From: Flavobacterium succinicans LMG 10402
GTDB taxonomy: Bacteria; Bacteroidota; Bacteroidia; Flavobacteriales; Flavobacteriaceae
Assembly: GCF_000611675.1 (NCBI RefSeq)
Contig: NZ_JATV01000014.1
Location: 1-64,000 of the forward strand
Direction: 5' to 3'
DNA: 64,000 bases
The translations under genes and the position numbers were made by a program. Under the pieces are notes generated by a model. That model was not told the DNA's origin. It was given only the letters and a program-made list of their open reading frames with translations, and did no database searches. This document shows positions 1-64,000 of this stretch, in pieces. The stretch's first letter is position 1. Each line of letters starts with the position of its first letter.

Positions 1-3
1 TTA

Positions 4-26
4 TAGGTATAGGCGCTTAGGTCGCA
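4..26 (+). repeat. Left terminal inverted repeat of the IS
   Basis: Begins TAGGTATAGGCGC and ends GGTCGCA. It pairs with 945-967 with two mismatches around the central TTAGG/TTTAG. Confidence 0.88.
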
Positions 27-44
27 AATAATTATCTTAGCCTT

Positions 45-953
45 ATGGCAGATAGAAATATTTTCAGAGGAGTGAATTCGATAAAATTTCATAATAGATT
101 TAAAGATGATAATTATTGTTTGACTTATCTTTCACAAATAAAATGGGCGGACGGATATAAATGTAAACGGTGTGATAATGACAAGTTCGGGAATGGAAAA
201 AATCCTCAAAACAGACGATGTACAAAATGCAGATACGATGAAAGTCCTACAACAGGAACAATGTTTGAGAAGATTAAATTTTCTCTTTTAATTGCATTCC
301 ATATTGCCTTTAAAATTAGCACTAAGAAGAAAGGGATGTCATCTTTAGAGTTAAGTTCAGAGTTTGAACTTCGTCAAAAGACTTGTTGGTCTTTCAAATC
401 AAAAGTGCAACAAGCAATGAAAAGCAGCTTGAACCACCCATTAACAGGGATAATTCATGTCGATGAGTTTATGGTTGGCGGTCCAGAAGAAAATAAGAAA
501 GGGAGAAGTAAAGGGTTAAAAAAACTTGCTGTTCTTGCCGTAGAAATTTTAGACGATGGTGTTGGCCGTGCTTATGCTGAGGTTATAGAACATTCATCTG
601 CAACAGAATTGGGAACTTTTTTAAAGAAATATGTATCAAAAGAAGCTACTATAATTACTGATAAATGGAGAGGTTATAGTCCATTGAAAAAAGATTTTTT
701 AAACCTGAAACAAGTTGATTCAGATGATGGAAAAAACTTTAAAGAGTTACATATCCACATAATGAATATCAAAGGTTGGCTAAGAGGAATACATCATCAT
801 TGCAGCAAAGAACATATGCAGGATTATTTGAATGAATATCATTTTAGATACAACAGAAGGTCAAATATGGATACAATCTTCGATGTGTTAATACTAAAGA
901 TGGTTAATTACAAAGAAAACTCAATAAATTCAATAACTAACGAGTGCGACTAA
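45..953 (+). CDS. IS1595 family transposase (ISXO2-like)
   Basis: Transposase of 302 residues, normal length for the family. The N-terminus carries a zinc ribbon with two CxxC pairs (CKRC and CTKC, about residues 39-62), the DNA-binding module of IS1595 proteins. The ISXO2-like catalytic domain follows, with candidate acidic residues D140 (HVDEF), D206 (ITDKW) and E264 (NEYHFRYNRR), the last block being the usual C-terminal signature. The gene almost fills the element, starting 18 bp inside the left repeat and stopping within the right repeat. There is no passenger gene. The frame is intact. Confidence 0.93.
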   Translation: MADRNIFRGVNSIKFHNRFKDDNYCLTYLSQIKWADGYKCKRCDNDKFGNGKNPQNRRCTKCRYDESPTTGTMFEKIKFSLLIAFHIAFKISTKKKGMSSLELSSEFELRQKTCWSFKSKVQQAMKSSLNHPLTGIIHVDEFMVGGPEENKKGRSKGLKKLAVLAVEILDDGVGRAYAEVIEHSSATELGTFLKKYVSKEATIITDKWRGYSPLKKDFLNLKQVDSDDGKNFKELHIHIMNIKGWLRGIHHHCSKEHMQDYLNEYHFRYNRRSNMDTIFDVLILKMVNYKENSINSITNECD

Positions 954-967
954 AGCGCCTATACCTA
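945..967 (-). repeat. Right terminal inverted repeat of the IS
   Basis: Reverse complement of 4-26 apart from two bases. It overlaps the last nine bases of the transposase gene, so the transposase stop codon lies inside the repeat. Confidence 0.88.
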
Positions 968-1027
968 CTTTTTTAATTGAAATTGTGGTGTTTTCATGGT
1001 CTTTTTTTTGGTTAAATATTTATTGTT

Positions 1028-2830
1028 TTATAAGTTAGAACTCATAATAGTGATGGGTAAACTATACTGTACACGAACTGGTACGCCGTCTTTCTGAGCA
1101 GGAATCCATTTTGGAGAAAGTTTGATTACGCGCATGGCTTCTTCGCCGGTCCCGTGTCCAATATCTCTCAAAACGCTGACATTAGTAATGCTTCCATCTT
1201 TTTCGATAATGAACATAACGTATACTTTTCCTTTTAAATTAGGTTCAGTTGGAGCTTGAAAATTATTTCCAACAAATTTGTAGAACTTCTCCATGCCTCC
1301 AGGGAATTCGGGTTTTTCAGTTATACCTGCTACATTAAACACAACATCATTCGATGGTGGTGGATTGCTTTCTTTTGTAGTTTCTTGTAGCAAATTGACT
1401 AAAGCCTCTTTTTTTGGATCAGGATTTAAATTTGCTAGGTTTTTATTAGGACTGACTAATGATTCTTCTTTTATATTCGATTTTGAAGTTGTCGGTGTTT
1501 TTTTCGAGTCAGTAAGAACAATATCGATGCTTTTCCCAGAAAACTTTTTATGCGCATTTTTTAAGTTTTTTTCATAATAGGCCTCTGTATAGAAACTATA
1601 CTGAAATGGTTGTGGAAATTTTTTGCTTCTTGCATTTTTAAAAACCGAGCTTCCTGTAAAATAAGCAATTTTGTCTGGTGAATAGACGGCTAAATGGCTG
1701 TTGTCAGCAGGAATATCGTCAATCCAGATGGCATATTTTTTACTGTTTTTGAAATCTTCAAATTCTGCCTTTGTAGGGCTCTTTTTTGAGTATTTTTTGG
1801 GAGTATAGGATAAGTATCTATTTTTTTCTTCCAAAGTCAAGTCTTCGTATTTTTTGGAAAAGATGAGGTTTCTTTTTTCGTCAGTAACATTAACTGTAAC
1901 ACTGGCATAGTAGGCATCTCTGTCGGTGACTGATGCAGTTGTAAATTTTGTGTTTATGGTTGGTTTCGTTTGTACCTGCGCTACACTATCGATGCAGAAA
2001 TAGCAAAATAGTGCGGTAAAAATGGGTAATAGTGCTAGCTGTTTGCCAAGTATTATCTTTTTAGAAGAATTTCGGCTCATCATGAGAAAGCGTTTTTTAG
2101 TGACTTGAAAATTTAAATTACTTGCTAGATACAAAGGCGGGTTGCAACTCGCTTTGGATAACAATAGCGATTGATAAAATGGAATATTTTTGTACGATTG
2201 CACCACTTTTTCATCGGCTAGGAATTCATGATTGAGTTGTATGGCTTTTTTGTACAACAAAAACAAAGGATTGAACCAAAAAACAGTTTTAATCAACTCT
2301 ACAAATAGAACATCTAGCGTGTGCTTTTGATTGACATGTGTCATTTCGTGAGCAAACAATTCTTTTTCAATTTTGCGTTCTTGGTATTCCGCTTCATTGA
2401 TGAAAATGGTATTCATAAAAGTATGCGGCAAAACAGCTTCTTTTAGTAAAACTAAAGTCGCGTTTTGAAACAAAAGGGTTGTGTTATTTTTTTTTAATTG
2501 ATAAAAAGTTACAATATTTCGAATAAATCTAACAGATAGTATTGCAGTTACTAGGACATAAATACCCCATAATGTTTGTTCTAAATAATTCGTTTCTTCT
2601 GCAATTACCATAGTTCCTCCAGAAAAGTTCATTGCAATTGGAGCAGTCGCAGGAGTCGTGATTTCTTTAATAATTTCAATCGAGATAAAAGGAATTAGAA
2701 GTGAAAAAAGCAAGCTAATCAACAAGTAAAACCGATTGAAACGGTGCATTTTTTCTTTTTCCAGAAAAAGCTGATATACTACCAATAGAATAGTAGCAGC
2801 AATAGTTGAAGTGAGCAAGTACTGTGTCAT
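1028..2830 (-). CDS. M56 (BlaR1-type) membrane metallopeptidase with TonB-like C-terminus
   Basis: Membrane protein of 600 residues. Hydrophobic segments lie near residues 1-20, 35-55 and 88-105, followed by a cytoplasmic zinc-peptidase site HEMTH (H161, E162, H165) and another membrane segment near 265-285. The last ~90 residues match a TonB C-terminal domain (EFPGG, YVMFIIEKDGSI, a WIPAQKDGVPV-like block). Known M56/BlaR1 proteins sense a signal outside the membrane and cleave the cognate BlaI repressor. The start overlaps the upstream blaI-like stop by 4 bp (ATGA type), so the pair is translationally coupled. No penicillin-binding sensor domain is visible, so the signal is unknown; the TonB-like domain may be the sensor or a partner-binding part. 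Confidence 0.88.
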   Translation of the reverse strand: MTQYLLTSTIAATILLVVYQLFLEKEKMHRFNRFYLLISLLFSLLIPFISIEIIKEITTPATAPIAMNFSGGTMVIAEETNYLEQTLWGIYVLVTAILSVRFIRNIVTFYQLKKNNTTLLFQNATLVLLKEAVLPHTFMNTIFINEAEYQERKIEKELFAHEMTHVNQKHTLDVLFVELIKTVFWFNPLFLLYKKAIQLNHEFLADEKVVQSYKNIPFYQSLLLSKASCNPPLYLASNLNFQVTKKRFLMMSRNSSKKIILGKQLALLPIFTALFCYFCIDSVAQVQTKPTINTKFTTASVTDRDAYYASVTVNVTDEKRNLIFSKKYEDLTLEEKNRYLSYTPKKYSKKSPTKAEFEDFKNSKKYAIWIDDIPADNSHLAVYSPDKIAYFTGSSVFKNARSKKFPQPFQYSFYTEAYYEKNLKNAHKKFSGKSIDIVLTDSKKTPTTSKSNIKEESLVSPNKNLANLNPDPKKEALVNLLQETTKESNPPPSNDVVFNVAGITEKPEFPGGMEKFYKFVGNNFQAPTEPNLKGKVYVMFIIEKDGSITNVSVLRDIGHGTGEEAMRVIKLSPKWIPAQKDGVPVRVQYSLPITIMSSNL

Positions 2831-3201
2831 GGTTTCTTTTTTTGGATTTCGTTATCTATGATTTTTTTAAGATCCTCTAGTTCTTTGGCGGTTAGGTTTG
2901 TTTCTTTGGTAAAAAATGAAGCAAATTGAGAAGCTGAATTATTAAAGAAATTACTAATTAGTCCATTGACATGTTTTGAGAAATAATCGTTTTTGTCAAT
3001 TAATGGGTAATACTCTCTCGAGTTGCCATATTCTTTGTAAGCTACAAACTGCTTGTCAATCATTCGTTTTAATAAGGTAGCAATGGTAGTTGTAGCAGGT
3101 TTTGGGTCAGGGTAGGCTTCGAGTAGGTCTTTCATAAAGGCTTTTTCGAGTTGCCACAAATGCTGCATAACTTGTTCTTCGGCGTTGGTGAGTTGTTGCA
3201 T
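2827..3201 (-). CDS. BlaI/MecI/CopY family transcriptional repressor
   Basis: A 124-residue protein, standard length for the BlaI family. The winged-helix N-terminal half begins LTNAEEQVMQHLW and continues through the ATTTIATLLKRM recognition-helix region. The C-terminal half (about 75-124) is the dimerisation region, the part usually cut by the partner peptidase. It sits 3 bp after the small lipoprotein gene and overlaps the M56 gene by 4 bp, forming a three-gene operon read leftwards. It probably represses its own operon; no operator dyad was identified with confidence. Confidence 0.92.
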   Translation of the reverse strand: MQQLTNAEEQVMQHLWQLEKAFMKDLLEAYPDPKPATTTIATLLKRMIDKQFVAYKEYGNSREYYPLIDKNDYFSKHVNGLISNFFNNSASQFASFFTKETNLTAKELEDLKKIIDNEIQKKKP

Positions 3202-3204
3202 GGT

Positions 3205-3636
3205 TTATTGTTTTGTGTTTTTTATTTCTTTTTCTGAGATAAGTTCTCCATGGTCGTACAAACGGTTGATGATTAAATTTTTATTGGTGTCGAAATACTC
3301 CCATTCGCCGGAGTAAAACCAATGAATGTCTTTCCCTTTTTCAATCAACTGTGTAATTCCTTTGGCTTGAAGCGCTCCATTCGGGTGGTAAAAGCGCACT
3401 TTGCAATACTCTTTTTTATAGGTTTCTTTTTTGATGATTTTGCCATTGGCATAATATTTCCATTTTTTGACTGGCTCTCCTTCTTTGTATCTTCCAATAG
3501 ATTTGTATCGAATGGTGTCCAAAGTATATTCTTCAATCCATTTGCCGTGCATTTTTTTGTCTTTCTTTTGATTGATGTGTTGTACTTGGCAACTACATAA
3601 AAGAAATAGTACAAATAGTAAGATTGGTTTTGCCAT
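3205..3636 (-). CDS. Lipoprotein with MORN-like (YwqK-type) repeats
   Basis: A 143-residue exported protein. The N-terminal hydrophobic stretch ends in LLCSC, a lipobox-like site with lipid Cys at about residue 15 or 17. The body repeats the pattern G-x-W/Y-x-x-Y-x-x-G (for example EGEPVKKWKYYANGKI and HPNGALQAKG), typical of MORN/YwqK proteins. It is first in the operon with the BlaI-like repressor and M56 peptidase (3-bp gap). A role linked to that signalling pair is possible by position only; the molecular function is unknown. Confidence 0.72.
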   Translation of the reverse strand: MAKPILLFVLFLLCSCQVQHINQKKDKKMHGKWIEEYTLDTIRYKSIGRYKEGEPVKKWKYYANGKIIKKETYKKEYCKVRFYHPNGALQAKGITQLIEKGKDIHWFYSGEWEYFDTNKNLIINRLYDHGELISEKEIKNTKQ

Positions 3637-3744
3637 GGCTCTACAGAATAATACATTACTCTACAAATGTAGAATAAAAAATAATATCTGCAACAAAATG
3701 GTTAACTTTTTTGCAATGAGTGGTTTAGGAACGGTTTTGCGTAA

Positions 3745-3840
3745 GGGGTAGGAGCGGCATCCTTTTTGGGGACTCGCTTTTTCGGCGAGGGCCCAAAAAG
3801 ATATAGCGGATGACCCGACCCGCTTTTTCTGCGGGTTACG
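3745..3840 (+). repeat. Dispersed structured element, copy A
   Basis: Carries the core AGCGGCATCC, a variable stem (TTTTTGGG...CCCAAAAA, with inner CTCGC/GCGAG), then GATATAGCGGA. The outer helix here is GGGT (3746-3749) with ACCC (3813-3816). A second hairpin (ACCCGC 3818-3823 with GCGGGT 3831-3836) is attached. The 264-bp gap between the lipoprotein start and the dipeptidase stop is largely this element. Other copies are at 9543, 53775, 56697 and 63362. Confidence 0.75.
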
Positions 3841-3900
3841 CCCAAAAAAAAATCCGCTCAATCAAGTATGAAGGAGCGGATGTTGGTATGAAAAGAGTAT

Positions 3901-5289
3901 TTATTTACTCAACTCTACAAAATATTTATAGAAAAGCGGAATGGTTTCGATTCCCTTTAGGTAATTGAAAATTCCGAAATGTTCGTTAGGGGAGTGAATC
4001 GCATCGGAGTCTAAACCGAATCCCATCAAGATGGTTTTGCTTTTCAATTCTTTTTCGAATAATGCAACGATAGGAATGCTTCCACCGGAACGAACCGGAA
4101 TAGCAGGCACTCCAAAGGTTTCTGTATAAGCTTTGTTGGCGGCTTGGTAACCAATGCTGTCGATAGGAGTCACATAACCTTGTCCACCGTGATGCGGTTT
4201 TACTACAACACTCACGCCAGCTGGAGCAATACTTATGAAGTGTTTGGTGAACAAATCGGTAATCACTTCCCAATCTTGATTAGGTACTAAACGCATTGAT
4301 ATTTTTGCGTAAGCTTTGCTAGCAATGACCGTTTTGGCTCCTTCTCCTGTATAACCTCCCCAGATTCCATTTACATCTAGAGTGGGGCGGATAGAATTAC
4401 GCTCATTTGTTGTGTAGCCTGTTTCGCCATACACATCATTGATATCTAATGCTTTTTTGTAGTTTTCTAAGCTAAATGGTGCTTTGCCCATTTCGGCTCT
4501 TTCTTCCAGAGATAATTCTTCTACATTATCATAGAAACCTGGAATGGTGATGTGATTGTTTTCGTCGTGAAGCGAAGCAATCATTTTGGATAAGATATTG
4601 ATTGGGTTGGCAACTGCGCCACCGTACAAACCAGAATGTAAATCGCGGTTAGGACCAGTCACTTCTACTTCTACATAACTCAATCCACGCAATCCTGTGG
4701 TAATGGATGGTTGTTGGTTAGAAATCATTCCCGTATCCGAAATTAAAATCACATCGTTTTTTAATTTCTCAGTGTTATTTTCAACAAATGTTTTTAAGTT
4801 GACACTGCCTACTTCTTCTTCACCTTCAATCATGAATTTTACATTACAAGGCAAAGTATTGCTTTGAATCATGTATTCAAAAGCTTTTACATGCATGTAC
4901 ATTTGGCCTTTGTCATCGCAAGCACCACGAGCAAAAATAGCGCCTTCAGGATGAATAGCCGTTGATTTGATCACAGGTTCAAAAGGAGGAGAGGTCCATA
5001 ATTCGATAGGATCGGCGGGTTGTACATCGTAGTGTCCGTAAACCAAAACCGTTGGTAAATTAGGGTCTATGATTTTTTCTCCATATACGATCGGATAACC
5101 TGCAGTTTCACAGATTTCAACGAAATCACAGCCAGCTTTTTCTAAACTAATTTTTACGGCTTCTGCGGTATCAAGTACATCTTGAGAGAAAGCGGTATCG
5201 GCACTAACGGAAGGAATTTTTAATAATTCGACTAATTCATTGATAAAGCGTTCTTTATGTTGCTGAACGTAATTACTTCTATTTTCCAT
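3901..5289 (-). CDS. M20 family dipeptidase
   Basis: Cytoplasmic zinc peptidase of 462 residues, normal length for M20/CNDP-like dipeptidases. The metal-site motifs are in order: GHYDVQPADP (His plus Asp), GACDDKGQ (bridging Asp), GEEEVGS (catalytic and metal Glu), and a late HSPNEHFG block with the final His. The lid/dimerisation domain lies between about residues 200 and 330. No signal peptide is seen. The gene stands alone: tRNA-Leu lies upstream and structured repeat A downstream. The expected role is cleaving di- or short peptides; the exact substrate cannot be read from sequence. Confidence 0.93.
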   Translation of the reverse strand: MENRSNYVQQHKERFINELVELLKIPSVSADTAFSQDVLDTAEAVKISLEKAGCDFVEICETAGYPIVYGEKIIDPNLPTVLVYGHYDVQPADPIELWTSPPFEPVIKSTAIHPEGAIFARGACDDKGQMYMHVKAFEYMIQSNTLPCNVKFMIEGEEEVGSVNLKTFVENNTEKLKNDVILISDTGMISNQQPSITTGLRGLSYVEVEVTGPNRDLHSGLYGGAVANPINILSKMIASLHDENNHITIPGFYDNVEELSLEERAEMGKAPFSLENYKKALDINDVYGETGYTTNERNSIRPTLDVNGIWGGYTGEGAKTVIASKAYAKISMRLVPNQDWEVITDLFTKHFISIAPAGVSVVVKPHHGGQGYVTPIDSIGYQAANKAYTETFGVPAIPVRSGGSIPIVALFEKELKSKTILMGFGLDSDAIHSPNEHFGIFNYLKGIETIPLFYKYFVELSK

Positions 5290-5355
5290 TTTGGAGGTTT
5301 AATTTTGTAAAGTCAAATGTACAAAAAAATGATTATTATTTTTTTTAAAAAATCC

Positions 5356-5385
5356 TTTGAAAATTAGAACTTATGCTTATATTTG
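5356..5385 (+). promoter_or_regulatory. Promoter of tRNA-Leu
   Basis: TTTG at 5356-5359 and TATATTTG at 5378-5385 with an 18-bp spacer match the Bacteroidota sigma consensus (TTTG, ~19, TAnnTTTG). The predicted transcript would begin a few bases before the mature tRNA at 5399. Confidence 0.8.
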
Positions 5386-5398
5386 CACCCACAAAGTC

Positions 5399-5480
5399 GC
5401 GGATATGGCGAAATTGGTAGACGTGCCAGACTTAGGATCTGGTGCCGCAAGGCGTGTAGGTTCGAGTCCTATTATCCGCA
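5399..5480 (+). tRNA. tRNA-Leu (anticodon TAG)
   Basis: Cloverleaf read directly. The acceptor stem is GCGGATA/TATCCGC, the anticodon arm CCAGA-CTTAGGA-TCTGG gives anticodon TAG, there is a long class II variable arm (TGCCGCAAGGCGT), and the T arm is GTTCGAGTC-like. Discriminator A is at 5480. The 3' CCA is not encoded. Confidence 0.96.
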
Positions 5481-5486
5481 CAAAAA

Positions 5487-5517
5487 AAGCTTCTCATTAC
5501 GAGAAGCTTTTTTTTTT
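5487..5517 (+). terminator. Intrinsic terminator after tRNA-Leu
   Basis: A perfect 9-bp stem AAGCTTCTC / GAGAAGCTT with a 5-nt loop, followed by a run of ten T, starting 7 bp after the tRNA. Confidence 0.9.
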
Positions 5518-5626
5518 GAATGAGTAACGTTTTTTTAATTTTTAAATAACAAATAAAATAGTACATTTAGAACCTCGTTTCTAAATATCACTTTTTGTTC
5601 CTAATTTAATTTTTTCAAAAACCATA

Positions 5627-6199
5627 ATGACAACTTTACTGCATCCTTTCAAAGATTTAGTTTCAAATGATCTTTTCGTAAAACTAGCGTACATATGTAA
5701 TGAGCGGGAAAATCAATTAAAAAAAGCTTTCGAAGTATGCATTTGTACCCTTTTAGTAGGGATTAAAAATTGTAAAGACTTGGAGGTTTTGTTAAAAGCA
5801 GTGGATGAAATAGAGGTTTCTTTTGAAAAACAATTAGATGATTTTTATACTCATGAAAACTTGTTTTCCGAGGCTTTTGTGTATCTTAACCGTTTGTTTC
5901 CCAACAAAAAAGAGCGTTTGTCAGAGATGATTTCTAATGAAATGTGTATTAAAAGCGAATCCGCAAGGGTGCTTTTTAATGTAGTAACGCTTTTGGTGTT
6001 GGCTAACTTGAAGAAAGAGGTTCCTGAAAATTTATTTTCATTGTTAGATAAAGAGGCTCAAACTTTGTATGGTATTTTGCCCCGAGGTGTGCGGTTAATC
6101 TTAGGGATTGCCAATGCTGAAAAAGGGTATGATTATTTTGAAAGTAGCCGGCCAGAGATCGCTGCTTTTTCGTTCTTCCGTTTTAAAAAAGGAAAGTAA
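5627..6199 (+). CDS. Hypothetical protein, mostly alpha-helical
   Basis: A 190-residue protein not recognised with confidence. It has no signal peptide and looks largely helical with alternating charged and hydrophobic residues; hydrophobic stretches fall at about 35-47 (VCICTLLVGI) and 118-130 (FNVVTLLVLANL). The overall pattern is faintly like DUF937-type proteins, but the similarity is too weak to name it. It starts at an ATG after an A-rich leader, is bounded upstream by the tRNA terminator and downstream by a bidirectional terminator, so it is monocistronic. Codon use resembles the neighbours and gives no sign of recent transfer. Confidence 0.75.
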   Translation: MTTLLHPFKDLVSNDLFVKLAYICNERENQLKKAFEVCICTLLVGIKNCKDLEVLLKAVDEIEVSFEKQLDDFYTHENLFSEAFVYLNRLFPNKKERLSEMISNEMCIKSESARVLFNVVTLLVLANLKKEVPENLFSLLDKEAQTLYGILPRGVRLILGIANAEKGYDYFESSRPEIAAFSFFRFKKGK

Positions 6200-6233
6200 A
6201 GACTAGAATTGTTGCTCTAGTTTGATATAAAAA

Positions 6234-6262
6234 AAGGGATATTGAAGTGCTCAATATCCCTT
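6234..6262. terminator. Bidirectional terminator
   Basis: AAGGGATATTGA / TCAATATCCCTT, a perfect 12-bp stem with a 5-nt loop, flanked by A-run and T-run. It lies between convergent genes (5627-6199 and 6274-8034) and can serve both. Confidence 0.9.
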
Positions 6263-6273
6263 TTGCTTTGAAA

Positions 6274-8034
6274 TTATTTTTTGCCTATCCAGTGATCAAT
6301 TTTTGTTTCCAATAGAGCCAAAGGCAAGCATCCTGATTCTAATACTTTTTCGTGGTATGTTTTGATATCAAAATTATTGCCTAACTTGGTTTTTGCTTTT
6401 TCTCGAAGTTCCATGATTTTAAGTTGTCCCATTTTATAAGAGAGCGCTTGACCTGGAATGGCCATGTAACGTTCTATTTCGGCAATGATACTGGCTTCAC
6501 TTTCGGCTTCGTTTTCCAGAGAATATTTGATGGCTTGTTCTCTAGTCCAGCCTTTGCTGTGTAATCCTGTGTCGACCACCAAACGAATGGCGCGATGCAT
6601 CTCGTTGCTCAACATGCCAAAATACTGATACGGATCTTTATAAAGTCCCAATTCTGGGCCTAAGCTTTCAGTGTATAGCGCCCAGCCTTCGCCATACGCA
6701 CCAAACCAATTGTATTTTCTGAAATCAGGTAAATTGGCATTTTCTTGTTGCAAGGATACCTGAAAATGATGACCTGGAATGGCTTCGTGTAAAAATAAAT
6801 CTTCGTCACCATACATATTGTAGCTTTTAACATCTGGAATGGGAACGTAAAAAATACCAGGACGACTACCATCTGTCGTGCCTTGATTGTATTCGGCACT
6901 GGCCGTTTTTTCTCGAAATGCTTCAGTTCTTCTTACTTCAAATTTAGTTTTAGGTTGTAATGAAAACAACTGATTGACTTTAGGCTCAATAATTTTATGG
7001 ATGCGATTAAAATTGGCAATTACTTCTTCAGGTTGTGTAAAAGGCATTAATTCTTTTTTGTTTCGCACTTCATCAAAAAAGGCTATTAAGCTTCCTTTGA
7101 AACCTACTTGGGCTTTTACTTTCTCCATTTCACTTCGAATGCGTGCTACTTCTTTAAGTCCCAATTCGTGAATGGCTTCTGGAGTGGTGGTGGTTGTAGT
7201 CCACTGTTTGGCATAGCTGGCGTATAGATTTTTGCCAAACGAAAGGCTGCCGATACCACTTGTAGCTCTTGAAGCAGGGAGGTATTCGGTTTTCAAAAAA
7301 GCAGTCATTTTTTGGTATTGAGGGATCAGTTTTGTGGTGATTACCGTGCTGTATTTGTTGGCTATGTCTTGCTTTGTGCTAGCTGAGAAACTAGAGGGCA
7401 TGAGCTTTACTGCCGAATAAAATAGATTATCTTCAACTTTTGCTGTAGGCATTTGTTCAAATTGTGGAATCATTTTTAAAGTCAAAGCCTTGGGTAATAC
7501 GGCACCTTCTTTAATACCTTTTTTCATATATACCATGGCCGAATCGATCCATTGGCTATACAATTCCATTCTTTTGAGAAAGTTGGTGTAATCTTTTTCG
7601 GTTTTAAAAGGTTGTGCACTAGTGCCGCCGGCCATTTGTCCAATCGTTAAATGCGTGCCTTCAAACTGACTCATAGGTATTAAATTAGTAGGATATTGTA
7701 GCATTTCCTTGCCTATAGCAATTTCCCATTTTATGATTTCATAGCTGTTAAGCTCTTCCTCAGAGAGGCTTGTACTGTCTATTTCGCTCAATGCTGTTTC
7801 GTATTTTTCATAAAAAGCTTCTTGTTTTTTTCGGAACGAATCGGTCATTTCAAATTGCAATTGGTCATTGTATTCGTTTTGACCATTTTGTGTGGCGCCA
7901 AGTGGATTTAAAACATTTTTGTCATCAAAGTAACTCTTGGTTAGTGCACTAAAATTAGTAGAATTCGCTTCTTTTTTGCAGCTAATAAAAAGTACAGATA
8001 GCGCAAAAGTTAATAGGAATAGGTTTTTTCTCAT
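6274..8034 (-). CDS. DUF885 family lipoprotein, predicted metallopeptidase-like
   Basis: A 586-residue protein with a lipoprotein signal (LLTFALSVLFISC, lipid Cys at about 20), so it is probably anchored in the envelope. The DUF885 hallmarks are present: HEAIPGHHFQ with an HExxxGHH zinc-site pattern, then GEGWALYTESLG, and the final third with EAESEASIIAEIERY. The family is related in motif order to carboxypeptidase-like gluzincins, so peptide hydrolysis is likely, but the substrate is unknown. The length is typical. It appears monocistronic, with the shared terminator just beyond its stop. Confidence 0.9.
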   Translation of the reverse strand: MRKNLFLLTFALSVLFISCKKEANSTNFSALTKSYFDDKNVLNPLGATQNGQNEYNDQLQFEMTDSFRKKQEAFYEKYETALSEIDSTSLSEEELNSYEIIKWEIAIGKEMLQYPTNLIPMSQFEGTHLTIGQMAGGTSAQPFKTEKDYTNFLKRMELYSQWIDSAMVYMKKGIKEGAVLPKALTLKMIPQFEQMPTAKVEDNLFYSAVKLMPSSFSASTKQDIANKYSTVITTKLIPQYQKMTAFLKTEYLPASRATSGIGSLSFGKNLYASYAKQWTTTTTTPEAIHELGLKEVARIRSEMEKVKAQVGFKGSLIAFFDEVRNKKELMPFTQPEEVIANFNRIHKIIEPKVNQLFSLQPKTKFEVRRTEAFREKTASAEYNQGTTDGSRPGIFYVPIPDVKSYNMYGDEDLFLHEAIPGHHFQVSLQQENANLPDFRKYNWFGAYGEGWALYTESLGPELGLYKDPYQYFGMLSNEMHRAIRLVVDTGLHSKGWTREQAIKYSLENEAESEASIIAEIERYMAIPGQALSYKMGQLKIMELREKAKTKLGNNFDIKTYHEKVLESGCLPLALLETKIDHWIGKK

Positions 8035-8083
8035 TTTGATTAGTTTAGAACAACCGTAAAGCTACTTTATTTTTTTGTTAATT

Positions 8084-8446
8084 TTATCCGTGATAGACTC
8101 TCGAAGCTATAATTTTTTCGTTTTTAACTTCTAAAACTTCGGCTACAAGCATATTGTCTTCATTGTCGACCATTCGAATATATTCCATAAATACTCGATC
8201 GCCATTAGCAGTAAGCGAGGTTACTTTGTAGTGCAAACTCGGAAGTCTTTCAAAAGCCTCCTGCCACCATGCTCTTAAGGCATGTTTTCCGGATATTAGA
8301 CCTTGGGTTTCAGGTTGACGTACTTTGAGTTTTGGACTAAAGTGTATGGCTTCGTCATCATAAAGCGACAACAATTTTTCTAACTCTTTATTATTAAAAC
8401 AGTCAAACCATTTGAAAGCAATAGAGTTTAATTTTTCTGGACTCAT
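8084..8446 (-). CDS. SnoaL-like / NTF2-fold protein
   Basis: A 120-residue cytoplasmic protein with the NTF2-like pattern: N-terminal helices (WFDCFNNKELEKLLSLYDDEAIHFSP), central ALRAWWQEAFERLPSL, and C-terminal beta strands with acidic and hydrophobic alternation (NMLVAEVLEVKNEKI). The family includes small hydrolases, isomerases and non-catalytic binding proteins, so no reaction is assigned. A terminator hairpin separates it from the upstream pseudouridine synthase gene, so it probably has its own promoter. Confidence 0.82.
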   Translation of the reverse strand: MSPEKLNSIAFKWFDCFNNKELEKLLSLYDDEAIHFSPKLKVRQPETQGLISGKHALRAWWQEAFERLPSLHYKVTSLTANGDRVFMEYIRMVDNEDNMLVAEVLEVKNEKIIASRVYHG

Positions 8447-8464
8447 AATAGTTTTGAATTAAAA

Positions 8465-8495
8465 AATCCCATTGCAATTGGATTGTAATGGGATT
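8465..8495 (-). terminator. Terminator downstream of the pseudouridine synthase
   Basis: AATCCCATT / AATGGGATT arms extended inward by CAAT/ATTG around a TGG loop. On the minus strand the stem is followed by a T-run. Confidence 0.85.
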
Positions 8496-8513
8496 GTTTG
8501 GTATTTATTTTTG

Positions 8514-9416
8514 TTAAACGTTTTTCAAATTGATAATTTCTTGATCCGTCAATAATCGCCAATTGCCTCTTGGTAAATTCTTCTTGGTCAAACCAGCAAA
8601 CGAAACGCGATCGATGCGTAACACATCATAACTGAATTGTTCAAAAATAGAACGCACTACTTTTACATTCGCCGAGCGTAATTTTAAGCCCACTTCGCTT
8701 TTGGCTTCATTTTCAATGTAGCTCACGTCTTCTACAAATACGCGGTGTCCATCAATAACGACACCCTTATTGATTTTTTCTAAATCTTCAAACTTTAAGT
8801 TTTTATCTAATGAAACTTGATAGATTTTAGATGATTTCTGATTTGGTAAAGTGAATTTACGAATCATATCGGTGTCATTGGTAAACAATAACAAGCCGGT
8901 AGTATTTTTGTCCATTCTACCAATTGGGCCAATTTTAGCCGTAGTAGAACCTTTTACCAATTCCAAAACATTGCGGTATTCTTGACCTTCATCAAGTGCC
9001 GTGGTAAAGTTCTTAGGTTTGTTCAATAGGATGTACACTTTCTTCTCTGGAGTCAAAACTTTTCCGTCAAAGTTCACTACATCTGTTGGTTTTACTAGGT
9101 ATCCCATTTCAGTTACGGGAACACCATTTACCTTTACATTACCAGATTGAATGTAAATATCCGCATCACGTCTCGAACAAACGCCCGAGTTCGAAATGTA
9201 TTTATTCAAACGAATTTCGTCTTTTTCTTTAAGTCTTTTGGCTACTTGATTGGGTTTTTTAACTACTTTATTCGCCTCTTCAATTTTAGCAGTTGGTTTT
9301 GCTTTTTTAGGCCCTTGTGCCCTTTTTTGCATCGCAGGTTTTGGCTTATTCGAATTGGGTCTTGAACCTGCTGGCCTTGCTCCGCTTCGTTTGTTGTTGC
9401 CTTCCTTATTATTCAT
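8514..9416 (-). CDS. rRNA pseudouridine synthase (RsuA/RluB family)
   Basis: A 300-residue protein. The first ~65 residues are Lys/Pro/Ala-rich and probably disordered, a common addition in Bacteroidota homologues. An S4 RNA-binding domain follows (about 67-115, IRLNKYISNSGVCSRRDADIYI...), then the synthase domain with the catalytic motif GRMDKNTTGLLLFTND (Asp of RMDKNTTGLL). The family converts a specific uridine in 23S or 16S rRNA to pseudouridine; motif and length fit RluB better than RsuA, but the target base is inferred. It is preceded by a consensus -7 element at 9436-9443. Confidence 0.9.
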   Translation of the reverse strand: MNNKEGNNKRSGARPAGSRPNSNKPKPAMQKRAQGPKKAKPTAKIEEANKVVKKPNQVAKRLKEKDEIRLNKYISNSGVCSRRDADIYIQSGNVKVNGVPVTEMGYLVKPTDVVNFDGKVLTPEKKVYILLNKPKNFTTALDEGQEYRNVLELVKGSTTAKIGPIGRMDKNTTGLLLFTNDTDMIRKFTLPNQKSSKIYQVSLDKNLKFEDLEKINKGVVIDGHRVFVEDVSYIENEAKSEVGLKLRSANVKVVRSIFEQFSYDVLRIDRVSFAGLTKKNLPRGNWRLLTDQEIINLKNV

Positions 9417-9435
9417 AATAATCTCTAATTTGGTG

Positions 9436-9443
9436 CAAAGATA
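9436..9443 (-). promoter_or_regulatory. Candidate -7 element for the pseudouridine synthase gene
   Basis: TATCTTTG on the minus strand matches TAnnTTTG, 20 bp before the start codon. No convincing -33 TTTG at the right distance, so this is partial support only. Confidence 0.45.
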
Positions 9444-9542
9444 CTATTTATATCCTTGTGAAACGATTTTCGATAATTAGAAAACGATAACTGGCTAATT
9501 TATTAGTAGTTAAGTACGGTTTTTAGTGAGTCGATTTGCTTT

Positions 9543-9618
9543 AGGAGCTGTTTCCTGCTGTCCACTATATCTTTACTGCCGAACCCCGGCAGTAAAGGAT
9601 GCCGTTCCCATCAGGGCT
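9543..9618 (-). repeat. Dispersed structured element, copy B
   Basis: Read on the minus strand it starts AGCCCTGATGGGAACGGCATCC and ends near CAGCTCCT. The inner stem is a perfect 10 bp (CTTTACTGCC 9571-9580 with GGCAGTAAAG 9588-9597). The outer helix is CCTG (9554-9557) with CAGG (9612-9615). It sits in the 241-bp gap between the prenyltransferase stop and the pseudouridine synthase start. Confidence 0.85.
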
Positions 9619-9657
9619 AGGAAATCCTGCACTACAGAACGTTTTGTTCCAGAGAAA

Positions 9658-10614
9658 TTACTGCTTTAATAACCAATTTTTACCATGCCAAAGCACACTT
9701 GGATTGGTCAATACAATGCAAAAAACACCTGCTACAATCAAAAATTTCAAGATGTTGTGCAATCTAATGTAGTGCGTTTTGTCGTTTGATTGCCACAATA
9801 AAAGCAGAAAAAACAACAGTACAATCAAAGAACTGTAAAAGTAGATGTCCATATAGCCTACATCATATAGCTCAATCAAAATGTACACAGGAACCAACGT
9901 TAAAACCGTTAATCCCGTACTGATTTTTTTGGACCAATTTTCTCCATAAAAAACAGGAATAGTATGGTAATTATTGGCCAAATCGCCTTTCAAATTTTCC
10001 AAATCTTTAATCAATTCCCGAATCAAAATCAATAAAAACAAGAAAGAAGCATGGGCGAAGATTACAGCAAAATGGTCTTTGTGGCGTTCCAATTCTTCAA
10101 TCGAAGTGGGTTGATAGTAATACAAAAGAATGGCGAAAAAAGGCCAAACAGCTAGCAATGCCGCTGATAAATTTCCTATAAAAACGATTTTTTTCAATTT
10201 ATGTGAATAGAACCAAATCAGAAAAATGTAGAATGAAAAAAACAGTAAGGCTCGCAAAGAAACAAACCAAGCCATCAAGGCAACAATGAAATTCAAGGAA
10301 AAATATACCTGAAGTTTCGTTTTTTGACTCACCAATCGGTCCAACATCGATTTGTTCGGACGGTTGATTAAATCTTTTTGGCTGTCGTAAAAATTATTGA
10401 TAATGTACCCTGAGGCTATCGCAATGGCCGAAGCAAATACTAAAATAAAGATATTAAAATCCAATAAAATATTCAAGGCACGTTGCTCTGGCGCCATAAT
10501 AAAAATAGCCGACAAATACTGCGCAATGATAATTATTGGAATGTTGTACCCTCGAATAACAGAGAACAAACTAACGATTTTTAATAACAATAGCTTTTGC
10601 TCTCGTTTGATCAT
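9658..10614 (-). CDS. UbiA family prenyltransferase (geranylgeranylglycerol-phosphate geranylgeranyltransferase-like)
   Basis: Polytopic membrane protein of 318 residues with about eight or nine hydrophobic segments. The two Asp-rich prenyl diphosphate motifs of UbiA enzymes are visible: NNFYDSQKDLINRP (N-x3-D-x3-D) near residue 75 and DLENLKGDLANN near 200. These enzymes move a prenyl chain onto an acceptor in the membrane. The archaeal-type assignment is a family-level guess. Co-direction with mevalonate kinase (20-bp gap) and diphosphomevalonate decarboxylase supports a role in isoprenoid metabolism. A quinone-type acceptor is the main alternative. Confidence 0.85.
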   Translation of the reverse strand: MIKREQKLLLLKIVSLFSVIRGYNIPIIIIAQYLSAIFIMAPEQRALNILLDFNIFILVFASAIAIASGYIINNFYDSQKDLINRPNKSMLDRLVSQKTKLQVYFSLNFIVALMAWFVSLRALLFFSFYIFLIWFYSHKLKKIVFIGNLSAALLAVWPFFAILLYYYQPTSIEELERHKDHFAVIFAHASFLFLLILIRELIKDLENLKGDLANNYHTIPVFYGENWSKKISTGLTVLTLVPVYILIELYDVGYMDIYFYSSLIVLLFFLLLLWQSNDKTHYIRLHNILKFLIVAGVFCIVLTNPSVLWHGKNWLLKQ

Positions 10615-10634
10615 GAATAGTCTTCTCGTTTTTT

Positions 10635-11573
10635 TTAGAATTGGTATACCACTTCAAGTTTGTAGTCTTTTAAAGCTACTTTGGCACGTTCTAAGTCTTG
10701 TGTAAAACCAAGAATGTAACCGCCGCCTCCAGAACCGCAAAGTTTTAAGTAGTAGTCATTTGTGTCTATTCCTTGTTGCCAAACCCCGTGAAATTGCTCA
10801 GGAATCATTGGCTTGAAATGATTTAAAACGACCTTAGACAATTTTTTTGTATTACTAAACAGCGCTTTGATATCTCCAACAAGGAAATTTTCAACACAAG
10901 CATCAGTATGTTTTACAAATTGTGATTTCAACATCGTGCGAAACCCTTGGTCTTTTAGGTTTTCCATAAAGATATTTACCATAGGAGCGGTTTCTCCTAC
11001 AATGCCAGAATCTAGCAAAAACACAGCGCCTTTGCCGTCAAAACTTTGAGTTGGAATGCCTGTGGCTTCAATATTATCTTTAGAGTTGATTAAAATCGGA
11101 ATGCTTAAGTAGCTATTCAACGGGTCTAAACCAGAGCTTTTTCCGTGAAAAAAACTTTCCATTTGAGAGAAAATAGTTTTTAAGGCTAATAATTTCTCAC
11201 GAGTTAAGTTTTCTAAAACAGTGATTTTATGTTGTGCGTATTTGTCATAAATAGCAGCCACCAAAGCACCACTACTACCTACTCCATACCCTTGCGGAAT
11301 ACTGGAATCAAAGAACATACCCTCATTCACGTCTTTTTGCAAAGTGGCAATATCAAATTGTACCAAATCCGGTTGTTCCGTTTGTAGGGTTTCCAAATAG
11401 GTTACAAATCGTTTCAAATGGCCGTTAGAAGCAATAGCCTCTTGCGAAGGATTGTCTTCTTTTTTGAGGGCGCCATTGTAAAAGTTGTAAGGAATAGATA
11501 ATCCTTTTGAGTCTTGAATGATTCCGTACTCTCCGAAAAGTAATATTTTTGAGTAAAATAAAGGTCCTTTCAT
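10635..11573 (-). CDS. Mevalonate kinase-like GHMP kinase
   Basis: A 312-residue GHMP kinase. It opens with the substrate-side strand SKILLFGEYGII, has the ATP loop PQGYGVGSSGALVAA (about residues 98-112), and ends with the Gly-rich motif III KLCGSGGGGYILGF. It is expected to phosphorylate mevalonate in the mevalonate route to isopentenyl diphosphate. The neighbouring diphosphomevalonate decarboxylase and prenyltransferase support this; phosphomevalonate kinase is the alternative. It is co-directional with both, with short gaps (20 and 40 bp), so it is probably one transcript. Confidence 0.85.
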   Translation of the reverse strand: MKGPLFYSKILLFGEYGIIQDSKGLSIPYNFYNGALKKEDNPSQEAIASNGHLKRFVTYLETLQTEQPDLVQFDIATLQKDVNEGMFFDSSIPQGYGVGSSGALVAAIYDKYAQHKITVLENLTREKLLALKTIFSQMESFFHGKSSGLDPLNSYLSIPILINSKDNIEATGIPTQSFDGKGAVFLLDSGIVGETAPMVNIFMENLKDQGFRTMLKSQFVKHTDACVENFLVGDIKALFSNTKKLSKVVLNHFKPMIPEQFHGVWQQGIDTNDYYLKLCGSGGGGYILGFTQDLERAKVALKDYKLEVVYQF

Positions 11574-11613
11574 ATCTTTTTTGCTTTCCTAACGGTAAAT
11601 ATAGGGATTTTTA

Positions 11614-12738
11614 TTATTGTTTGATTAGTTGACTGCCAAATCCTATTTCATCACAAAGGTACTGACCATTTTGACAATAGCCAACTAATTCACTTTGAAT
11701 AAATTGTAAAACGGATTCTTTCACGTTTTCCGGGTACAAAACATGCACATTTGCTCCTGCATCTAAGGTGAAACAAACGGGTATTTTATTTTCATTTCTG
11801 TACTTCCAAATGGCGTTGATAATCTGTAGCGTGTTTGGTTTCATCAAGATAAAATACGGCATAGAAGTCATCATCATCGCGTGCAAGGTCAAAGCCTCGC
11901 TTTCTACAATTTTGATAAATGCTTCCAAATCACCATTCTCGAAAATTGGAATCAATTGGTCAATATTCTCATGTGCTTGTTCAAAACGACGTTCGGCAAA
12001 AGGATGATTATGCATCAAATCATGACCCACTGTACTTGATACTTGCTTTTCGCCTTTATCGACTAATAAAATAGTATCTTGATAGTTTTCGAAAACCGAA
12101 TGTACTTTTCCTGAAAAAGGTACGCCAAAAAGGTTCGAACTACCTTCAATATTCTCTTGATTGCCCCAAACTACCAAATTTCCTTTTACACTTCTACACG
12201 CACTTCCTGAACCTAAACGAGCTAGAAAAGACGCTTTTTGATAGAAATACTCCTCAGTCATTTCAGGGATTAATGCTTTTTCAATACTCATAAAATTCAT
12301 AGCCAAAGCCGCCATCCCCGAAGCCGAAGATGCAATTCCAGAACTGTGCGGGAACGTATTTTCGGTATTGATGGTAAAATGATAGTCTTTCAAAAAGGGC
12401 ATAAATGGAGTGATGCGCTCTAAGAATTTCTGAATCTTTGGTTTAAAATCTTCTTTGGGCTGTCCTTCAAAAAGCAAGTCAAAAGAGTAATCGCTTGGAT
12501 TGGTACCGTTGATAGAAGTCGAAAGGTCTCTTTTTTCAAAAGCCACACTAGTAATGGTTTTACAGTTATTTAGCGTAAAACTTATAGATGGATTGGCTGG
12601 TATTTGATGGCCCAAATCGTCTCTTTTTCCCCAATACTTAACTAAAGCAATGTTACTTGGAGCACTCCATTGAAAAATGCCTTTTTCTATGTGGTGTGTA
12701 TAAGGCGTTGTTGGAATAAAATCATTGGTAGCAGTCAT
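11614..12738 (-). CDS. mvaD: Diphosphomevalonate decarboxylase
   Basis: A 374-residue GHMP-superfamily enzyme that decarboxylates ATP-activated mevalonate diphosphate to isopentenyl diphosphate. Signature regions: APSNIALVKYWGKRD near residue 27 (substrate loop conserved in MvaD), HSSGIASSASGMAALA near 130 (ATP loop), and GSGSACRSVKG near 175. The length is within the family's range, with a ~20-residue N-terminal addition. It is first of the three isoprenoid genes read leftwards; a TATCTTTG -7 element lies 18 bp upstream. Confidence 0.94.
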   Translation of the reverse strand: MTATNDFIPTTPYTHHIEKGIFQWSAPSNIALVKYWGKRDDLGHQIPANPSISFTLNNCKTITSVAFEKRDLSTSINGTNPSDYSFDLLFEGQPKEDFKPKIQKFLERITPFMPFLKDYHFTINTENTFPHSSGIASSASGMAALAMNFMSIEKALIPEMTEEYFYQKASFLARLGSGSACRSVKGNLVVWGNQENIEGSSNLFGVPFSGKVHSVFENYQDTILLVDKGEKQVSSTVGHDLMHNHPFAERRFEQAHENIDQLIPIFENGDLEAFIKIVESEALTLHAMMMTSMPYFILMKPNTLQIINAIWKYRNENKIPVCFTLDAGANVHVLYPENVKESVLQFIQSELVGYCQNGQYLCDEIGFGSQLIKQ

Positions 12739-12755
12739 AGAAGATAAAATTTGCG

Positions 12756-12763
12756 CAAAGATA
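12756..12763 (-). promoter_or_regulatory. Candidate -7 element for mvaD
   Basis: TATCTTTG on the minus strand matches TAnnTTTG and lies in the divergent gap with tspO. The -33 half is not obvious. Confidence 0.45.
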
Positions 12764-12848
12764 CTTTTTTTGACTATTTCTTTATTTCTTTGTTGGCTAT
12801 TCTTTTGAATCCTTTTTCCTATTTTTGGAATCTTTAAAAATCATTCTA

Positions 12849-13325
12849 ATGAATAAAATTACCCGAATTCTTACCGTAGTAGTCACTTGTTTGGCAATAG
12901 GTTATTTTTCAAGTACAGTTACCAAAGCCGCTATTTTAGATTGGTATCCTACATTAGTAAAACCTTCATTTAATCCACCGAATTGGGTTTTTGCGCCTGT
13001 TTGGAGTTTGTTGTATGTGATGATGGGTGTTGCGGCTGGTTTGGTTTGGGATAAAATCGAATGGAATCGACCTATTGTAAAGAAAGCCTTGACGCTTTTT
13101 GCGATACAATTAGCATTGAATGCCTTGTGGTCGTATTTGTTTTTTGGTTTGCATAATCCCTTTTTAGCAGGAATCGAGATTGTCTTATTGTGGTTGATGA
13201 TTTATGAAACCTATCTTCAGTTTGCTAAAATCAATAAAATTGCGGGCTATTTATTGTTGCCTTATTTGGCTTGGGTAAGTTTTGCAACGGTATTAAATAT
13301 AAGTATTTGGTGGTTAAATAAATAA
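12849..13325 (+). CDS. tspO: TspO/MBR family membrane protein
   Basis: A 158-residue protein with five hydrophobic segments. It has the TspO signature near the start: WYPTLVKPSFNPPNWVFAPVW, then GVAAGLVW, ALNALWSYLFFG and a Trp-rich C-terminus. TspO proteins bind porphyrins and other tetrapyrroles and are linked to oxidative stress. The ATG at 12849 (MNKITRIL) is preferred over an upstream in-frame TTG at 12825, because it puts the first membrane helix at the normal distance. It is divergent from mvaD. No second gene follows in the same transcript before the S41 peptidase 53 bp downstream. Confidence 0.93.
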   Translation: MNKITRILTVVVTCLAIGYFSSTVTKAAILDWYPTLVKPSFNPPNWVFAPVWSLLYVMMGVAAGLVWDKIEWNRPIVKKALTLFAIQLALNALWSYLFFGLHNPFLAGIEIVLLWLMIYETYLQFAKINKIAGYLLLPYLAWVSFATVLNISIWWLNK

Positions 13326-13378
13326 TTCGATATATTTGTTTTAAACAAGCAATAAGTGAATTATAGACAACTACCCTA

Positions 13379-15034
13379 ATGCAAAAAATCTTTTTCTTTA
13401 CTCTTTTTTTATTTTTTCAAATAAGTCAAGCTCAACAATCTTTAACTGAAACCGAAAAATTAGCCACTACTGCTAAAGTTTGGGGTTTCTTGAAATACTA
13501 CCATCCTAACGTGGCTAGCGGGAAATACGATTGGGATAAGGAATTATTTACTATTCTACCTCAAGTAGAGAAAGCTAAAAGTAAGAAAGAGTTTTCGGAA
13601 GTTGTTGAAAACTGGATTACTTCACTTGGCGAAGTAAAGAAAGTTGAACCTATTATTTTGTCAAGTGAAATCAAGTATTTTGATAAGAACTTAAATGCTG
13701 CTTGGCTAAACAATCCTCATTTTTTTTCAAAATCTCTTTCAGAAAAATTAACCTTCATACTAGAGAATCGATTACAGTCAAATCATTTTTATTATCGAAA
13801 AGGAGAGCCTAAACCAGATGCTATTTCTTATGAGTTTAGTAATGAAATAAAATATCCTGAGTACGATTGGAAGGACCGAAAGTTTCGTTTGTTGGCTTTG
13901 TTCCGTTATTGGAATTATGTAGAATATTTTTTTCCTTACAAATACCTAATGGACCAAAATTGGGATGATGTTCTTTATGAAATGCTCCCGAAGTTCAATA
14001 CTGCTAGTACAGAAGTTGAGTATCACTTGTTAATGCGAGAGTTAGTGATTAAATTAAATGATTTACATGCTTTCCTAGGTACAAAAGTGATGTTAGAAAA
14101 ATTTGGCAGATTACAAATACCTGCCAGAGTTAGAATTGTTGACGATCAGGTCCTAATTACTCAAGTATTTAGTGATTCTTTGGCTAAAATCAGTGATATC
14201 AGAGTTGGAGATATCATTATTAAAGTGGGGGGAAAAACAATACCTGAAATTTTAAAAGAATCAAGAAGATATTTGGATGGAGGTAATGATGTTTTGAGGG
14301 CTAGTAATTCTTGGTATCATATTTTTAATGGTCATACAGATTCAGTTAAAGTAGAATACAATCGAGAAGGTAAAGTGTCTGAGAAGTACATTTACCGACA
14401 CTCCGCAAAATTATTCAGAAAGACCAATAAACTGCTTGGGCAATGGGAACTTTTAGACGGTAATATTGGTTATGTGAATTTGGGAGAAGTATATCCAGAA
14501 GACATTAATAACATCATAGCAAAGCTAAAAAGCACTAAAGCAATAGTTTTTGATCTTAGACTTGGCGCTCATGATACAAATTATATCTTAGCTGAATTTT
14601 TAAACCCGGAACCCAAAGAATTTGCAAAGTTTATCGATCCTGATGTTACGTATCCAGGGAGATTTATCTGGAGAGAAACTGAAATGTGTGGTAAAACAAA
14701 TCCTGATTATTATAAGGGAAAAGTCATTGTATTAGTCAATGAGAATACTCAGAGTCATGGAGAATACTCAGCGATGTGTTTGCAATCGGCTCCAAATGCA
14801 ACTGTTATAGGAAGTCAAACAGCAGGTGCAGACGGTGGGGTAATTAGGTTTGAGATACTCGAGGGTTTCAATACACAGTTTAGTGGTTTGGGTGTGTTTT
14901 ATCCTGATGGACGCGAAACACAACGCATTGGGATAGTTCCCGATATCGAGGCAAAACCGACCATCTTGGGTCTTCGTGAAGGTAAGGATGAAGTATTGGA
15001 ACGAGCTATTCAATTTATAGAAACAGGGAAGTAG
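13379..15034 (+). CDS. Exported S41 family (C-terminal-processing type) peptidase
   Basis: A 551-residue protein with a signal peptide ending at about residue 18 (FFQISQA-QQ). An N-terminal domain of ~200 residues is followed by a PDZ domain (VRIVDDQVLITQVFSDSLAKI..GDIIIKVGGKT, about 255-300) and the S41 catalytic domain. The likely nucleophile is S459 in NTQSHGEYS, followed by GSQTAGADGGV. The family cuts extracytoplasmic proteins or peptides; with no known partner next to it, the target is unknown. The 53-bp gap from tspO leaves room for its own promoter. Confidence 0.9.
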   Translation: MQKIFFFTLFLFFQISQAQQSLTETEKLATTAKVWGFLKYYHPNVASGKYDWDKELFTILPQVEKAKSKKEFSEVVENWITSLGEVKKVEPIILSSEIKYFDKNLNAAWLNNPHFFSKSLSEKLTFILENRLQSNHFYYRKGEPKPDAISYEFSNEIKYPEYDWKDRKFRLLALFRYWNYVEYFFPYKYLMDQNWDDVLYEMLPKFNTASTEVEYHLLMRELVIKLNDLHAFLGTKVMLEKFGRLQIPARVRIVDDQVLITQVFSDSLAKISDIRVGDIIIKVGGKTIPEILKESRRYLDGGNDVLRASNSWYHIFNGHTDSVKVEYNREGKVSEKYIYRHSAKLFRKTNKLLGQWELLDGNIGYVNLGEVYPEDINNIIAKLKSTKAIVFDLRLGAHDTNYILAEFLNPEPKEFAKFIDPDVTYPGRFIWRETEMCGKTNPDYYKGKVIVLVNENTQSHGEYSAMCLQSAPNATVIGSQTAGADGGVIRFEILEGFNTQFSGLGVFYPDGRETQRIGIVPDIEAKPTILGLREGKDEVLERAIQFIETGK

Positions 15035-15106
15035 TTGGTGTACAAGTTTTCTTTGAATCTACTAAAATTAAGTTATGGTTTTGGAGGTCTAATAAATTGT
15101 AAACAA

Positions 15107-15212
15107 TTATACCACCGCATTCGCCACAATAAACCCGCTAGTCCAAGCATTTTGGAAATTGAAACCACCTGTAATGGCGTCGATATTGGCAATTTCACCT
15201 GAAGAATAATTT
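15107..15212 (-). pseudogene. Second, displaced copy of the 3' end of the HI0933-type flavoprotein gene
   Basis: Read on the minus strand this stretch encodes the C-terminal ~32 residues of the flavoprotein at 15804-17009, still in frame and with its own stop (TAA at 15107-15109). The last residue is Val instead of Gly. Bases 15112-15184 equal 15809-15881 exactly (73 bp), then similarity falls within 25 bp. Upstream it runs straight into the toxin gene's stop. It has no start of its own, so it is a remnant. It marks one side of a toxin-antitoxin insertion. Confidence 0.88.
15112..15184 (+). repeat. Direct repeat, left copy (73 bp)
   Basis: Identical to 15809-15881. The two copies bracket the toxin-antitoxin pair. 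Confidence 0.95.
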
Positions 15213-15237
15213 GAAGTAAAGAATGTATTTTTTAGTA

Positions 15238-15513
15238 TTAAGAATAATGTCCTAGTGCAGAAATTACAAACACTGTAACAATCTCGTCTCGAACTTCATA
15301 TATTAAACGGTCTTTTTTGTTGATTCTTCTTGACCAATATCCACTTAATTCAAATTTTAACGGTTCGGGGTTTCCACTACCAGTGTAGGGATGATCTTTC
15401 AACTCATTGAGTATTTTTATAATTTTTTTTATGGAAGCAAGATCGCCTGATTTTTTATGGTTAGACAAATCTTTTTCAGCAGTTGCTTTAATGATTACTT
15501 GATACTTTCCCAT
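15238..15513 (-). CDS. Txe/YoeB-type toxin (RelE superfamily mRNA interferase)
   Basis: A 91-residue protein of normal YoeB length. The family's C-terminal block is clear: GYWSRRINKKDRLIYEV followed by ..ALGHYS, with the catalytic Arg and C-terminal His-Tyr pair in place; a candidate catalytic Glu is in NPEPLKFEL. YoeB toxins cut mRNA at the ribosome and are held in check by a cognate antitoxin. The gene overlaps the antitoxin by 19 bp, so translation is coupled. Its stop abuts the flavoprotein-gene remnant. It appears full-length and intact. Confidence 0.92.
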   Translation of the reverse strand: MGKYQVIIKATAEKDLSNHKKSGDLASIKKIIKILNELKDHPYTGSGNPEPLKFELSGYWSRRINKKDRLIYEVRDEIVTVFVISALGHYS

Positions 15514-15716
15514 AAATCTTCTGCACTTTCCATTAGTCGGCCTTTCTCAGTGCTTGCTTTTTTGATTCTTTTTACAAATTCAGGATTGTAAGGGCTTTTA
15601 TCCTCTTCTTCAATTAAAACAATTTCTTTTGAATTTTCAGAAAACACACGAGCCATTTCTAAAAAAGCTTTTCCTTTTTTTGACTTTTCATTTATTTTTA
15701 AGGTTATTGTTGTCAT
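15495..15716 (-). CDS. Antitoxin partner of the YoeB-type toxin
   Basis: A 73-residue acidic protein encoded just before the toxin with a 19-bp overlap. The N-terminal ~45 residues (TITLKINEKSKKGKAFLEMARVF) look like the small strand-helix domain of DUF2683-type antitoxins common in Bacteroidota. The C-terminal part (KASTEKGRLMESAEDLWESIK) fits a toxin-wrapping tail. It is expected to neutralise the toxin and probably to repress the pair. It is not a classical YefM by sequence, so the pairing itself may be a hybrid type. Confidence 0.85.
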   Translation of the reverse strand: MTTITLKINEKSKKGKAFLEMARVFSENSKEIVLIEEEDKSPYNPEFVKRIKKASTEKGRLMESAEDLWESIK

Positions 15717-15803
15717 CGCTTATTTTTTTCAAATTTACAAAAAGTTTTGTGGCCAGAGATGTCTTGTGTTTTGATTTATAACGATTTGTGTTTTTAGTTA
15801 TGA

Positions 15804-17009
15804 TTACCCCACCGCATTCGCCACAATAAACCCGCTAGTCCAAGCATTTTGGAAATTGAAACCACCTGTAATGGCGTCGATGTTGACAATTTCACCCGCA
15901 AAATAAAGGTTGGGATGAATTTTACTTTCCATCGTTTTAAAGTTGATTTCCTTTAAATCAATACCGCCAGCTGTAACGAATTCTTCTTTGAAAGTGCTTT
16001 TCCCATTGATTTGGAAAACACCATTAGTGAGTTGTTGTGCTAAGTTTTGCAATTGGGTTTTGGACAAATCGGCCCATTTGGTTTCAGTAGTAATGCCAGA
16101 AGCCAACACCAAGCTTTCCCATAAGCGATTGGTGAGTTCAAACGGTGATTTTTTGGAGACTGTTTTTTTGGCTTGTTCTTGTTTAAGGGTTTTCAGTTGC
16201 GCGATGGCTTCTTCGGTATCGATAGTATTAAGCCAATTCACCAAAAGCGTAAATTGATAGTTTTTGTCGTGCAAAATGCGGGCACCCCAAGCGGATAGTT
16301 TCAAAATAGCGGGGCCGCTCATACCCCAATGGGTAATCAAAAGTGGTCCAGTGGCTTCAAGTTTGGTGTCTTTTACTCGCACGGTCACTTTTGCCGAAAC
16401 GCCTGGTAATTCTTTGATTCGAGGGTCTTTGCTGTTAAAGGTAAATAAAGAGGGCACGGGCGGAATGATGGCGTGGCCAAATTGCTGTAGCATCTCCCAA
16501 ATTTTTGGATTACTTCCCGTAGCTAAAATCAATTTATCGGCTTGATAATTTTGATTTTGGGTATCAATTTTCCAGTAGTTGTCTTTTTTGAAAATAGATT
16601 GTACGCTCTGACCCGTGAGGACTTTGATGCCCAATTGTTGGGTGGCTTTTAGAAAACAATCTATGATGGTTTGAGAAGAATTCGAAACAGGAAACATTCG
16701 GCCATCGTCTTCAATTTTGAGGGCTACGCCGTGGCGTTCAAACCACTCGATGGTGTCCCTGGAACAAAATTGATGGAAAGGACCTCGCAATTCTTTTTCG
16801 CCTCTTGGGTAAAATTTTACGAGTTCATTGGGTTCAAAACAAGCGTGAGTAACATTGCAACGACCGCCACCTGAAATGCGCACTTTGCCTAGCACTTCGG
16901 CGCCACGTTCTAAAATGGCAACTTTGGCTTTTGGATTTCTTTCTACAATGTTGATGGCAGTAAAAAAACCTGCAGCGCCACCTCCCACAATTAAACAGTC
17001 GTACATCAT
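15804..17009 (-). CDS. HI0933/BaiN-type FAD/NAD(P)-binding oxidoreductase
   Basis: A 401-residue flavoprotein. Rossmann motif GGGAAG lies at about residues 8-13; the family motif SGGGRCNVTH lies near 46-55; and the C-terminal FAD-contacting block GEIVNIDAITGGFNFQ..WTSG is present. Members are two-domain flavoproteins; some reduce bile-acid or enone substrates, but most have no known substrate. The start overlaps the GDPD gene's stop by 4 bp (coupled). Its 3' end is exactly where the toxin-antitoxin cassette has been added: the last 73 coding bases occur again at 15112-15184. Confidence 0.92.
   Translation of the reverse strand: MMYDCLIVGGGAAGFFTAINIVERNPKAKVAILERGAEVLGKVRISGGGRCNVTHACFEPNELVKFYPRGEKELRGPFHQFCSRDTIEWFERHGVALKIEDDGRMFPVSNSSQTIIDCFLKATQQLGIKVLTGQSVQSIFKKDNYWKIDTQNQNYQADKLILATGSNPKIWEMLQQFGHAIIPPVPSLFTFNSKDPRIKELPGVSAKVTVRVKDTKLEATGPLLITHWGMSGPAILKLSAWGARILHDKNYQFTLLVNWLNTIDTEEAIAQLKTLKQEQAKKTVSKKSPFELTNRLWESLVLASGITTETKWADLSKTQLQNLAQQLTNGVFQINGKSTFKEEFVTAGGIDLKEINFKTMESKIHPNLYFAGEIVNIDAITGGFNFQNAWTSGFIVANAVG
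15809..15881 (+). repeat. Direct repeat, right copy (73 bp), inside the intact gene
   Basis: Identical to 15112-15184, offset by 697 bp. It forms the C-terminal codons of the flavoprotein gene. Confidence 0.95.
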
Positions 17010-17749
17010 CGTAATCTTTCGGGAAAATTACAAAAAATTCCATCGACACCCAATGCGATTACTTTTTTAATGTCTTCAGGTTCGTTTACGGTGTACGTAT
17101 TGATTTTAAATCCTTCTTGGTGAATGCGTTTTACATTTTCTGGCGTAAGGGTTTTGAACCAAGGATTGATGGATTTTGCCTTTAATTGATGCGCCATTGG
17201 GAGTGCGTCTAGCGGATTTTCTTCGGTTAAGACGTCGATGGCTATTTTGGAATCGAGTTTTCGATAGGTTTCTAATTCGTTCCAAAGGAAACTGGAGATG
17301 ATGAAATCAGAAGTTTTCCAGCCTTTTTTGCCAAAAGCAGCAACAATTTTATGTGTAGCTTCGGCGGTATTTTTGCCTTTTAATTCGATATTCAAAGGTA
17401 CTTTTCGGTCGATGGTGGTGATGATTTCTTCTAGCGTCGGAATGTGATGTCCGCCTTTTACGATTACTTTTCGCAAAGCTTCGAAAGTGTAGTCTTCTAT
17501 CGGACCTTTTGCATTGGTTAGGCTATCCAAAATATCGTCGTGAAATACCATCACTTCTCCTGTTTTGATGACAAACACATCAATCTCGATGCGGTCGACG
17601 CCCATTGCTAATGCTTTTTTAATCGCGGGAACGGTGTTTTGGGTTTCGTGTCCCATGGCGCCTCTGTGGCCAATGTTGAGTGGTTTGTGCATAGTAGTAC
17701 AACTGGTTAATCCAATAAAAATAAGCCAAAGATACGGTTGAAGTTTCAT
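17006..17749 (-). CDS. Glycerophosphodiester phosphodiesterase family lipoprotein
   Basis: A 247-residue protein with a lipoprotein signal (LWLIFIGLTSC, lipid Cys at about 17). GDPD motifs in order: NIGHRGAMGHETQNT (catalytic HR), RIEIDV (metal Glu/Asp), MVFHDD (catalytic His), and GIFCNFPERL at the end. The family hydrolyses glycerophosphodiesters to glycerol 3-phosphate and an alcohol, here in the envelope. It is coupled to the flavoprotein gene by a 4-bp overlap, though the two functions have no obvious link. Confidence 0.92.
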   Translation of the reverse strand: MKLQPYLWLIFIGLTSCTTMHKPLNIGHRGAMGHETQNTVPAIKKALAMGVDRIEIDVFVIKTGEVMVFHDDILDSLTNAKGPIEDYTFEALRKVIVKGGHHIPTLEEIITTIDRKVPLNIELKGKNTAEATHKIVAAFGKKGWKTSDFIISSFLWNELETYRKLDSKIAIDVLTEENPLDALPMAHQLKAKSINPWFKTLTPENVKRIHQEGFKINTYTVNEPEDIKKVIALGVDGIFCNFPERLR

Positions 17750-17837
17750 TTTTTTTCTTTTGGTCTAAAATAGGAAAAAGCAATTACTTCTTAGCTAAAT
17801 AGTAAGTTATCATTGTTTTATGTTTTTTGTGAAATTA

Positions 17838-17878
17838 ACCGCAAGGTTCGCAAAGATTTACGCAAGGGAACGCAAAGT
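17838..17878 (+). repeat. CGCAAAG-type short tandem motif
   Basis: Several spaced copies of CGCAAAG/CGCAAGG in ~40 bp of non-coding DNA, starting at CCGCAAGG. A similar simple motif recurs 100 bp further on inside an inverted repeat. Confidence 0.55.
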
Positions 17879-17937
17879 AAAAAAGTATATCTTCGTGTTT
17901 CTTCGTAATTTTTTCTTTTTCTTTATAAAAAAATAAC

Positions 17938-17991
17938 CGCAAATTCGCAAATTCATTTTCCTAAATAAGGATTGAAATTTGCGAATTTGCG
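17938..17991. terminator. Long inverted repeat, probable terminator-like hairpin
   Basis: CGCAAATTCGCAAATT (17938-17953) pairs perfectly with AATTTGCGAATTTGCG (17976-17991), a 16-bp stem and 22-nt loop. It lies 25 bp beyond the stop of the GH13 gene on the minus strand, so it could end the starch operon. There is no strong T-run. Confidence 0.6.
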
Positions 17992-18015
17992 ATCTTTAGA
18001 ACTTTTATGAATTTT

Positions 18016-19680
18016 CTATTTTTTAGCCTCTAAAAGCACAAAAGTAAAATTAGAAGTAATAGTCACTTTTCCGTTTTTCACTTTGGCGGTTTGGTTGGAA
18101 TAGGCATCGCGAACGGTAGTTCCGTTTTTGAAGATACTACCTACGGGAACTTCTTTTTTACCTGCTTTAACGTCTAAGGCAACTACCACTTGATCGGTAT
18201 ACTTGTTTTTAGAATATTGACGACTAAAAACATAAGGAGCATCAGAAATTTTTTGGTGAACTCCAGCACCAACCGAAGGGTGGTTTTTTCTGAATTGCCC
18301 AAGTTTTTGCCAATGTGCCAATGTTTTTTGAGTTTCAGGATTGGTTTTGATGGCGTCCCAATTCATAAACGAACGTAAAGTCGCATCGCCTTGAGTACCT
18401 TCGATCACTAAGGAACGTCCCGATTCATCTCCATAATATACTTGAGAAATCCCGGGAGAGAGTAATAATTTCGTTCCTGTTTCGATGGTTTTTTCTCTTT
18501 TCGGGTCAAATGGGCCACCGTCGTCATGAGAGGATAAATAATTCAAAACGCTGTACCCTTTGAGTTCATTATTCAATTTGGAACTGTATTTTGAGAAAAT
18601 GAATTCGTAGTCTTTTTGTGCATCGGATTTGAACTCAAAATTGATCATATTGTTGAAGCCATTTTGGAAGTAATTGATTTTTTTGTCTCCAAAATCAAAA
18701 TCTTGTCCGCCGCTAATCCCGTAATTATACACCTCGGCTATGGTGTAAAACGAGTTGTTGTCTAGTACTTTGGCAGGATTGTTTTTCTTCCAGGTTTCAA
18801 AGGCATATTGACATTCTTTTTGGAATTCGCCCCAAACTTTCGCGTCGGTATGTTTTACGGTGTCGGCACGATAACCATCAATTCCAAATTCAACGATATA
18901 ATCCGTCAACCATTTGATGATGTAATATTTTGGTGCTCTTGGGTAACCGGTTCTTTTGAAAAACGCGTCCAACGAAGCGATTTCTTTTTCGTAACGCCCT
19001 TCTTTTTTCCATTTTTCAATCAAGAAAGGAGGGAGGGCAACTTCTTTTTCACTTTCAGTCAATACATCGGGAAGATTGGCCACCAAGGTACATTCGGTAG
19101 TTCCTACAAAATTTTTGTAATCGCATTGTGGTCCTGTTCGAACCCAATCCGATGGCCATACGGCATCTTTCTCAGTTACAGGTCCTGTATGATTGATTAC
19201 TCCGTCCAAAACAATTCGGATGCCTTTGGCGTGGGCTTTTTTCACCAAGTCTGCCAAATCTTCTTTGGTTCCGAAATTCGGATCTAAGGCTGTCCAATCT
19301 TTCGCCCAGTATCCGTGGAAGCCATAGCTTAAACCAGTTCCTTCGTCTACACCTTCGTGAATATTTTCTACGATGGGTGTCATCCAAATGGCATTGATTC
19401 CGAGTTTAGTAAAATAGCCTTCTTCAATTTTTTGGGTGATACCTTTTAGATTTCCACCTTCAAACCCACGGAGTTTTCCTGAGGTTTTGGTTCTGTCAAA
19501 ATAGATTTCTTTTTGGTTGTTATCGTCATTAAAACGATCAGTCATTAAGAAATACAAATTGGCACCTTCCCAAACAAAAGGGATGGTTTCTTTTTTGGGA
19601 GCTTGTTTTTGCTGTGCGCTAGCCATTCCACCAACTAAGGTGGAAAGAGCTAAAGTAAGCGCTATCGTTTGTTTTTTCAT
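18016..19680 (-). CDS. GH13 alpha-amylase, periplasmic/exported
   Basis: A 554-residue GH13 enzyme with a signal peptide (LALSTLVGGMASA-QQ). Conserved regions: VLDGVINH (region I), GYRADTVKH (region II, nucleophile D273), TIAEVYNYG (region III, acid E316) and LSSHDDGG (region IV, D386). The C-terminal all-beta domain C follows. It hydrolyses alpha-1,4-linked oligosaccharides. Its ATG overlaps the GH31 stop by one base (TAATG), so it is translated with the upstream gene. No sorting tail or lipobox is seen, so periplasmic trimming of imported maltodextrins is likely, as for SusA. Confidence 0.93.
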   Translation of the reverse strand: MKKQTIALTLALSTLVGGMASAQQKQAPKKETIPFVWEGANLYFLMTDRFNDDNNQKEIYFDRTKTSGKLRGFEGGNLKGITQKIEEGYFTKLGINAIWMTPIVENIHEGVDEGTGLSYGFHGYWAKDWTALDPNFGTKEDLADLVKKAHAKGIRIVLDGVINHTGPVTEKDAVWPSDWVRTGPQCDYKNFVGTTECTLVANLPDVLTESEKEVALPPFLIEKWKKEGRYEKEIASLDAFFKRTGYPRAPKYYIIKWLTDYIVEFGIDGYRADTVKHTDAKVWGEFQKECQYAFETWKKNNPAKVLDNNSFYTIAEVYNYGISGGQDFDFGDKKINYFQNGFNNMINFEFKSDAQKDYEFIFSKYSSKLNNELKGYSVLNYLSSHDDGGPFDPKREKTIETGTKLLLSPGISQVYYGDESGRSLVIEGTQGDATLRSFMNWDAIKTNPETQKTLAHWQKLGQFRKNHPSVGAGVHQKISDAPYVFSRQYSKNKYTDQVVVALDVKAGKKEVPVGSIFKNGTTVRDAYSNQTAKVKNGKVTITSNFTFVLLEAKK

Positions 19681-22046
19681 TAGTGTTGCATTTGAATTTG
19701 TGTTGGTTTGTTTTTGCTTATAGGAACAGTCACAGTAATTGTTTGGCCTTCTTTGGTAAATGGAGTAACGATTCCGTTTACTTTGATTTGGCTTATAGCT
19801 GCGCTATTATGTAGGATCATATTTATTTTTTTGTCTTTAGAAGAGAATGCTTTTCCTGATTTAGTCGCAACTGTAATTGTAGTACTATTCCCTTTTGTTT
19901 GGGCATTGAACGTGATCATTTCATACAGACCTTTTTCGAAAGCATTAGCAGTTACACCATCATCATTGTATAATTTTCCTTCACTATTAGGTGTTTTTTC
20001 GTCCATAAAATAATGAACGTCAAAGCTGTCTAGACTATATTTTGTAGTACTTTGAATGGTTTTGATCATCGGAATGAAAGCGCCTCCACGCACAAAAACA
20101 GGAATATGATCAGTAGCCGTAGCTACATTCGCAGTGCTTCCGCCTTGATATTTTGCATCAGAATAAAAGTCGAACCAAGAATTGTTTTTTGGAAAATAAA
20201 TTTCTGCCGATTTTTTGCCTGCTTCGGTGATCGGGTGTACTAAAAAGTCATTCCCCCATAGGTAAGTATGGGAAACTGTTTGCAAGTTGTTGTTTTCAGG
20301 CTCTTCAAAAAACAACGGACGCATTAAAGGTGTTCCTTTTTGATTATTTTCGAAAGCCAAAGTATAATTGTAAGGCAACAATTGGTATCTCAATTCCACC
20401 TGTTTTTTAGCATTGGCTTTGGTTACGATGTCTTTGAAAACAGGTTCTGACGGCACATCTTGTTGGGCATGTGGACGGAAAATAGGTTGAAAAACGCCAT
20501 ATTGTAACCAACGTAAGTACAATTCGTTGTCATAATAATCGCCCGCAAATCCACCCAGATCCGAGTGCATGTATCCAATACCTTGTAATCCCATTTGTAG
20601 TGAGATTTCAGTTTGTGGTTTTAATCCGCCCCAAGTACGATTCACATCGCCTGTCCAGGGCATCATACCAAAACGTTGTGACCCAGAGTAGCCCGAACGC
20701 ATTAAGATAAACGGACGTGTAGCTGAAAAGTCTTTTTTGTAGCCATCTGCAATTAATTCTGCCCAGTGGTGACCGTAGATATTGTGTACTTCGTCAGCGG
20801 TTCCGCCTTTAGTGATGGCCGCGGATGGGAATACTTCTGGTTCGCCTAGATCGCCCCAAAATCCGCCAACGCCTTGTTGGATTAATCGTTTGTACACGTC
20901 CCAAAACCATTGCTTTCCATCGGGATTGAAAATGTCTACAATTCCGGTATGACCAAAAAAGAAATCAAAAGTAAACGGTTTACCATCTTTGTCAGTGGCC
21001 AAAACTTTTTTGGCAACGGTTTCGTCCCATTTGCTAGACGTTTTAGTGATAAACGGCTCGGTAATCAAAACGGTTTTTACACCTTTTTGATTTAAGTCTT
21101 CGATCATTTTGGAAGGATTCGGAAAATTGTTTTTGTCCCAATCTAAATTACCCATAGTTCCAGTAATTTCTTTTCCAAACCAGTACAAGTCCAAAATAAT
21201 CGCATCTACTGGAATTCCGTCTTTGATGTATTTATCAATAGTTTTGTTGACTTCATCTTGAGAATGGTAACCAAATCGGCTAGAGAAATTCCCTAAAGTC
21301 CAAAGTGCTGGCAAGGGTTGTTTTCCTGTCAATGTCGTATAACTGTCAATCAAATCAGTCCAAGAATTTCCAGCTATCACTTGATAGGTTTTGCGACCCG
21401 AAATGGTTTCATACGCTAAAGTGTTGTCTTTTTTACTGTCTAAATCCAAATAACCAATTGGTGCATTGTCAAAATGGATGGCGTAAATTTTAGAAGAAAG
21501 TACCAATGGCATGGTGAAATTCATCAATTCAGCATGCGTTTCGTAACCATAATGTGCTCTGTTGTATAATTGCAAACGATGACCACGACGGTTCATGCCC
21601 AACACGCGTTCACCTGTACCATACAATATTTCCGTAGCATCTAAATTGAAATCAAGAATTTCGTTCGTTTCTTTTTTGAAATAGCCTGTTTTTTCCGAAA
21701 TCAATTCTTTGTTTTGGTAAGAATACGAGATTTTAAAAGGTGCTTTTTCAATAACGACCACAATTCCATTAGTTGCCATTTTAAGGGAAGTTGGAGTTGT
21801 GGTAATTTTTAGGTTGACCTTTTGAGGTGTTGCTACTACAGCATGCGATTTTGGATTGGCTTTTTCTCCAGTTGGTACAAACGAAGTGGAAATGATTTTG
21901 TCAGAATACGGTTGGAAAGTATACACCCCATCTGATGTAGTAACTTCCAGAGATTGATTTGTTTTTTTGAAACTTTCAAACTTTCGATTGGCATTTTGGG
22001 CCAATGCTAGTGAGCTGAATAATAGGAATACGATTATTTTTCTCAT
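19680..22046 (-). CDS. GH31 alpha-glucosidase
   Basis: A 788-residue GH31 enzyme with a signal peptide (IVFLLFSSLALA-QN). The nucleophile is D399 in the WGDLGEPE block and the acid/base D467 in WTGDVNR. N-terminal beta-sandwich, catalytic barrel (about 240-580) and C-terminal beta domains are all accounted for by length. It releases glucose from the non-reducing ends of maltodextrins in the periplasm. It lies between GH65 (65-bp gap) and GH13 (1-base overlap) on one strand. Specificity among alpha-glucosidic bonds is not readable; the locus suggests alpha-1,4 and perhaps alpha-1,6. Confidence 0.93.
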   Translation of the reverse strand: MRKIIVFLLFSSLALAQNANRKFESFKKTNQSLEVTTSDGVYTFQPYSDKIISTSFVPTGEKANPKSHAVVATPQKVNLKITTTPTSLKMATNGIVVVIEKAPFKISYSYQNKELISEKTGYFKKETNEILDFNLDATEILYGTGERVLGMNRRGHRLQLYNRAHYGYETHAELMNFTMPLVLSSKIYAIHFDNAPIGYLDLDSKKDNTLAYETISGRKTYQVIAGNSWTDLIDSYTTLTGKQPLPALWTLGNFSSRFGYHSQDEVNKTIDKYIKDGIPVDAIILDLYWFGKEITGTMGNLDWDKNNFPNPSKMIEDLNQKGVKTVLITEPFITKTSSKWDETVAKKVLATDKDGKPFTFDFFFGHTGIVDIFNPDGKQWFWDVYKRLIQQGVGGFWGDLGEPEVFPSAAITKGGTADEVHNIYGHHWAELIADGYKKDFSATRPFILMRSGYSGSQRFGMMPWTGDVNRTWGGLKPQTEISLQMGLQGIGYMHSDLGGFAGDYYDNELYLRWLQYGVFQPIFRPHAQQDVPSEPVFKDIVTKANAKKQVELRYQLLPYNYTLAFENNQKGTPLMRPLFFEEPENNNLQTVSHTYLWGNDFLVHPITEAGKKSAEIYFPKNNSWFDFYSDAKYQGGSTANVATATDHIPVFVRGGAFIPMIKTIQSTTKYSLDSFDVHYFMDEKTPNSEGKLYNDDGVTANAFEKGLYEMITFNAQTKGNSTTITVATKSGKAFSSKDKKINMILHNSAAISQIKVNGIVTPFTKEGQTITVTVPISKNKPTQIQMQH

Positions 22047-22111
22047 TTTTTTAAATTTTAAACCCTTTCAAAGATTACTTTGAAAGGGTTATTGTTATTA
22101 GCTGAATTGAA

Positions 22112-24403
22112 TTAGTTGGGTTGAACCACCACTTCTTTTCCGTTGACAAATACGGTCAATGCTTTGTCACCTTCTAATGAAAATTTGGTTTCATTATGTG
22201 TGACTTCCATTTTAAGTATTTGGTGTCTAAAGTTAATTTTAAAGGAATATCCTTCCCATTCTTTAGGGATTTTTGGAGCGAAGTGTAACGCGTTATCTTT
22301 AACACGCATTCCACCAAAACCTTCTACGATACTCATCCAAGTACCCGCCATAGAGGTAATGTGGCATCCTTCTTCTACTTCTTTGTTGTAATCATCTAAA
22401 TCCAAACGAGACGTTCTTAAGTAGAAAGCATAAGCCATATCCATTTTGTCTAGTTTTGCTGCTTGGATCGAGTGAACACAAGGAGAAAGTGAACTTTCGT
22501 GTACCGTGAAAGATTCATAGAATTCAAAGTTCTTTCTTAATTCTTCGGTTGTAAAATCATCTTCGAAGAAATAGAAACCTTGTAACACATCGGCTTGTTT
22601 GATGTAAGGCGAACGCAATACTCTATCCCAAGACCATTTTTGGTTGATCGGACGTTGTGAGCGGTCTAAATCTTTTACTGGAACTAAATCTTTGTCTAAG
22701 AAGCCATCTTGTTGCAAGTAAATCCCCAATTCTTCTGATTTTGGGAAATACATATTGCCAGAAACTTTTTTCCAATCTTGTAATTCTGCATCGGCTAGAT
22801 TTACTTTTTCAATCACACGTTTGTGGTCTGATGGATATTCAGTAGCTACTTTTTGGATTTGTTCGTAAGCATAATCAATACACCATTTGGCAATATAATT
22901 GGTGTAGAAATTATTGTTGATGTTGTTCTCGTACTCGTTAGGTCCAGTTACTCCCAAAATCATGTATTGATTTTTGTGGGTAGAGAACGAAGCTCTTTGG
23001 TGCCAGAAACGAGCAATACCAATTAATACTTCTAATCCTTTTTCTGGTATATATGAGTAATCTCCGGTGTAACGGTAGTAGTTATAAATGGCGAATGCAA
23101 TTGCTCCATTACGGTGAATTTCTTCATGGGTAATTTCCCATTCGTTGTGGCATTCTTCTCCGTTCATGGTAACCATTGGATACAAGGCAGCACCGTTTTT
23201 GAATCCTAAATTATCTTTAGCATTTTCGATGGCTTTGTCCAATTGATTGTAACGATACGTTAACAAGTTACGCGCCACTTCTTGGTCTTTGGTCGCCATG
23301 TAAAATGGAATACAGTATGCTTCAGTGTCCCAATAGGTAGATCCACCGTATTTTTCTCCGGTAAATCCTTTTGGACCAATGTTTAATCTAGAATCTTTAC
23401 CTAAGTAGGTTTGATTCAATTGGAAAATATTGAAACGAATGCCTTGTTGTGCTTTCACATCGCCAGCAATGGTAATGTCTGACATTTCCCAAATTTTGGC
23501 CCAAGCCTCAATTTGTTCTTGTAACAAAGCATCATATCCTTTGGCTACAGCGCCTTGAATTACTTTTTCTGCTGCTGCTTGTGTATTGTCGTGATTTAAT
23601 GAAACGGTATAACCACCAATTTTTTGAATAGCGGATACTTCCCCTTTGGCTACTAAAGTTTCGTAGGTGTATTGTACTTTATCTGTAGTAGATTCAACAG
23701 AAGAAGCAGAGATTTGAGAAGGTACACCGTTAATTAAAATGGTGTTGTGCATAAAAGTGGTTACTTTAAAATGCGTTTTGAACGTTTGAGCAGTTACAAA
23801 AGCTTCGTTAGTTGCTTTTTTTACTTCTAACGGTTCCCAAAATTTTTCTTCCCAGTTGGTGTCTTCGTTGGTAACACCTGCATCAATGTAGGGTTGGTAA
23901 ACAATTTTTGCATCTTTGTTTAATGGTGTTATTTCGTAATTGATAACACCAGCTTCGTCAAGATTTAAACTTAAAAAACGACGCACATTTACCGCGATTG
24001 CTGTACCATTGACTAATGTAGCTTCGAAAGATCGGTTATACCAACCTTCCTTCATGTTTAATTCTCTTTTGAAGTTTTTTACTTCAGTACAAGTAAATAA
24101 ATCAAAATTTTCACCGTTGATGGCTATGTTGATTCCGATCCAATTAGGTGCATTCAAAACCTTTGCAAAGTATTTTGGATACCCATTTTTCCACCATCCC
24201 ACTTTGGTTTTGTCGGGATAGTAAATTCCTGCAATATAGCTTCCTTGAAAAGTCGGGCCAGAGTAATTTTCTTCAAAATTAGCTCGTTGTCCCATGGCGC
24301 CATTTCCAATACTGAAAAGACTTTCTGATGATTTTACTCTTTCTACATCAAAATCTTCTTCAATGATGGACCAATTGTCGGGTTTTATATAATCTTGGTT
24401 CAT
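22112..24403 (-). CDS. GH65 maltose phosphorylase
   Basis: A 763-residue cytoplasmic protein without signal peptide, the usual GH65 length. The block TGPNEYENNINNNFYTN contains the probable catalytic acid E490. The GPNEYEN form is the one I associate with maltose phosphorylases rather than the GPDEYH form of trehalose or kojibiose enzymes. Also present are GSTYWDTE and NGEECHNEWEITHEE. It converts maltose and phosphate into glucose and beta-glucose 1-phosphate. The next gene upstream in the operon is beta-phosphoglucomutase, which completes the pathway to glucose 6-phosphate. Confidence 0.92.
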   Translation of the reverse strand: MNQDYIKPDNWSIIEEDFDVERVKSSESLFSIGNGAMGQRANFEENYSGPTFQGSYIAGIYYPDKTKVGWWKNGYPKYFAKVLNAPNWIGINIAINGENFDLFTCTEVKNFKRELNMKEGWYNRSFEATLVNGTAIAVNVRRFLSLNLDEAGVINYEITPLNKDAKIVYQPYIDAGVTNEDTNWEEKFWEPLEVKKATNEAFVTAQTFKTHFKVTTFMHNTILINGVPSQISASSVESTTDKVQYTYETLVAKGEVSAIQKIGGYTVSLNHDNTQAAAEKVIQGAVAKGYDALLQEQIEAWAKIWEMSDITIAGDVKAQQGIRFNIFQLNQTYLGKDSRLNIGPKGFTGEKYGGSTYWDTEAYCIPFYMATKDQEVARNLLTYRYNQLDKAIENAKDNLGFKNGAALYPMVTMNGEECHNEWEITHEEIHRNGAIAFAIYNYYRYTGDYSYIPEKGLEVLIGIARFWHQRASFSTHKNQYMILGVTGPNEYENNINNNFYTNYIAKWCIDYAYEQIQKVATEYPSDHKRVIEKVNLADAELQDWKKVSGNMYFPKSEELGIYLQQDGFLDKDLVPVKDLDRSQRPINQKWSWDRVLRSPYIKQADVLQGFYFFEDDFTTEELRKNFEFYESFTVHESSLSPCVHSIQAAKLDKMDMAYAFYLRTSRLDLDDYNKEVEEGCHITSMAGTWMSIVEGFGGMRVKDNALHFAPKIPKEWEGYSFKINFRHQILKMEVTHNETKFSLEGDKALTVFVNGKEVVVQPN

Positions 24404-24465
24404 TTTTTTAATTTTTATTGTTCTTTTGAAATGTTATTGGGATCTTTTTTGGGGGCAAAAAGTGT

Positions 24466-25125
24466 TTATTTGTTGATTAATTCATTTAAGAAATCCTCAC
24501 TAATAAAGGTGAAGTCTTTGAAATTATGGTGCGCTTCGTGCAGCACACTTTGTTCTCCAATACCAATACTGGTCATGTTACCAATATTAGCAGCTTGTAC
24601 GCCAGCCACTGAATCTTCGAATACAAAAGCGTGAATTGGCTCTACCTGCAGTTGTTGTGCGGCAATTAAAAATACTTCAGGATCAGGTTTGGCGTTAGAG
24701 ACATCATTACCATCTACAATAGCATCAAAATAGGAAAGGATTCCTGTTTTTTCTAAAATAGGTCTGGCGTTTTTACTAGCAGATCCTAAGGCAATACCTT
24801 GATTGTTTTCTTTCAAGAAATTTAAAACGTCTAGTACTCCAGGAAGAATTTCTGTTTGATCCATATCTACTAAATAGGAAAGATATTCATCGTTTTTTTG
24901 CACTAGCCATTGGTCTTTTTGTGCTTGTGAAGCTTCTATTTTTCCTAAATCTAGGATAATATCTAGCGATCGCACTCGGCTAACTCCTTTTAATAATTCA
25001 TTGTGTTCGTGTGTGAATTCAATATTTAAACTGTCTGCAATTTGCTTCCAAGCTAAATAATGGTATTTTGCGGTATCTACAATTACCCCATCTAAATCGA
25101 ATATAAATCCTTTTTTCTTTTTCAT
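24466..25125 (-). CDS. pgmB: Beta-phosphoglucomutase (HAD superfamily)
   Basis: A 219-residue protein. HAD motif I is FDLDGVIVDTAKYHYLAWK, with the nucleophile Asp and acid/base Asp (DLD) followed by the TAKYHYLAW cap block typical of beta-PGM. Motif II is LGSAS and motif III/IV is KPDPEVF...VFEDSVAGVQAA. It interconverts beta-glucose 1-phosphate and glucose 6-phosphate. Placement 62 bp upstream of the maltose phosphorylase gene supports this over a general phosphatase. Confidence 0.94.
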   Translation of the reverse strand: MKKKKGFIFDLDGVIVDTAKYHYLAWKQIADSLNIEFTHEHNELLKGVSRVRSLDIILDLGKIEASQAQKDQWLVQKNDEYLSYLVDMDQTEILPGVLDVLNFLKENNQGIALGSASKNARPILEKTGILSYFDAIVDGNDVSNAKPDPEVFLIAAQQLQVEPIHAFVFEDSVAGVQAANIGNMTSIGIGEQSVLHEAHHNFKDFTFISEDFLNELINK

Positions 25126-25233
25126 TTTAATTGTATTGGTGACTATCTCTGTGCTATATTGTTTTAGCGCTGAAACATCAGCGTTCTGATTTTATTTTAT
25201 TTCAAAATTCAAAGCCGTTCAATTTGTGGCTTC

Positions 25234-26571
25234 TTATTGATTTGTTGTTTTTTCTTTAATGAAAACAACACCTAATCCGGCAATCAACATGGAGCATCCT
25301 GCTATGACAATGATCGCCATCGGAAATCCTCCAAAGAGTGCGATTAGTGTACTTCCTAAAAGTCCTGCGGAAATTTGTGGTAGTGTGATTGTGGCATTGA
25401 ATAAGCCCATGTAAACCCCCATTTTGTCGGCAGGAAGTGATCCTGATAACATGGCATACGGCATGGCTAAGATAGCAGCCCATGCTAGTCCAACTCCAAC
25501 CATTGATACTAATAATAGGTTTTTGTCTTCTATTAAGAACATGGATATTAATCCTAAACCTCCTAAAAGTAATGAGAAGGAATAGGTTTTTTTACGGCCA
25601 ATAGTTTTTGCTATAGAAGGCATCAATAAAGAGTAAATAGCGGCTACGGCACTGTAAAAGGCAAATAAAACACCAGTCCAATCTCCAGCTTCATTAAATC
25701 CGATGGATTTGGCATCAAGGGCATCTGGTCCCCATACTTGATTGGCAATGGCTCTTGTGGTATACACCCACATTAAGAAGAGGGCAAACCAAGAAAAGAA
25801 TTGTACAAATCCTAACTGCCAAAAGATTTTTGGAGCAGTTGTGATTAATTTTAGAATGCTAGTTTTTTCTTTTTTTACTTCGGCATCCAAATCGATTTTG
25901 TTGTAAAGAGCATGTTCTTTAGGGGCATATTCTTTGGTTCTGAAAACCGTCCAAAGTACGCTAACTAACAATATTCCTCCTCCGATGTAAAAGGACCAAA
26001 TTACGGATTCGGCCACTTTTTCGCCTGCGGCTGGAACATTAGAGATGCCGGATTGGGTCAAAATCCAAGGGAGTAATGAACCAAATACGGCTCCAAAGTT
26101 GATTAAAGCACTTTGCAGTGAATAGCCTAAATTGCGTTGGTCGTCATTGACCATATCGCCTACTAAGGCTCTAAAAGGTTGCATGGTCACATTAAAGGAA
26201 GTGTCCATTAAAAGCAACATTAAACCACCAAAGAAAAGCGGCGGTAAGAGGTAAGCAAAATACTCAGCATTAGGCATAAAAAACATAGCTAGCGCTGATA
26301 CGATTGCTCCGAAAAAAATAAATGGAATTCGTCTGCCCAATCGGGTCCAAGTTTTATCGCTTGAAAGTCCTATAATAGGTTGTACTATTAGTCCCGCTAA
26401 TGGGGCAGCAAGCCAAAAATAGCCAATACTGTGAACATCAGCGCCAAGAGCTTCTAAAATTCTACTGGTATTTCCGTTTTGAAGCGAGTATCCAATTTGT
26501 ACACCTAAAAACCCAAAGCTTAGATTCCAAATTTGCCAAAAACTTAATTTTGGTTTTTCCATATAATCCAT
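25234..26571 (-). CDS. SLC45-type MFS sugar importer
   Basis: A 445-residue, 12-helix MFS transporter. The N-terminus FWQIWNLSFGFLGVQIGYSLQNGNTSRI and loop SDKTWTRLGRRIPF are typical of the glycoside-proton symporter group related to SLC45. As first gene of the leftward starch arm, with cytoplasmic maltose phosphorylase after it, maltose or short maltodextrins are the likely substrate. The chosen ATG gives MDYMEK; the second Met (residue 4) is equally possible. The upstream gap is long (704 bp) and should hold the operon's promoter. Confidence 0.9.
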   Translation of the reverse strand: MDYMEKPKLSFWQIWNLSFGFLGVQIGYSLQNGNTSRILEALGADVHSIGYFWLAAPLAGLIVQPIIGLSSDKTWTRLGRRIPFIFFGAIVSALAMFFMPNAEYFAYLLPPLFFGGLMLLLMDTSFNVTMQPFRALVGDMVNDDQRNLGYSLQSALINFGAVFGSLLPWILTQSGISNVPAAGEKVAESVIWSFYIGGGILLVSVLWTVFRTKEYAPKEHALYNKIDLDAEVKKEKTSILKLITTAPKIFWQLGFVQFFSWFALFLMWVYTTRAIANQVWGPDALDAKSIGFNEAGDWTGVLFAFYSAVAAIYSLLMPSIAKTIGRKKTYSFSLLLGGLGLISMFLIEDKNLLLVSMVGVGLAWAAILAMPYAMLSGSLPADKMGVYMGLFNATITLPQISAGLLGSTLIALFGGFPMAIIVIAGCSMLIAGLGVVFIKEKTTNQ

Positions 26572-26589
26572 TTTTAAAAGTTAAATACT

Positions 26590-26609
26590 ACAAACGCAAT
26601 GTTGTTTGT
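26590..26609. promoter_or_regulatory. Candidate operator dyad upstream of the importer gene
   Basis: ACAAAC-N8-GTTTGT, centred about 28 bp before the start codon of the importer gene. A LacI-family binding site is possible, but no matching copy was found before susC, so this is weak. Confidence 0.25.
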
Positions 26610-27194
26610 TTATGTCTAATGCTGGTTAAAAAAATACTTGTTCTAACTTTGATTACAAAAGCATTAGAATGTGGGTTAGCTTTAGTTTTTTAATGGAGAG
26701 CCATAGTTTTAATTCATCAACGGGTATTACTAAGATCGTAATAGTGTTGAAAGACTAAAAAAATAGAGTAACATTAAGTTTACGGTTGCTAAAACATTCT
26801 TGATACTTTGTTTTTTTTTTGTATAATATAAAGATATACAGAAAATTACAAAAATAAAGAATAGTTGGTTTTTGCTTGTTTTAAGCAAGGTTTTGAGGAA
26901 TTATTTACAGCCATGCTATTACTAAAAAATAGCGGTGTAGGTAGATGCGCCATTAAAACTTTACTTAATTTTCGAAGTAAAAGACAAAGTTTAGACTAGT
27001 GTAAATATATAAAATAATCATTGTATGTGGTTTCGAATTTTTGAAATAGATGTACTCTAACGTTTTTTGTTGATAAAATTGCAGGTTTTGTTGTTGGAGT
27101 CTGATTTTGCTTGTGGTTTGAAATAGAGCTAAAACCTACAGTTTTCTTGTTTTAAATTCGCAGCAGGTGAGAGGGTTATGGGGTAAAAAAAACG
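26610..27194. other. Long non-coding gap in the starch locus
   Basis: A/T-rich, about 585 bp with no credible reading frame in either direction. It holds short dyads (for example TTGCTT-N5-AAGCAA at 26872-26888) and long A and T runs. It probably contains the promoter region of the importer operon and perhaps an untranslated leader or small RNA; nothing firmer can be seen. Confidence 0.5.
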
Positions 27195-27242
27195 AAAACC
27201 ATTCCCGGATTTCTTGTATTTTAAAAATCATGGAATGGTTTT
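27195..27242 (-). terminator. Terminator after the LacI-type regulator
   Basis: AAAACCATTCC (27195-27205) and GGAATGGTTTT (27232-27242) form a perfect 11-bp stem with a 26-nt loop. On the minus strand it starts 33 bp past the regulator's stop and is followed by CGTTTTTTTTAC. Confidence 0.8.
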
Positions 27243-27275
27243 AGTAACTTGTAGCTCTGAGAAGAGTTCTTTGGT

Positions 27276-28298
27276 TTAGGTAGATTCTCTTTGTACTAAA
27301 TGAGTTTCTATAATCTCGGTAGTATAAATTTCCTCTTCTTCTTCCTGTTCTTCAGCCTCAAGACGGTGAATTAACATTTCAGCTGCTTTTTTTCCCATTT
27401 TAACACCACTTTGACTTACGGTTGTGATGGTTGGTGTAGAATATTTTGAGATGATACCGTCGGTAAAGGCAATAATAGCCAAGTCCTTAGGGACGGTTAA
27501 TCCAATTTTGTGTGCTGTTTTTAAAATAGTTACTGCAAAAAGTTCGTTTACAGCAAATACAGCATCAATCGCCTTATCTTCTAATAATTGGCTAATAATT
27601 ATTTCACACGTATCAATATCTTCAATTTTAATAATTAAGTCTTCGTCAAATGGAATCTGGTAGTCCATGAGCGCTTTGGTGTAGCCGTCTGTTCTGAGCT
27701 TTCCTACGCTAACATAGTCTACTGTAGTGACTAGGGCAATTTTTTTTCTCCCTTGTTGAATGAGGTATTCTACGGCTTCATAAGCGGCTTTTTTGTCGTC
27801 AATGATCACTTTGTCACAGATTACATCGTCTGTAATTCTATCAAACATTACAACAGGCATACCCTGATTGATGACTTCAGTGATGTGGTGAAAGTCTTTT
27901 TTGAATTGCGTCTCTTTGGATAATGACATAATAAAGCCATCGGTACTACCATGGGCTAGAAGTTCCATATTCATTACTTCTTTGTCGAACGAATCGTCGG
28001 ATAGACATATAATAACGCTATACCCTTTTTCGTTGGCCACTTGTTCGATACCATTAATAACCGTTGAGAAAAAATGATGTACAATTTCAGGGATAATGAT
28101 GCCAATAGTTTTGGTACGTCTGTTTTTTAAGCTTAAGGCGATATTATTGGGTCTGTAGTTGTAAAACTTTGCAAATGCTTGAACCTTTAATCTGGTTTCT
28201 TCGCCAATCTCCAGACTGTTACGAAGTGATTTTGAAACAGTTGAGATGGAAACGTCTAATTCTTTAGCGATTTGTTTTAAAGTTACTTTTTTTTTCAT
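27276..28298 (-). CDS. LacI family transcriptional regulator of the starch locus
   Basis: A 340-residue regulator. The N-terminal HTH is VTLKQIAKELDVSISTVSKSL with hinge NYRPNNIALSLKNRRT, followed by a periplasmic-binding-protein-like effector domain (TIGIIIPEI..FFSTVINGIEQVA). A run of Glu (EEQEEEEEI) near the C-terminus is unusual. It stands between the two divergent arms and is transcribed on its own. It probably controls both, with a maltodextrin or derived sugar as effector. It replaces the SusR-type hybrid regulator of the classical Bacteroides system. Confidence 0.93.
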   Translation of the reverse strand: MKKKVTLKQIAKELDVSISTVSKSLRNSLEIGEETRLKVQAFAKFYNYRPNNIALSLKNRRTKTIGIIIPEIVHHFFSTVINGIEQVANEKGYSVIICLSDDSFDKEVMNMELLAHGSTDGFIMSLSKETQFKKDFHHITEVINQGMPVVMFDRITDDVICDKVIIDDKKAAYEAVEYLIQQGRKKIALVTTVDYVSVGKLRTDGYTKALMDYQIPFDEDLIIKIEDIDTCEIIISQLLEDKAIDAVFAVNELFAVTILKTAHKIGLTVPKDLAIIAFTDGIISKYSTPTITTVSQSGVKMGKKAAEMLIHRLEAEEQEEEEEIYTTEIIETHLVQREST

Positions 28299-28462
28299 TC
28301 CTTGTTTTTTTAAAAAAAATGGTATTCGTTATAAAAGCTGTTTTTTTTTTATTTCTGGTAATTTTCAGATAAAAATAATAAATAAAAGTCAAAGTTTTCA
28401 ACACTATCACGTTTTCGTTGACCTACTTGATTTATGTCATGTCGGTGGTATTAATATTATGT

Positions 28463-28470
28463 TAATTTTG
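28463..28470 (+). promoter_or_regulatory. Candidate -7 element of the susC arm
   Basis: TAATTTTG matches TAnnTTTG, 65 bp before the susC-like ATG. A proper -33 TTTG is missing at the usual distance, which would fit a promoter needing an activator or one held by the LacI regulator. Confidence 0.45.
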
Positions 28471-28535
28471 AAACTCGAAGTAAAGATTAAAGCTTAACTA
28501 AAAACCAAAATTAAAAATTAATTTAAACAAAAAGT

Positions 28536-31500
28536 ATGAAAACAATTTATAAAAAGTTGTTATTTTTATTGTTACTCCTGCCTTTCAGCATGCTGGCTCA
28601 GAATGCTGTTACGGGAACCGTTCTTGAAAAAGGAACAGGTCAGCCCATCCCAGGAGCCAATGTAAATGTACAGGGAACTACAAATGGTGTTTCAACAGAT
28701 TTTGATGGTAAATATAAACTATCAAATGTAAAAAAAGGAGATAAAATAGTATTTTCTTTTATTGGTTTACGAAACGTTACTGTAACTTATGACGGACAGG
28801 CTACCTTGAATGTTTCATTAGATGAAGATGCAAACGAATTGAAAGAAGTTGTAGTTCAAGTGGGGTACGGTTCTGTAAAGAAGAAAGACGCTACAGGATC
28901 TGTTGCTATACTTGGAGCTAAGGATTTCAATAAAGGCGCAATCGTTTCCGTGGATCAATTGTTATCTGGTAAAGCCGCCGGTGTACGTATCACAAACAAT
29001 GGTGGACAGCCAGATTCTGCACCAAACATCAGAATTCGTGGGGGTGCTTCGTTAAGTGCTTCTAATGATCCGTTAATTATCATTGATGGTGTGCCTATTA
29101 GTAATGAAAACCCTGCAGGTGTTAGCAATCCATTGTCGTTGGTTAATCCAAATGATGTAGAAAGTTTCTCTATTCTTAAAGATGCATCTGCTACAGCTAT
29201 CTATGGTGTACGTGCTTCGAACGGGGTAATTATCATCACTACTAAGAAAGGTACATCTGGAGCTCCTCAGTTCAATTATTCCTCAAACGTTTCCGTAGGA
29301 CAAGTTGGTAAGAAAATCAATGTTATGAATTCAAGTGATTTCGTGCGTTTTATTCAAGAATACCACCCAACAAGAACAAATGACTTAGGGATTGATGACC
29401 CAAGTAATACTTTAGTGGATGACCCAACTACTCCAGAAATTGAAGGACGTATCATTGCCGATACTAATTGGCAAGATCAAGTATACAGAACAGCTATTTC
29501 TACTGATCATAACTTCAGTGCTAGAGCAAACTTGTACAACAGAATTCCTTTTAGAGCTTCTGTAGGGTACAATAAAACTCAAGGTCTTGTGAAAAACAAT
29601 GATTTTGAAAGATACAGTTATTCCTTAAAAATGACTCCTAAATTTTTGGATGATAATTTGAAAGTTGATTTCAATGCTAAGGGAACCATTACTACCAAAA
29701 ATTCTGTAGATGATGGTGGAGCTATTGGTGGAGCTGTGGCTATGGATCCAACAAAACCTATCTATGATAGCAATAGTATCTTTGGAGGATTTTACCAAAA
29801 CACTCGTTTGAACAGTGGTAGAAATCAACTAGAAGGCGCAACGAATCCTTTAGCTTTGTTGGAGCAAAGAACTAGACCTGAAAAGGCGATCCGTTTCTTA
29901 GGAAATATTGAGTTTGACTACAAGATGCCTTTCTTAAAAGATTTGAGAGCGATTGTAAATTTAGGTTTAGACGCTTCAGAAGCTAGAATTAGAGAAGTGT
30001 ATAGTGACAACGCTATTGCAACCTACAGATTTAACCAAGGTAAAGATCCATTAACCAATTACGTGTTCAATCCTGGAGAAAATTACTTGGAGAATCAGAC
30101 TTCAACGAACCAAACTATGGATGCTTATTTAGCATACAACAAAAGCTTAACTGGTTTTGTGACTAAATTAGATATTCAAGGGGGGTATACTTACCAAAAT
30201 TTCAAAATAGATGGTAATAAAGATATTTATCAATACAATATTGATTCAGGATTAAGAGAAATTCGTTTTGATGTTAACAATCCAAGTAATAGATATTACA
30301 ATCCTTTAAACTTACAAGCATATTTTGCTAGAGCTAACTTTGATATTTTAGACAAATATTTGTTTACAGCTACTTTTAGAGCGGATGGATCTTCATTGTT
30401 CCAAAAAGATCAAAGATGGGGCTATTTCCCAGCAGTAGGTGCGGCTTGGAAAATTAAAGATGAAGCTTTTATCAAAGATTCTGAGTTTTTCCAAAATCTT
30501 AAATTGCGTTTGGGATGGGGTAAAACAGGACAACAAAATATTACAGGTTCTGTTGGGTATTTCCCATCTAGTCCGTTTTTTGAAATCGGGGATCCTAATA
30601 GTCAGTATTTACCTGGATATCCAACCTATTCTGCAAAAGCATTTAACCCAGATGTTACATGGGAAAAAACAGATAATTACAACATAGGATTGGATTTCGA
30701 ATTGTTTAAAAGTGGTTTACTTTCAGGAGCTGTTGATTTTTATAAAAGAAACACCAATGACTTGTTAGCAGTAGTTCCGGTTCCTTCAGGACAAGGATTA
30801 ACTAGTACTTTTATTGATAATGTAGGATCTATAGAAAGTAAAGGTTTTGAAGCTAATGTTGATGTGAAAGCGGTTCAAACAGAAGATTTTTCATTCACAA
30901 TTGGTGGTAATATTGCCTATAACTACAGTGAAGTAACTAGTCTAAAAGGAATTACTCAAGTTCAAGCATCTGAAAGTGGATTGCCAACAGGGACTGGATT
31001 GTTTTTAGCGAATCATGCTGTAGGACAACAACCTTATTCTGCTTGGGTGTTCCAACAAATCTACGATGAAAGTGGAAAACCAATTCCTGGTGCTTTCAGA
31101 GATTTAAATGGAGATAATAAAATTGATAATGAGGATAGATATTACAAAGCGTTAAGACCAAATTGGACGTATGGTTTTACTACTAATTTCAACTATAAAA
31201 ACTGGGATTTAGTAGCTAACTTCAGAGGGCAAATCGGTGGGCAAGTGTACAACTCTAGATTGGTAACCACTGGTTTTACAGATAGAGCTACGCAAGGAAC
31301 TACTAGTGCTTTGAATAACGTTCTTAATTTTTATGATGGATCAGCAGACCCTTTATACCAAAACTTTAATGGTAATGATACTTTTTCTGATTACTTGCTA
31401 GAAGATGCTACGTTTTTACGTTTAGACAACGTAACCTTAGGTTACAAGTTCAATAAATTTGTTCGTAGTTCATCATTAAGAGTATATGGATCTGTAAACA

Positions 31501-31616
31501 ACGTGTTTGTATTGACTAAATACTCTGGACAAGATCCTGAGAACTTTAATGCAATTGATAATAACTTTTATCCAAGACCAAGAACGTATACGTTTGGTGT
31601 AAGTCTTGATTTTTAA
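28536..31616 (+). CDS. SusC/RagA-type TonB-linked outer-membrane transporter
   Basis: A 1026-residue protein with a signal peptide (LLLLPFSMLA-QN). A carboxypeptidase-regulatory-like beta domain (VTGTVLEKGTGQPIPGANV) is at about 22-95. The TonB plug follows with VGYGSVKKKDATGSV and the SusC signature IRIRGGASL...PLIIIDGVPI, and a ~22-strand barrel reaches the terminal aromatic residue (GVSLDF). It imports maltodextrins across the outer membrane with energy from TonB. susD follows after 15 bp. Confidence 0.96.
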   Translation: MKTIYKKLLFLLLLLPFSMLAQNAVTGTVLEKGTGQPIPGANVNVQGTTNGVSTDFDGKYKLSNVKKGDKIVFSFIGLRNVTVTYDGQATLNVSLDEDANELKEVVVQVGYGSVKKKDATGSVAILGAKDFNKGAIVSVDQLLSGKAAGVRITNNGGQPDSAPNIRIRGGASLSASNDPLIIIDGVPISNENPAGVSNPLSLVNPNDVESFSILKDASATAIYGVRASNGVIIITTKKGTSGAPQFNYSSNVSVGQVGKKINVMNSSDFVRFIQEYHPTRTNDLGIDDPSNTLVDDPTTPEIEGRIIADTNWQDQVYRTAISTDHNFSARANLYNRIPFRASVGYNKTQGLVKNNDFERYSYSLKMTPKFLDDNLKVDFNAKGTITTKNSVDDGGAIGGAVAMDPTKPIYDSNSIFGGFYQNTRLNSGRNQLEGATNPLALLEQRTRPEKAIRFLGNIEFDYKMPFLKDLRAIVNLGLDASEARIREVYSDNAIATYRFNQGKDPLTNYVFNPGENYLENQTSTNQTMDAYLAYNKSLTGFVTKLDIQGGYTYQNFKIDGNKDIYQYNIDSGLREIRFDVNNPSNRYYNPLNLQAYFARANFDILDKYLFTATFRADGSSLFQKDQRWGYFPAVGAAWKIKDEAFIKDSEFFQNLKLRLGWGKTGQQNITGSVGYFPSSPFFEIGDPNSQYLPGYPTYSAKAFNPDVTWEKTDNYNIGLDFELFKSGLLSGAVDFYKRNTNDLLAVVPVPSGQGLTSTFIDNVGSIESKGFEANVDVKAVQTEDFSFTIGGNIAYNYSEVTSLKGITQVQASESGLPTGTGLFLANHAVGQQPYSAWVFQQIYDESGKPIPGAFRDLNGDNKIDNEDRYYKALRPNWTYGFTTNFNYKNWDLVANFRGQIGGQVYNSRLVTTGFTDRATQGTTSALNNVLNFYDGSADPLYQNFNGNDTFSDYLLEDATFLRLDNVTLGYKFNKFVRSSSLRVYGSVNNVFVLTKYSGQDPENFNAIDNNFYPRPRTYTFGVSLDF

Positions 31617-31631
31617 TTCCTTTTAAGAGAT

Positions 31632-33203
31632 ATGAAAAATTTAAAATTATGTTTAGTAGGATTAGGTTTAATGCTACTATCCCTTAATAGTTGTTCTGAT
31701 GATCTTGATACTAAGCCGAAAGTAGAACTAGACCTAGAGCAATTGTTGCAAAGGGACCCTAATGCAATCAAAGGATTGGTGTCCAAAATTTACGGCGCTT
31801 TTGCATTATCTAGTTCTAAAGGAGCTGGAGAGTCTGATTTAGGAGCAGGAGATAATGCAGGTGAATCACCATTTTTGAGAGGGATTGTTAACCTTCAGGA
31901 ATTTACTGCCGATGGTATGAAAAACCGATGGGGAGATAATGGTTTAGATCAATTGACTACAACTTCAAACTGGGATGAGAATAATAAGTTCTTTAGATAT
32001 TTATACAACCGTATTTATTTTGTAGTACCTCAATCTAATAATCTTTTAAGTGTACTAAATAATGTTACCGTACCAGATCAAGAATTGTACAGAAGTGAAT
32101 TGCGTTTTTTACGTGCATTAGCTTACTATTATATGATCGATTGTTTTGGTAAAGGTGTAATTGCTACCGAAAATGATTTAGGTAGTGGAGTGCCTATCAA
32201 AGAGTCGACAAGGATAGAGATGTTTAACTATGTTGAAAAAGAGTTGTTAGAAATCGAGCCTATAATTCCTGTTAAAAACGAATATGGTAGAGCGAATAAA
32301 TCAGCAGTAAGAATGCTTTTGGCTAAATTGTATTTGAATGCTCAGGTATATACAGGAACTTCTAGATATAATGAAGCATTAGCTTACTCTAATAAAATCA
32401 TTAATGAGGGAGGTTATACATTAGCGCCTAAATTCGTGAGTTTATTTTCAGGAGACAACGATAAGACAGCTGCTAAAAATGAAATTATCTACGCATTAAT
32501 AGCAGATCCTATAGTGTCTCAAAGTTATGGAAATACAACTTATATTGTTAATGGTAATTTAAGTAATGTGACTATGCCACTTGCGGATTTTGGAGCGGAC
32601 TCAGGATGGCAAGGACACCGTGCTACAAAAGCTTGGTATGGTTTATTTGGTACTTCAGCAAATGATCTTACTAATGCTTCTGATGATAGAGCTAAATTAT
32701 TTTGGACTACAGGGCATAATTTTGAAATGACAGATTATAGAGAATGGGCAGACGGTTATCCAAGTGTGAAATTTAGAAATACCAATTTCCAAGGGTCTAC
32801 TGTTCCAACTACATTTTCAAACACTGATTTTCCTCTTTTCAGATTGGCTGATGTGTATTTAATGTACGCAGAATGTGTATTACGTGGAGCAACAGGTGGA
32901 AGCGCTACTCAAGCTTTAGACTATGTGAACAAAGTAAGAACTCGTTCCAATGCTTCAACTATTTCAGCTTCTAGTTTAACATTGAACTTCATTATTGATG
33001 AAAGAGCACGTGAATTAAACTTAGAAGGGCACAGAAGAACAGATTTGATTCGTTTTGGAAGATTTACAGGAGGAACGTACTTATGGCCTTGGAAAGGTGG
33101 GTCTAAAGATGGAATTTCTATTCCAGATACATACAAACTGTTTCCAATTCCTTTAACTGCGCTTCAATCTAACCCTAATTTAACACAAAACCCAGGCTAT
33201 TAA
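31632..33203 (+). CDS. SusD/RagB-type surface glycan-binding lipoprotein
   Basis: A 523-residue lipoprotein (LMLLSLNSC, lipid Cys at about 20, followed by SDDLD, fitting a surface-export signal). It has TPR-rich SusD architecture: ELRFLRALAYYYMIDCFG, an SAVRMLLAKLYLNAQ helix, and the C-terminal RARELNLEGHRRTDLIRFGRF block. It caps the SusC transporter and binds starch chains. It is co-transcribed with susC (15-bp gap) and the SusE-like gene (21-bp gap). Confidence 0.96.
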   Translation: MKNLKLCLVGLGLMLLSLNSCSDDLDTKPKVELDLEQLLQRDPNAIKGLVSKIYGAFALSSSKGAGESDLGAGDNAGESPFLRGIVNLQEFTADGMKNRWGDNGLDQLTTTSNWDENNKFFRYLYNRIYFVVPQSNNLLSVLNNVTVPDQELYRSELRFLRALAYYYMIDCFGKGVIATENDLGSGVPIKESTRIEMFNYVEKELLEIEPIIPVKNEYGRANKSAVRMLLAKLYLNAQVYTGTSRYNEALAYSNKIINEGGYTLAPKFVSLFSGDNDKTAAKNEIIYALIADPIVSQSYGNTTYIVNGNLSNVTMPLADFGADSGWQGHRATKAWYGLFGTSANDLTNASDDRAKLFWTTGHNFEMTDYREWADGYPSVKFRNTNFQGSTVPTTFSNTDFPLFRLADVYLMYAECVLRGATGGSATQALDYVNKVRTRSNASTISASSLTLNFIIDERARELNLEGHRRTDLIRFGRFTGGTYLWPWKGGSKDGISIPDTYKLFPIPLTALQSNPNLTQNPGY

Positions 33204-33224
33204 TTTTTTAAAACCAAAAACAAA

Positions 33225-34313
33225 ATGAAGAACATTTTTAAAACCACCATTTTTGCCTTCATGCTTGCGGCATTAGGCTCTTGTGAAAATGATATCGAAG
33301 CGGTTGCAACCAAGCAATCAGGAGCTAAGCTTTTAACACCAGCATCAGGAACTGAATTAGTGTTATTAGAAGCTAATCAAGATAATATTGCCACTACGTT
33401 AGTATGGGATTACAGTGATTTTGGTATTGAAACTGCAGCTTCATACACTGTTGAAATTGCAAAATCAGGAACGGACTTTAAAGAACCTATCGCAGCTGGT
33501 ACTACAGCAGATCGTTTTTTATCTTGGACGGTTAAAGAATTGAATGATGTGTTAACTAAGGCTGGGTTTGCTCCAGCTGTTCAGTCGTCAATTGATGTTA
33601 GAATTATGGGACAGTTAGGTACGTCTACTAACGCTATCAAACAATATTCTAATGTGATCACTTTAAAAGTTACGCCTTACACAGGTCTTTTAGCTTATGG
33701 TAAAACCGACTGGTTTTTAGTTGGTACAGCTGTTGTAGGGGGTTGGGATAATGATGTTGATACTACGCATCAACCTATGTTTAGAGATGGAAAAAACGCT
33801 GATAAGTATTCGTTCATAGGATTTTTTAAGGCTGGTGAATTCAAATTAATCTCTGTTAAAGGTAGCTGGGCATCTCAAGTTGGTAAAGCAAGTGCTACTG
33901 AAATTGAAATTAAAGATAATGCTGGAGCATTTGTCATCCCAACTGAAGGGTACTACAAATTTATGTTTGATACCAAAGCTTTAACGTATACCTTAGTGCC
34001 TTACACAGCTTCCTTAAAAACATATACTACCATTGGTATGATTGGTACTGCAACAGCAGGTGGATGGGATGCTGATCAAGACATGACAAAGTCTACATTT
34101 GATCCTCACGTTTGGACCGTAAAAATTGACTTAACTAAAGCTGAAACTAAATTCAGAGCTGAAAACGCTTGGGATACTAGTTGGGGAGGTACCACTGCTT
34201 TCTCTTCTATTGGTGGAACTGGCGATAACATTCCAGTAGCTGGGAAATCAAAATTCATTGTGTATTTCAGTGACATTGACGGAAGTTATTCTATGATTCC
34301 AAATCAAAAATAA
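33225..34313 (+). CDS. SusE/SusF-like starch-binding lipoprotein
   Basis: A 362-residue lipoprotein (FMLAALGSC, lipid Cys at about 20, followed by ENDIE). The N-terminal Ig-like SusE domain starts around GAKLLTPASG. Two related starch-binding modules follow, each with a W-x-x-G-T-A-x-x-GGWD-type start (about 163 and 272), the pattern of SusE/SusF carbohydrate modules. It probably holds starch at the cell surface near SusCD. It is third gene of the rightward arm and is followed by a terminator before the amylase gene. Confidence 0.9.
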   Translation: MKNIFKTTIFAFMLAALGSCENDIEAVATKQSGAKLLTPASGTELVLLEANQDNIATTLVWDYSDFGIETAASYTVEIAKSGTDFKEPIAAGTTADRFLSWTVKELNDVLTKAGFAPAVQSSIDVRIMGQLGTSTNAIKQYSNVITLKVTPYTGLLAYGKTDWFLVGTAVVGGWDNDVDTTHQPMFRDGKNADKYSFIGFFKAGEFKLISVKGSWASQVGKASATEIEIKDNAGAFVIPTEGYYKFMFDTKALTYTLVPYTASLKTYTTIGMIGTATAGGWDADQDMTKSTFDPHVWTVKIDLTKAETKFRAENAWDTSWGGTTAFSSIGGTGDNIPVAGKSKFIVYFSDIDGSYSMIPNQK

Positions 34314-34330
34314 TTTTAGTTCATTTATTA

Positions 34331-34363
34331 AAAAGGGTTGTCTCTAAGGCAGCCCTTTTTTTC
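34331..34363 (+). terminator. Terminator or attenuator after the SusE-like gene
   Basis: AAAAGGGTTG / CAGCCCTTTT stem (one G-U pair) with a T-run. It lies between the SusE-like and amylase genes, so it may lower expression of the amylase relative to susCDE. Confidence 0.8.
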
Positions 34364-34386
34364 TTTAATCCAAACTTTAAATAATA

Positions 34387-37251
34387 ATGAGAAAAAAATT
34401 ACTTATACTGATGCTTTTGGTATGTTGGAGTGTTTTTTCACAGCAGCAAACAGCCACTCACACCATTAGTCCCGCCACTTTTGAAGAAACCACGTCGATT
34501 ACTATTACTGTCGATGGTTCTAGTATCAACGAAGCGACTTGGGGAGTTACAGGAAATGCGCTATATATGTGGGCTTGGTCCTATGATAGCAATGATGCTA
34601 ATGAAAGGGATTGCCCAACCAATGGTACATGGACGAATTCTAACGAAGCCAATCGTTTTACTTACAATGCTGTATCGAATACTTATACGCTAACTTTTGT
34701 TCCTAATGTGTTTTTTAACCGTAATGGGCTTGGAAGAATAGGCTTTTTAATCAAGGCTAAAGACGGAACAGGTGACAAAAAATCGCAAAACATACTTGCT
34801 GAAGTAGGAACGTTTCAAGTTACTTTGAATACTCCGGCTCAAAACAGCACCACGATTTTATCTTCAGGAGGTAGCTTAAATATTACGGCAACCAATACCA
34901 ATGGCAATGCTTCCTATACTTTAAAATCCAATGGCACTGTTCTTAATACAGCTGCTGCTACAGCAAGCTATTCCTTTAATCATGCCAATATTACTGGAAA
35001 TCAAAACTATGAATTAGAAGTATTGCAAGGCACAACGACTATAGTAAAGAAGTTTTCTGTTGTCGTGAATCCATCCGTGGTTTCAGAAACGATACCTGCT
35101 GGTTTAGTGGATGGTATCAACTATAATGCAAATGATGCTACTAAAGCTACTTTGGTGTTAGATGCACCTTTAAAAGATTTTGTATACGTAGCTGGTAGTT
35201 TCAACAACTGGCAACCTACAAATGCGTATGCTATGAAGAAGGATGCTACTGCTGGTTCTACCAAATTTTGGTTGGAATTGACGGGTCTTACTGCAGGGAC
35301 CAATTATACTTATCAATATTGGGTAGGAAAAGAAGCTCCTTTAGCCAATTCACCAAAATTGGTCAAAACGGCCGATCCATATTCTACTTTGGTGCTTTCT
35401 CCTTTTGATGATGGTGGTATTCCATCTGCATCTTTTCCAAATATTCCGGCATATCCAACAGGTCAAGAGCGTGAAGTGACTTGGTTCAAAACAGGTCAAA
35501 CTCCGTTTGCATGGAGTCTAGCTACTACTAATTTTGAAAAACCAACCAAGGAAAAATTGGTAGTGTACGAAGTACTAGTTCGTGATTTTGATTCCAGAAG
35601 AAATTATCAGGATTTAATTGATAAAATAGATTATTTCAAAAATCTGAAAGTAAATGCCATTCAATTGATGCCTGTAATGGAATTTGAAGGTAATGAAAGT
35701 TGGGGGTACAACACTTCGTTTCATATGGCGTTGGATAAGTATTATGGTACTCCAGAAAAATTGAAAGAATTTATCGATTTGTGTCACCAAAATGGTATCG
35801 CTGTAATTTTAGATATTGCATTGAATCACGCTTTTGGTCGCAACCCAATGGTGCGTATGTGGATGAATGATCCTGAAAACGATGGATGGGGAACTCCAAC
35901 AGTTGAAAACCCATATTTTAATACGGTAGCAAAACACAGTTACAGTGTAGGTGAAGATTTTAATCATCAGCTACCACGTACACAGAACTATGTAAAACGA
36001 GTAGTAGAACATTGGATCAAAGAATTTAAAATCGACGGTTTCCGTTGGGATTTAACCAAAGGATTTACTCAAAATGCGCAGGGATCAGATGCACAAACCG
36101 ATGCGTATCAACAAGACCGTGTAGATGTTTTAAAAAAATATGCTGATTTTTCTTGGGCTACTGATCCTTCTCATTACGTGATTTTCGAGCACTTAGGGAC
36201 AGATACTGAAGAAAAGGAATGGGCAAACTACAAGGATGGGATTATGCTTTGGGGTAAAATGACAGAACAGTACAACGAACTTTCTATGGGATGGCCTAAT
36301 AAAAACATCTCAAGAATGAGCAGCGCAAGTCGTGGTTTTACCAAACAACGATTAATGGGCTATGCCGAAAGTCATGATGAAGAACGCTTGATGTACAAAA
36401 ATTTACAGTTTGGTAATAGTACGAATGCTGCTCATAACGTAAAAACATTGAATGTTGCTTTATCTAGAATGTCTGCTATTGGCGCGGTATCTCTTTTGGT
36501 GCCTGGACCAAAAATGATTTGGCATTTTGGTGAATTAGGTTGGGAATCTTCCATTTTTACTTGTAATAATGGAACAGTAAATGATCAATCGGCTACTATT
36601 GTTGGAGATTGTAAATTAGATACCAAACCACAACCACAATGGACAGGGAATTGGTTAGGGAATTCCGAGAGAAGTAAGATCTATAATGACTGGGCGAAAA
36701 TGATTAGTTTAAAAATTAATGAGCCTGTTTTTTTAGGAGATGTGACTATTTCTAGTACTAATAGTGTAACGCCAAATATCAAAATTACCAATGCAACATT
36801 AGCAAGTACAGCACTTAAAGATGTCTTGATTGTGGCTAATTTTGGAGTAGTAGCAACTAGTGTTGCAACTGGTTTTCAATATACAGGTACTTGGTATGAT
36901 TTGATGAATAATTCAGAGCTCAATGTGACCAATGTTAATCAAACAATTACATTGCAACCAGGAGAGTTTAAAATTCTAGGCAACAAAACCGCTACTTTAG
37001 CAATTGAAGATTATGAAAAAGAAGCTTCAATTAGATTGTATCCAAATCCAGCTTCCAACTATTTTACCTTAAGTACAGTAACTACTAAAGTTGAAATTTT
37101 CACGATTTCGGGCCAAAAAGTGAAGCAGTTTGAAGGTGCCGAAGCTGTGGATCAACAATTCTCAATTAGTGATTTGAACAAAGGGATGTATTTGGTTAAA
37201 GCACAAAATGCTGAAAAACAAACGCAGGTTTTAAAATTGATTAAAAACTAG
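34387..37251 (+). CDS. Surface GH13 alpha-amylase with type IX secretion C-terminal domain
   Basis: A 954-residue protein with a signal peptide (LLVCWSVFS-QQ). N-terminal Ig-like and CBM48-like modules follow (FVYVAGSFNNWQP at about 260), then a GH13 barrel with nucleophile D555 (FRWDL), acid E601 (FEHLG) and D664 (SHDEER). The last ~80 residues are a type A sorting domain (LYPNPASNYF...SGQKVKQF...MYLVKA..LKLIKN), so the enzyme should be exported by the type IX system and sit on or leave the cell surface. It is the functional counterpart of SusG, which is a lipoprotein in Bacteroides. Confidence 0.94.
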   Translation: MRKKLLILMLLVCWSVFSQQQTATHTISPATFEETTSITITVDGSSINEATWGVTGNALYMWAWSYDSNDANERDCPTNGTWTNSNEANRFTYNAVSNTYTLTFVPNVFFNRNGLGRIGFLIKAKDGTGDKKSQNILAEVGTFQVTLNTPAQNSTTILSSGGSLNITATNTNGNASYTLKSNGTVLNTAAATASYSFNHANITGNQNYELEVLQGTTTIVKKFSVVVNPSVVSETIPAGLVDGINYNANDATKATLVLDAPLKDFVYVAGSFNNWQPTNAYAMKKDATAGSTKFWLELTGLTAGTNYTYQYWVGKEAPLANSPKLVKTADPYSTLVLSPFDDGGIPSASFPNIPAYPTGQEREVTWFKTGQTPFAWSLATTNFEKPTKEKLVVYEVLVRDFDSRRNYQDLIDKIDYFKNLKVNAIQLMPVMEFEGNESWGYNTSFHMALDKYYGTPEKLKEFIDLCHQNGIAVILDIALNHAFGRNPMVRMWMNDPENDGWGTPTVENPYFNTVAKHSYSVGEDFNHQLPRTQNYVKRVVEHWIKEFKIDGFRWDLTKGFTQNAQGSDAQTDAYQQDRVDVLKKYADFSWATDPSHYVIFEHLGTDTEEKEWANYKDGIMLWGKMTEQYNELSMGWPNKNISRMSSASRGFTKQRLMGYAESHDEERLMYKNLQFGNSTNAAHNVKTLNVALSRMSAIGAVSLLVPGPKMIWHFGELGWESSIFTCNNGTVNDQSATIVGDCKLDTKPQPQWTGNWLGNSERSKIYNDWAKMISLKINEPVFLGDVTISSTNSVTPNIKITNATLASTALKDVLIVANFGVVATSVATGFQYTGTWYDLMNNSELNVTNVNQTITLQPGEFKILGNKTATLAIEDYEKEASIRLYPNPASNYFTLSTVTTKVEIFTISGQKVKQFEGAEAVDQQFSISDLNKGMYLVKAQNAEKQTQVLKLIKN

Positions 37252-37280
37252 TTGTAATCCCTACAAAATCAAAATAAATA

Positions 37281-37315
37281 AAATCGGCTGTCTCATGTGA
37301 GGCAGCCGATTTTTG
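37281..37315. terminator. Bidirectional terminator between the starch and acs loci
   Basis: AAATCGGCTG / CAGCCGATTT, a perfect 10-bp stem with a 12-nt loop, flanked by A and T runs, between convergent genes. Confidence 0.9.
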
Positions 37316-37345
37316 CTTTTAGGTATACACTATTTTTGGTGATGG

Positions 37346-39253
37346 TTACACTTTTTCATTCTTTATTTCTTCCACAATTTCTGGATTCAGTAAGGTGGAA
37401 GTATCCCCGAAATTAGAAAAATCCCCTTCGGCAATTTTGCGTAATATTCTTCGCATGATTTTTCCAGAACGTGTTTTCGGCAAACCGTTTACAAATTGAA
37501 TTTTGTCAAGTTTCGCAATCGGACCAATGTGATCCGAAATGTATTGATTGATTTCTTTACTCAAGTTGTCGCGATCACGGTATTCGCCAACTTCTTTTAA
37601 TATCACAAAACCGTATAATGCATTTCCTTTTATGTCGTGTGGGAATCCTACAATAGCTGATTCGGCCACCGCTGGATGCTCATTGATCGCGTCTTCAATT
37701 GGTGCGGTACCCAAATTGTGCCCCGAAACAATAATGACATCATCTACACGACCTGTGATTCTATAGTAGCCTACTTCATCTCTAAGTGCGCCATCGCCCG
37801 TAAAATATTTCCCTGGGAAAGCACTGAAATAGGTTTCTTTATATCGCTTATGATCGCCCCAAATGGTTCTAGCAATACTCGGCCATGGGTATTTGATACA
37901 TAAACTTCCAGTAACTTGATTGTCCTCAATCTCATTTCTTTTTTCATCCATCAAAACGGCTTGAATCCCAGGAAGAGGTAGTGTCGCATAGGTGGGTTTA
38001 GTTGGTGTTACAAAAGCTATGGGCGAAATCAAAATCCCACCGGTTTCGGTTTGCCACCATGTGTCTACCACCGGGCATCTTTTGCCTCCTACGTGGTCGT
38101 TGTACCAGTGCCAAGCTTCTTCGTTAATAGGTTCTCCTACAGAACCAATCACTTTTAACGACGCTAAAGGGTATTTTTGTACATACTCAAGATTTTCTTT
38201 GGCTAGCGCTCTAATTGCAGTAGGGGCGGTATAAAAATGAGTGACCTTGTGTTTTTCGATGATTTCCCAAAAGCGACTAAAATTAGGATACGAGGGTACG
38301 CCTTCAAAGATTACGGTAGTTGCACCGTTCAATAATGGACCATACAAGATGTAGGAATGTCCTGTGATCCAACCAATATCGGCAGTACACCAAAAAACAT
38401 CATTGTCTTGGTAATTGAATACGTTTTTGAATGTGTAAGCGGTATACACCATGTAGCCAGCTGTAGTGTGTACCATTCCTTTGGGTTTTCCTGTGGAGCC
38501 AGAGGTGTACAATATAAATAGTGGGTCTTCCGCATCCATGATTTCGGCCACGTTCGAATCCGAGGCTTTGTCCAATAAAGGTTGTAACCATAAATCTCTA
38601 CCAGTTTGCATGTTCACCTCACTATGAATGCGTTTGGCCACGAGTACTTTGGCCACCGATGGACATTTTTTTAAGGCTTCATCAATAATTCCTTTTAGAT
38701 CAATGGTTTTGTTACCACGATAACCACCATCAGAAGTAATGACCATTTTACATTCGCTATCGTTAATTCGAGCCGCTACCGCCGTGTCTGAGAATCCTGC
38801 GAAAACTACAGAATGTATAGCACCAATTCGAGCGCAAGCCAAAACCGAAACGGCCAATTCTGGGATCATAGGTAGATAGATACACACTCGGTCTCCTTTT
38901 TGTATGCCTTGATCAAGCAATACGTTGGCCATTTTATTGACGCGTTCCGAAAGTTCGTTGTAGCTAATGTGAAGGGCATCTTCATTGGGATCATTGGGTT
39001 CAAAAATGATGGCGGTTTGTTTTCCGTTTCTGGCCAAATGGCGATCAATACAGTTTTTGGTGATATTCACTTTGGCATTGACAAACCATTTGATATCGGC
39101 TTCTGCCATATTAAAATCAATCACTTTGTCCCACTCTTGGTACCAAACAAAATTTTCTGAGGCTATTTTGTCCCAGAATTTTTTAGGTTCACGGATCGAT
39201 TTTTTATAATGTTTAAAGTATTCTTCTAAGGTGTTGATTTTGTAGTAGCTCAT
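37346..39253 (-). CDS. acs: Acetyl-CoA synthetase (acetate-CoA ligase)
   Basis: A 635-residue ANL-family enzyme. ATP/AMP motif YTSGSTGKPKG, core DTWWQTETGG, hinge block YFTGDGALRDEVGYYRITGRVDDVI, and C-terminal GLPKTRSGKIMRR with the acetylatable Lys. It forms acetyl-CoA from acetate, ATP and CoA. It is last in a leftward run of porin, MHS-type transporter, small membrane proteins, sensor kinase and response regulator, 21 bp after the response regulator, so it is likely co-regulated with acetate sensing or uptake. Confidence 0.96.
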   Translation of the reverse strand: MSYYKINTLEEYFKHYKKSIREPKKFWDKIASENFVWYQEWDKVIDFNMAEADIKWFVNAKVNITKNCIDRHLARNGKQTAIIFEPNDPNEDALHISYNELSERVNKMANVLLDQGIQKGDRVCIYLPMIPELAVSVLACARIGAIHSVVFAGFSDTAVAARINDSECKMVITSDGGYRGNKTIDLKGIIDEALKKCPSVAKVLVAKRIHSEVNMQTGRDLWLQPLLDKASDSNVAEIMDAEDPLFILYTSGSTGKPKGMVHTTAGYMVYTAYTFKNVFNYQDNDVFWCTADIGWITGHSYILYGPLLNGATTVIFEGVPSYPNFSRFWEIIEKHKVTHFYTAPTAIRALAKENLEYVQKYPLASLKVIGSVGEPINEEAWHWYNDHVGGKRCPVVDTWWQTETGGILISPIAFVTPTKPTYATLPLPGIQAVLMDEKRNEIEDNQVTGSLCIKYPWPSIARTIWGDHKRYKETYFSAFPGKYFTGDGALRDEVGYYRITGRVDDVIIVSGHNLGTAPIEDAINEHPAVAESAIVGFPHDIKGNALYGFVILKEVGEYRDRDNLSKEINQYISDHIGPIAKLDKIQFVNGLPKTRSGKIMRRILRKIAEGDFSNFGDTSTLLNPEIVEEIKNEKV

Positions 39254-39274
39254 CTTTTGTTTTTTTTTAGTTAG

Positions 39275-39634
39275 TTATAATAATGCTTGTACTTGTTCCA
39301 CTAATTTTTTTATCGAAAAAGGTTTTAAGAGGTATAAATCAGCGCCCAATGCAAGTCCTTTTTCAATGTCTTTTTCTTTGTTTTTGGCCGATAAAAAGAT
39401 CACTTTGCAATGTTGGAGTTTATCGTTTTTTTTGATTTGTCGTAAAGTTTCATAACCGTCTACCAAAGGCATCATCACATCTAAGATGATCACATCGGGT
39501 AATTGGTTTTGTACTATATCTAGGGCTTCTTGGCCGTCTCTGGCAACAAAAACCTCAAAATTATGTTTCTTAAAGGTGTATTCTAACGACATTAGAATGT
39601 TGGGTTCGTCATCCACTAAGAGTATCTTTTTCAT
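39275..39634 (-). CDS. Receiver-only response regulator
   Basis: A 119-residue protein that is a single REC domain: acid pocket D8/D9, phospho-acceptor D52 (IILDVMMP), S82 and K104 (LLKPF). There is no DNA-binding or other output domain. It overlaps the sensor kinase gene by 4 bp and is followed by acs, so it is surely the kinase's partner. With no output domain it must act through another protein or as a phosphate sink. Confidence 0.94.
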   Translation of the reverse strand: MKKILLVDDEPNILMSLEYTFKKHNFEVFVARDGQEALDIVQNQLPDVIILDVMMPLVDGYETLRQIKKNDKLQHCKVIFLSAKNKEKDIEKGLALGADLYLLKPFSIKKLVEQVQALL

Positions 39635-42339
39635 GATGTTGCAGCTTCAGTTGTGTTATACTTGGGTAATGAAAAATAGAAGTTTACGCCTTGTTCACTC
39701 GAATTTTCTACCCATATTTTTCCTTTATGATGTTCAATGATTTGTTTACAAATGGCCAATCCCAGCCCGCTTCCTATTGGTTTTCGAACGTTTTGATTTT
39801 TGGATTGGTAAAATTTATCAAAGATAGATTCGTACTCTTCCTCATTGATTTTGTTTCCGTTGTTGTGGATACACACCAATACTAAGGTTGGGTTTTCGGT
39901 TATAGTGATGGTTATTTTTCCGTTGGGATTAGGACAGAATTTCATCGCATTCGACAGTAGATTGTGAACCACTTGTACCATGCGCTCTTCATCATAAAAA
40001 GCACGGATTTCCTTTTTTTGTGGATCAAATACTACTTGAATATTATTGCTTTGTACTACATGTTGTAATGGATGTAATGTTTTAATTATGGTTTGTATGA
40101 GATCATTTTTAGACAAATAAATTTTTTGTTTGCCGGTTTCAAATTTTTCTAAATCCAAGATTTTGTCAATGAGACGGTTCAAACGATCGGATTCTGAAAT
40201 AATGTTTTGTAGAAAGCGTTGACGTAATTCTTTAGGAATTTCTTCGTCATCAATGAGTATTTCACTTGCGGCTCGTATGGCGGTAATTGGAGTTCGTAAT
40301 TCATGAGTAACGGTGTCCAAAAATTCATTTTTTTGTGCATCTTTTTTCAAAAGTTCCAAGTTGGCCTCATGTAATTGCTGTGATATTTTTTGGAGAGCAT
40401 GGGTTGTTTCAGTCAGTTTTTTGTTGACAATAATGTTTTCTTGTGATTCCTCAAGGATACGCAACACTTCGGGTAAAGCTATTTTTTCTTCTTTGACCAC
40501 ACTAGCAATTAAAATCTTGGATGAAGCCGTTCCGATATGTCCCGTTAAAAGATTTTCGGCAAATTTGATGAATCTCGCATCGGCCGTAGTGATGTTTTGA
40601 TCAATGTTGTACTTGATGTGAAAAAGCGATAAGGCTCTTTTTGTTCTTTCAATCCCCAAAAAGCGTTCTAATATTTTTTGAATATCCGCTACATAAGCAA
40701 TCCCTTTCCAAACAAAGGCATTTTCAAGATGACCACTGTATTTATTGATGTCTACAAACATTTCGGCATAGTTTCTTTCTCTGTAATTTCCTTTAAAACT
40801 AACGGATACCGCTAAATATGAAAGGGTATTGAATAATAAACTCCAAAATACTGCTTGCGGAATCGGATCCAAATAATCCAAGCCAAATAGTTGAAAAGGT
40901 TTTAATAGCGTTAGATTCCAAGGGCCGTTTTGTACGAATGAACTATTTGTTTCTTGTAAGCCCAATGCAAAAGGTATGATTAAGGTATAGGCACAAGTGA
41001 GAAATCCAATAAGTATTCCTGTAATCGCGCCTTTACTTGAACCTCTTCTCCAAAACAGAGCACCAAAAAAGGCAGGAGCCAATTGAACAATGACCACAAA
41101 CGATACTAAGCCAATGGAATAGAGTGAGTAATCTAAAATAAAAACTTTGTAAATGATATAAGCCAAAACAATCAAGGTGAAAATACCTATTTTTCGGCTG
41201 TTGACGATGCGACGGCTGTTCTCTTTTTGTTGATTTTCTAACGAACCAATAAAGCCGTAGGGAATCAATAAATTGTTACTGACCATAGTAGCCAAGGCGA
41301 TAGACGAAACAATAATCATGGAAATCGCTGCCGAAAATCCACCCAAAAACACTAATAACGTCAATGTGTCGTTTTGGAACAATTGCGGAATTAATAAGGA
41401 ATAGGTATCGGAATTTAAATTTTGTCCTCGAAATAAAATACTGCCACCCCACGCAATTGGAAACACAAAGATATTAAACAGCAAGAGGTATAACGGGAAC
41501 AGCCACGTAGCGGTTTTGATATGTTTGCTATGATTGTTCTCTACAACACTTGTGTGAAATTGTCTGGGCAGCAAAAACATGGCAAACATAGAAACAAGAC
41601 AAAGAAAAAACCAATTGAGGGCATTTTCAATAGATCCGATGGTGTTTTTTTGGTTAAAATCTGGAAGAGAAAGAGCTTTGTTGTAAATGTCATCAAAACC
41701 ATTAAAGACAAAATAAGTCACATAAATACCTAATAGTAGAAAGAAAACCAACTTTAAAATCGATTCTATGGCCACTGCCAGAACGATACCACGTCTTTTC
41801 TCAGAGGCATCTACATAACGGGTGCCGTAGTAAGAAGTAAATAATCCTAAAGCCAAACAAACATAGGTAGTCGTGTCAAAAAAAATATTTTCAGTGGATT
41901 GGGTTCGGGTAATAACATGAAAGGTGTCTGATATCGATTTGAGTTGCAAAGCAATGTAGGGAATGATGCCGACCACACACACTATAGTAACCAAAGCCCC
42001 CAAAAACCTACTGTTACCATATCGGAGTGAAATGAAATCAGCAATACTTGAAATTTTGTTGACTTTTGTTATTTGAATAATTTTTTTCAAAATCAACATC
42101 CAAGCCGGAATGATGATGATTGGGCCAATGTAAATAGGAAGATAGCTCAACCCAGATTTGGCGGCTACCCCAATGCTTCCATAGTAGGTCCATGCCGTGC
42201 AATATACCGCAAGCGACAAGGAATATACATACGGATTGTTGGTCCATTTGTAGTGTTGTTTTTTTTCGGCCCAGTGGGCAATAAAAAACAAAATGGAAAC
42301 ATACACCGTTAGAACCAGTAAAATGCCAAGGCTATTCAT
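39631..42339 (-). CDS. SSF-transporter-like sensor histidine kinase (CrbS/CbrA type)
   Basis: A 902-residue protein. The first ~530 residues are a sodium:solute symporter domain with about 13 membrane helices (for example AWTYYGSIGVAAKSGLSYLPIYIG). A STAC-like linker (about 600-640, TASSKILIASVVKEEKIALPEVL) and a coiled segment follow. The HisKA site has H679 in THELRTP, and the HATPase domain has NLLSNAMKFCPN and GSGLGLAICKQI. Known relatives sense or transport acetate or histidine and control acs or carbon use. The first 8 bp overlap the upstream 64-residue gene, and the end overlaps the response regulator by 4 bp. Confidence 0.94.
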   Translation of the reverse strand: MNSLGILLVLTVYVSILFFIAHWAEKKQHYKWTNNPYVYSLSLAVYCTAWTYYGSIGVAAKSGLSYLPIYIGPIIIIPAWMLILKKIIQITKVNKISSIADFISLRYGNSRFLGALVTIVCVVGIIPYIALQLKSISDTFHVITRTQSTENIFFDTTTYVCLALGLFTSYYGTRYVDASEKRRGIVLAVAIESILKLVFFLLLGIYVTYFVFNGFDDIYNKALSLPDFNQKNTIGSIENALNWFFLCLVSMFAMFLLPRQFHTSVVENNHSKHIKTATWLFPLYLLLFNIFVFPIAWGGSILFRGQNLNSDTYSLLIPQLFQNDTLTLLVFLGGFSAAISMIIVSSIALATMVSNNLLIPYGFIGSLENQQKENSRRIVNSRKIGIFTLIVLAYIIYKVFILDYSLYSIGLVSFVVIVQLAPAFFGALFWRRGSSKGAITGILIGFLTCAYTLIIPFALGLQETNSSFVQNGPWNLTLLKPFQLFGLDYLDPIPQAVFWSLLFNTLSYLAVSVSFKGNYRERNYAEMFVDINKYSGHLENAFVWKGIAYVADIQKILERFLGIERTKRALSLFHIKYNIDQNITTADARFIKFAENLLTGHIGTASSKILIASVVKEEKIALPEVLRILEESQENIIVNKKLTETTHALQKISQQLHEANLELLKKDAQKNEFLDTVTHELRTPITAIRAASEILIDDEEIPKELRQRFLQNIISESDRLNRLIDKILDLEKFETGKQKIYLSKNDLIQTIIKTLHPLQHVVQSNNIQVVFDPQKKEIRAFYDEERMVQVVHNLLSNAMKFCPNPNGKITITITENPTLVLVCIHNNGNKINEEEYESIFDKFYQSKNQNVRKPIGSGLGLAICKQIIEHHKGKIWVENSSEQGVNFYFSLPKYNTTEAATS

Positions 42340-42526
42340 CGTATTTTTTAATTAATATAAAGCTCATGACAATCGAAAAAAACCAAACCATGAAAATATA
42401 GACATAAATAATTGGTAAACCAGCAATTGCATCGGTGCTGTCAAATAATAATAGTAACGGAAAATTTAGCGCCAAAAACAGTACTAGGCTAAAAATTAGA
42501 AATTTCTGCTCGTGTCTTTTTTTCAT
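42332..42526 (-). CDS. Small two-helix membrane protein paired with the SSF sensor
   Basis: A 64-residue protein with two hydrophobic helices (about 10-27 and 38-58) between charged ends. Its stop overlaps the sensor-kinase start by 8 bp, so it is translated with it. Small two-helix proteins of DUF485 or DUF3311 type are encoded next to many SSF transporters. By size, position and pattern this may be the equivalent subunit for the SSF-kinase fusion; family membership was not confirmed. Confidence 0.8.
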   Translation of the reverse strand: MKKRHEQKFLIFSLVLFLALNFPLLLLFDSTDAIAGLPIIYVYIFMVWFFSIVMSFILIKKYDE

Positions 42527-42566
42527 AATTGCTTTTTCCTTTTAACAAAGTAAGAAGTTTAAAGTT

Positions 42567-42602
42567 AAATCGCAACCTCTTTTTCTAAAGAGATTGCGAT
42601 TT
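42567..42602. terminator. Long stem-loop between small membrane protein genes
   Basis: AAATCGCAACCTCTTT / AAAGAGATTGCGATTT forms a 16-bp stem (one wobble) with a 4-nt loop. The T-run follows on the plus strand and only a weak T-run on the minus strand, so it may be a partial terminator separating transport from sensor genes. Confidence 0.75.
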
Positions 42603-42610
42603 TTTTATTT

Positions 42611-42838
42611 TTATCGTTTGGAATGGTCATATTCACCCATGAGCGAATAATAGCCAAATATTCCCATGCCCAAGACTACTAAGGGTGTGAGGACAAACAG
42701 TATGATGATGCCAAACACCAAATCATCTTGTTTTCCTGAAGCAATTTTGGGTAAGCCAAACTCAAAAATACAAAAATAGGCGGCTGCTACAGCCAAGGCA
42801 ATCCATACCATACCTAGAACTCTTTTTATCTGATCCAT
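42611..42838 (-). CDS. Small membrane protein (DUF6814-like)
   Basis: Two predicted membrane helices in 75 residues (about 7-26 and 39-62) and a charged tail (GEYDHSKR). The ATG at 42838 (MDQIKRVLGM) is preferred; an upstream in-frame start at 42880 would overlap the transporter gene by 32 bp. It follows the MHS-type transporter gene by 10 bp and is probably co-translated with it. Short proteins of this kind recur beside MFS transporters in Bacteroidota, so an accessory role is plausible but not shown. Confidence 0.78.
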   Translation of the reverse strand: MDQIKRVLGMVWIALAVAAAYFCIFEFGLPKIASGKQDDLVFGIIILFVLTPLVVLGMGIFGYYSLMGEYDHSKR

Positions 42839-42848
42839 AATGTTAATT

Positions 42849-44381
42849 TTAAACGTGTTTATTGGTTTTTGAATTGTCAAGATAAATCATTCCGATCACA
42901 AAACAGACCGAAGCAATAATGATGGGATACCACAATCCTTCAAGATAGTAATTCACATCGCCTGCTTCTTTGGCATTGGTCACCAAATAAGTTGAGATGG
43001 CAGGTAGTAGTCCTCCAAATATTCCATTCCCCACGTGATAAGGCAATGACATGGAAGTATAACGAATTTTTACAGGAAACATTTCGACTAAAAAAGCGGC
43101 AATTGGACCGTACACCATAGTTACAAATAGCACTTGGACAAAGATGTAAAAAACCAACATCCACATATCGGTGTTGTTTATGGTAAGGGTTGTTTTGATG
43201 TCTGCTTTCGGTTTTCCATCTACAATTTTAGCCTGACCATTTTCTAGAGGAATGGTTTTGATTTCGACCCATTTTGTGCCATCTTCAAAAACTTTTGTGG
43301 TGGTATATATGGAATCTAGGGCTTGTTTGTTGGTTTTGGTTTCGGCTACTATCGTAGTTTGGTCTACCAGTTCCGTTTTGTTTTTGATGTTGGTGGTTTC
43401 AAACATGGCTTGGTAAATCGGGCGATATAAAAGAATCGCGATTAACATGCCGCCCATCATGATGTATTTTCTACCCAATTTGTCACTGAGCCATCCAAAA
43501 AATATGAAGAAAGGTGTACCTAATATCAAGGCAATTCCAAGTAATTGATCAACTTGCGAGGAGTCGATGGTCATTACGGTTTTTAAGAAACTCATGGCAT
43601 AAAATTGCCCAGTATACCAAACGACACCTTGTCCCATTGTGGCGCCAAATAGTGCTAATAATACAAACTTCAAATTGTAGCGATTTCCAAAACTTTCTTT
43701 TAAAGGATTGGTACTCGTTTTTCCTTCGGATTTGGCTTTGGCGAATACCGGAGATTCGTCCATGTTTTTTCGAATGAGATATGAAATTCCTACCATTACG
43801 ATGGATACCCAAAACGGTACTCTCCAGCCCCAATTATCAAATTCTTCTGGGGTTAATACGTTTCTTGTGGCCAAAATAACCATTAATGAAATGAACAGAC
43901 CAACGGTAGCTGTGGTTTGAATCCATGACGTCCAATAACCTCGTTGTCCCACTGGGGCATGCTCGGCTACATAAGTGGCAGCTCCACCATATTCGCCACC
44001 TAAGGCTAATCCTTGTAACATTCTTAGAATAAGAACCAATAAAGGCGCCATAAAGCCAATGGTTTCGTAGCTCGGAATGCAACCGATCAAAAAGGTAGCG
44101 CCTCCCATTAAAAGTAAGGTGACCATGAAGGTGTATTTGCGTCCGATAATATCGCCTAATCTCCCGAAGAAAAGAGCTCCGAACGGGCGTACTACAAAGC
44201 CAACAGCAAAGGTGGCTAGGGTGGCTAAGAAGGCCGCAGTTGGGTTGTCGGCTGGGAAAAATTTGGTAGAAATCACCACAGCCAAACTGCCGAAGATGTA
44301 AAAGTCGTACCACTCGATCATGGTACCCATGGAGGAAGCGGAAATTACTTTCCAGATTCCTTTTGTTGATTTGTTGCTCAT
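42849..44381 (-). CDS. MHS-type MFS transporter (metabolite:H+ symporter)
   Basis: A 510-residue, 12-helix transporter. The start WKVISASSMGTMIEWYDFYIFG and motif FGRLGDIIGRKYTF are typical of the metabolite-proton symporter group (citrate, alpha-ketoglutarate, proline and similar substrates). About 75 extra hydrophilic residues (about 325-400, rich in T, K and D) sit in a loop of the second half and make it longer than usual (~430). The neighbours (porin, SSF sensor, acs) suggest a small carboxylate; the substrate is not proved. Confidence 0.9.
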   Translation of the reverse strand: MSNKSTKGIWKVISASSMGTMIEWYDFYIFGSLAVVISTKFFPADNPTAAFLATLATFAVGFVVRPFGALFFGRLGDIIGRKYTFMVTLLLMGGATFLIGCIPSYETIGFMAPLLVLILRMLQGLALGGEYGGAATYVAEHAPVGQRGYWTSWIQTTATVGLFISLMVILATRNVLTPEEFDNWGWRVPFWVSIVMVGISYLIRKNMDESPVFAKAKSEGKTSTNPLKESFGNRYNLKFVLLALFGATMGQGVVWYTGQFYAMSFLKTVMTIDSSQVDQLLGIALILGTPFFIFFGWLSDKLGRKYIMMGGMLIAILLYRPIYQAMFETTNIKNKTELVDQTTIVAETKTNKQALDSIYTTTKVFEDGTKWVEIKTIPLENGQAKIVDGKPKADIKTTLTINNTDMWMLVFYIFVQVLFVTMVYGPIAAFLVEMFPVKIRYTSMSLPYHVGNGIFGGLLPAISTYLVTNAKEAGDVNYYLEGLWYPIIIASVCFVIGMIYLDNSKTNKHV

Positions 44382-44413
44382 TGGTTGATTTTTTTTTTGG
44401 TTGTTTTTTGGAT

Positions 44414-45796
44414 TTATAAATAGATTTGTAATTGCACTATAAATTCGCCTTTACTGTTTTCTTTTACGCCATCTGCGCTATACACTGGTCGAGTAGAATA
44501 TTGAGCTGTAATTTTTGAATGTTGCCCATCGAGTAAAAAGTTGGTGCCGATATCAAATTGTGTACTTGATTTTTGTAAGGCATCAAAATCTTTATAGGTG
44601 ATGGCGCCAAAGGGTTGAATTCGCACATTTGGTTTTTCCACTTTGCTAGGCAATAAAAAACCGGCTTGCGTATACCAAATAGAGCCGCTTCCAATGGTAG
44701 GTTGTGCATTACCTGGTCCTGCCATGGCTCTGTTTCCTGTAAATGAAGGGTCGGCAACGCCTACATTCATGATGCCGATATTGCGTAGATAGTTAGGGCC
44801 AAAATCATAATTATAATAAACACTATATGCGGTAACGGCCATTTTATGTTCTTTTTTGCCTACTGGCAAGTCCAAGAAGACATCGGTAGAGAAAAGATTC
44901 ATGTCGTGCTTTTGAAGTTGAGCGTTGACAGAGGATTTCGTGGCGTTGGGTGCTCTATAAAAACCTGCGCCAATGTTGAATACTTTTTTGGTTCCTACGT
45001 ATGACCCCACTTTAAAAGGTAATAGATTAGATTCTTGGTCTAAGAATTGGTATTCAAAATAACCTGCCGTAGCCCATTTTGCGTTACCGTTGTTGTCTAC
45101 TGCAACAGCATTGGAGGCATTTGTAACATTGGTTGGCACTACATTGGTCGCAAAGGGTTTGTTGTGGCTTAGTCGGTATTCCAACTTGCCGTATTTTCCT
45201 TTCGCGAATAATCCCATTTGTCGGGCAAATTGATCAGAGTTTTCAATTAATGGCCAATTGAATATTGGGGCGTCAATGGTCAAGAAGTTTAGTGTAGAAG
45301 CCATGGTTTCTCTTGAAAGTCCCATGTAGTAGTGTAAGCCTCCACCTAGTGACAAACTGAATTTTTTGTCTTTTTGTGGTAAAACCAAGGCGTATTCATT
45401 CCAAGCGTCATGAAAAAACAACCCCGGTTTTTTACCTGCTCCGTAACCCCCAGTGCCTGTTGTACCTGATGCACCACCACTGGTGAAGGACTGGTTGTTG
45501 ATTCCAAAGTGTGTCACAATCATGTAACGCGGTGAGATTTGGGAGTAGGCCAAGAAACGCAATCTACGGTTCCCAATATCAGTGGCGCTTGAGGCTGCTT
45601 CATTGCCCACCATGGTTCCAGGATTCATTTGCGAAGAGCGAAACCAAATTTGATTCCACACAATAAATCGCATGTATTTCGATCCAGCATCGTTGAGGTT
45701 GAATTTCATACCACTCGTGTATTCACTTGAGCCTTGGGCAAAGCTAAATAGAGATGTTAGTAGGAGTAGGAGTAACAGTGCACTAATTTTTTTCAT
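44414..45796 (-). CDS. Outer-membrane porin-like protein
   Basis: A 460-residue protein with a signal peptide (LLTSLFSFA-QG). The rest is long amphipathic strands with Gly and aromatic residues, ending in an aromatic/hydrophobic strand (EFIVQLQIYL), as expected of a beta-barrel. It is first in the run porin, transporter, small protein (33-bp gap to the transporter), so it probably lets the same substrate through the outer membrane. It carries no TonB plug. Confidence 0.85.
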   Translation of the reverse strand: MKKISALLLLLLLTSLFSFAQGSSEYTSGMKFNLNDAGSKYMRFIVWNQIWFRSSQMNPGTMVGNEAASSATDIGNRRLRFLAYSQISPRYMIVTHFGINNQSFTSGGASGTTGTGGYGAGKKPGLFFHDAWNEYALVLPQKDKKFSLSLGGGLHYYMGLSRETMASTLNFLTIDAPIFNWPLIENSDQFARQMGLFAKGKYGKLEYRLSHNKPFATNVVPTNVTNASNAVAVDNNGNAKWATAGYFEYQFLDQESNLLPFKVGSYVGTKKVFNIGAGFYRAPNATKSSVNAQLQKHDMNLFSTDVFLDLPVGKKEHKMAVTAYSVYYNYDFGPNYLRNIGIMNVGVADPSFTGNRAMAGPGNAQPTIGSGSIWYTQAGFLLPSKVEKPNVRIQPFGAITYKDFDALQKSSTQFDIGTNFLLDGQHSKITAQYSTRPVYSADGVKENSKGEFIVQLQIYL

Positions 45797-45968
45797 ATAG
45801 CTACAAATTATGGGTTACTAATGTCTATGTGATTGTTTTAATTTGAACAAAAGGAGTTTAAATTCAATGACATAGAAAATTAAATTTTTGTTTGATTTTC
45901 GTGAAGCCAAATTCCAATTTAATTTTTGATTAGCAAATAATGCTATAGATAAGTGTAAAATAGTATAG

Positions 45969-46388
45969 TTAATCCTTAAAACGCTCCCATTTAATGAGCA
46001 TAAATTTATCGCCCAACTCAGTAATGATCATACCAGCACCTGTGAGTTGGTTTTTGTTTTTAATGTATTCTATTAATTCAGTGTGATTTAGGATTTTGTA
46101 GGTAGGATGGTAGTTTGCGTGTGAAGGTTTTTTGATATTGTATGATTTTACCCAGTTGCTAATTGTAACATGGGATACGCCAAGTATGCGTTCAATTTCT
46201 CGATAGCTTAGGCCTTCTAGATATAATTGCAATGCTTTACAAACATAATACTCGTCAATTTTTTTTCCAAGCTTGTTTACTGTGAAGCTATACTTGCATT
46301 TTTTACAAGTATATCTTTGTTTGTTGGCTATGATTCCGCTTTTGATCAGATGGTCGCTCAAGCATTTCGGACAGCTAAAAAGTTCCAT
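45969..46388 (-). CDS. Orphan zinc-ribbon/HTH protein related to IS1 InsA
   Basis: A 139-residue protein. The N-terminal zinc ribbon has C6/C9 and C28/C31 (CPKC, CKKC) and is followed by an HTH (YLEGLSYREIERILGVSHVTISNWVKSY), both as in IS1-type InsA. There is no DDE catalytic domain, no second frame and no terminal inverted repeat nearby. Instead it ends in a ~45-residue tail with a strand-rich block (GAGMIITELGDKFMLIKWERF). The frame is intact. It reads as a domesticated DNA-binding protein, perhaps a regulator of the adjacent porin-to-acs locus. A decayed transposon remnant is the alternative. Confidence 0.82.
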   Translation of the reverse strand: MELFSCPKCLSDHLIKSGIIANKQRYTCKKCKYSFTVNKLGKKIDEYYVCKALQLYLEGLSYREIERILGVSHVTISNWVKSYNIKKPSHANYHPTYKILNHTELIEYIKNKNQLTGAGMIITELGDKFMLIKWERFKD

Positions 46389-46654
46389 ATATATTTAATT
46401 TGCATAAATATAGTAATTTTGCAACATTGTAAATATATTTTTAAAAAAATGAAGCTTATTTTTTTAGAATTCCATGTTTTTCTAGTCAAAAAATCAGTTT
46501 ATAGCAAAAAAATGAAGAATGTTCGATTATGCTTCGTTGCTTTTGATTAGCTCACAGCGTTGCGTTTTTTTAAATTTTGTATAAAAAAGGAGAATCGCTA
46601 GTGCGAGAACAGCCGAAAATAGCGAAATGGAAGTTCCATGAGATTATAAAACAA
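46389..46654. other. A/T-rich gap without genes
   Basis: About 270 bp of very A/T-rich DNA between the orphan HTH gene and the tRNA terminator. Only chance reading frames are seen; it should hold the promoter of the HTH gene. Confidence 0.6.
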
Positions 46655-46682
46655 AAAACCCGAATATTGCTATTCGGGTTTT
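46655..46682 (-). terminator. Terminator after tRNA-Phe
   Basis: AAAACCCGAATA / TATTCGGGTTTT, a perfect 12-bp stem with a 4-nt loop, immediately past the tRNA on the minus strand. Confidence 0.9.
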
Positions 46683-46683
46683 G

Positions 46684-46756
46684 TGGTACCTCCAGGGATC
46701 GAACCAGGGACACATGGATTTTCAGTCCATTGCTCTACCATCTGAGCTAAGGTACC
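46684..46756 (-). tRNA. tRNA-Phe (anticodon GAA)
   Basis: Acceptor stem GGTACCT/AGGTACC, D arm GCTC-AGATGGTA-GAGC, anticodon arm ATGGA-CTGAAAA-TCCAT giving GAA, and T arm CCTGG-TTCGATC-CCTGG. Discriminator A is at 46684. CCA is not encoded. Confidence 0.96.
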
Positions 46757-46772
46757 TTGCTTGTTGCGGGTG

Positions 46773-46803
46773 CAAATATAGAACCATTTTTAATTTATCC
46801 AAA
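46773..46803 (-). promoter_or_regulatory. Promoter of tRNA-Phe
   Basis: On the minus strand TTTG (46803-46800), a 19-bp spacer and TATATTTG (46780-46773) match the Bacteroidota consensus exactly. Confidence 0.85.
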
Positions 46804-46855
46804 ACATTTTGTAAAAAAAAATCAATTCGTACCTTGCTTTCTTAAATTTGTAAAA

Positions 46856-47590
46856 ATGATTGTAGCAGTTGATGTCGGGAACACTAGAGTCAAAGCGGCT
46901 GTTTTTGAGGAGAATACTTCGGTGGAGTTTTTTGTTTTTGATACAAAAGAGATACAAAATCAACTTCAAAAAATTTTAAAAAAATATCCAGAAGTAACGC
47001 ATTTGGTTGTTTCTTCAGTTGGAAATGTGACTCAAGACGTATTTTTAGCATTGGAAAATGAAATCGTTGTTCATTTTGTGTCGCACAAAAGCGCTTTTCC
47101 TTTTGTGAATACTTATGCCACACCCATGACCTTAGGAATCGATAGGATGGTTTTGGCTGCTGGAGCCACTTTGAGTTTTCCGGGTCAGAACCGCTTGGTG
47201 ATTGATGCGGGTACTTGTGTAACGTATGATTGTGTGGATGCTGATGATCGTTATTTGGGTGGAGCTATATCGCCAGGAATTCGGTTGCGATACGAAGCAT
47301 TACACAATTATACGGCAAAGTTACCCTTGCTATCCTTGGAGCCTCCGCTGGATTTTGTTGGTAATTCTACAGCTTCGGCCATACACTCGGGCGTGGTCAA
47401 TGGGCTTGTATATGAAATTGATGGCTTCATAGAGGAATTCAAAGCAAAGTATTCAAATTTTATCATAATTTTAACGGGGGGTGATGCACTTTTTTTGGCG
47501 ATGCGATTAAAAAATACCATATTTGCCAATTCAAATTTCCTTTTAGAGAGTTTGAATCAAACATTTCAATATTCAATCCACAATGATTAA
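46856..47590 (+). CDS. coaX: Type III pantothenate kinase
   Basis: A 244-residue enzyme of the ASKHA fold. N-terminal phosphate motif VDVGNTRVKAAVF, central TPMTLGIDRM, and adenosine/substrate block VIDAGTCVTYD followed by GGAISPGIRLR. It phosphorylates pantothenate as the first step to coenzyme A. The ATG at 46856 (MIVAVDVGN) is chosen because the first motif normally begins within a few residues of the start; a longer frame to 46757 only adds non-homologous residues next to the tRNA. Its stop overlaps the next gene by 8 bp. Confidence 0.95.
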   Translation: MIVAVDVGNTRVKAAVFEENTSVEFFVFDTKEIQNQLQKILKKYPEVTHLVVSSVGNVTQDVFLALENEIVVHFVSHKSAFPFVNTYATPMTLGIDRMVLAAGATLSFPGQNRLVIDAGTCVTYDCVDADDRYLGGAISPGIRLRYEALHNYTAKLPLLSLEPPLDFVGNSTASAIHSGVVNGLVYEIDGFIEEFKAKYSNFIIILTGGDALFLAMRLKNTIFANSNFLLESLNQTFQYSIHND

Positions 47591-48830
47591 AAAAATAATT
47601 GTAGCAACTGGTTTGCTTTTTTCATTTGTATCTTTTGCACAACAAGGTACATCTTCTCCTTATTCTTATTATGGAATTGGTGAAATAAGATATAGAGGAA
47701 TGTTAGAAAATCGTTCTATGGGAGGTGTTGCTGTAGAGCAAGATAGTATCCATGTTAATGTTGAAAATCCTGCTAGTTACGCTAGTTTACGACAAACTAC
47801 TTTGACCATGGGCGGGACTTATGGTAGAAGAGCCTTGGAAGATAATGTTGGGAAAGCATCAACAGCTAGAACCACTGTTGATTATATGGTAGTAGCTATA
47901 CCTGTGGGGAAATTAGGAATTGGTTTTGGATTAATTCCGTATTCTTCGGTAGGATACAAAATTCAGTCTGTTTCGGCTGATTTGGATAAAAATAATTCAC
48001 GTCTAGAAGGAACCGGAGGTGTCAACAAAGCGTTTATTGGCGCGGGGTACAAACTGACAAAAAACTTTAGTTTTGGTGCTGACTTTCAATATAATTTTGG
48101 TAAAATTCAAACCGAAAGTTTAGAGTATATTACAGGTGTTCCTGTGGGAACAAGAGAAACGAATCTGACCTATATCAATGGTGCCAATTTTAATGTAGGT
48201 GCAATGTATCAAGCTAAAATTTCTCCAAAACTAAGCCTTTATTCTAGTTTGAATTATACTTTTCAAGGAAATTTAACTTCTGAAAACACTCGAAATATTT
48301 CAACGATTGACTATGATGGAACTGTTAATATTGATCCAGAGGGTTTTGATGAGTTGCAATCATCTAAAAGTCTTTCTTTACCCAGTAAAGTTACCTTTGG
48401 GGTAGGTGTTGGACAAGCCAGAAAATGGATGTTAGGTACTGAAATTGCGCTTCGTGAAGCGGGCGATTTGGCCAATAATTTTAATAATGTTGCAGGGGTT
48501 ACTTTTGATCCTTACAAGCGAGTTAGTGTGGGTGGATATTATATTCCAAATTTTAATTCTTTCACGAGTTATTTGGAAAGAGTAGTATATAGAGCTGGAA
48601 TTCGATATGAAAAAACAGGTTTGGTAGTTAAGAATCAACACATAGAGGATAAGTCTTTTACTTTAGGTTTTGGTTTGCCCGCGATAGGAACCTTTTCTAA
48701 TTTTAATATTGGTTTAGAATACGGCATCAAAGGGACTACTGCTGCGGGATTGATCAAAGAAAACTACTTCAATGCAAGTGTGAGTTTTTCTCTTAATGAC
48801 AAATGGTTCGTAAAACGAAAATTCTACTAG
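47583..48830 (+). CDS. Predicted outer-membrane beta-barrel protein
   Basis: A 415-residue protein with a signal peptide (GLLFSFVSFA-QQ) and an N-terminal SSPYSYYGIGEIRYRG block as seen in flavobacterial barrels. Alternating strands run throughout, and the last strand ends in aromatic residues (WFVKRKFY). It is reminiscent of the FadL/PorV-like superfamily, but the exact family is not certain. It overlaps coaX by 8 bp and precedes lptC by 19 bp, so an envelope biogenesis role is possible. Confidence 0.82.
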   Translation: MIKKIIVATGLLFSFVSFAQQGTSSPYSYYGIGEIRYRGMLENRSMGGVAVEQDSIHVNVENPASYASLRQTTLTMGGTYGRRALEDNVGKASTARTTVDYMVVAIPVGKLGIGFGLIPYSSVGYKIQSVSADLDKNNSRLEGTGGVNKAFIGAGYKLTKNFSFGADFQYNFGKIQTESLEYITGVPVGTRETNLTYINGANFNVGAMYQAKISPKLSLYSSLNYTFQGNLTSENTRNISTIDYDGTVNIDPEGFDELQSSKSLSLPSKVTFGVGVGQARKWMLGTEIALREAGDLANNFNNVAGVTFDPYKRVSVGGYYIPNFNSFTSYLERVVYRAGIRYEKTGLVVKNQHIEDKSFTLGFGLPAIGTFSNFNIGLEYGIKGTTAAGLIKENYFNASVSFSLNDKWFVKRKFY

Positions 48831-48849
48831 TAGTACGTAAGGCTTTCTA

Positions 48850-49404
48850 ATGACAATTTCCTTAAAAAAAATATTTTCAAAACTACTTTGTGTAACTCTA
48901 TTGTGGAGTGTGATTGCTTGTGAAAGCAATTTCAAAGAAGTTCAAAAAATCAATTATTCCGAATTTAATCCTTCAGGAGAAGCAGATTCTATCAATGTAA
49001 AATATACTGACTCTGGGCGTATTTCGGCGATTTTGATTAGTTCTAAAATGTTAGATTATTCAGCCGTAGATTTTCCTTTTACGGAATTCCCAAAAGGTAT
49101 TGATGTTACTTTGTTTGATGCTAAAGGCAAAAAGACATTTGTGAAATCCAATTACGCAATATCTTACAAAAAAACAGGTATTATTGATTTGCAAGGAAAG
49201 GTTCGAATTACCACAGAAGAAGGTCAGGTTTTAGCAACTGAACAATTGTATTTTGATCAAAAAAATGAATGGTTTTACACCGAGCGACATTTTGTCTTTA
49301 CCAGTCCGAAAGGAAATTCTGAAGGTCAAGGGATTGATTTTAGTAAAGATTTCAAAGTGATTAATTCGCAAAAAATATCTGGTGAGGTGGATACCAATAA
49401 ATAA
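48850..49404 (+). CDS. lptC: LPS export protein LptC
   Basis: A 184-residue protein with an N-terminal membrane anchor or lipoprotein-type signal (LLCVTLLWSVIACES). The LptC beta-jellyroll pattern follows (VKYTDSGRISAILISSKMLDY, FDAKGKKTFVKSNYAI, LQGKVRITTEEGQVLATEQLYFD, TSPKGNSEGQGIDF). It forms part of the periplasmic bridge that carries lipopolysaccharide from the inner to the outer membrane. It is co-directional with the barrel protein upstream and a small membrane gene downstream (8-bp gap). Confidence 0.92.
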   Translation: MTISLKKIFSKLLCVTLLWSVIACESNFKEVQKINYSEFNPSGEADSINVKYTDSGRISAILISSKMLDYSAVDFPFTEFPKGIDVTLFDAKGKKTFVKSNYAISYKKTGIIDLQGKVRITTEEGQVLATEQLYFDQKNEWFYTERHFVFTSPKGNSEGQGIDFSKDFKVINSQKISGEVDTNK

Positions 49405-49412
49405 AAATAATT

Positions 49413-49607
49413 ATGAAATATTTAAAATTTACTTCTTACGCTTATCTTGTTATTGCTTTGATTTGTGTTTATGATGGTGTTAAAAAGTGGAATGACCCAA
49501 CATCTGGGCCTTGGTTGAGTTTAGGAATTGCAGTGGTGGCTGTTTTTATGTTCTTTTTTAGAACTAAATATGCCAAACGATTTGAAGATCGCGATGCCCA
49601 AAAATAG
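49413..49607 (+). CDS. Small two-helix membrane protein, unknown
   Basis: A 64-residue protein with two hydrophobic segments (about 8-20 and 36-50) and a basic/acidic tail (FRTKYAKRFEDRDAQK). It follows lptC by 8 bp and probably shares its transcript. No family recognised. Confidence 0.75.
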   Translation: MKYLKFTSYAYLVIALICVYDGVKKWNDPTSGPWLSLGIAVVAVFMFFFRTKYAKRFEDRDAQK

Positions 49608-49722
49608 ACTCTAGAAAATCTTGAAGCTAGTTGAAAAGTGAATGTTTTGTGCTTAATTTACTTTTGTTGTTTTTTCAGTAACTACAAAATGTCGTAAAAC
49701 ATAAAAAAAACTTTTAAAATAA

Positions 49723-49737
49723 AACACTCCAAGTGTT
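49723..49737. promoter_or_regulatory. Short dyad in the leader of the foldase gene
   Basis: AACACT-CCA-AGTGTT, 60 bp before the start codon of the foldase gene. It could be an operator or a small hairpin. A near-consensus -7 (TATTTTCG, 49757-49764) follows it. Confidence 0.3.
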
Positions 49738-49796
49738 ATTATTAACTAGATAATTGTATTTTCGCAAATCGAATATAAAAATTAACTATAATAGAA

Positions 49797-51896
49797 ATGG
49801 CAGTTTTAGCAAAAATTAGACAACGTTCCGCACTATTGATTGGAGCAATTGCATTAGCATTGTTTGCATTTATCATTCAAGACCTTATTGGAAAAGGTGG
49901 TCTTGGTCAAAATACAAAAGATGTAGGAAGTATAAATGATAAAGATATTGCTTTTGAAGATTTTAGACTAAAAGTTACTAATTTAGAAAAAAGTGGTCAA
50001 GGGATTTCTGCAACAGAAGCAGCAAATAGAGTTTGGGAACAAGAAGTGACTATTGCTTTGTTGTCTGAAGAATTTGAAAAATTAGGATTAAGAGTAGGTG
50101 AAAAACACATTATTGAAGTGTTGAAAGCAGATCAAAATATTGGTAGAAACCCAATGTTCTTGAATGCAGCAGGTATGTTTGATATTGCAAAATTCAAACA
50201 ATTTTTCAGCAGTAATCCTGAGCAAGCACAGTTCTTAAAAGAGAGAGAAAAAGATGCTGAAATCAATGCAAAATATCAAATGTATAATTCTTTGATCAAA
50301 TCAGCATTGTATACTACAGAAGCAGAAGGAAAAATGAAATATGAAGCAGAAGCAAACAAGGTTAATTTTGCTTATGTAGCTGGTTTATATTCTACCATTA
50401 AAGATAGTGAGGTAAAAATCACTGATGCTGAAATCACTGAGTATATGACTAAAAACAAAAAGAAATTCAAAGCTGATGAGTCTCGTGAAATTTCTTATGT
50501 TTTGATTGAAGATAAAGCTTCAGCACAAGATGAAGCTGAAATTAAAAATAAAATTACAAGTTTGTTATCAGGAAGCGTGGTGTATAACCAAGCTACTGCC
50601 AAAAACGATACCGTTCCTGGTTTTAAAAATGCTAAAAACGCGATTGATTTTGTAAATGCAAATTCTGATGTTCCTTACGATTCAACTTATATCGCTAAGA
50701 AAGATTTACCAGCAGTTGATGCAGATCGTTTGTTTGCTTTGCCTGCAGGTGCAGTTTACGGGCCTTACAAATTTGGAACTTACTATTGCTTGTCAAAATC
50801 TTTAGGTTTTAAATCGGGAGTGAATGCAAAAGCAAGTCACATTTTGATCAGTTATGAAGGAACACAAGTGCCTAACAAACGTGAGTTAAGAACTAAAGAA
50901 GAAGCAAAAGCAAAAGCTGAATCTATTTTAGCGCAAGTGCAAGCAAATCCTGATAGTTTCTTGATGTTGGCTTTTACAGCTTCTGATGATTCTTCTGCAC
51001 AACAAGGTGGAGATTTAGGATATTTTGGACCTAATGCCATGGTAAAACCATTTAATGACTTTGTTTTCAATAATGGAATTGGAAAAATTGGTTTGGTTGA
51101 AACTCCTTTTGGTTTTCATATTATTAAAATTACTGATAAGCAAGACGGTATTCGTTTAGCAACTGTAGCACAACGTATCGAGCCTTCTGAAGTTACTTCA
51201 GACAAATTGTTTGCACAAGCAACGCAATTTGAAATGGAAGCAGCAGACAAAGATTTTGATAAATTGGCTAAAGACATGAAATTGACAGTTGCTCCTGTGG
51301 TTAACGTTACTGCAATGGATGAAAATTTTGGTTCATTAGGCGCTCAAAGAAATATTGTGAGATGGGCATTTGAAGGAGATTCTAAAGTCGGTACGGTAAA
51401 ACGTTTTGAAATAGCTAACATTGGTCACGTAATTGCTAAAGTAAAAAGCATTGACAATTCAGGTTTAATTGCAATCGCTACCGCTAGACCTTACGTTGAA
51501 CCAATCCTTAAGAACAAGAAAAAAGCAGAGTTAATTAAAGCTAAAATGACAGGTGCTTCACTTGAGGCTATTGCCAAAGCAGTAGGCGCACCGGTACAAC
51601 AAGCAACAGGATTAACTTTAGAAAATGCAGTATTGCCAGGTGGAGTAGGACAAGAAGCTAAAGTTGTAGGTAATGCTTTAGCATTGGCTGCCAATAAAAT
51701 TTCGGCTCCGATAGAAGGAAATACAGGTGTTTATGTTGTGAAAAATGTAAGTACTATCAAAGCTCCAACTTTGAAAAGTCATGCGCCTTACATCACTAAA
51801 TTGAAAACACAAAGTAGTGGTGATATGAATAGAGCCATTCCTGCTTTGAAAGCAGCGGCTACAATCGAAGACAACAGAAAACAATTCGGTTTGTAA
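49797..51896 (+). CDS. SurA/PpiD-like periplasmic peptidyl-prolyl isomerase
   Basis: A 699-residue protein. It has a single N-terminal membrane helix (ALLIGAIALALFAFIIQDLIG) as in PpiD, a SurA_N-like helical chaperone region (about 40-215), and a parvulin domain around 340-450 (ASHILISYEG...ADDSS-like ASDDSSAQQGGDLGYFGPNAMV...VETPFGFHIIKI). It helps envelope proteins fold. A 189-bp gap separates it from the lptC group, and a terminator follows, so it is probably a single-gene transcript. Confidence 0.93.
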   Translation: MAVLAKIRQRSALLIGAIALALFAFIIQDLIGKGGLGQNTKDVGSINDKDIAFEDFRLKVTNLEKSGQGISATEAANRVWEQEVTIALLSEEFEKLGLRVGEKHIIEVLKADQNIGRNPMFLNAAGMFDIAKFKQFFSSNPEQAQFLKEREKDAEINAKYQMYNSLIKSALYTTEAEGKMKYEAEANKVNFAYVAGLYSTIKDSEVKITDAEITEYMTKNKKKFKADESREISYVLIEDKASAQDEAEIKNKITSLLSGSVVYNQATAKNDTVPGFKNAKNAIDFVNANSDVPYDSTYIAKKDLPAVDADRLFALPAGAVYGPYKFGTYYCLSKSLGFKSGVNAKASHILISYEGTQVPNKRELRTKEEAKAKAESILAQVQANPDSFLMLAFTASDDSSAQQGGDLGYFGPNAMVKPFNDFVFNNGIGKIGLVETPFGFHIIKITDKQDGIRLATVAQRIEPSEVTSDKLFAQATQFEMEAADKDFDKLAKDMKLTVAPVVNVTAMDENFGSLGAQRNIVRWAFEGDSKVGTVKRFEIANIGHVIAKVKSIDNSGLIAIATARPYVEPILKNKKKAELIKAKMTGASLEAIAKAVGAPVQQATGLTLENAVLPGGVGQEAKVVGNALALAANKISAPIEGNTGVYVVKNVSTIKAPTLKSHAPYITKLKTQSSGDMNRAIPALKAAATIEDNRKQFGL

Positions 51897-51929
51897 TCGA
51901 TAATAAAGTTTAGTTATTATATTTAGAAG

Positions 51930-51961
51930 CCAGTTACATTAATTTGTAACTGGTTTTTTTT
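51930..51961 (+). terminator. Terminator after the foldase gene
   Basis: CCAGTTACA / TGTAACTGG stem with a short A/T loop and nine T, 33 bp past the stop. Confidence 0.9.
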
Positions 51962-52003
51962 GCACGCTATTTTTTACTAATTTAGATTACTAACCCAATT
52001 ATT

Positions 52004-53770
52004 ATGGCTTCATTTCCTTCGCTTCAAAAAGTATGGCTTGCCACCTCTACAACCGTTCTTCGTTTTCCACTTGAGTTTGTTGTGACTTTATTGGGAACCC
52101 TATTTGCGTTGTTAATGGTTAAAAATAACTATGCAACAGCAGAGGAAGCACAAATGATCAAAACCATTATGAGCTGTTCGTTGTGTTTAGTATGGTTTTT
52201 GTCTTGCACGCTGTTTTTTAACACAAGTAATAAATCTATTGTTTTTAGGGTTTTGAGTAGTTGTTTAGGGGGATTTTTGCTATTTCTGTTTGTATTTAGT
52301 CTTGAGATTCCCACGGCTAGTATTGATTTTTTACAATTTTTTGTTTTGTCGATTGCCCTGCATTTGCTGGTTTCTTTTGCTGCTTTTTTAGCAAAACAGT
52401 ATTGCGAAGAGGAATTTTGGGAATTCAATAAACAACTCTTTTTACGAATTATAACGGCTGGTTTGTATAGTGGTTTTCTTTTTGCAGGCTTGGCTTTGGC
52501 CATCGTTGCTATAAAGGAATTGTTCGGTTTTGAGTTGGATGAAAAGATTTTTGGTTATCTCTTTGTAGTAATAGCTGGGCCATTTAATACACTCTTTTTT
52601 TTGAGTGGTGTACCTGTTATTCAAAGCGTCAATACGACGCTCACACTTAGTTATCCTATTGGTCTTAAGAAATTCACTCAATATGTACTACTGCCTTTAA
52701 TTAGTCTTTATTTGGTGATATTGCTTTGTTATGAAGCGAAGATCCTTATTACTCTTTCTTTGCCTATTGGCTGGGTTTCGTATTTGGTATTGGTTTTTGC
52801 TATTATCGGTATTTTGTCTTTTTTATTGGTTCATCCCATTGCTTCGTCGGCAGGTAATTTGTGGATGCAAACCTTCAATCGTTGGTTTTATTACTTGTTA
52901 ATTCCTTTATTGGGCTTGTTGTTTTGGGCCATAGGTTATCGAATTTATAGCTATGGTTTTACCCATGAACGTTATTATGTTTTACTGTTGTCCATTTGGT
53001 TGGCCGTAGTTGTGGGATACTTTTTAGCGAGCAAAACGCCTAAAATTAAATTTATACCCATAAGTATGTGTCTTGCGGCACTTTTCTCAATTGCAGGTCC
53101 GCAAAGTGCCGATAGCATTTCGAAAAGGAGTCAGTTGCTTCGTTTTGAATACTACATGCAGCAATTAGACACCAAGAAATTAAGCTTTGAAGCAGAAAAG
53201 GATCTGAGTTCTATTGTTTATTTTTTACAAGATAATTATACTGCCAAAGTATTACAGCCGTATAGTAAAGGTAAATTGACTGCATTACTTGCTCAAGAGG
53301 AGAAGCCAAGTGTGTCTAAGATTATGGAGGCGTTAGGGCTTACTTATAGGTCGCGTTATGATTTGGAGACTAGCAATCGAACGGTTTTTAATTATACTTT
53401 TTATGATAATGCTGCTCATCGCATTGAAAACATTCGTGGCTATGATTTGTTGTTTTCCGTTTCCAATTATAATGAAGTGAACTGTACCAATTGCATTACA
53501 TTGAATGGTATTCCGTACAATGTACAATCTAGTAAGAAGCCCTATGGTCTAGATCTTCAGGTGAATCAGGATACTATGCCGTTGCGTTTGTTTGATTTTA
53601 TTAATGGCCATGCTGGTTTTCATAATGCTAATTCCAAAAAAATCACACAACGCGTAGAGTACCCAAAATATACACTGCTTATTACTTATCTTGAAGCAGC
53701 GGGTACTATCAAAAATGGAAAAAAGACAACAGAAAGTTATAATATTAAAGTCCTTTTGAAAATAAAATAG
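52004..53770 (+). CDS. DUF4153 family membrane protein
   Basis: A 588-residue protein. About ten hydrophobic helices fill residues 15-370, followed by a ~215-residue soluble C-terminal domain with a CTNC pair near 495. The layout and N-terminal part fit the DUF4153 family of unknown function. It is isolated between a terminator and repeat C; its stop lies only 4 bp before that element. Confidence 0.82.
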   Translation: MASFPSLQKVWLATSTTVLRFPLEFVVTLLGTLFALLMVKNNYATAEEAQMIKTIMSCSLCLVWFLSCTLFFNTSNKSIVFRVLSSCLGGFLLFLFVFSLEIPTASIDFLQFFVLSIALHLLVSFAAFLAKQYCEEEFWEFNKQLFLRIITAGLYSGFLFAGLALAIVAIKELFGFELDEKIFGYLFVVIAGPFNTLFFLSGVPVIQSVNTTLTLSYPIGLKKFTQYVLLPLISLYLVILLCYEAKILITLSLPIGWVSYLVLVFAIIGILSFLLVHPIASSAGNLWMQTFNRWFYYLLIPLLGLLFWAIGYRIYSYGFTHERYYVLLLSIWLAVVVGYFLASKTPKIKFIPISMCLAALFSIAGPQSADSISKRSQLLRFEYYMQQLDTKKLSFEAEKDLSSIVYFLQDNYTAKVLQPYSKGKLTALLAQEEKPSVSKIMEALGLTYRSRYDLETSNRTVFNYTFYDNAAHRIENIRGYDLLFSVSNYNEVNCTNCITLNGIPYNVQSSKKPYGLDLQVNQDTMPLRLFDFINGHAGFHNANSKKITQRVEYPKYTLLITYLEAAGTIKNGKKTTESYNIKVLLKIK

Positions 53771-53774
53771 ACAT

Positions 53775-53920
53775 TAGCCCAGAAAGGAATGAAAATCCTT
53801 TGCTGCAAAAGCCTACTTTTTTCTTGTTCCAAAAGAGCGACCAACGGAAGCTCCTTTTGGAGCTTAGAAAAAGAGGTTTTTGCAGTAAAGATTGTAATGG
53901 ATTGCTGGAATAGCTTCTTA
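53775..53920 (+). repeat. Dispersed structured element, copy C (variant, nested hairpins)
   Basis: Starts TAGCCCAGAAAGG and ends TTGCTGGAATAGCTTCTTA. Outer helix CCAG (53779-53782) with CTGG (53905-53908). Inner stem CTTTGCTGCAAAA with TTTTGCAGTAAAG. Within it lies a further stem-loop AAGCTCC-TTTT-GGAGCTT. It fills the whole gap between two convergent genes, and its last three bases are the stop codon of the receptor gene. Confidence 0.85.
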
Positions 53921-56620
53921 TAAATTATACTTCAACGATAAAATTAAATAGCGTGGTTGCACGGTATATTGTGAAGTACGGGTGGCAAATTGTGTAAAAC
54001 TATCATCATTAAGCGAAGTCGTGTTCAATAAATTGGTACCACTAACTTTGTATTCCCATTTGCTATCTTTTTTTTGATAAATGATACTGGCATTCAAAAA
54101 ATCATATTCGTTGTCGACCGTTCTGTTGGTGTTGTAGTAATGATAAAATTCATACTCGGCCACAAACGAAAAGCTTTTAAAGAAAAAATAATCCAATTTA
54201 GCAAAAGGTCTGTCGGTGTAAAATGTATTGTTGTTCAAATCATTGATTACAATATTGTAGCCCACTTCAAGATTAGGTAAATCTTTGTAGTTGGTCGAAG
54301 CTCGTAGCGTATAACTTTGAGTCAAACTCTCCACAACGACGGCTTGATCATTTTGAATGTTATTGAATTTTGACCAGTTTACGTTTGCGTTGAATGACGC
54401 TTTATATCGTTTTAAAAACGAACGGCCATACGACCCAAAGCCTGAAATGGTTTCGTCGGCAAAAGGGGAGTTAATGGGCGTAGAGGTTTGATTGACTCCA
54501 TCAAATTGTGCATCGGTTTTAACGGCATCCAATCGTTTGGTATAGTTTATTGAGGCGCTAATGTTTTCTAAATTGAACATATTGTATTTAAAATAGCGCA
54601 AGGAATGTTGTTGTGCAGTAGCATTCTCTAAGGTTCTATTTCCTTGTACTAAACTATTGTAATTCGAAAAGACATAACCTTCGACCAATTGGTTGATATC
54701 TGTGAAATTATTGGTCAAGGAATAATTATAGGTCAAACTCTCCGCTTTTTTGATTTGATAAATGGCTAAGAAGTCAGGTAAAACCCTATAAAATTTCAAA
54801 TTAAAAGCAGAGCCCAATTGCGCATTGGTCATGTCATAACTATGAAGACTTACGCCTGGGGTAAAGGTAAATTTGCCAGTTAACAATTTGTAGTGCAAGC
54901 CCAAATACAGGTCGTTGAAGCGATAATCCACATCGTTGGTATTGGTTTTGTCGTTAAGATTATTGATCGTTTGATCGTCTAAAATTTGAAACATAGACGA
55001 GTTGAAATTTTGGTACGAATAGGTGTTTCCTAACGTAATGTTGATGTTGCTTTTGTTGGTAAGCATGTAGTAGTAATCTATTTTGGCATCTATTTTATTG
55101 GTTTTTACAAACCTATTTTGATTCAAGTTGTTGCGGTTTTGACCATTAGTATACCCCACTAAATCAAAAGGACGTGTTTTTAAATTGGCCTGATAAAAGG
55201 GATCTTCTTCTTGGTATAAACTTTGCATTTCAAGCGCAAAAACATTCTTTTCACTCAAGGTAAAATAAGCACTCAAATTTTGATTGACCGATATGGGCTC
55301 TTGATTTTTATTGGTGGTAATCGTTTCAAGGTCGCTACTGCCATTGACAACAGATTGACGCAACAAGGAATTGTCTTCGTTTTGTTTGGATAGTTTGGTC
55401 AACACATCATAATCCAACTGAAAGTTGGTGCTGGGTTTGTACGACGTACTCAATTTGAACAAACCTAAATTACTATTTTGACGCACCACCTCTTTACGGT
55501 TTTCAGTAGAGAATACTTCTGAGGAATTCGGTTTCAAAATGTTGTTTTGCGAAGTGGTTTCCAAATCCGTGATCGAGGACGAAAGAATGCCAAATCCACT
55601 AAAACTCCATGCTTTATTTACGTTGTAAGCGAAATTGGTTGCGCCAAACTTGGTGTCAATTTCTTTGGCTCTATTGTTTCGGGCTCCAAATAAGCCCAAA
55701 TCATTCGAAGCCACATTAAAACTTGATCCACCTTTGGCCGACAACCCTCTAAAACCTCCCGTAAATTTGAAATAATCTTGTACGGTCAATGGCAATTCTC
55801 CAATGTTATTAAAATTCGAAATAAAATTCACGCTATATTTTGGATTGTAATAGAACAATTTCGGATTAATTACATAACGACTTTCTTTGTGGCCAATACC
55901 CGAACCCGCATTAACATCTCCAAACCAAAAGTTCTTTTTACCCGACTTTAGTTTAATGTTCATCCCAATATTATCTTGGTTGTTTTCAACCCCTTTGAGT
56001 ATCGAATTCTCGTTGTAATTACGCAATACTTGAATTTTATCAATGGCATCGGCAGGAATATTTTTCACTCCCAACTTGGTGTCGCCATCAAAAAAATCTT
56101 TGCCCTCTACCATCAACTTGGTTACTTTTTTACCTTCCACTTCAATTTCGCCGTCGGCATTTACCTCTACTCCAGGTAATTTTTTCAGTACATCTTCCAG
56201 TTTTCGTTCGGTGCCCGATTTAAACGAATCCGCATTGTACACAATAGTGTCTCCTTTGATCGAGACAGGCATTTCGCGTACAATCTCAACTCCGTCCAAT
56301 TCGATGCCACCCGCATCCAAAGCAATATTTTTGACTAAATTAGTAGTAGCTGTAGTTACTTCGACCTCTTTATTTTGCATCCCCAAAAAACTCACTTTGA
56401 TTATGTAAGTCGTATTCGGTTTCAAATTCAAACTGAACTTACCTTTGTCATTCGTTATGGCATAGGCGTCCATCGCTTTGGAGGTTTTGTTGACCGCCAT
56501 AACATTGGCCATTTCAAGCCCCGCATTTTTAGCATCGGTAATCAAACCGTCCAGCTTAACAGTTTGGGCAAAAGATAGCGTAGAAAAAAAGAATAAGACG
56601 AGGCGAAGCAATGCTTTCAT
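53918..56620 (-). CDS. Outer-membrane receptor with carboxypeptidase-like domain
   Basis: A 900-residue protein from the ATG at 56620 (MKALLRLVLFFFSTLSFA-QT), preferred because it gives a clean signal peptide; an upstream start at 56677 adds 19 residues. A CarboxypepD_reg-like domain (LDGLITDAKNAGLEMANVMA) is at about 22-105. A plug-like part follows (DVLKKLPGVEVNADGEIEVEGKKVTKLMVEGKDFF), then an outer-membrane barrel. It lacks the SusC signature. The upstream GLPGLI gene is its usual genomic partner in Bacteroidota. The ligand is unknown. Confidence 0.9.
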   Translation of the reverse strand: MKALLRLVLFFFSTLSFAQTVKLDGLITDAKNAGLEMANVMAVNKTSKAMDAYAITNDKGKFSLNLKPNTTYIIKVSFLGMQNKEVEVTTATTNLVKNIALDAGGIELDGVEIVREMPVSIKGDTIVYNADSFKSGTERKLEDVLKKLPGVEVNADGEIEVEGKKVTKLMVEGKDFFDGDTKLGVKNIPADAIDKIQVLRNYNENSILKGVENNQDNIGMNIKLKSGKKNFWFGDVNAGSGIGHKESRYVINPKLFYYNPKYSVNFISNFNNIGELPLTVQDYFKFTGGFRGLSAKGGSSFNVASNDLGLFGARNNRAKEIDTKFGATNFAYNVNKAWSFSGFGILSSSITDLETTSQNNILKPNSSEVFSTENRKEVVRQNSNLGLFKLSTSYKPSTNFQLDYDVLTKLSKQNEDNSLLRQSVVNGSSDLETITTNKNQEPISVNQNLSAYFTLSEKNVFALEMQSLYQEEDPFYQANLKTRPFDLVGYTNGQNRNNLNQNRFVKTNKIDAKIDYYYMLTNKSNINITLGNTYSYQNFNSSMFQILDDQTINNLNDKTNTNDVDYRFNDLYLGLHYKLLTGKFTFTPGVSLHSYDMTNAQLGSAFNLKFYRVLPDFLAIYQIKKAESLTYNYSLTNNFTDINQLVEGYVFSNYNSLVQGNRTLENATAQQHSLRYFKYNMFNLENISASINYTKRLDAVKTDAQFDGVNQTSTPINSPFADETISGFGSYGRSFLKRYKASFNANVNWSKFNNIQNDQAVVVESLTQSYTLRASTNYKDLPNLEVGYNIVINDLNNNTFYTDRPFAKLDYFFFKSFSFVAEYEFYHYYNTNRTVDNEYDFLNASIIYQKKDSKWEYKVSGTNLLNTTSLNDDSFTQFATRTSQYTVQPRYLILSLKYNL

Positions 56621-56696
56621 AAAGTGGTTTTTTGAATGCGTTAATAGAATTGTTAGGCTTTTTTGGAGCAGGAGCAAAGGGCTTCATTAAGATACA

Positions 56697-56770
56697 AAGT
56701 CCCGTCGTCCGCTATATCTTTGCCTTTTTTGAAAACAAAAAGGCAAAGGATGCCGCTACCACCGGGGCTA
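56697..56770 (-). repeat. Dispersed structured element, copy D
   Basis: Read on the minus strand it starts TAGCCCCGGTGGTAGCGGCATCC, has a perfect 12-bp inner stem (56718-56729 with 56737-56748), then GATATAGCGGACGACGGGAC. The outer helix is CCCG (56701-56704) with CGGG (56763-56766). It lies between the receptor gene's start and the stop of the GLPGLI gene. Confidence 0.87.
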
Positions 56771-56840
56771 TGGACCAACATGGTTTTGTATTTGGAAAAA
56801 TTGTAAAAAAATAAAATAGGGTAACAAAAGTTCTTTGGGA

Positions 56841-57755
56841 TCATCCGCCAGATCTAATAATAAATTGTCCACCATTACCACCTCTACCGCGATTCATTTC
56901 TCGCATTTCCTCCATTTTCTGCATCATCGTTTCGTCAAACACTTTCTGGGTTACCACTTTACCATTGGTAGCTGGTTTTATGGCTGCTTTTTCTTTTGGG
57001 TTTAGCACTACTTTAGAACATAAAATTACCGTTCTGCCATCGTTTACCTCCAAGATCAGTCCAGGCAATCCCCAATAGCCTTCTGGACCTTGGTTAACCG
57101 GAATTTCGGGAGTGTACCAAGCCGTGATGGTTTGTTCCTTAGGCATTTCGATCATATCCATGATGCTCGATTTCTTTTCAGTCGCCGCTTCTTTTTTGTC
57201 TTTATCGGCAGCTTCTTTTGTTTTTTTATCCTCTTTTGGTCTAAAATTTCTAAAATCCGATTTGTTTATGGGTACCACAGCAGTAGCTTTATAACAATTG
57301 TAGCCTCCAATTTCTCGGGTTTCGCCTTCCATTTTCCATTTCATTTGCGTGAGCGTATCTTTTACCAAAAACTCCTTACCCATAAATTCTTTGTCTACAG
57401 TATACGTTTTGTCTTTTACATTTTTATAATACGTTCCGCCGCCGCCAGTAAAAGAGGCCATCATTCGCATTCCGCCACCACCGCTTTGTCCGGGTGCTTC
57501 TAGTTTTTCTTCTTCTTTGTAAATAGAGGCTGATTTGTCAAAATTGAGTATAAATGTTTTCTCAAACATCTTTTTCATTCTTTCCTCGATGTTTTTCATC
57601 ATCTCGGGAGTCATGTTTTTATTTCCCTCCATTCGGGTTTTAAAATCGGCTGTACTTGTTTTGGATTCGTATACCGCCATACCTTGAAATTCCTGAGCTC
57701 TAAGCCCAATACTGGTCAAAACCAGCGCCGTCAACAACAAAATAATTTTATACAT
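56841..57755 (-). CDS. GLPGLI family exported protein
   Basis: A 304-residue protein with a signal peptide (LTALVLTSIGLRA-QE). The family signature is visible as WGLPGLILEV near residue 230, preceded by the AWYTPEIPVNQGPEGY block. Gly-rich stretches (GQSGGGGMRMM, GRGGNGGQ) and a charged KEAADKDKKEAATEKK segment are extra. The family has no known reaction. It lies directly upstream of the receptor gene, with repeat D between, and is likely expressed with it. Confidence 0.92.
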   Translation of the reverse strand: MYKIILLLTALVLTSIGLRAQEFQGMAVYESKTSTADFKTRMEGNKNMTPEMMKNIEERMKKMFEKTFILNFDKSASIYKEEEKLEAPGQSGGGGMRMMASFTGGGGTYYKNVKDKTYTVDKEFMGKEFLVKDTLTQMKWKMEGETREIGGYNCYKATAVVPINKSDFRNFRPKEDKKTKEAADKDKKEAATEKKSSIMDMIEMPKEQTITAWYTPEIPVNQGPEGYWGLPGLILEVNDGRTVILCSKVVLNPKEKAAIKPATNGKVVTQKVFDETMMQKMEEMREMNRGRGGNGGQFIIRSGG

Positions 57756-57781
57756 GATTTATAGATTTTGGTAATAAGACT

Positions 57782-57797
57782 AAAACGATCTCGTTTT
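57782..57797. promoter_or_regulatory. Inverted repeat in a divergent promoter region
   Basis: AAAACGA-TC-TCGTTTT, 7-bp arms, in the 112-bp gap between the divergent genes at 57755 and 57868. It is a possible operator shared by both directions. Confidence 0.4.
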
Positions 57798-57867
57798 GTT
57801 ACACAAGTAGTTAGAAAATCTAATAAGACAATGGAAGATTGAGAAGGTTTAATCGTACATTAGCATT

Positions 57868-58668
57868 ATGAAGCAATTTTTGATTTGGATCACGTTTTTG
57901 TTGGTTGGTCCACTGGCGCAAGCACAAGATAAGGCAATAGCAATTGAAAAATCCAGTATGGTTGCTGGTAACTATTCCTATTATGCTACTGATTCCTTTC
58001 AGTATGTTTATGCTGTGCAAGGCAACGTATTTAGCAAAACCCTCCACAAAGAACAGTTGGAATACAAGAATATTTCCTTAGGCAAAATCACGAAAGTTGA
58101 CATTCAAAATCCACTCAAATTGATGCTGTATTATGAAGATTTTAATACGGTAGTTTTGCTTGATAACCAATTAAATGAAACTCAAAAAGTTGACTTCTCA
58201 CAAGAAAGCGTTCCAATGAATGTTACTGCTTTGGGGATTGCGTCGCTCAATCAACTTTGGGTTTATAATAGTCTCAATCAGCATATAGGATTGTATGATT
58301 ACCTTAAAAAAACATATAAAACGGTCGGAACTCCGCTCACCACTAAAATTAATTATTATGCAACCGACTTTAATTCGTTTGTATGGATCGATGAAAATAA
58401 TCAGGGCTACGCTTGTTCTATTTTTGGCAACATTACACCTTTGGGCGAATTTCCAGCAGCGGATCAGCTTCAAATAATTTCTTCTAATAGTGTGCTTTTT
58501 TCACAAGGCGATGCGCTGTTTTATTTATCTCGTCAAAAAGACAGTTCTTGGTTGCGTACTAAGATATCGTTAACGGAAAAAAGGTTTCAAAATTTCTATT
58601 ACCAAGCGCAAAATTTAGCTATTTTTACCGCCGAAGGAATTTCTAATTTTAAAATCATACTACCGTAA
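57868..58668 (+). CDS. Exported protein of unknown function, beta-propeller-like
   Basis: A 266-residue protein with a signal peptide (TFLLVGPLAQA-QD). The rest shows regularly spaced strand pairs (SFQYVYAVQGNVF, NTVVLLDNQLNETQKV, QLWVYNSLNQHIGLYDY, NSFVWIDENNQGYAC), which suggests a partial propeller fold. No family recognised. Its stop and the kinase start share one base (TAATG), so the two are translated together. Confidence 0.8.
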   Translation: MKQFLIWITFLLVGPLAQAQDKAIAIEKSSMVAGNYSYYATDSFQYVYAVQGNVFSKTLHKEQLEYKNISLGKITKVDIQNPLKLMLYYEDFNTVVLLDNQLNETQKVDFSQESVPMNVTALGIASLNQLWVYNSLNQHIGLYDYLKKTYKTVGTPLTTKINYYATDFNSFVWIDENNQGYACSIFGNITPLGEFPAADQLQIISSNSVLFSQGDALFYLSRQKDSSWLRTKISLTEKRFQNFYYQAQNLAIFTAEGISNFKIILP

Positions 58669-59282
58669 TGCATATAGCAGTAGCAGGAAACATAGGCTCA
58701 GGAAAAACTACTTTAACACAATTATTGTCGAAACATTTCAAGTGGGAACCTCATTATGAGGATGTTGTCGATAATCCTTATTTGGACGATTTTTATCACC
58801 AAATGGAACGTTGGTCCTTTAATTTACAGATTTATTTCTTAAATAGTCGTTTCCGACAAATCTTGCAAATTAGAGAAAGTGGTAAAAAAATCATTCAAGA
58901 TCGTACCATTTATGAGGACGCTCATATTTTTGCTCCGAATCTACATGCAATGAGTTTAATGACCAATCGTGATTTTCAGAATTATACTTCCTTATTTGAA
59001 TTGATGGAAACGATGGTGCAACCACCAGATTTATTGATTTATTTAAGAAGTTCCATTCCTAATTTGGTAGGTCAAATTCACAAACGCGGACGCGACTATG
59101 AAAATTCTATTTCTATTGATTATTTGAGCCGCTTGAACGAACGTTACGAAGCGTGGATTCAAAGTTATACCAAAGGGAAACTTTTGGTGATTGATGTAGA
59201 TAATATCAATTTTGTAGATAATCCCGAAGACTTAGGTAATATCATTAACAGAATTGACGCAGAATTGAACGGATTGTTTTAG
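58668..59282 (+). CDS. Deoxynucleoside kinase
   Basis: A 204-residue dNK-family protein. P-loop AVAGNIGSGKTTL at the start, the lid/active-site motif IIQDRTIYEDAHIF near residue 85, and PDLLIYLRSSIPNLVGQIHKRGRDYE near 120. It phosphorylates deoxynucleosides in the salvage path (purine or pyrimidine preference not readable). It is coupled by a 1-base overlap to an exported protein gene, an odd pairing by function. Confidence 0.93.
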   Translation: MHIAVAGNIGSGKTTLTQLLSKHFKWEPHYEDVVDNPYLDDFYHQMERWSFNLQIYFLNSRFRQILQIRESGKKIIQDRTIYEDAHIFAPNLHAMSLMTNRDFQNYTSLFELMETMVQPPDLLIYLRSSIPNLVGQIHKRGRDYENSISIDYLSRLNERYEAWIQSYTKGKLLVIDVDNINFVDNPEDLGNIINRIDAELNGLF

Positions 59283-59312
59283 AGATACAGATTACCACAT
59301 TTATAAAAAACT

Positions 59313-59340
59313 AAAAGCTTTGCAGACGCAAGGCTTTTTT
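59313..59340 (+). terminator. Terminator after the deoxynucleoside kinase gene
   Basis: AAAAGCTTTGC / GCAAGGCTTTT (one wobble pair), 4-nt loop, then T-run. Confidence 0.85.
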
Positions 59341-59356
59341 GTTGATTGGATAAAAA

Positions 59357-59392
59357 AAACACCTCACAACAAAATAATGTTGTGAGGTGTTT
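59357..59392. terminator. Terminator downstream of the membrane pyrophosphatase
   Basis: AAACACCTCACAAC / GTTGTGAGGTGTTT, a perfect 14-bp stem with an 8-nt loop. On the minus strand it is followed by a run of T, 47 bp past the pyrophosphatase stop. Confidence 0.9.
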
Positions 59393-59439
59393 GTAGTTTG
59401 AACTAGTGCCAAAGCAATTAACTTAACATAGTAATAGTG

Positions 59440-61992
59440 TTATTTCAAAGCTTGCACTTTCGCTTTCACTTCTTCTTCGGTTCCTTCAAAAGTTTGCGTG
59501 GTGGTCGTTCCATTGGCTGTAGTGGTTACTGTCGCTTTGGAATTTCCGTTTTCGTTGGTCATTTCCACACGAACATCTTTAGAGGTGGTCAATGAAATTG
59601 TTTCTGTTTTTTCGCCTATAAATTTTCCGTCAGCGTCATACATAGACAAACATTTGGCAGTACATTCTTCTGAACAACCATTTTCTTTGCACATCGCTGC
59701 GCACTCGTCTTTGGTCATAGTGGCCATTTTTGCTGGATCGCATTTTTTGGCTTCGCACATCATTTCAGTTTTAGCACCATTTTTACAACAAGACGCTGTA
59801 GCAGCCGTATCAGAATGTCCACTTCCTAAGATAGGAGCAATCACTAACCCAATTAAACAAGTCAATTTAATTAAAATATTCATAGAAGGTCCAGAAGTAT
59901 CTTTGAATGGATCTCCAACTGTATCTCCAGTTACCGCCGCTTTGTGTGCATCAGAACCTTTATATGTCATTTCTCCATTAATCATAACCCCAGCTTCGAA
60001 AGATTTCTTAGCATTGTCCCAAGCACCTCCAGCATTATTTTGGAAAACGGCCCACAATACTCCAGATACCGTTACTCCAGCCATATAGCCTCCTAACATT
60101 TCAGCAATCAATTGGTTGTTGTCTGCATACACTAATTTTCCAAGTAAAACAATTGCAATTGGGAAACCAATAGTTAAAATACCAGGTAACATCATTTCGC
60201 GTAAAGCGGCTTTCGTTGAAATCTCCACACATTTACCATATTCAGGTTTTCCTGTTCCTTCCATAATTCCAGGAATTTCTTTGAACTGACGACGTACTTC
60301 ATACACCATATCCATCGCAGCTTTTCCAACAGAATTCATTGCTAAAGCAGAGAACACTACCGGAATCATTCCACCCACAAATAGCATTGCTAAAACAGGA
60401 GCTTTAAAAATATTAATTCCATCAATTCCTGTGAAAGTTACATAAGCCGCAAACAAAGCCAATGAAGTTAAAGCCGCAGAAGCAATAGCAAAACCTTTTC
60501 CAGTGGCTGCGGTTGTATTTCCAACAGAATCCAAAATATCGGTTCTGGTACGTACTTCTTTGGGTAACTCACTCATTTCAGCTATTCCACCTGCGTTGTC
60601 TGAGATAGGTCCAAATGCATCAATAGCTAATTGCATAGCAGTAGTCGCCATCATTGCTGAAGCAGCTAAAGCCACACCATAAAATCCAGCTAATGCATAA
60701 GTAGACCAGATAGCAGCTGCGAATAACAATACCGTTGGGAAAGTAGAAATCATACCTGTTGCTAAACCAGCTATTACATTAGTTCCAGCACCAGTTGATG
60801 ATTTTTGGACGATAGCCATTACTGGTTTTGTTCCTAAACCAGTGTAATATTCTGTTACTGATGAAATGGCTCCACCAACAAATAATCCAATTAAAGAGGC
60901 ATAGAAAACTCTCATAGAAGAAATGTCTTGAACTCCTTCGCCAAAGAATGACATTTGCATTGTTTCTGGTAACATCATATCGATTAAGAAGAAACAAGCA
61001 ATAGCGGTTAAAACTATAGAAACCCAGTTTCCGATATTTAAGGCTTTTTGTACTTGAGCTTCTTTGGCATCATCACTACTGATTTTTACCAACATCGTTC
61101 CGATAATAGAAAACAAAATTCCAAAACCAGCAATCGCCATCGGCAATAAAATTGGACCAATTCCGCCAAAGGCATCTTCGATTTTACCACCCATATCTTT
61201 AATCACGTAGTTTCCAAGAACCATTGCAGCCAATACAGTCGCTACATACGAACCAAATAAATCGGCGCCCATACCAGCAACGTCACCTACGTTATCACCT
61301 ACGTTGTCTGCAATTGTAGCGGGGTTTCTTGGATCGTCTTCAGGGATTCCAGCTTCTACTTTACCAACTAAATCGGCACCCACATCGGCTGCTTTGGTAT
61401 AAATACCACCACCAACACGGGCAAACAAAGCAATAGATTCAGCTCCTAAAGAAAAACCAGCTAAGGTTTCCAGAACAATGGTCATGTCTTCAGTAGACGT
61501 CCATTCTCCGTTCATAAAGATTCTGAAAAAGATAATAAAAAAACCGGTCAACCCTAAAACAGCTAAACCGGCTACACCTAATCCCATTACAGTTCCTCCA
61601 CCAAAAGATACTTTCAAAGCCTGAGGCAAACTAGTACGTGCGGCTTGTGTGGTTCTTACATTGGTTTTGGTGGCGATTTTCATTCCCATATTCCCCGCCA
61701 ATGCAGAGAAGAATGCTCCAAAAATAAAGGCTATAACTATTAATAGATGGGTTTTTACGCCAGGCAAGAAAGTGATCCCTGCCAATACTGCACTTGCGAT
61801 AAGAACAAATACAGCTAATAATCTATATTCTGCTTTTAAAAAAGCTAAAGCTCCTTCGTATATGTAATCTGAAATCTCTTTCATTTTGCCGTCTCCAGCA
61901 TCTTGTTTGAGCACCCAGGCTCTTTTTGCGAACATGAACAGAAGTCCAATAAGTGCCATGACAATTGGCACATAAATCATAAATGTATTCAT
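59440..61992 (-). CDS. hppA: Membrane-bound ion-pumping pyrophosphatase with Cys-rich tail
   Basis: An 850-residue protein with about 16 membrane helices. Substrate motifs DVGADLVGKVEAGIPEDDPRNP and ADNVGDNVGDVAGMGADLFGSY, later DAFGPISDNAGGIAEM and GDTVGDPFKDTSGPS. It splits pyrophosphate to pump Na+ or H+. Ala in NTTAATGKG points to the K+-dependent group. After the normal end (GLVIAPILG) it has ~127 extra residues: nine Cys between 735 and 781 (CC-x9-C-x4-C-x12-C-x3-C-x4-C-x3-C-x3-C), then a Thr-rich strand region. In this family the C-terminus faces the periplasm. Confidence 0.95.
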   Translation of the reverse strand: MNTFMIYVPIVMALIGLLFMFAKRAWVLKQDAGDGKMKEISDYIYEGALAFLKAEYRLLAVFVLIASAVLAGITFLPGVKTHLLIVIAFIFGAFFSALAGNMGMKIATKTNVRTTQAARTSLPQALKVSFGGGTVMGLGVAGLAVLGLTGFFIIFFRIFMNGEWTSTEDMTIVLETLAGFSLGAESIALFARVGGGIYTKAADVGADLVGKVEAGIPEDDPRNPATIADNVGDNVGDVAGMGADLFGSYVATVLAAMVLGNYVIKDMGGKIEDAFGGIGPILLPMAIAGFGILFSIIGTMLVKISSDDAKEAQVQKALNIGNWVSIVLTAIACFFLIDMMLPETMQMSFFGEGVQDISSMRVFYASLIGLFVGGAISSVTEYYTGLGTKPVMAIVQKSSTGAGTNVIAGLATGMISTFPTVLLFAAAIWSTYALAGFYGVALAASAMMATTAMQLAIDAFGPISDNAGGIAEMSELPKEVRTRTDILDSVGNTTAATGKGFAIASAALTSLALFAAYVTFTGIDGINIFKAPVLAMLFVGGMIPVVFSALAMNSVGKAAMDMVYEVRRQFKEIPGIMEGTGKPEYGKCVEISTKAALREMMLPGILTIGFPIAIVLLGKLVYADNNQLIAEMLGGYMAGVTVSGVLWAVFQNNAGGAWDNAKKSFEAGVMINGEMTYKGSDAHKAAVTGDTVGDPFKDTSGPSMNILIKLTCLIGLVIAPILGSGHSDTAATASCCKNGAKTEMMCEAKKCDPAKMATMTKDECAAMCKENGCSEECTAKCLSMYDADGKFIGEKTETISLTTSKDVRVEMTNENGNSKATVTTTANGTTTTQTFEGTEEEVKAKVQALK

Positions 61993-62049
61993 AAAAAAAA
62001 TGTTATTTTTAATTAATTATAAAATCTTGTTGGAAACGAATTTAAGCAA

Positions 62050-62085
62050 AAAAAAGCAACACTCATTGCTGAGTATTGCTTTTTT
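62050..62085 (-). terminator. Terminator after the soluble pyrophosphatase gene
   Basis: AAAAAGCAACACTCA / TGAGTATTGCTTTTT (one wobble on the minus strand) with a TTGC loop. It lies between ppa and the membrane pyrophosphatase gene, so the two have separate transcripts. Confidence 0.85.
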
Positions 62086-62106
62086 TATAAAATAGGAAGG
62101 GTAAAA

Positions 62107-62637
62107 TTATTTTATACTAAATAATCCCTCTGGTTTATTTTCGATATCATCAAAACGCTTGGTGCATTCTTGAATGATAGCATAGGCTTCATTCACATCT
62201 CCCCAACCTTCAACATCTACTTTTTTGTTTTCTAAATCTTTGTAAACTTGAAAGAAGTGTTCAATTTCTTTTAATAAGTGTGGATTTACATCTGAAAGAT
62301 TTTCTAATGAATTCCAAATAGGATCAGAAACGGGTACACAAATTACTTTTTCGTCTGGACCTTTATCATCTGCCATGTGAAAAACGCCAATTGGTTTTAC
62401 TTCCATTACGCATCCAGGAAAAGTAGGTTCGTTTACTAATACCAATACATCCAATGGATCGCCGTCTAAAGCTAAAGTTTCAGGAATAAAACCGTAGTCT
62501 GCTGGGTACATCATAGAAGAAAATAACATTCTGTCGAAACGCATTCTTTTGATGTCAAAATCATATTCGTATTTGTTTCTACTTCCTCTTGGTATCTCGA
62601 TCAATACATCGAAAGTTTTTAATTTGTCTGCAGTCAT
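62107..62637 (-). CDS. ppa: Inorganic pyrophosphatase, soluble (family I)
   Basis: A 176-residue protein, the usual length. Family I signature DGDPLDVLVL with metal Asp residues, preceded by YPADYGFIPETLA and followed by DDKGPDEKVICVPVSDP. It hydrolyses pyrophosphate to phosphate in the cytoplasm. It is followed by a terminator and then the membrane enzyme for the same substrate. A promoter is seen at 62671-62701. Confidence 0.96.
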   Translation of the reverse strand: MTADKLKTFDVLIEIPRGSRNKYEYDFDIKRMRFDRMLFSSMMYPADYGFIPETLALDGDPLDVLVLVNEPTFPGCVMEVKPIGVFHMADDKGPDEKVICVPVSDPIWNSLENLSDVNPHLLKEIEHFFQVYKDLENKKVDVEGWGDVNEAYAIIQECTKRFDDIENKPEGLFSIK

Positions 62638-62670
62638 TTTTAGTAAGTCTTAACGTTTTATAATTTTTTG

Positions 62671-62701
62671 CAAAAGTAGTTAAACCAATCAGTTTCACCA
62701 A
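62671..62701 (-). promoter_or_regulatory. Promoter of ppa
   Basis: On the minus strand TTG (62701-62699), a 20-bp spacer and TACTTTTG (62678-62671), close to the Bacteroidota consensus, 34 bp before the ATG. Confidence 0.65.
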
Positions 62702-62739
62702 TAAAAAGTAAAGATATCTACGGATATCTTTTCCAGTTG

Positions 62740-63348
62740 TTAAGGGTTATAATTGATGGTGCGTTTGCGTTTGCCTAAATAATGATGCCATAATAAATAC
62801 GTAGCATACGAACGATACGGGGACCAAGATTGTGACAACATTTCCATCTCGGATTTTTCGTGTACGTTAAATAATTCTTTTAGGGTGTTGACTACAGCAA
62901 TATCGCCAAGTGGAAACACATCAGGAGCTTTAAGAGCAAACATCAAATAGATATCGATGGTCCAATGGCCTATGCCTTTTATTTTGAGTAATGTTTCGCG
63001 TACTTCGTAAGGTGGTGCTGTGGCTAAGGCTTCTAAAAGGAGTTCCTTGGAAAGGATGGCAGAAGCTAGTGCTTTGATGTAACTGGTTTTTTGGCGACTC
63101 ACTCCTGCGGCTCTGAATTGTGTTTCGCAAAGATCAAGCAGAATTTCAGGATGGATGCCCGTGCCAATTGTTTTGAGTTTTAAAAATGTGGCTTTGGCGG
63201 AGTCAATCGAGACTTGTTGCTCCAAAATTAAAAGGACCAAGGTCTCAAAACCCTCAGGGCGTTGCGGAATGGTAGGCAAACCGTATTGATCGTAGATGTC
63301 TTTGAAAACAGGTTCTTGTGCAATTAAAAAAGCAAATGGTTCTTGCAT
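62740..63348 (-). CDS. DNA-3-methyladenine glycosylase (AlkA-like, HhH-GPD)
   Basis: A 202-residue protein. The helix-hairpin-helix is LLKIKGIGHWTIDIYL, followed by PDVFPLGDIAVVN with the catalytic Asp. The upstream part has ETLVLLILEQQVSIDSAKA, typical of the HhH-GPD core. It removes alkylated bases from DNA. It lacks the N-terminal domain of E. coli AlkA, as many short relatives do. Repeat E begins 14 bp upstream of its start. Confidence 0.92.
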   Translation of the reverse strand: MQEPFAFLIAQEPVFKDIYDQYGLPTIPQRPEGFETLVLLILEQQVSIDSAKATFLKLKTIGTGIHPEILLDLCETQFRAAGVSRQKTSYIKALASAILSKELLLEALATAPPYEVRETLLKIKGIGHWTIDIYLMFALKAPDVFPLGDIAVVNTLKELFNVHEKSEMEMLSQSWSPYRSYATYLLWHHYLGKRKRTINYNP

Positions 63349-63361
63349 AACGGATGTGTTT

Positions 63362-63438
63362 TAGCCCAGATGGAAGCGGCATCCTCTAGTGGCGGGGTTC
63401 GCCACTAGAGATATAGCGTACAGCTGGAATAGCTCCTA
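63362..63438 (+). repeat. Dispersed structured element, copy E
   Basis: TAGCCCAGATGGAAGCGGCATCC, then a perfect 11-bp inner stem (63384-63394 with 63400-63410), then GATATAGCGTACAGCTGGAATAGCTCCTA. Outer helix CCAG (63366-63369) with CTGG (63424-63427). Its last bases CTA (63436-63438) are the TAG stop of the DUF5686 gene. Confidence 0.9.
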
Positions 63439-64000
63439 AAAATTAAAACCAAAAGTGCCTTTAACCGTAAAATTTTGCGCGTCGGGCAGGTCTCGGTAAT
63501 TGCCTCTCCAGCCAAAATCGATGCGGAATACTTTGAAAATGTTGCCAATGCCTGCGCTGTATTCCCAATAGATGTTTTCGGGAGCGAGGTAGGGAATTCC
63601 TGAAGCGTTGATGGCTCGATTGGCATCTGAAATGGTGCCGTAAACCCCTTTTATACCCACAACTTCTCGCCAATTGAGTTTTCGCATGAATGGAATTCGG
63701 GCAAACAAGCGGCCTTGGAAGTTGTGATTCCACTGCAAGGTCAAGTATTGATCGCTTATAAATTCATAGAAATTCAGATTGTTAAACGTGTTTTCGATGC
63801 TGAAATACGTTTGATTTCCGGGAATAACACTCATTAAGCCCAAGGGTATAGTGCCAAATGTTTTGCCGGCTTCCAGAATCAAATTGGTTCTTCCTAGGGG
63901 GCCAATAATGAAGGGTTGTTTGTAATACAACTGAATTTTGTCGTACTTAAAATCACTGTTTAAAACGCCTTTGAATCCATGACTAAAGTTGATAAAAATA
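63436..64000 (-). CDS. DUF5686-type outer-membrane protein, C-terminal part
   Basis: An open frame running off the window: the codons from 63931 to the edge are also open (reading ..FKYDKIQL before YYKQPFIIGP). The visible ~187 residues are amphipathic beta strands with a final GTFGFNF, the end of a large outer-membrane barrel. The blocks GRTNLILEAGKTFGTIP and FYEFISDQYLTLQWNHNFQG resemble the DUF5686 / carboxypeptidase-regulatory-like proteins of Flavobacteria. Function unknown. The stop codon is supplied by repeat E. Confidence 0.8.
   Translation of the reverse strand, partial: IFINFSHGFKGVLNSDFKYDKIQLYYKQPFIIGPLGRTNLILEAGKTFGTIPLGLMSVIPGNQTYFSIENTFNNLNFYEFISDQYLTLQWNHNFQGRLFARIPFMRKLNWREVVGIKGVYGTISDANRAINASGIPYLAPENIYWEYSAGIGNIFKVFRIDFGWRGNYRDLPDAQNFTVKGTFGFNF

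Follow-up and report, generated by a model that had tools for sequence, protein, structure and literature searches.

Genes for the uptake and activation of acetate, a short-chain carboxylate, in Flavobacterium succinicans LMG 10402 appear to form an operon under a two-component system in which two separate proteins share the role of response regulator, a reading to which we assign a probability of roughly 60%. In the proposed circuit, an InsA-like DNA-binding protein would bind tandem and inverted sites and control both the operon and its own gene. An SSF-type sensor kinase would respond to substrate or metabolic state and phosphorylate a bare receiver, and the phosphorylated receiver would act on the InsA-like protein at its C-terminal domain, which ends in WERF, altering the protein's hold on the operator so that porin, transporter, kinase, receiver and acs are induced together. 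Binding to DNA, phosphate transfer, protein contact and whether control is positive or negative are all inferred steps. The output of bare receivers is comparatively little understood. If the reading is true, it provides a concrete partner, site and interface for one of them, it means that a transposon repressor together with its sites can become a signalling output stage, and it explains the control of acetate uptake and activation in many Bacteroidota.

The cluster lies on the reverse strand of the window, the whole stretch of 64,000 nucleotides that was analysed. At its head stands the gene for the InsA-like protein (45969..46388; 139 aa), followed by those for an outer-membrane porin-like protein (44414..45796; 460 aa), an MFS transporter of the metabolite:H+ symporter type according to Pfam and NCBIfam (42849..44381; 510 aa), a DUF6814 small membrane protein recognised by Pfam (42611..42838; start codon picked by eye), a small membrane ORF of 64 aa (42332..42526) that overlaps the kinase start by 8 nt, the SSF-type sensor kinase (39631..42339; 902 aa), the bare receiver (39275..39634; 119 aa), whose gene overlaps that of the kinase by 4 nt, and the acetyl-CoA synthetase Acs (37346..39253; 635 aa), which has Pfam AMP-binding and ACAS_N matches and is an acetate--CoA ligase above the NCBIfam cut-off. 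The order kinase, receiver, acs is the one that a previous sequence-only reading of this DNA had described. The porin-like protein resembles the ExtI porin, although its 48 bits fall below the cut-off of 150, and the position of its gene is conserved among relatives. In 20/20 Flavobacteriaceae loci (one per genus) an InsA-like gene comes first, with porin, permease, kinase, receiver and acs behind it in the same direction (the porin is unmatched in one, L052), and a relative of the 64-aa ORF precedes the kinase in all 20. The MFS transporter is swapped in relatives for DUF4212 plus an SSS permease or for a YaaH/SatP-type transporter. In three loci (L072-L074) porin and permease are both absent and the YaaH/SatP-type transporter (domain confirmed in L072) stands in their place, with the InsA-like gene still beside kinase, receiver and acs. 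Promoter-like sites were no more frequent in a sigma-70 and terminator scan than in shuffles.

The InsA-like protein is very probably the DNA-binding regulator of the operon. It has a zinc ribbon (C6, C9, C28, C31), a helix-turn-helix at about residues 46-86 and a C-terminal region (93-136) of beta-alpha-beta-beta order that closes with the WERF motif (134-137). All 18 members compared match IS1 transposase and IS1/IS1595 zinc-ribbon models at E<=1e-5; the window protein scores 80.9 against the IS1 model, below the cut-off of 100, and its match stops at position 121 of 199, with the porin gene next. Pfam and NCBIfam find no transposase catalytic domain in it. A Foldseek search with its structural model gave no match at E<=0.001, and VIA-align matched it to helix-turn-helix and zinc-ribbon structures with Z no higher than 7.0; the rows over residues 91-139 of the whole model are to KCTD5 at Z about 5. 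The best hit of a PDB sequence search has an E of 0.015, with no convincing relative, and the matches listed from the open-licence literature include no published InsA-like regulator in such an operon. The InsA of IS1 shares the zinc ribbon, the helix-turn-helix and, here by sequence, inverted repeats on both sides of the gene; the available excerpt of PMC12428005 has it repressing its own promoter, which partly overlaps the IS1 left end. Unlike IS1 InsA, the protein studied here is followed by no transposase frame and is missing most of the catalytic region, it possesses the conserved C-terminal domain ending in WERF, and its gene holds a constant place in an operon.

The presumed operator (46390..46423, reverse strand) was recognised by pattern and matrix score as two 15-bp units with a period of 19 bp, and stops 1 bp before the InsA-like start codon. 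It scores 40.4 bits against a next best site in the window of 8.6 bits, with a matrix built from 22 training sites that include the window's own; accepted tandem sites range from 28 to 45 bits. Across 119 loci, the 19-bp spacing holds in 119 of 120 intervals between neighbouring units. A tandem site with <=2 mismatches lies beside the InsA-like gene in 16/16 tested genomes with both proteins, upstream of the gene in 15 and downstream in one. The reversed control pattern gave 6 matches in 26 genomes, and two-mismatch matches distant from the gene are probably mostly chance. A strict tandem regex misses 11 of the 44 non-Flavobacterium loci, yet the five of these that were scored by matrix (L116, L118, L216, L221, L230) reach 31 to 45 bits. 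At eight scanned kinase loci without the InsA-like gene there is no comparable site, the best reaching 8.8 bits (L123). An inverted copy of one unit lies directly 3' of the InsA-like stop codon (45943..45968, approximate limits, forward strand). A half-unit occurs within 40 bp after the stop codon in 131 of 149 InsA-like loci (some Flavobacterium genomes being present twice under different ids), against 3.1 expected from shuffles and 4 in the opposite orientation; the pattern was drawn up after the sequences had been viewed, with these two as controls. Outside Flavobacterium it is found at 30/44 loci. Scanning downstream with the upstream-unit matrix gives a reverse unit scoring at least 8 in 16/149 loci and a forward unit in none, and a repeat search of the window did not pair the two copies, one on each side of the gene, as inverted repeats.

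Could the gene be an IS1 remnant sitting by chance at the operon head? Homology to IS1 transposases and the inverted repeat copies flanking the gene are both expected of such a remnant, but the frame is intact at about 140 codons, with 58-84% identity to the window protein at loci with a kinase, the gene keeps a fixed place, it is better conserved than the kinase (66-73% vs 50-55% identity across the 20 Flavobacteriaceae loci), and the window's genome holds a single match to it. Conservation and fixed place lead us to reject this explanation, which is hardly credible. As for the sign of control, repression relieved by the receiver is somewhat more likely than activation (about 60:40), since the site abuts the start codon and IS1 InsA represses a promoter overlapping the left end. 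A more tentative proposal, for which the odds fall somewhat short of even, is that the split response regulator is ancient and class-wide, formed by a receiver and a domesticated IS1 InsA repressor with the exapted ends of the same IS as operators, and that a complete transposon control circuit, gene and flanking binding sites together, was captured and came under a two-component system.

The kinase consists of an SSF/SLC5 transporter part (about residues 1-514), then a coiled coil, HisKA (669-736) and HATPase_c (783-893), as assigned from Pfam and a predicted model (mean pLDDT 74, pTM 0.59). Its SSF match is sub-threshold in Pfam (18.5 bits, cut-off 22.8); the model resembles solved SLC5 transporters, namely human SGLT2 (E 5.4e-11), SGLT1 and the sodium/iodide symporter, as well as solved histidine-kinase cores. 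Four predicted helices (550-614) occupy the place of a STAC domain, and no STAC model is among the Pfam/NCBIfam matches. Neither a PAS domain nor a C-terminal receiver was found in the kinase by Pfam scan or predicted model; the same Pfam scan finds both in L275, a kinase from a P. aeruginosa plasmid used for comparison. The combination of a kinase of the present type with a bare receiver is not confined to this class: it turns up elsewhere in the phylum, in other classes (L123-L127), and on plasmids of Cupriavidus and Paracoccus.

The sequence-only reading had seen in this locus the layout of the CrbS/R-acs systems. What stands of that likeness is the SLC5-type transporter-histidine kinase fusion, linked as in CrbS/CrbR (MxtR/ErdR) to acs and acetate permease genes. 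CrbS-type kinases, including MxtR, have a PAS domain and their own receiver in the excerpt of PMC7918813, whereas the kinase here is without either. CrbR, to which that reading had given a LuxR-type DNA-binding domain, is a LuxR-family activator in the accessible part of PMC5715377, whereas the adjacent regulator here is a bare receiver and a transposase-derived protein heads the cluster. Because the kinase has no PAS domain or receiver, and because the same kinase and bare receiver recur in other classes and on plasmids, the system is not a CrbS/R that lost its output domain. CbrA/CbrB, as far as the partial sources describe it, is similar in having an SLC5-STAC kinase without fused receiver and a small ORF before the kinase, cbrX, which is co-transcribed and translationally coupled with cbrA (excerpt of PMC9100948); it differs in that CbrB has an effector domain and that CbrA, which imports histidine, contains a PAS domain.

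The receiver (Response_reg at residues 4-115) has a complete phosphorylation site (D8, D9, D52, S82, K104) and no output domain in its 119 residues, and in this Pfam and an alignment of 137 receivers bear out what had been claimed for it. Across the alignment, which was drawn from genomes and loci with the InsA-like gene and repeats some genomes, D8, D9, D52 and K104 never vary, and residue 82 is always serine or threonine. A marginal PDE8A_N match overlapping Response_reg (30.6 bits vs 29.6) is taken as receiver-like. A motif search places an adjacent receiver of 107-164 aa in 141/145 kinase loci, and one further case (L223) makes 142; L160 ends at a contig edge with no receiver counted, L141 has an interrupted kinase frame with a receiver present downstream, and L128, from another class, has no adjacent receiver. 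No receiver in the 145-locus set is long enough to contain an output domain. A bare receiver is typical of this kinase family throughout, so that loss of the output domain at this locus alone is rejected. The known CrbS partners, in the excerpts at hand, are of LuxR type, and a different, unlinked DNA-binding response regulator of such a type might take the kinase's phosphate here; retention of the adjacent bare receiver at 142/145 kinase loci speaks against this, and we consider it improbable. A parallel for a bare receiver with a DNA-binding partner, as proposed here, is McvR of Xanthomonas campestris, for which the available portion of PMC8995066 reports interaction with certain DNA-binding proteins; McvR is described there as a broad regulator, whereas a single dedicated partner in the same operon is proposed here. 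That another protein must carry the signal to DNA had been anticipated and is supported, but the best candidate, in the same cluster 3.6 kb upstream of the kinase, had been overlooked.

Kinase and receiver probably act through the InsA-like protein. Co-occurrence, the check suggested with the earlier reading, favours this protein: in a class sample of 395 genomes (E<=1e-60), 28 have both InsA-like protein and kinase, 2 the InsA-like protein only, 2 the kinase only and 363 neither (Fisher 3e-38, kinship ignored), the table combining two separate searches of 395 genomes each that used the same handles where matches are listed. A family sample has the InsA-like protein in 21/199 genomes (E<=3.2e-60) and the kinase in the same 21; a genus sample of 81 genomes has them in 31 and 32 respectively, the extra kinase lacking residues 1-119 and coming from a draft of 590 contigs. 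The G229 kinase is, at a guess from its missing start, truncated by a contig end. Weak InsA-like matches were excluded. These were 8 class-sample genomes at E 1e-20 to 1e-35, none with kinase; G064 (1e-35) and a further 8 genomes (1e-4 to 1e-3) of the family sample; and, from the phylum sample, G418 together with the interrupted matches G448 and G459. Of 565 InsA-like relatives in Flavobacterium and in records titled Flavobacteriaceae, Flavobacteriales or Bacteroidetes, the best 80 were examined, and in 75 of them the kinase follows downstream in the same orientation. Of the five exceptions, four run out of sequence within 3.2 kb and one is a relic from F. psychrophilum.

Since linked genes are lost together, co-occurrence partly reflects linkage. 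Might the InsA-like protein then be a local autoregulator of the acetate operon, independent of the two-component system, with the receiver acting elsewhere, whether on an enzyme, on a different transcription factor or as a sink for phosphate? G064 has a distant InsA-like gene beside permease and acs genes but no kinase. Conversely, kinase and receiver occur without the InsA-like gene in 11 genomes of other classes and in G632 and G739, where permease, kinase and receiver (with porin in G632) persist although both the InsA-like gene and the operator are missing; the pair can therefore function in another way. Some lineages without the gene have other proteins after the receiver: a PAS protein (L127) or an exonuclease-domain protein (L126 and Paracoccus L274). 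Against this independence stand the near one-to-one presence of the two proteins in the class, the presence of both on different contigs in G668 and G722 (although the unlinked kinase-receiver-acs genes there have no operator nearby), and a reciprocal loss of conserved residues in kinase-less InsA-like proteins and in receivers without the InsA-like gene. An independent autoregulator is, on balance, unlikely.

The reciprocal loss also bears on the interface. After four loci that end before the kinase (L175, L195, L207, L210) are dropped, WER(F/L) is intact in 140/140 loci with kinase (126 distinct proteins) and altered in 5/5 without. In four kinase-less proteins, 35/64 conserved C-domain positions are changed and 14/140 in the DNA-binding part; the figures for 44 controls are 8/704 and 11/1543. 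The relic (L203), whose kinase absence is judged from its 20-kb locus alone, has 2/16 C-domain changes only and was omitted from the pooled count. On the other side, conserved positions are lost in the two in-class receivers that have no InsA-like gene, 12 of 61 in one and 19 of 61 in the other, against at most 8 (median 1) in 44 control receivers; the two belong to one family and may reflect a single event. The domain could instead serve dimerisation and cooperative binding at the tandem sites, its decay tracking operator loss and not receiver loss, since the kinase-less G434, G881 and G064, all without WERF, have a missing or degenerate tandem operator, and the relic retains both operator and most of the domain. 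Cooperativity leaves the changed receivers unexplained, however, and in G554, which has no kinase, WERF is altered yet the inverted unit after the stop codon is present (the upstream side of the gene is cut by a contig end), and we find this alternative rather doubtful. Direct contact between the receiver and the InsA-like C-terminal domain has, in our estimate, an even chance of being correct.

A regulon beyond the operon, looked for with the tandem pattern, is rejected: that pattern gives one convincing site per genome with the gene, except in G830, in which the operon is split. There a separate tandem site lies 207 bp upstream of the porin in the kinase half; the site scores 28.5 bits against <=5.7 in shuffles, at a locus outside the training set.

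The minus-strand cluster opens with a gene (46388-45969) for a zinc ribbon plus helix-turn-helix protein of the IS1 InsA type. A porin gene follows directly, then genes for an MFS transporter and a DUF6814 protein, a 64-aa membrane ORF (42332-42526) that shares 8 nt with the beginning of the kinase gene, the SSF sensor kinase (42339-39631), the bare receiver (39634-39275) and, last, acs (39253-37346). Spacing and shared strand suggest that the whole cluster forms one operon. The sequence-only reading had placed the kinase and receiver genes correctly, and the receiver indeed has no output domain. It had also called for another protein to carry the signal, and our best reading of the sequence is that the InsA-like protein at the cluster head is this missing DNA binding protein. 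Relatives of the 64-aa ORF lie 5' of the kinase in many operons, including those of other classes; a possible analogue is Pseudomonas cbrX, described in one report as co-transcribed with and translationally coupled to cbrA (PMC9100948). By eye, there seems to be a tRNA gene just upstream of the operon (46684-46757, minus), and a SusC/SusD-type locus that includes an alpha-amylase-like protein occupies the opposite strand beyond acs (28536-37251).

The bare receiver is the normal state for this kinase-receiver family. A motif search found an adjoining receiver of 107-164 aa in 141 of 145 kinase loci, and a receiver was seen in one locus besides; of the rest, locus L160 runs off its contig, the kinase frame of L141 is interrupted and a receiver lies further on, and no receiver adjoins the kinase in L128. 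All 137 receivers aligned from loci or genomes that carry the InsA-like gene have the full set of phosphorylation residues. Pairs of kinase and bare receiver without an InsA-like neighbor are found as well in further classes of the phylum (L123-L127) and on plasmids of Cupriavidus and Paracoccus. Because bare receivers are found family-wide, even where this neighbor is missing, the issue is the identity of the receiver's partner, not the fate of its output domain. A PAS protein follows the receiver in L127, and an exonuclease-domain (RNase_T) protein, possibly an alternative partner, does so in L126 (2943-5093) and the Paracoccus locus L274 (9043-11160). Structure comparison likens the predicted kinase model to SLC5 transporters (e.g. 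human SGLT2) and standard kinase cores, and a Pfam domain scan found neither a PAS domain nor a fused receiver. The system thus resembles CrbS/R in having an SLC5 kinase linked to acs, but since three defining features fail (PAS, fused receiver and a LuxR regulator beside the kinase), we do not class it as CrbS/R.

The InsA-like protein matches the IS1 transposase model only as far as position 121 of 199, all 18 aligned relatives match this model as well, and the predicted structure (mean pLDDT 86) has a C-terminal beta-alpha-beta-beta region. Unlike IS1 InsA, the protein, though InsA-derived, lies outside any transposon, and its combination with an SSF kinase and bare receiver was not among the matches listed from the open-licence literature.

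Gene distribution ties this protein to the kinase. Among 199 Flavobacteriaceae genomes, roughly one per genus, the InsA-like protein (E<=3.2e-60) is present in 21 and the kinase (E<=1e-60) in the same 21. A distant copy (E 1e-35) sits with a permease and acs, without the kinase, in G064, and eight genomes have matches of only 1e-4 or weaker. Within Flavobacterium (81 genomes) the counts are 31 and 32, the extra kinase, from a draft of 590 contigs, being short of its N-terminal 119 residues. Across 395 genomes of the class, with E<=1e-60 for both, 28 have both proteins, two the InsA-like protein only, two the kinase only and 363 neither, the last including eight with weaker InsA-like matches. 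In a phylum sample of 296 genomes, the protein accompanies all 21 kinases of the class, and none of the 11 kinase-bearing genomes from other classes gives a match at E<=1e-10. The InsA-like protein occurs without the kinase in G434 of this sample and, outside the class, in G554 (E 5e-52); G448 and G459, also outside, have interrupted matches. In G600, which has no SSF kinase at E<=1e-60, there are seven matches (L242 and other places; E 1e-20 to 3e-25, open frames of 130-154 aa); the class may contain further InsA-derived regulators.

Before the InsA-like gene lies a pair of units near TGCTAAATTANTATA with a 19-bp period, a presumed operator (46390-46423 in the window). By regular expression, 128 of 149 loci have the pair, and in 113 of these its distance to the start codon is exactly 1 bp. 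The window's site, among the 22 on which the matrix was trained, scores 40.4 bits, the next best 8.6, and allowing up to three mismatches brings up no second match (0.07 expected). With two mismatches allowed, all 16 genomes that have both gene and kinase carry the site beside the gene (upstream in 15, downstream in one), against none of four with the gene but no kinase, G554's upstream side being cut off; two of six genomes without the gene have a match and four have none, and a reversed control pattern gives 6 matches in the 26 genomes. Eight kinase loci without the gene (six from other classes, two in-class) show nothing comparable (best score 8.8 bits), and G830, whose operon is split in two, has a second tandem site in the kinase half (28.5 bits). 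An inverted half-unit follows the InsA-like stop codon in 131/149 loci (3.1 expected), so that, with the tandem units upstream, the gene lies between inverted copies of the presumed site, much as insA lies between the ends of IS1 (PMC12428005). In Flavobacterium psychrophilum DSM 3660 (L203, 9966-10423) the gene seems to be a relic: it still has the tandem operator (43.3 bits) and the inverted unit, but the locus shows no kinase after it, and a start codon is missing where one would be expected.

Could the InsA-like protein be coupled to the two-component system? WERF or WERL stands near its C-terminus in 140/140 loci with the kinase, among them L216 (G668) with its unlinked gene and kinase; it is altered in 5/5 proteins without the kinase. 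WER is kept in kinase-bearing relatives of the same genus (G345 and G882 versus kinase-less G434; G768 versus G881). Decay of the kinase-less proteins is concentrated in the C-terminal domain: in four of them 35/64 conserved positions have changed there against 14/140 in the DNA-binding part, compared with 8/704 against 11/1543 in 44 controls, pooled counts that treat related sequences as independent. The L203 relic, kept outside the four, shows 2/16 and 0/35. On the receiver side, K23, R32, N/S85 and S107, near-invariant in the 137 receivers with the InsA-like gene, are lost with others in G632 and G739, which have no such gene and depart from the consensus at 12 and 19 of the 61 conserved positions (controls, <=8). 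This pattern is confounded by the tandem operator, which is likewise poor or missing in G434, G881 and G064. Gene presence, order, conservation and sites are best read as a scheme in which the InsA-like protein would bind the tandem site, the kinase and receiver would alter this binding via its C-terminal domain, and porin, transporter, kinase, receiver and acs would be expressed to match.

The InsA-like gene lies upstream of the cluster on the same strand in 20/20 Flavobacteriaceae loci, and its protein is more strongly conserved (66-73% identical to the window's counterpart) than the kinase (50-55%). The transporters around it vary: MFS plus DUF6814, DUF4212 plus an SSS permease, or a YaaH/SatP-type protein. 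The last is a 186-aa protein that replaces porin and permease between InsA-like gene and kinase in three Flavobacterium loci (L072, L073, L074), with a family match in L072. No second acyl-CoA synthetase lies between receiver and acs in the window; one adjoins receiver or acs in many other operons. Because all three transporter types fit uptake and acs is present, the substrate is probably acetate or similar acids.
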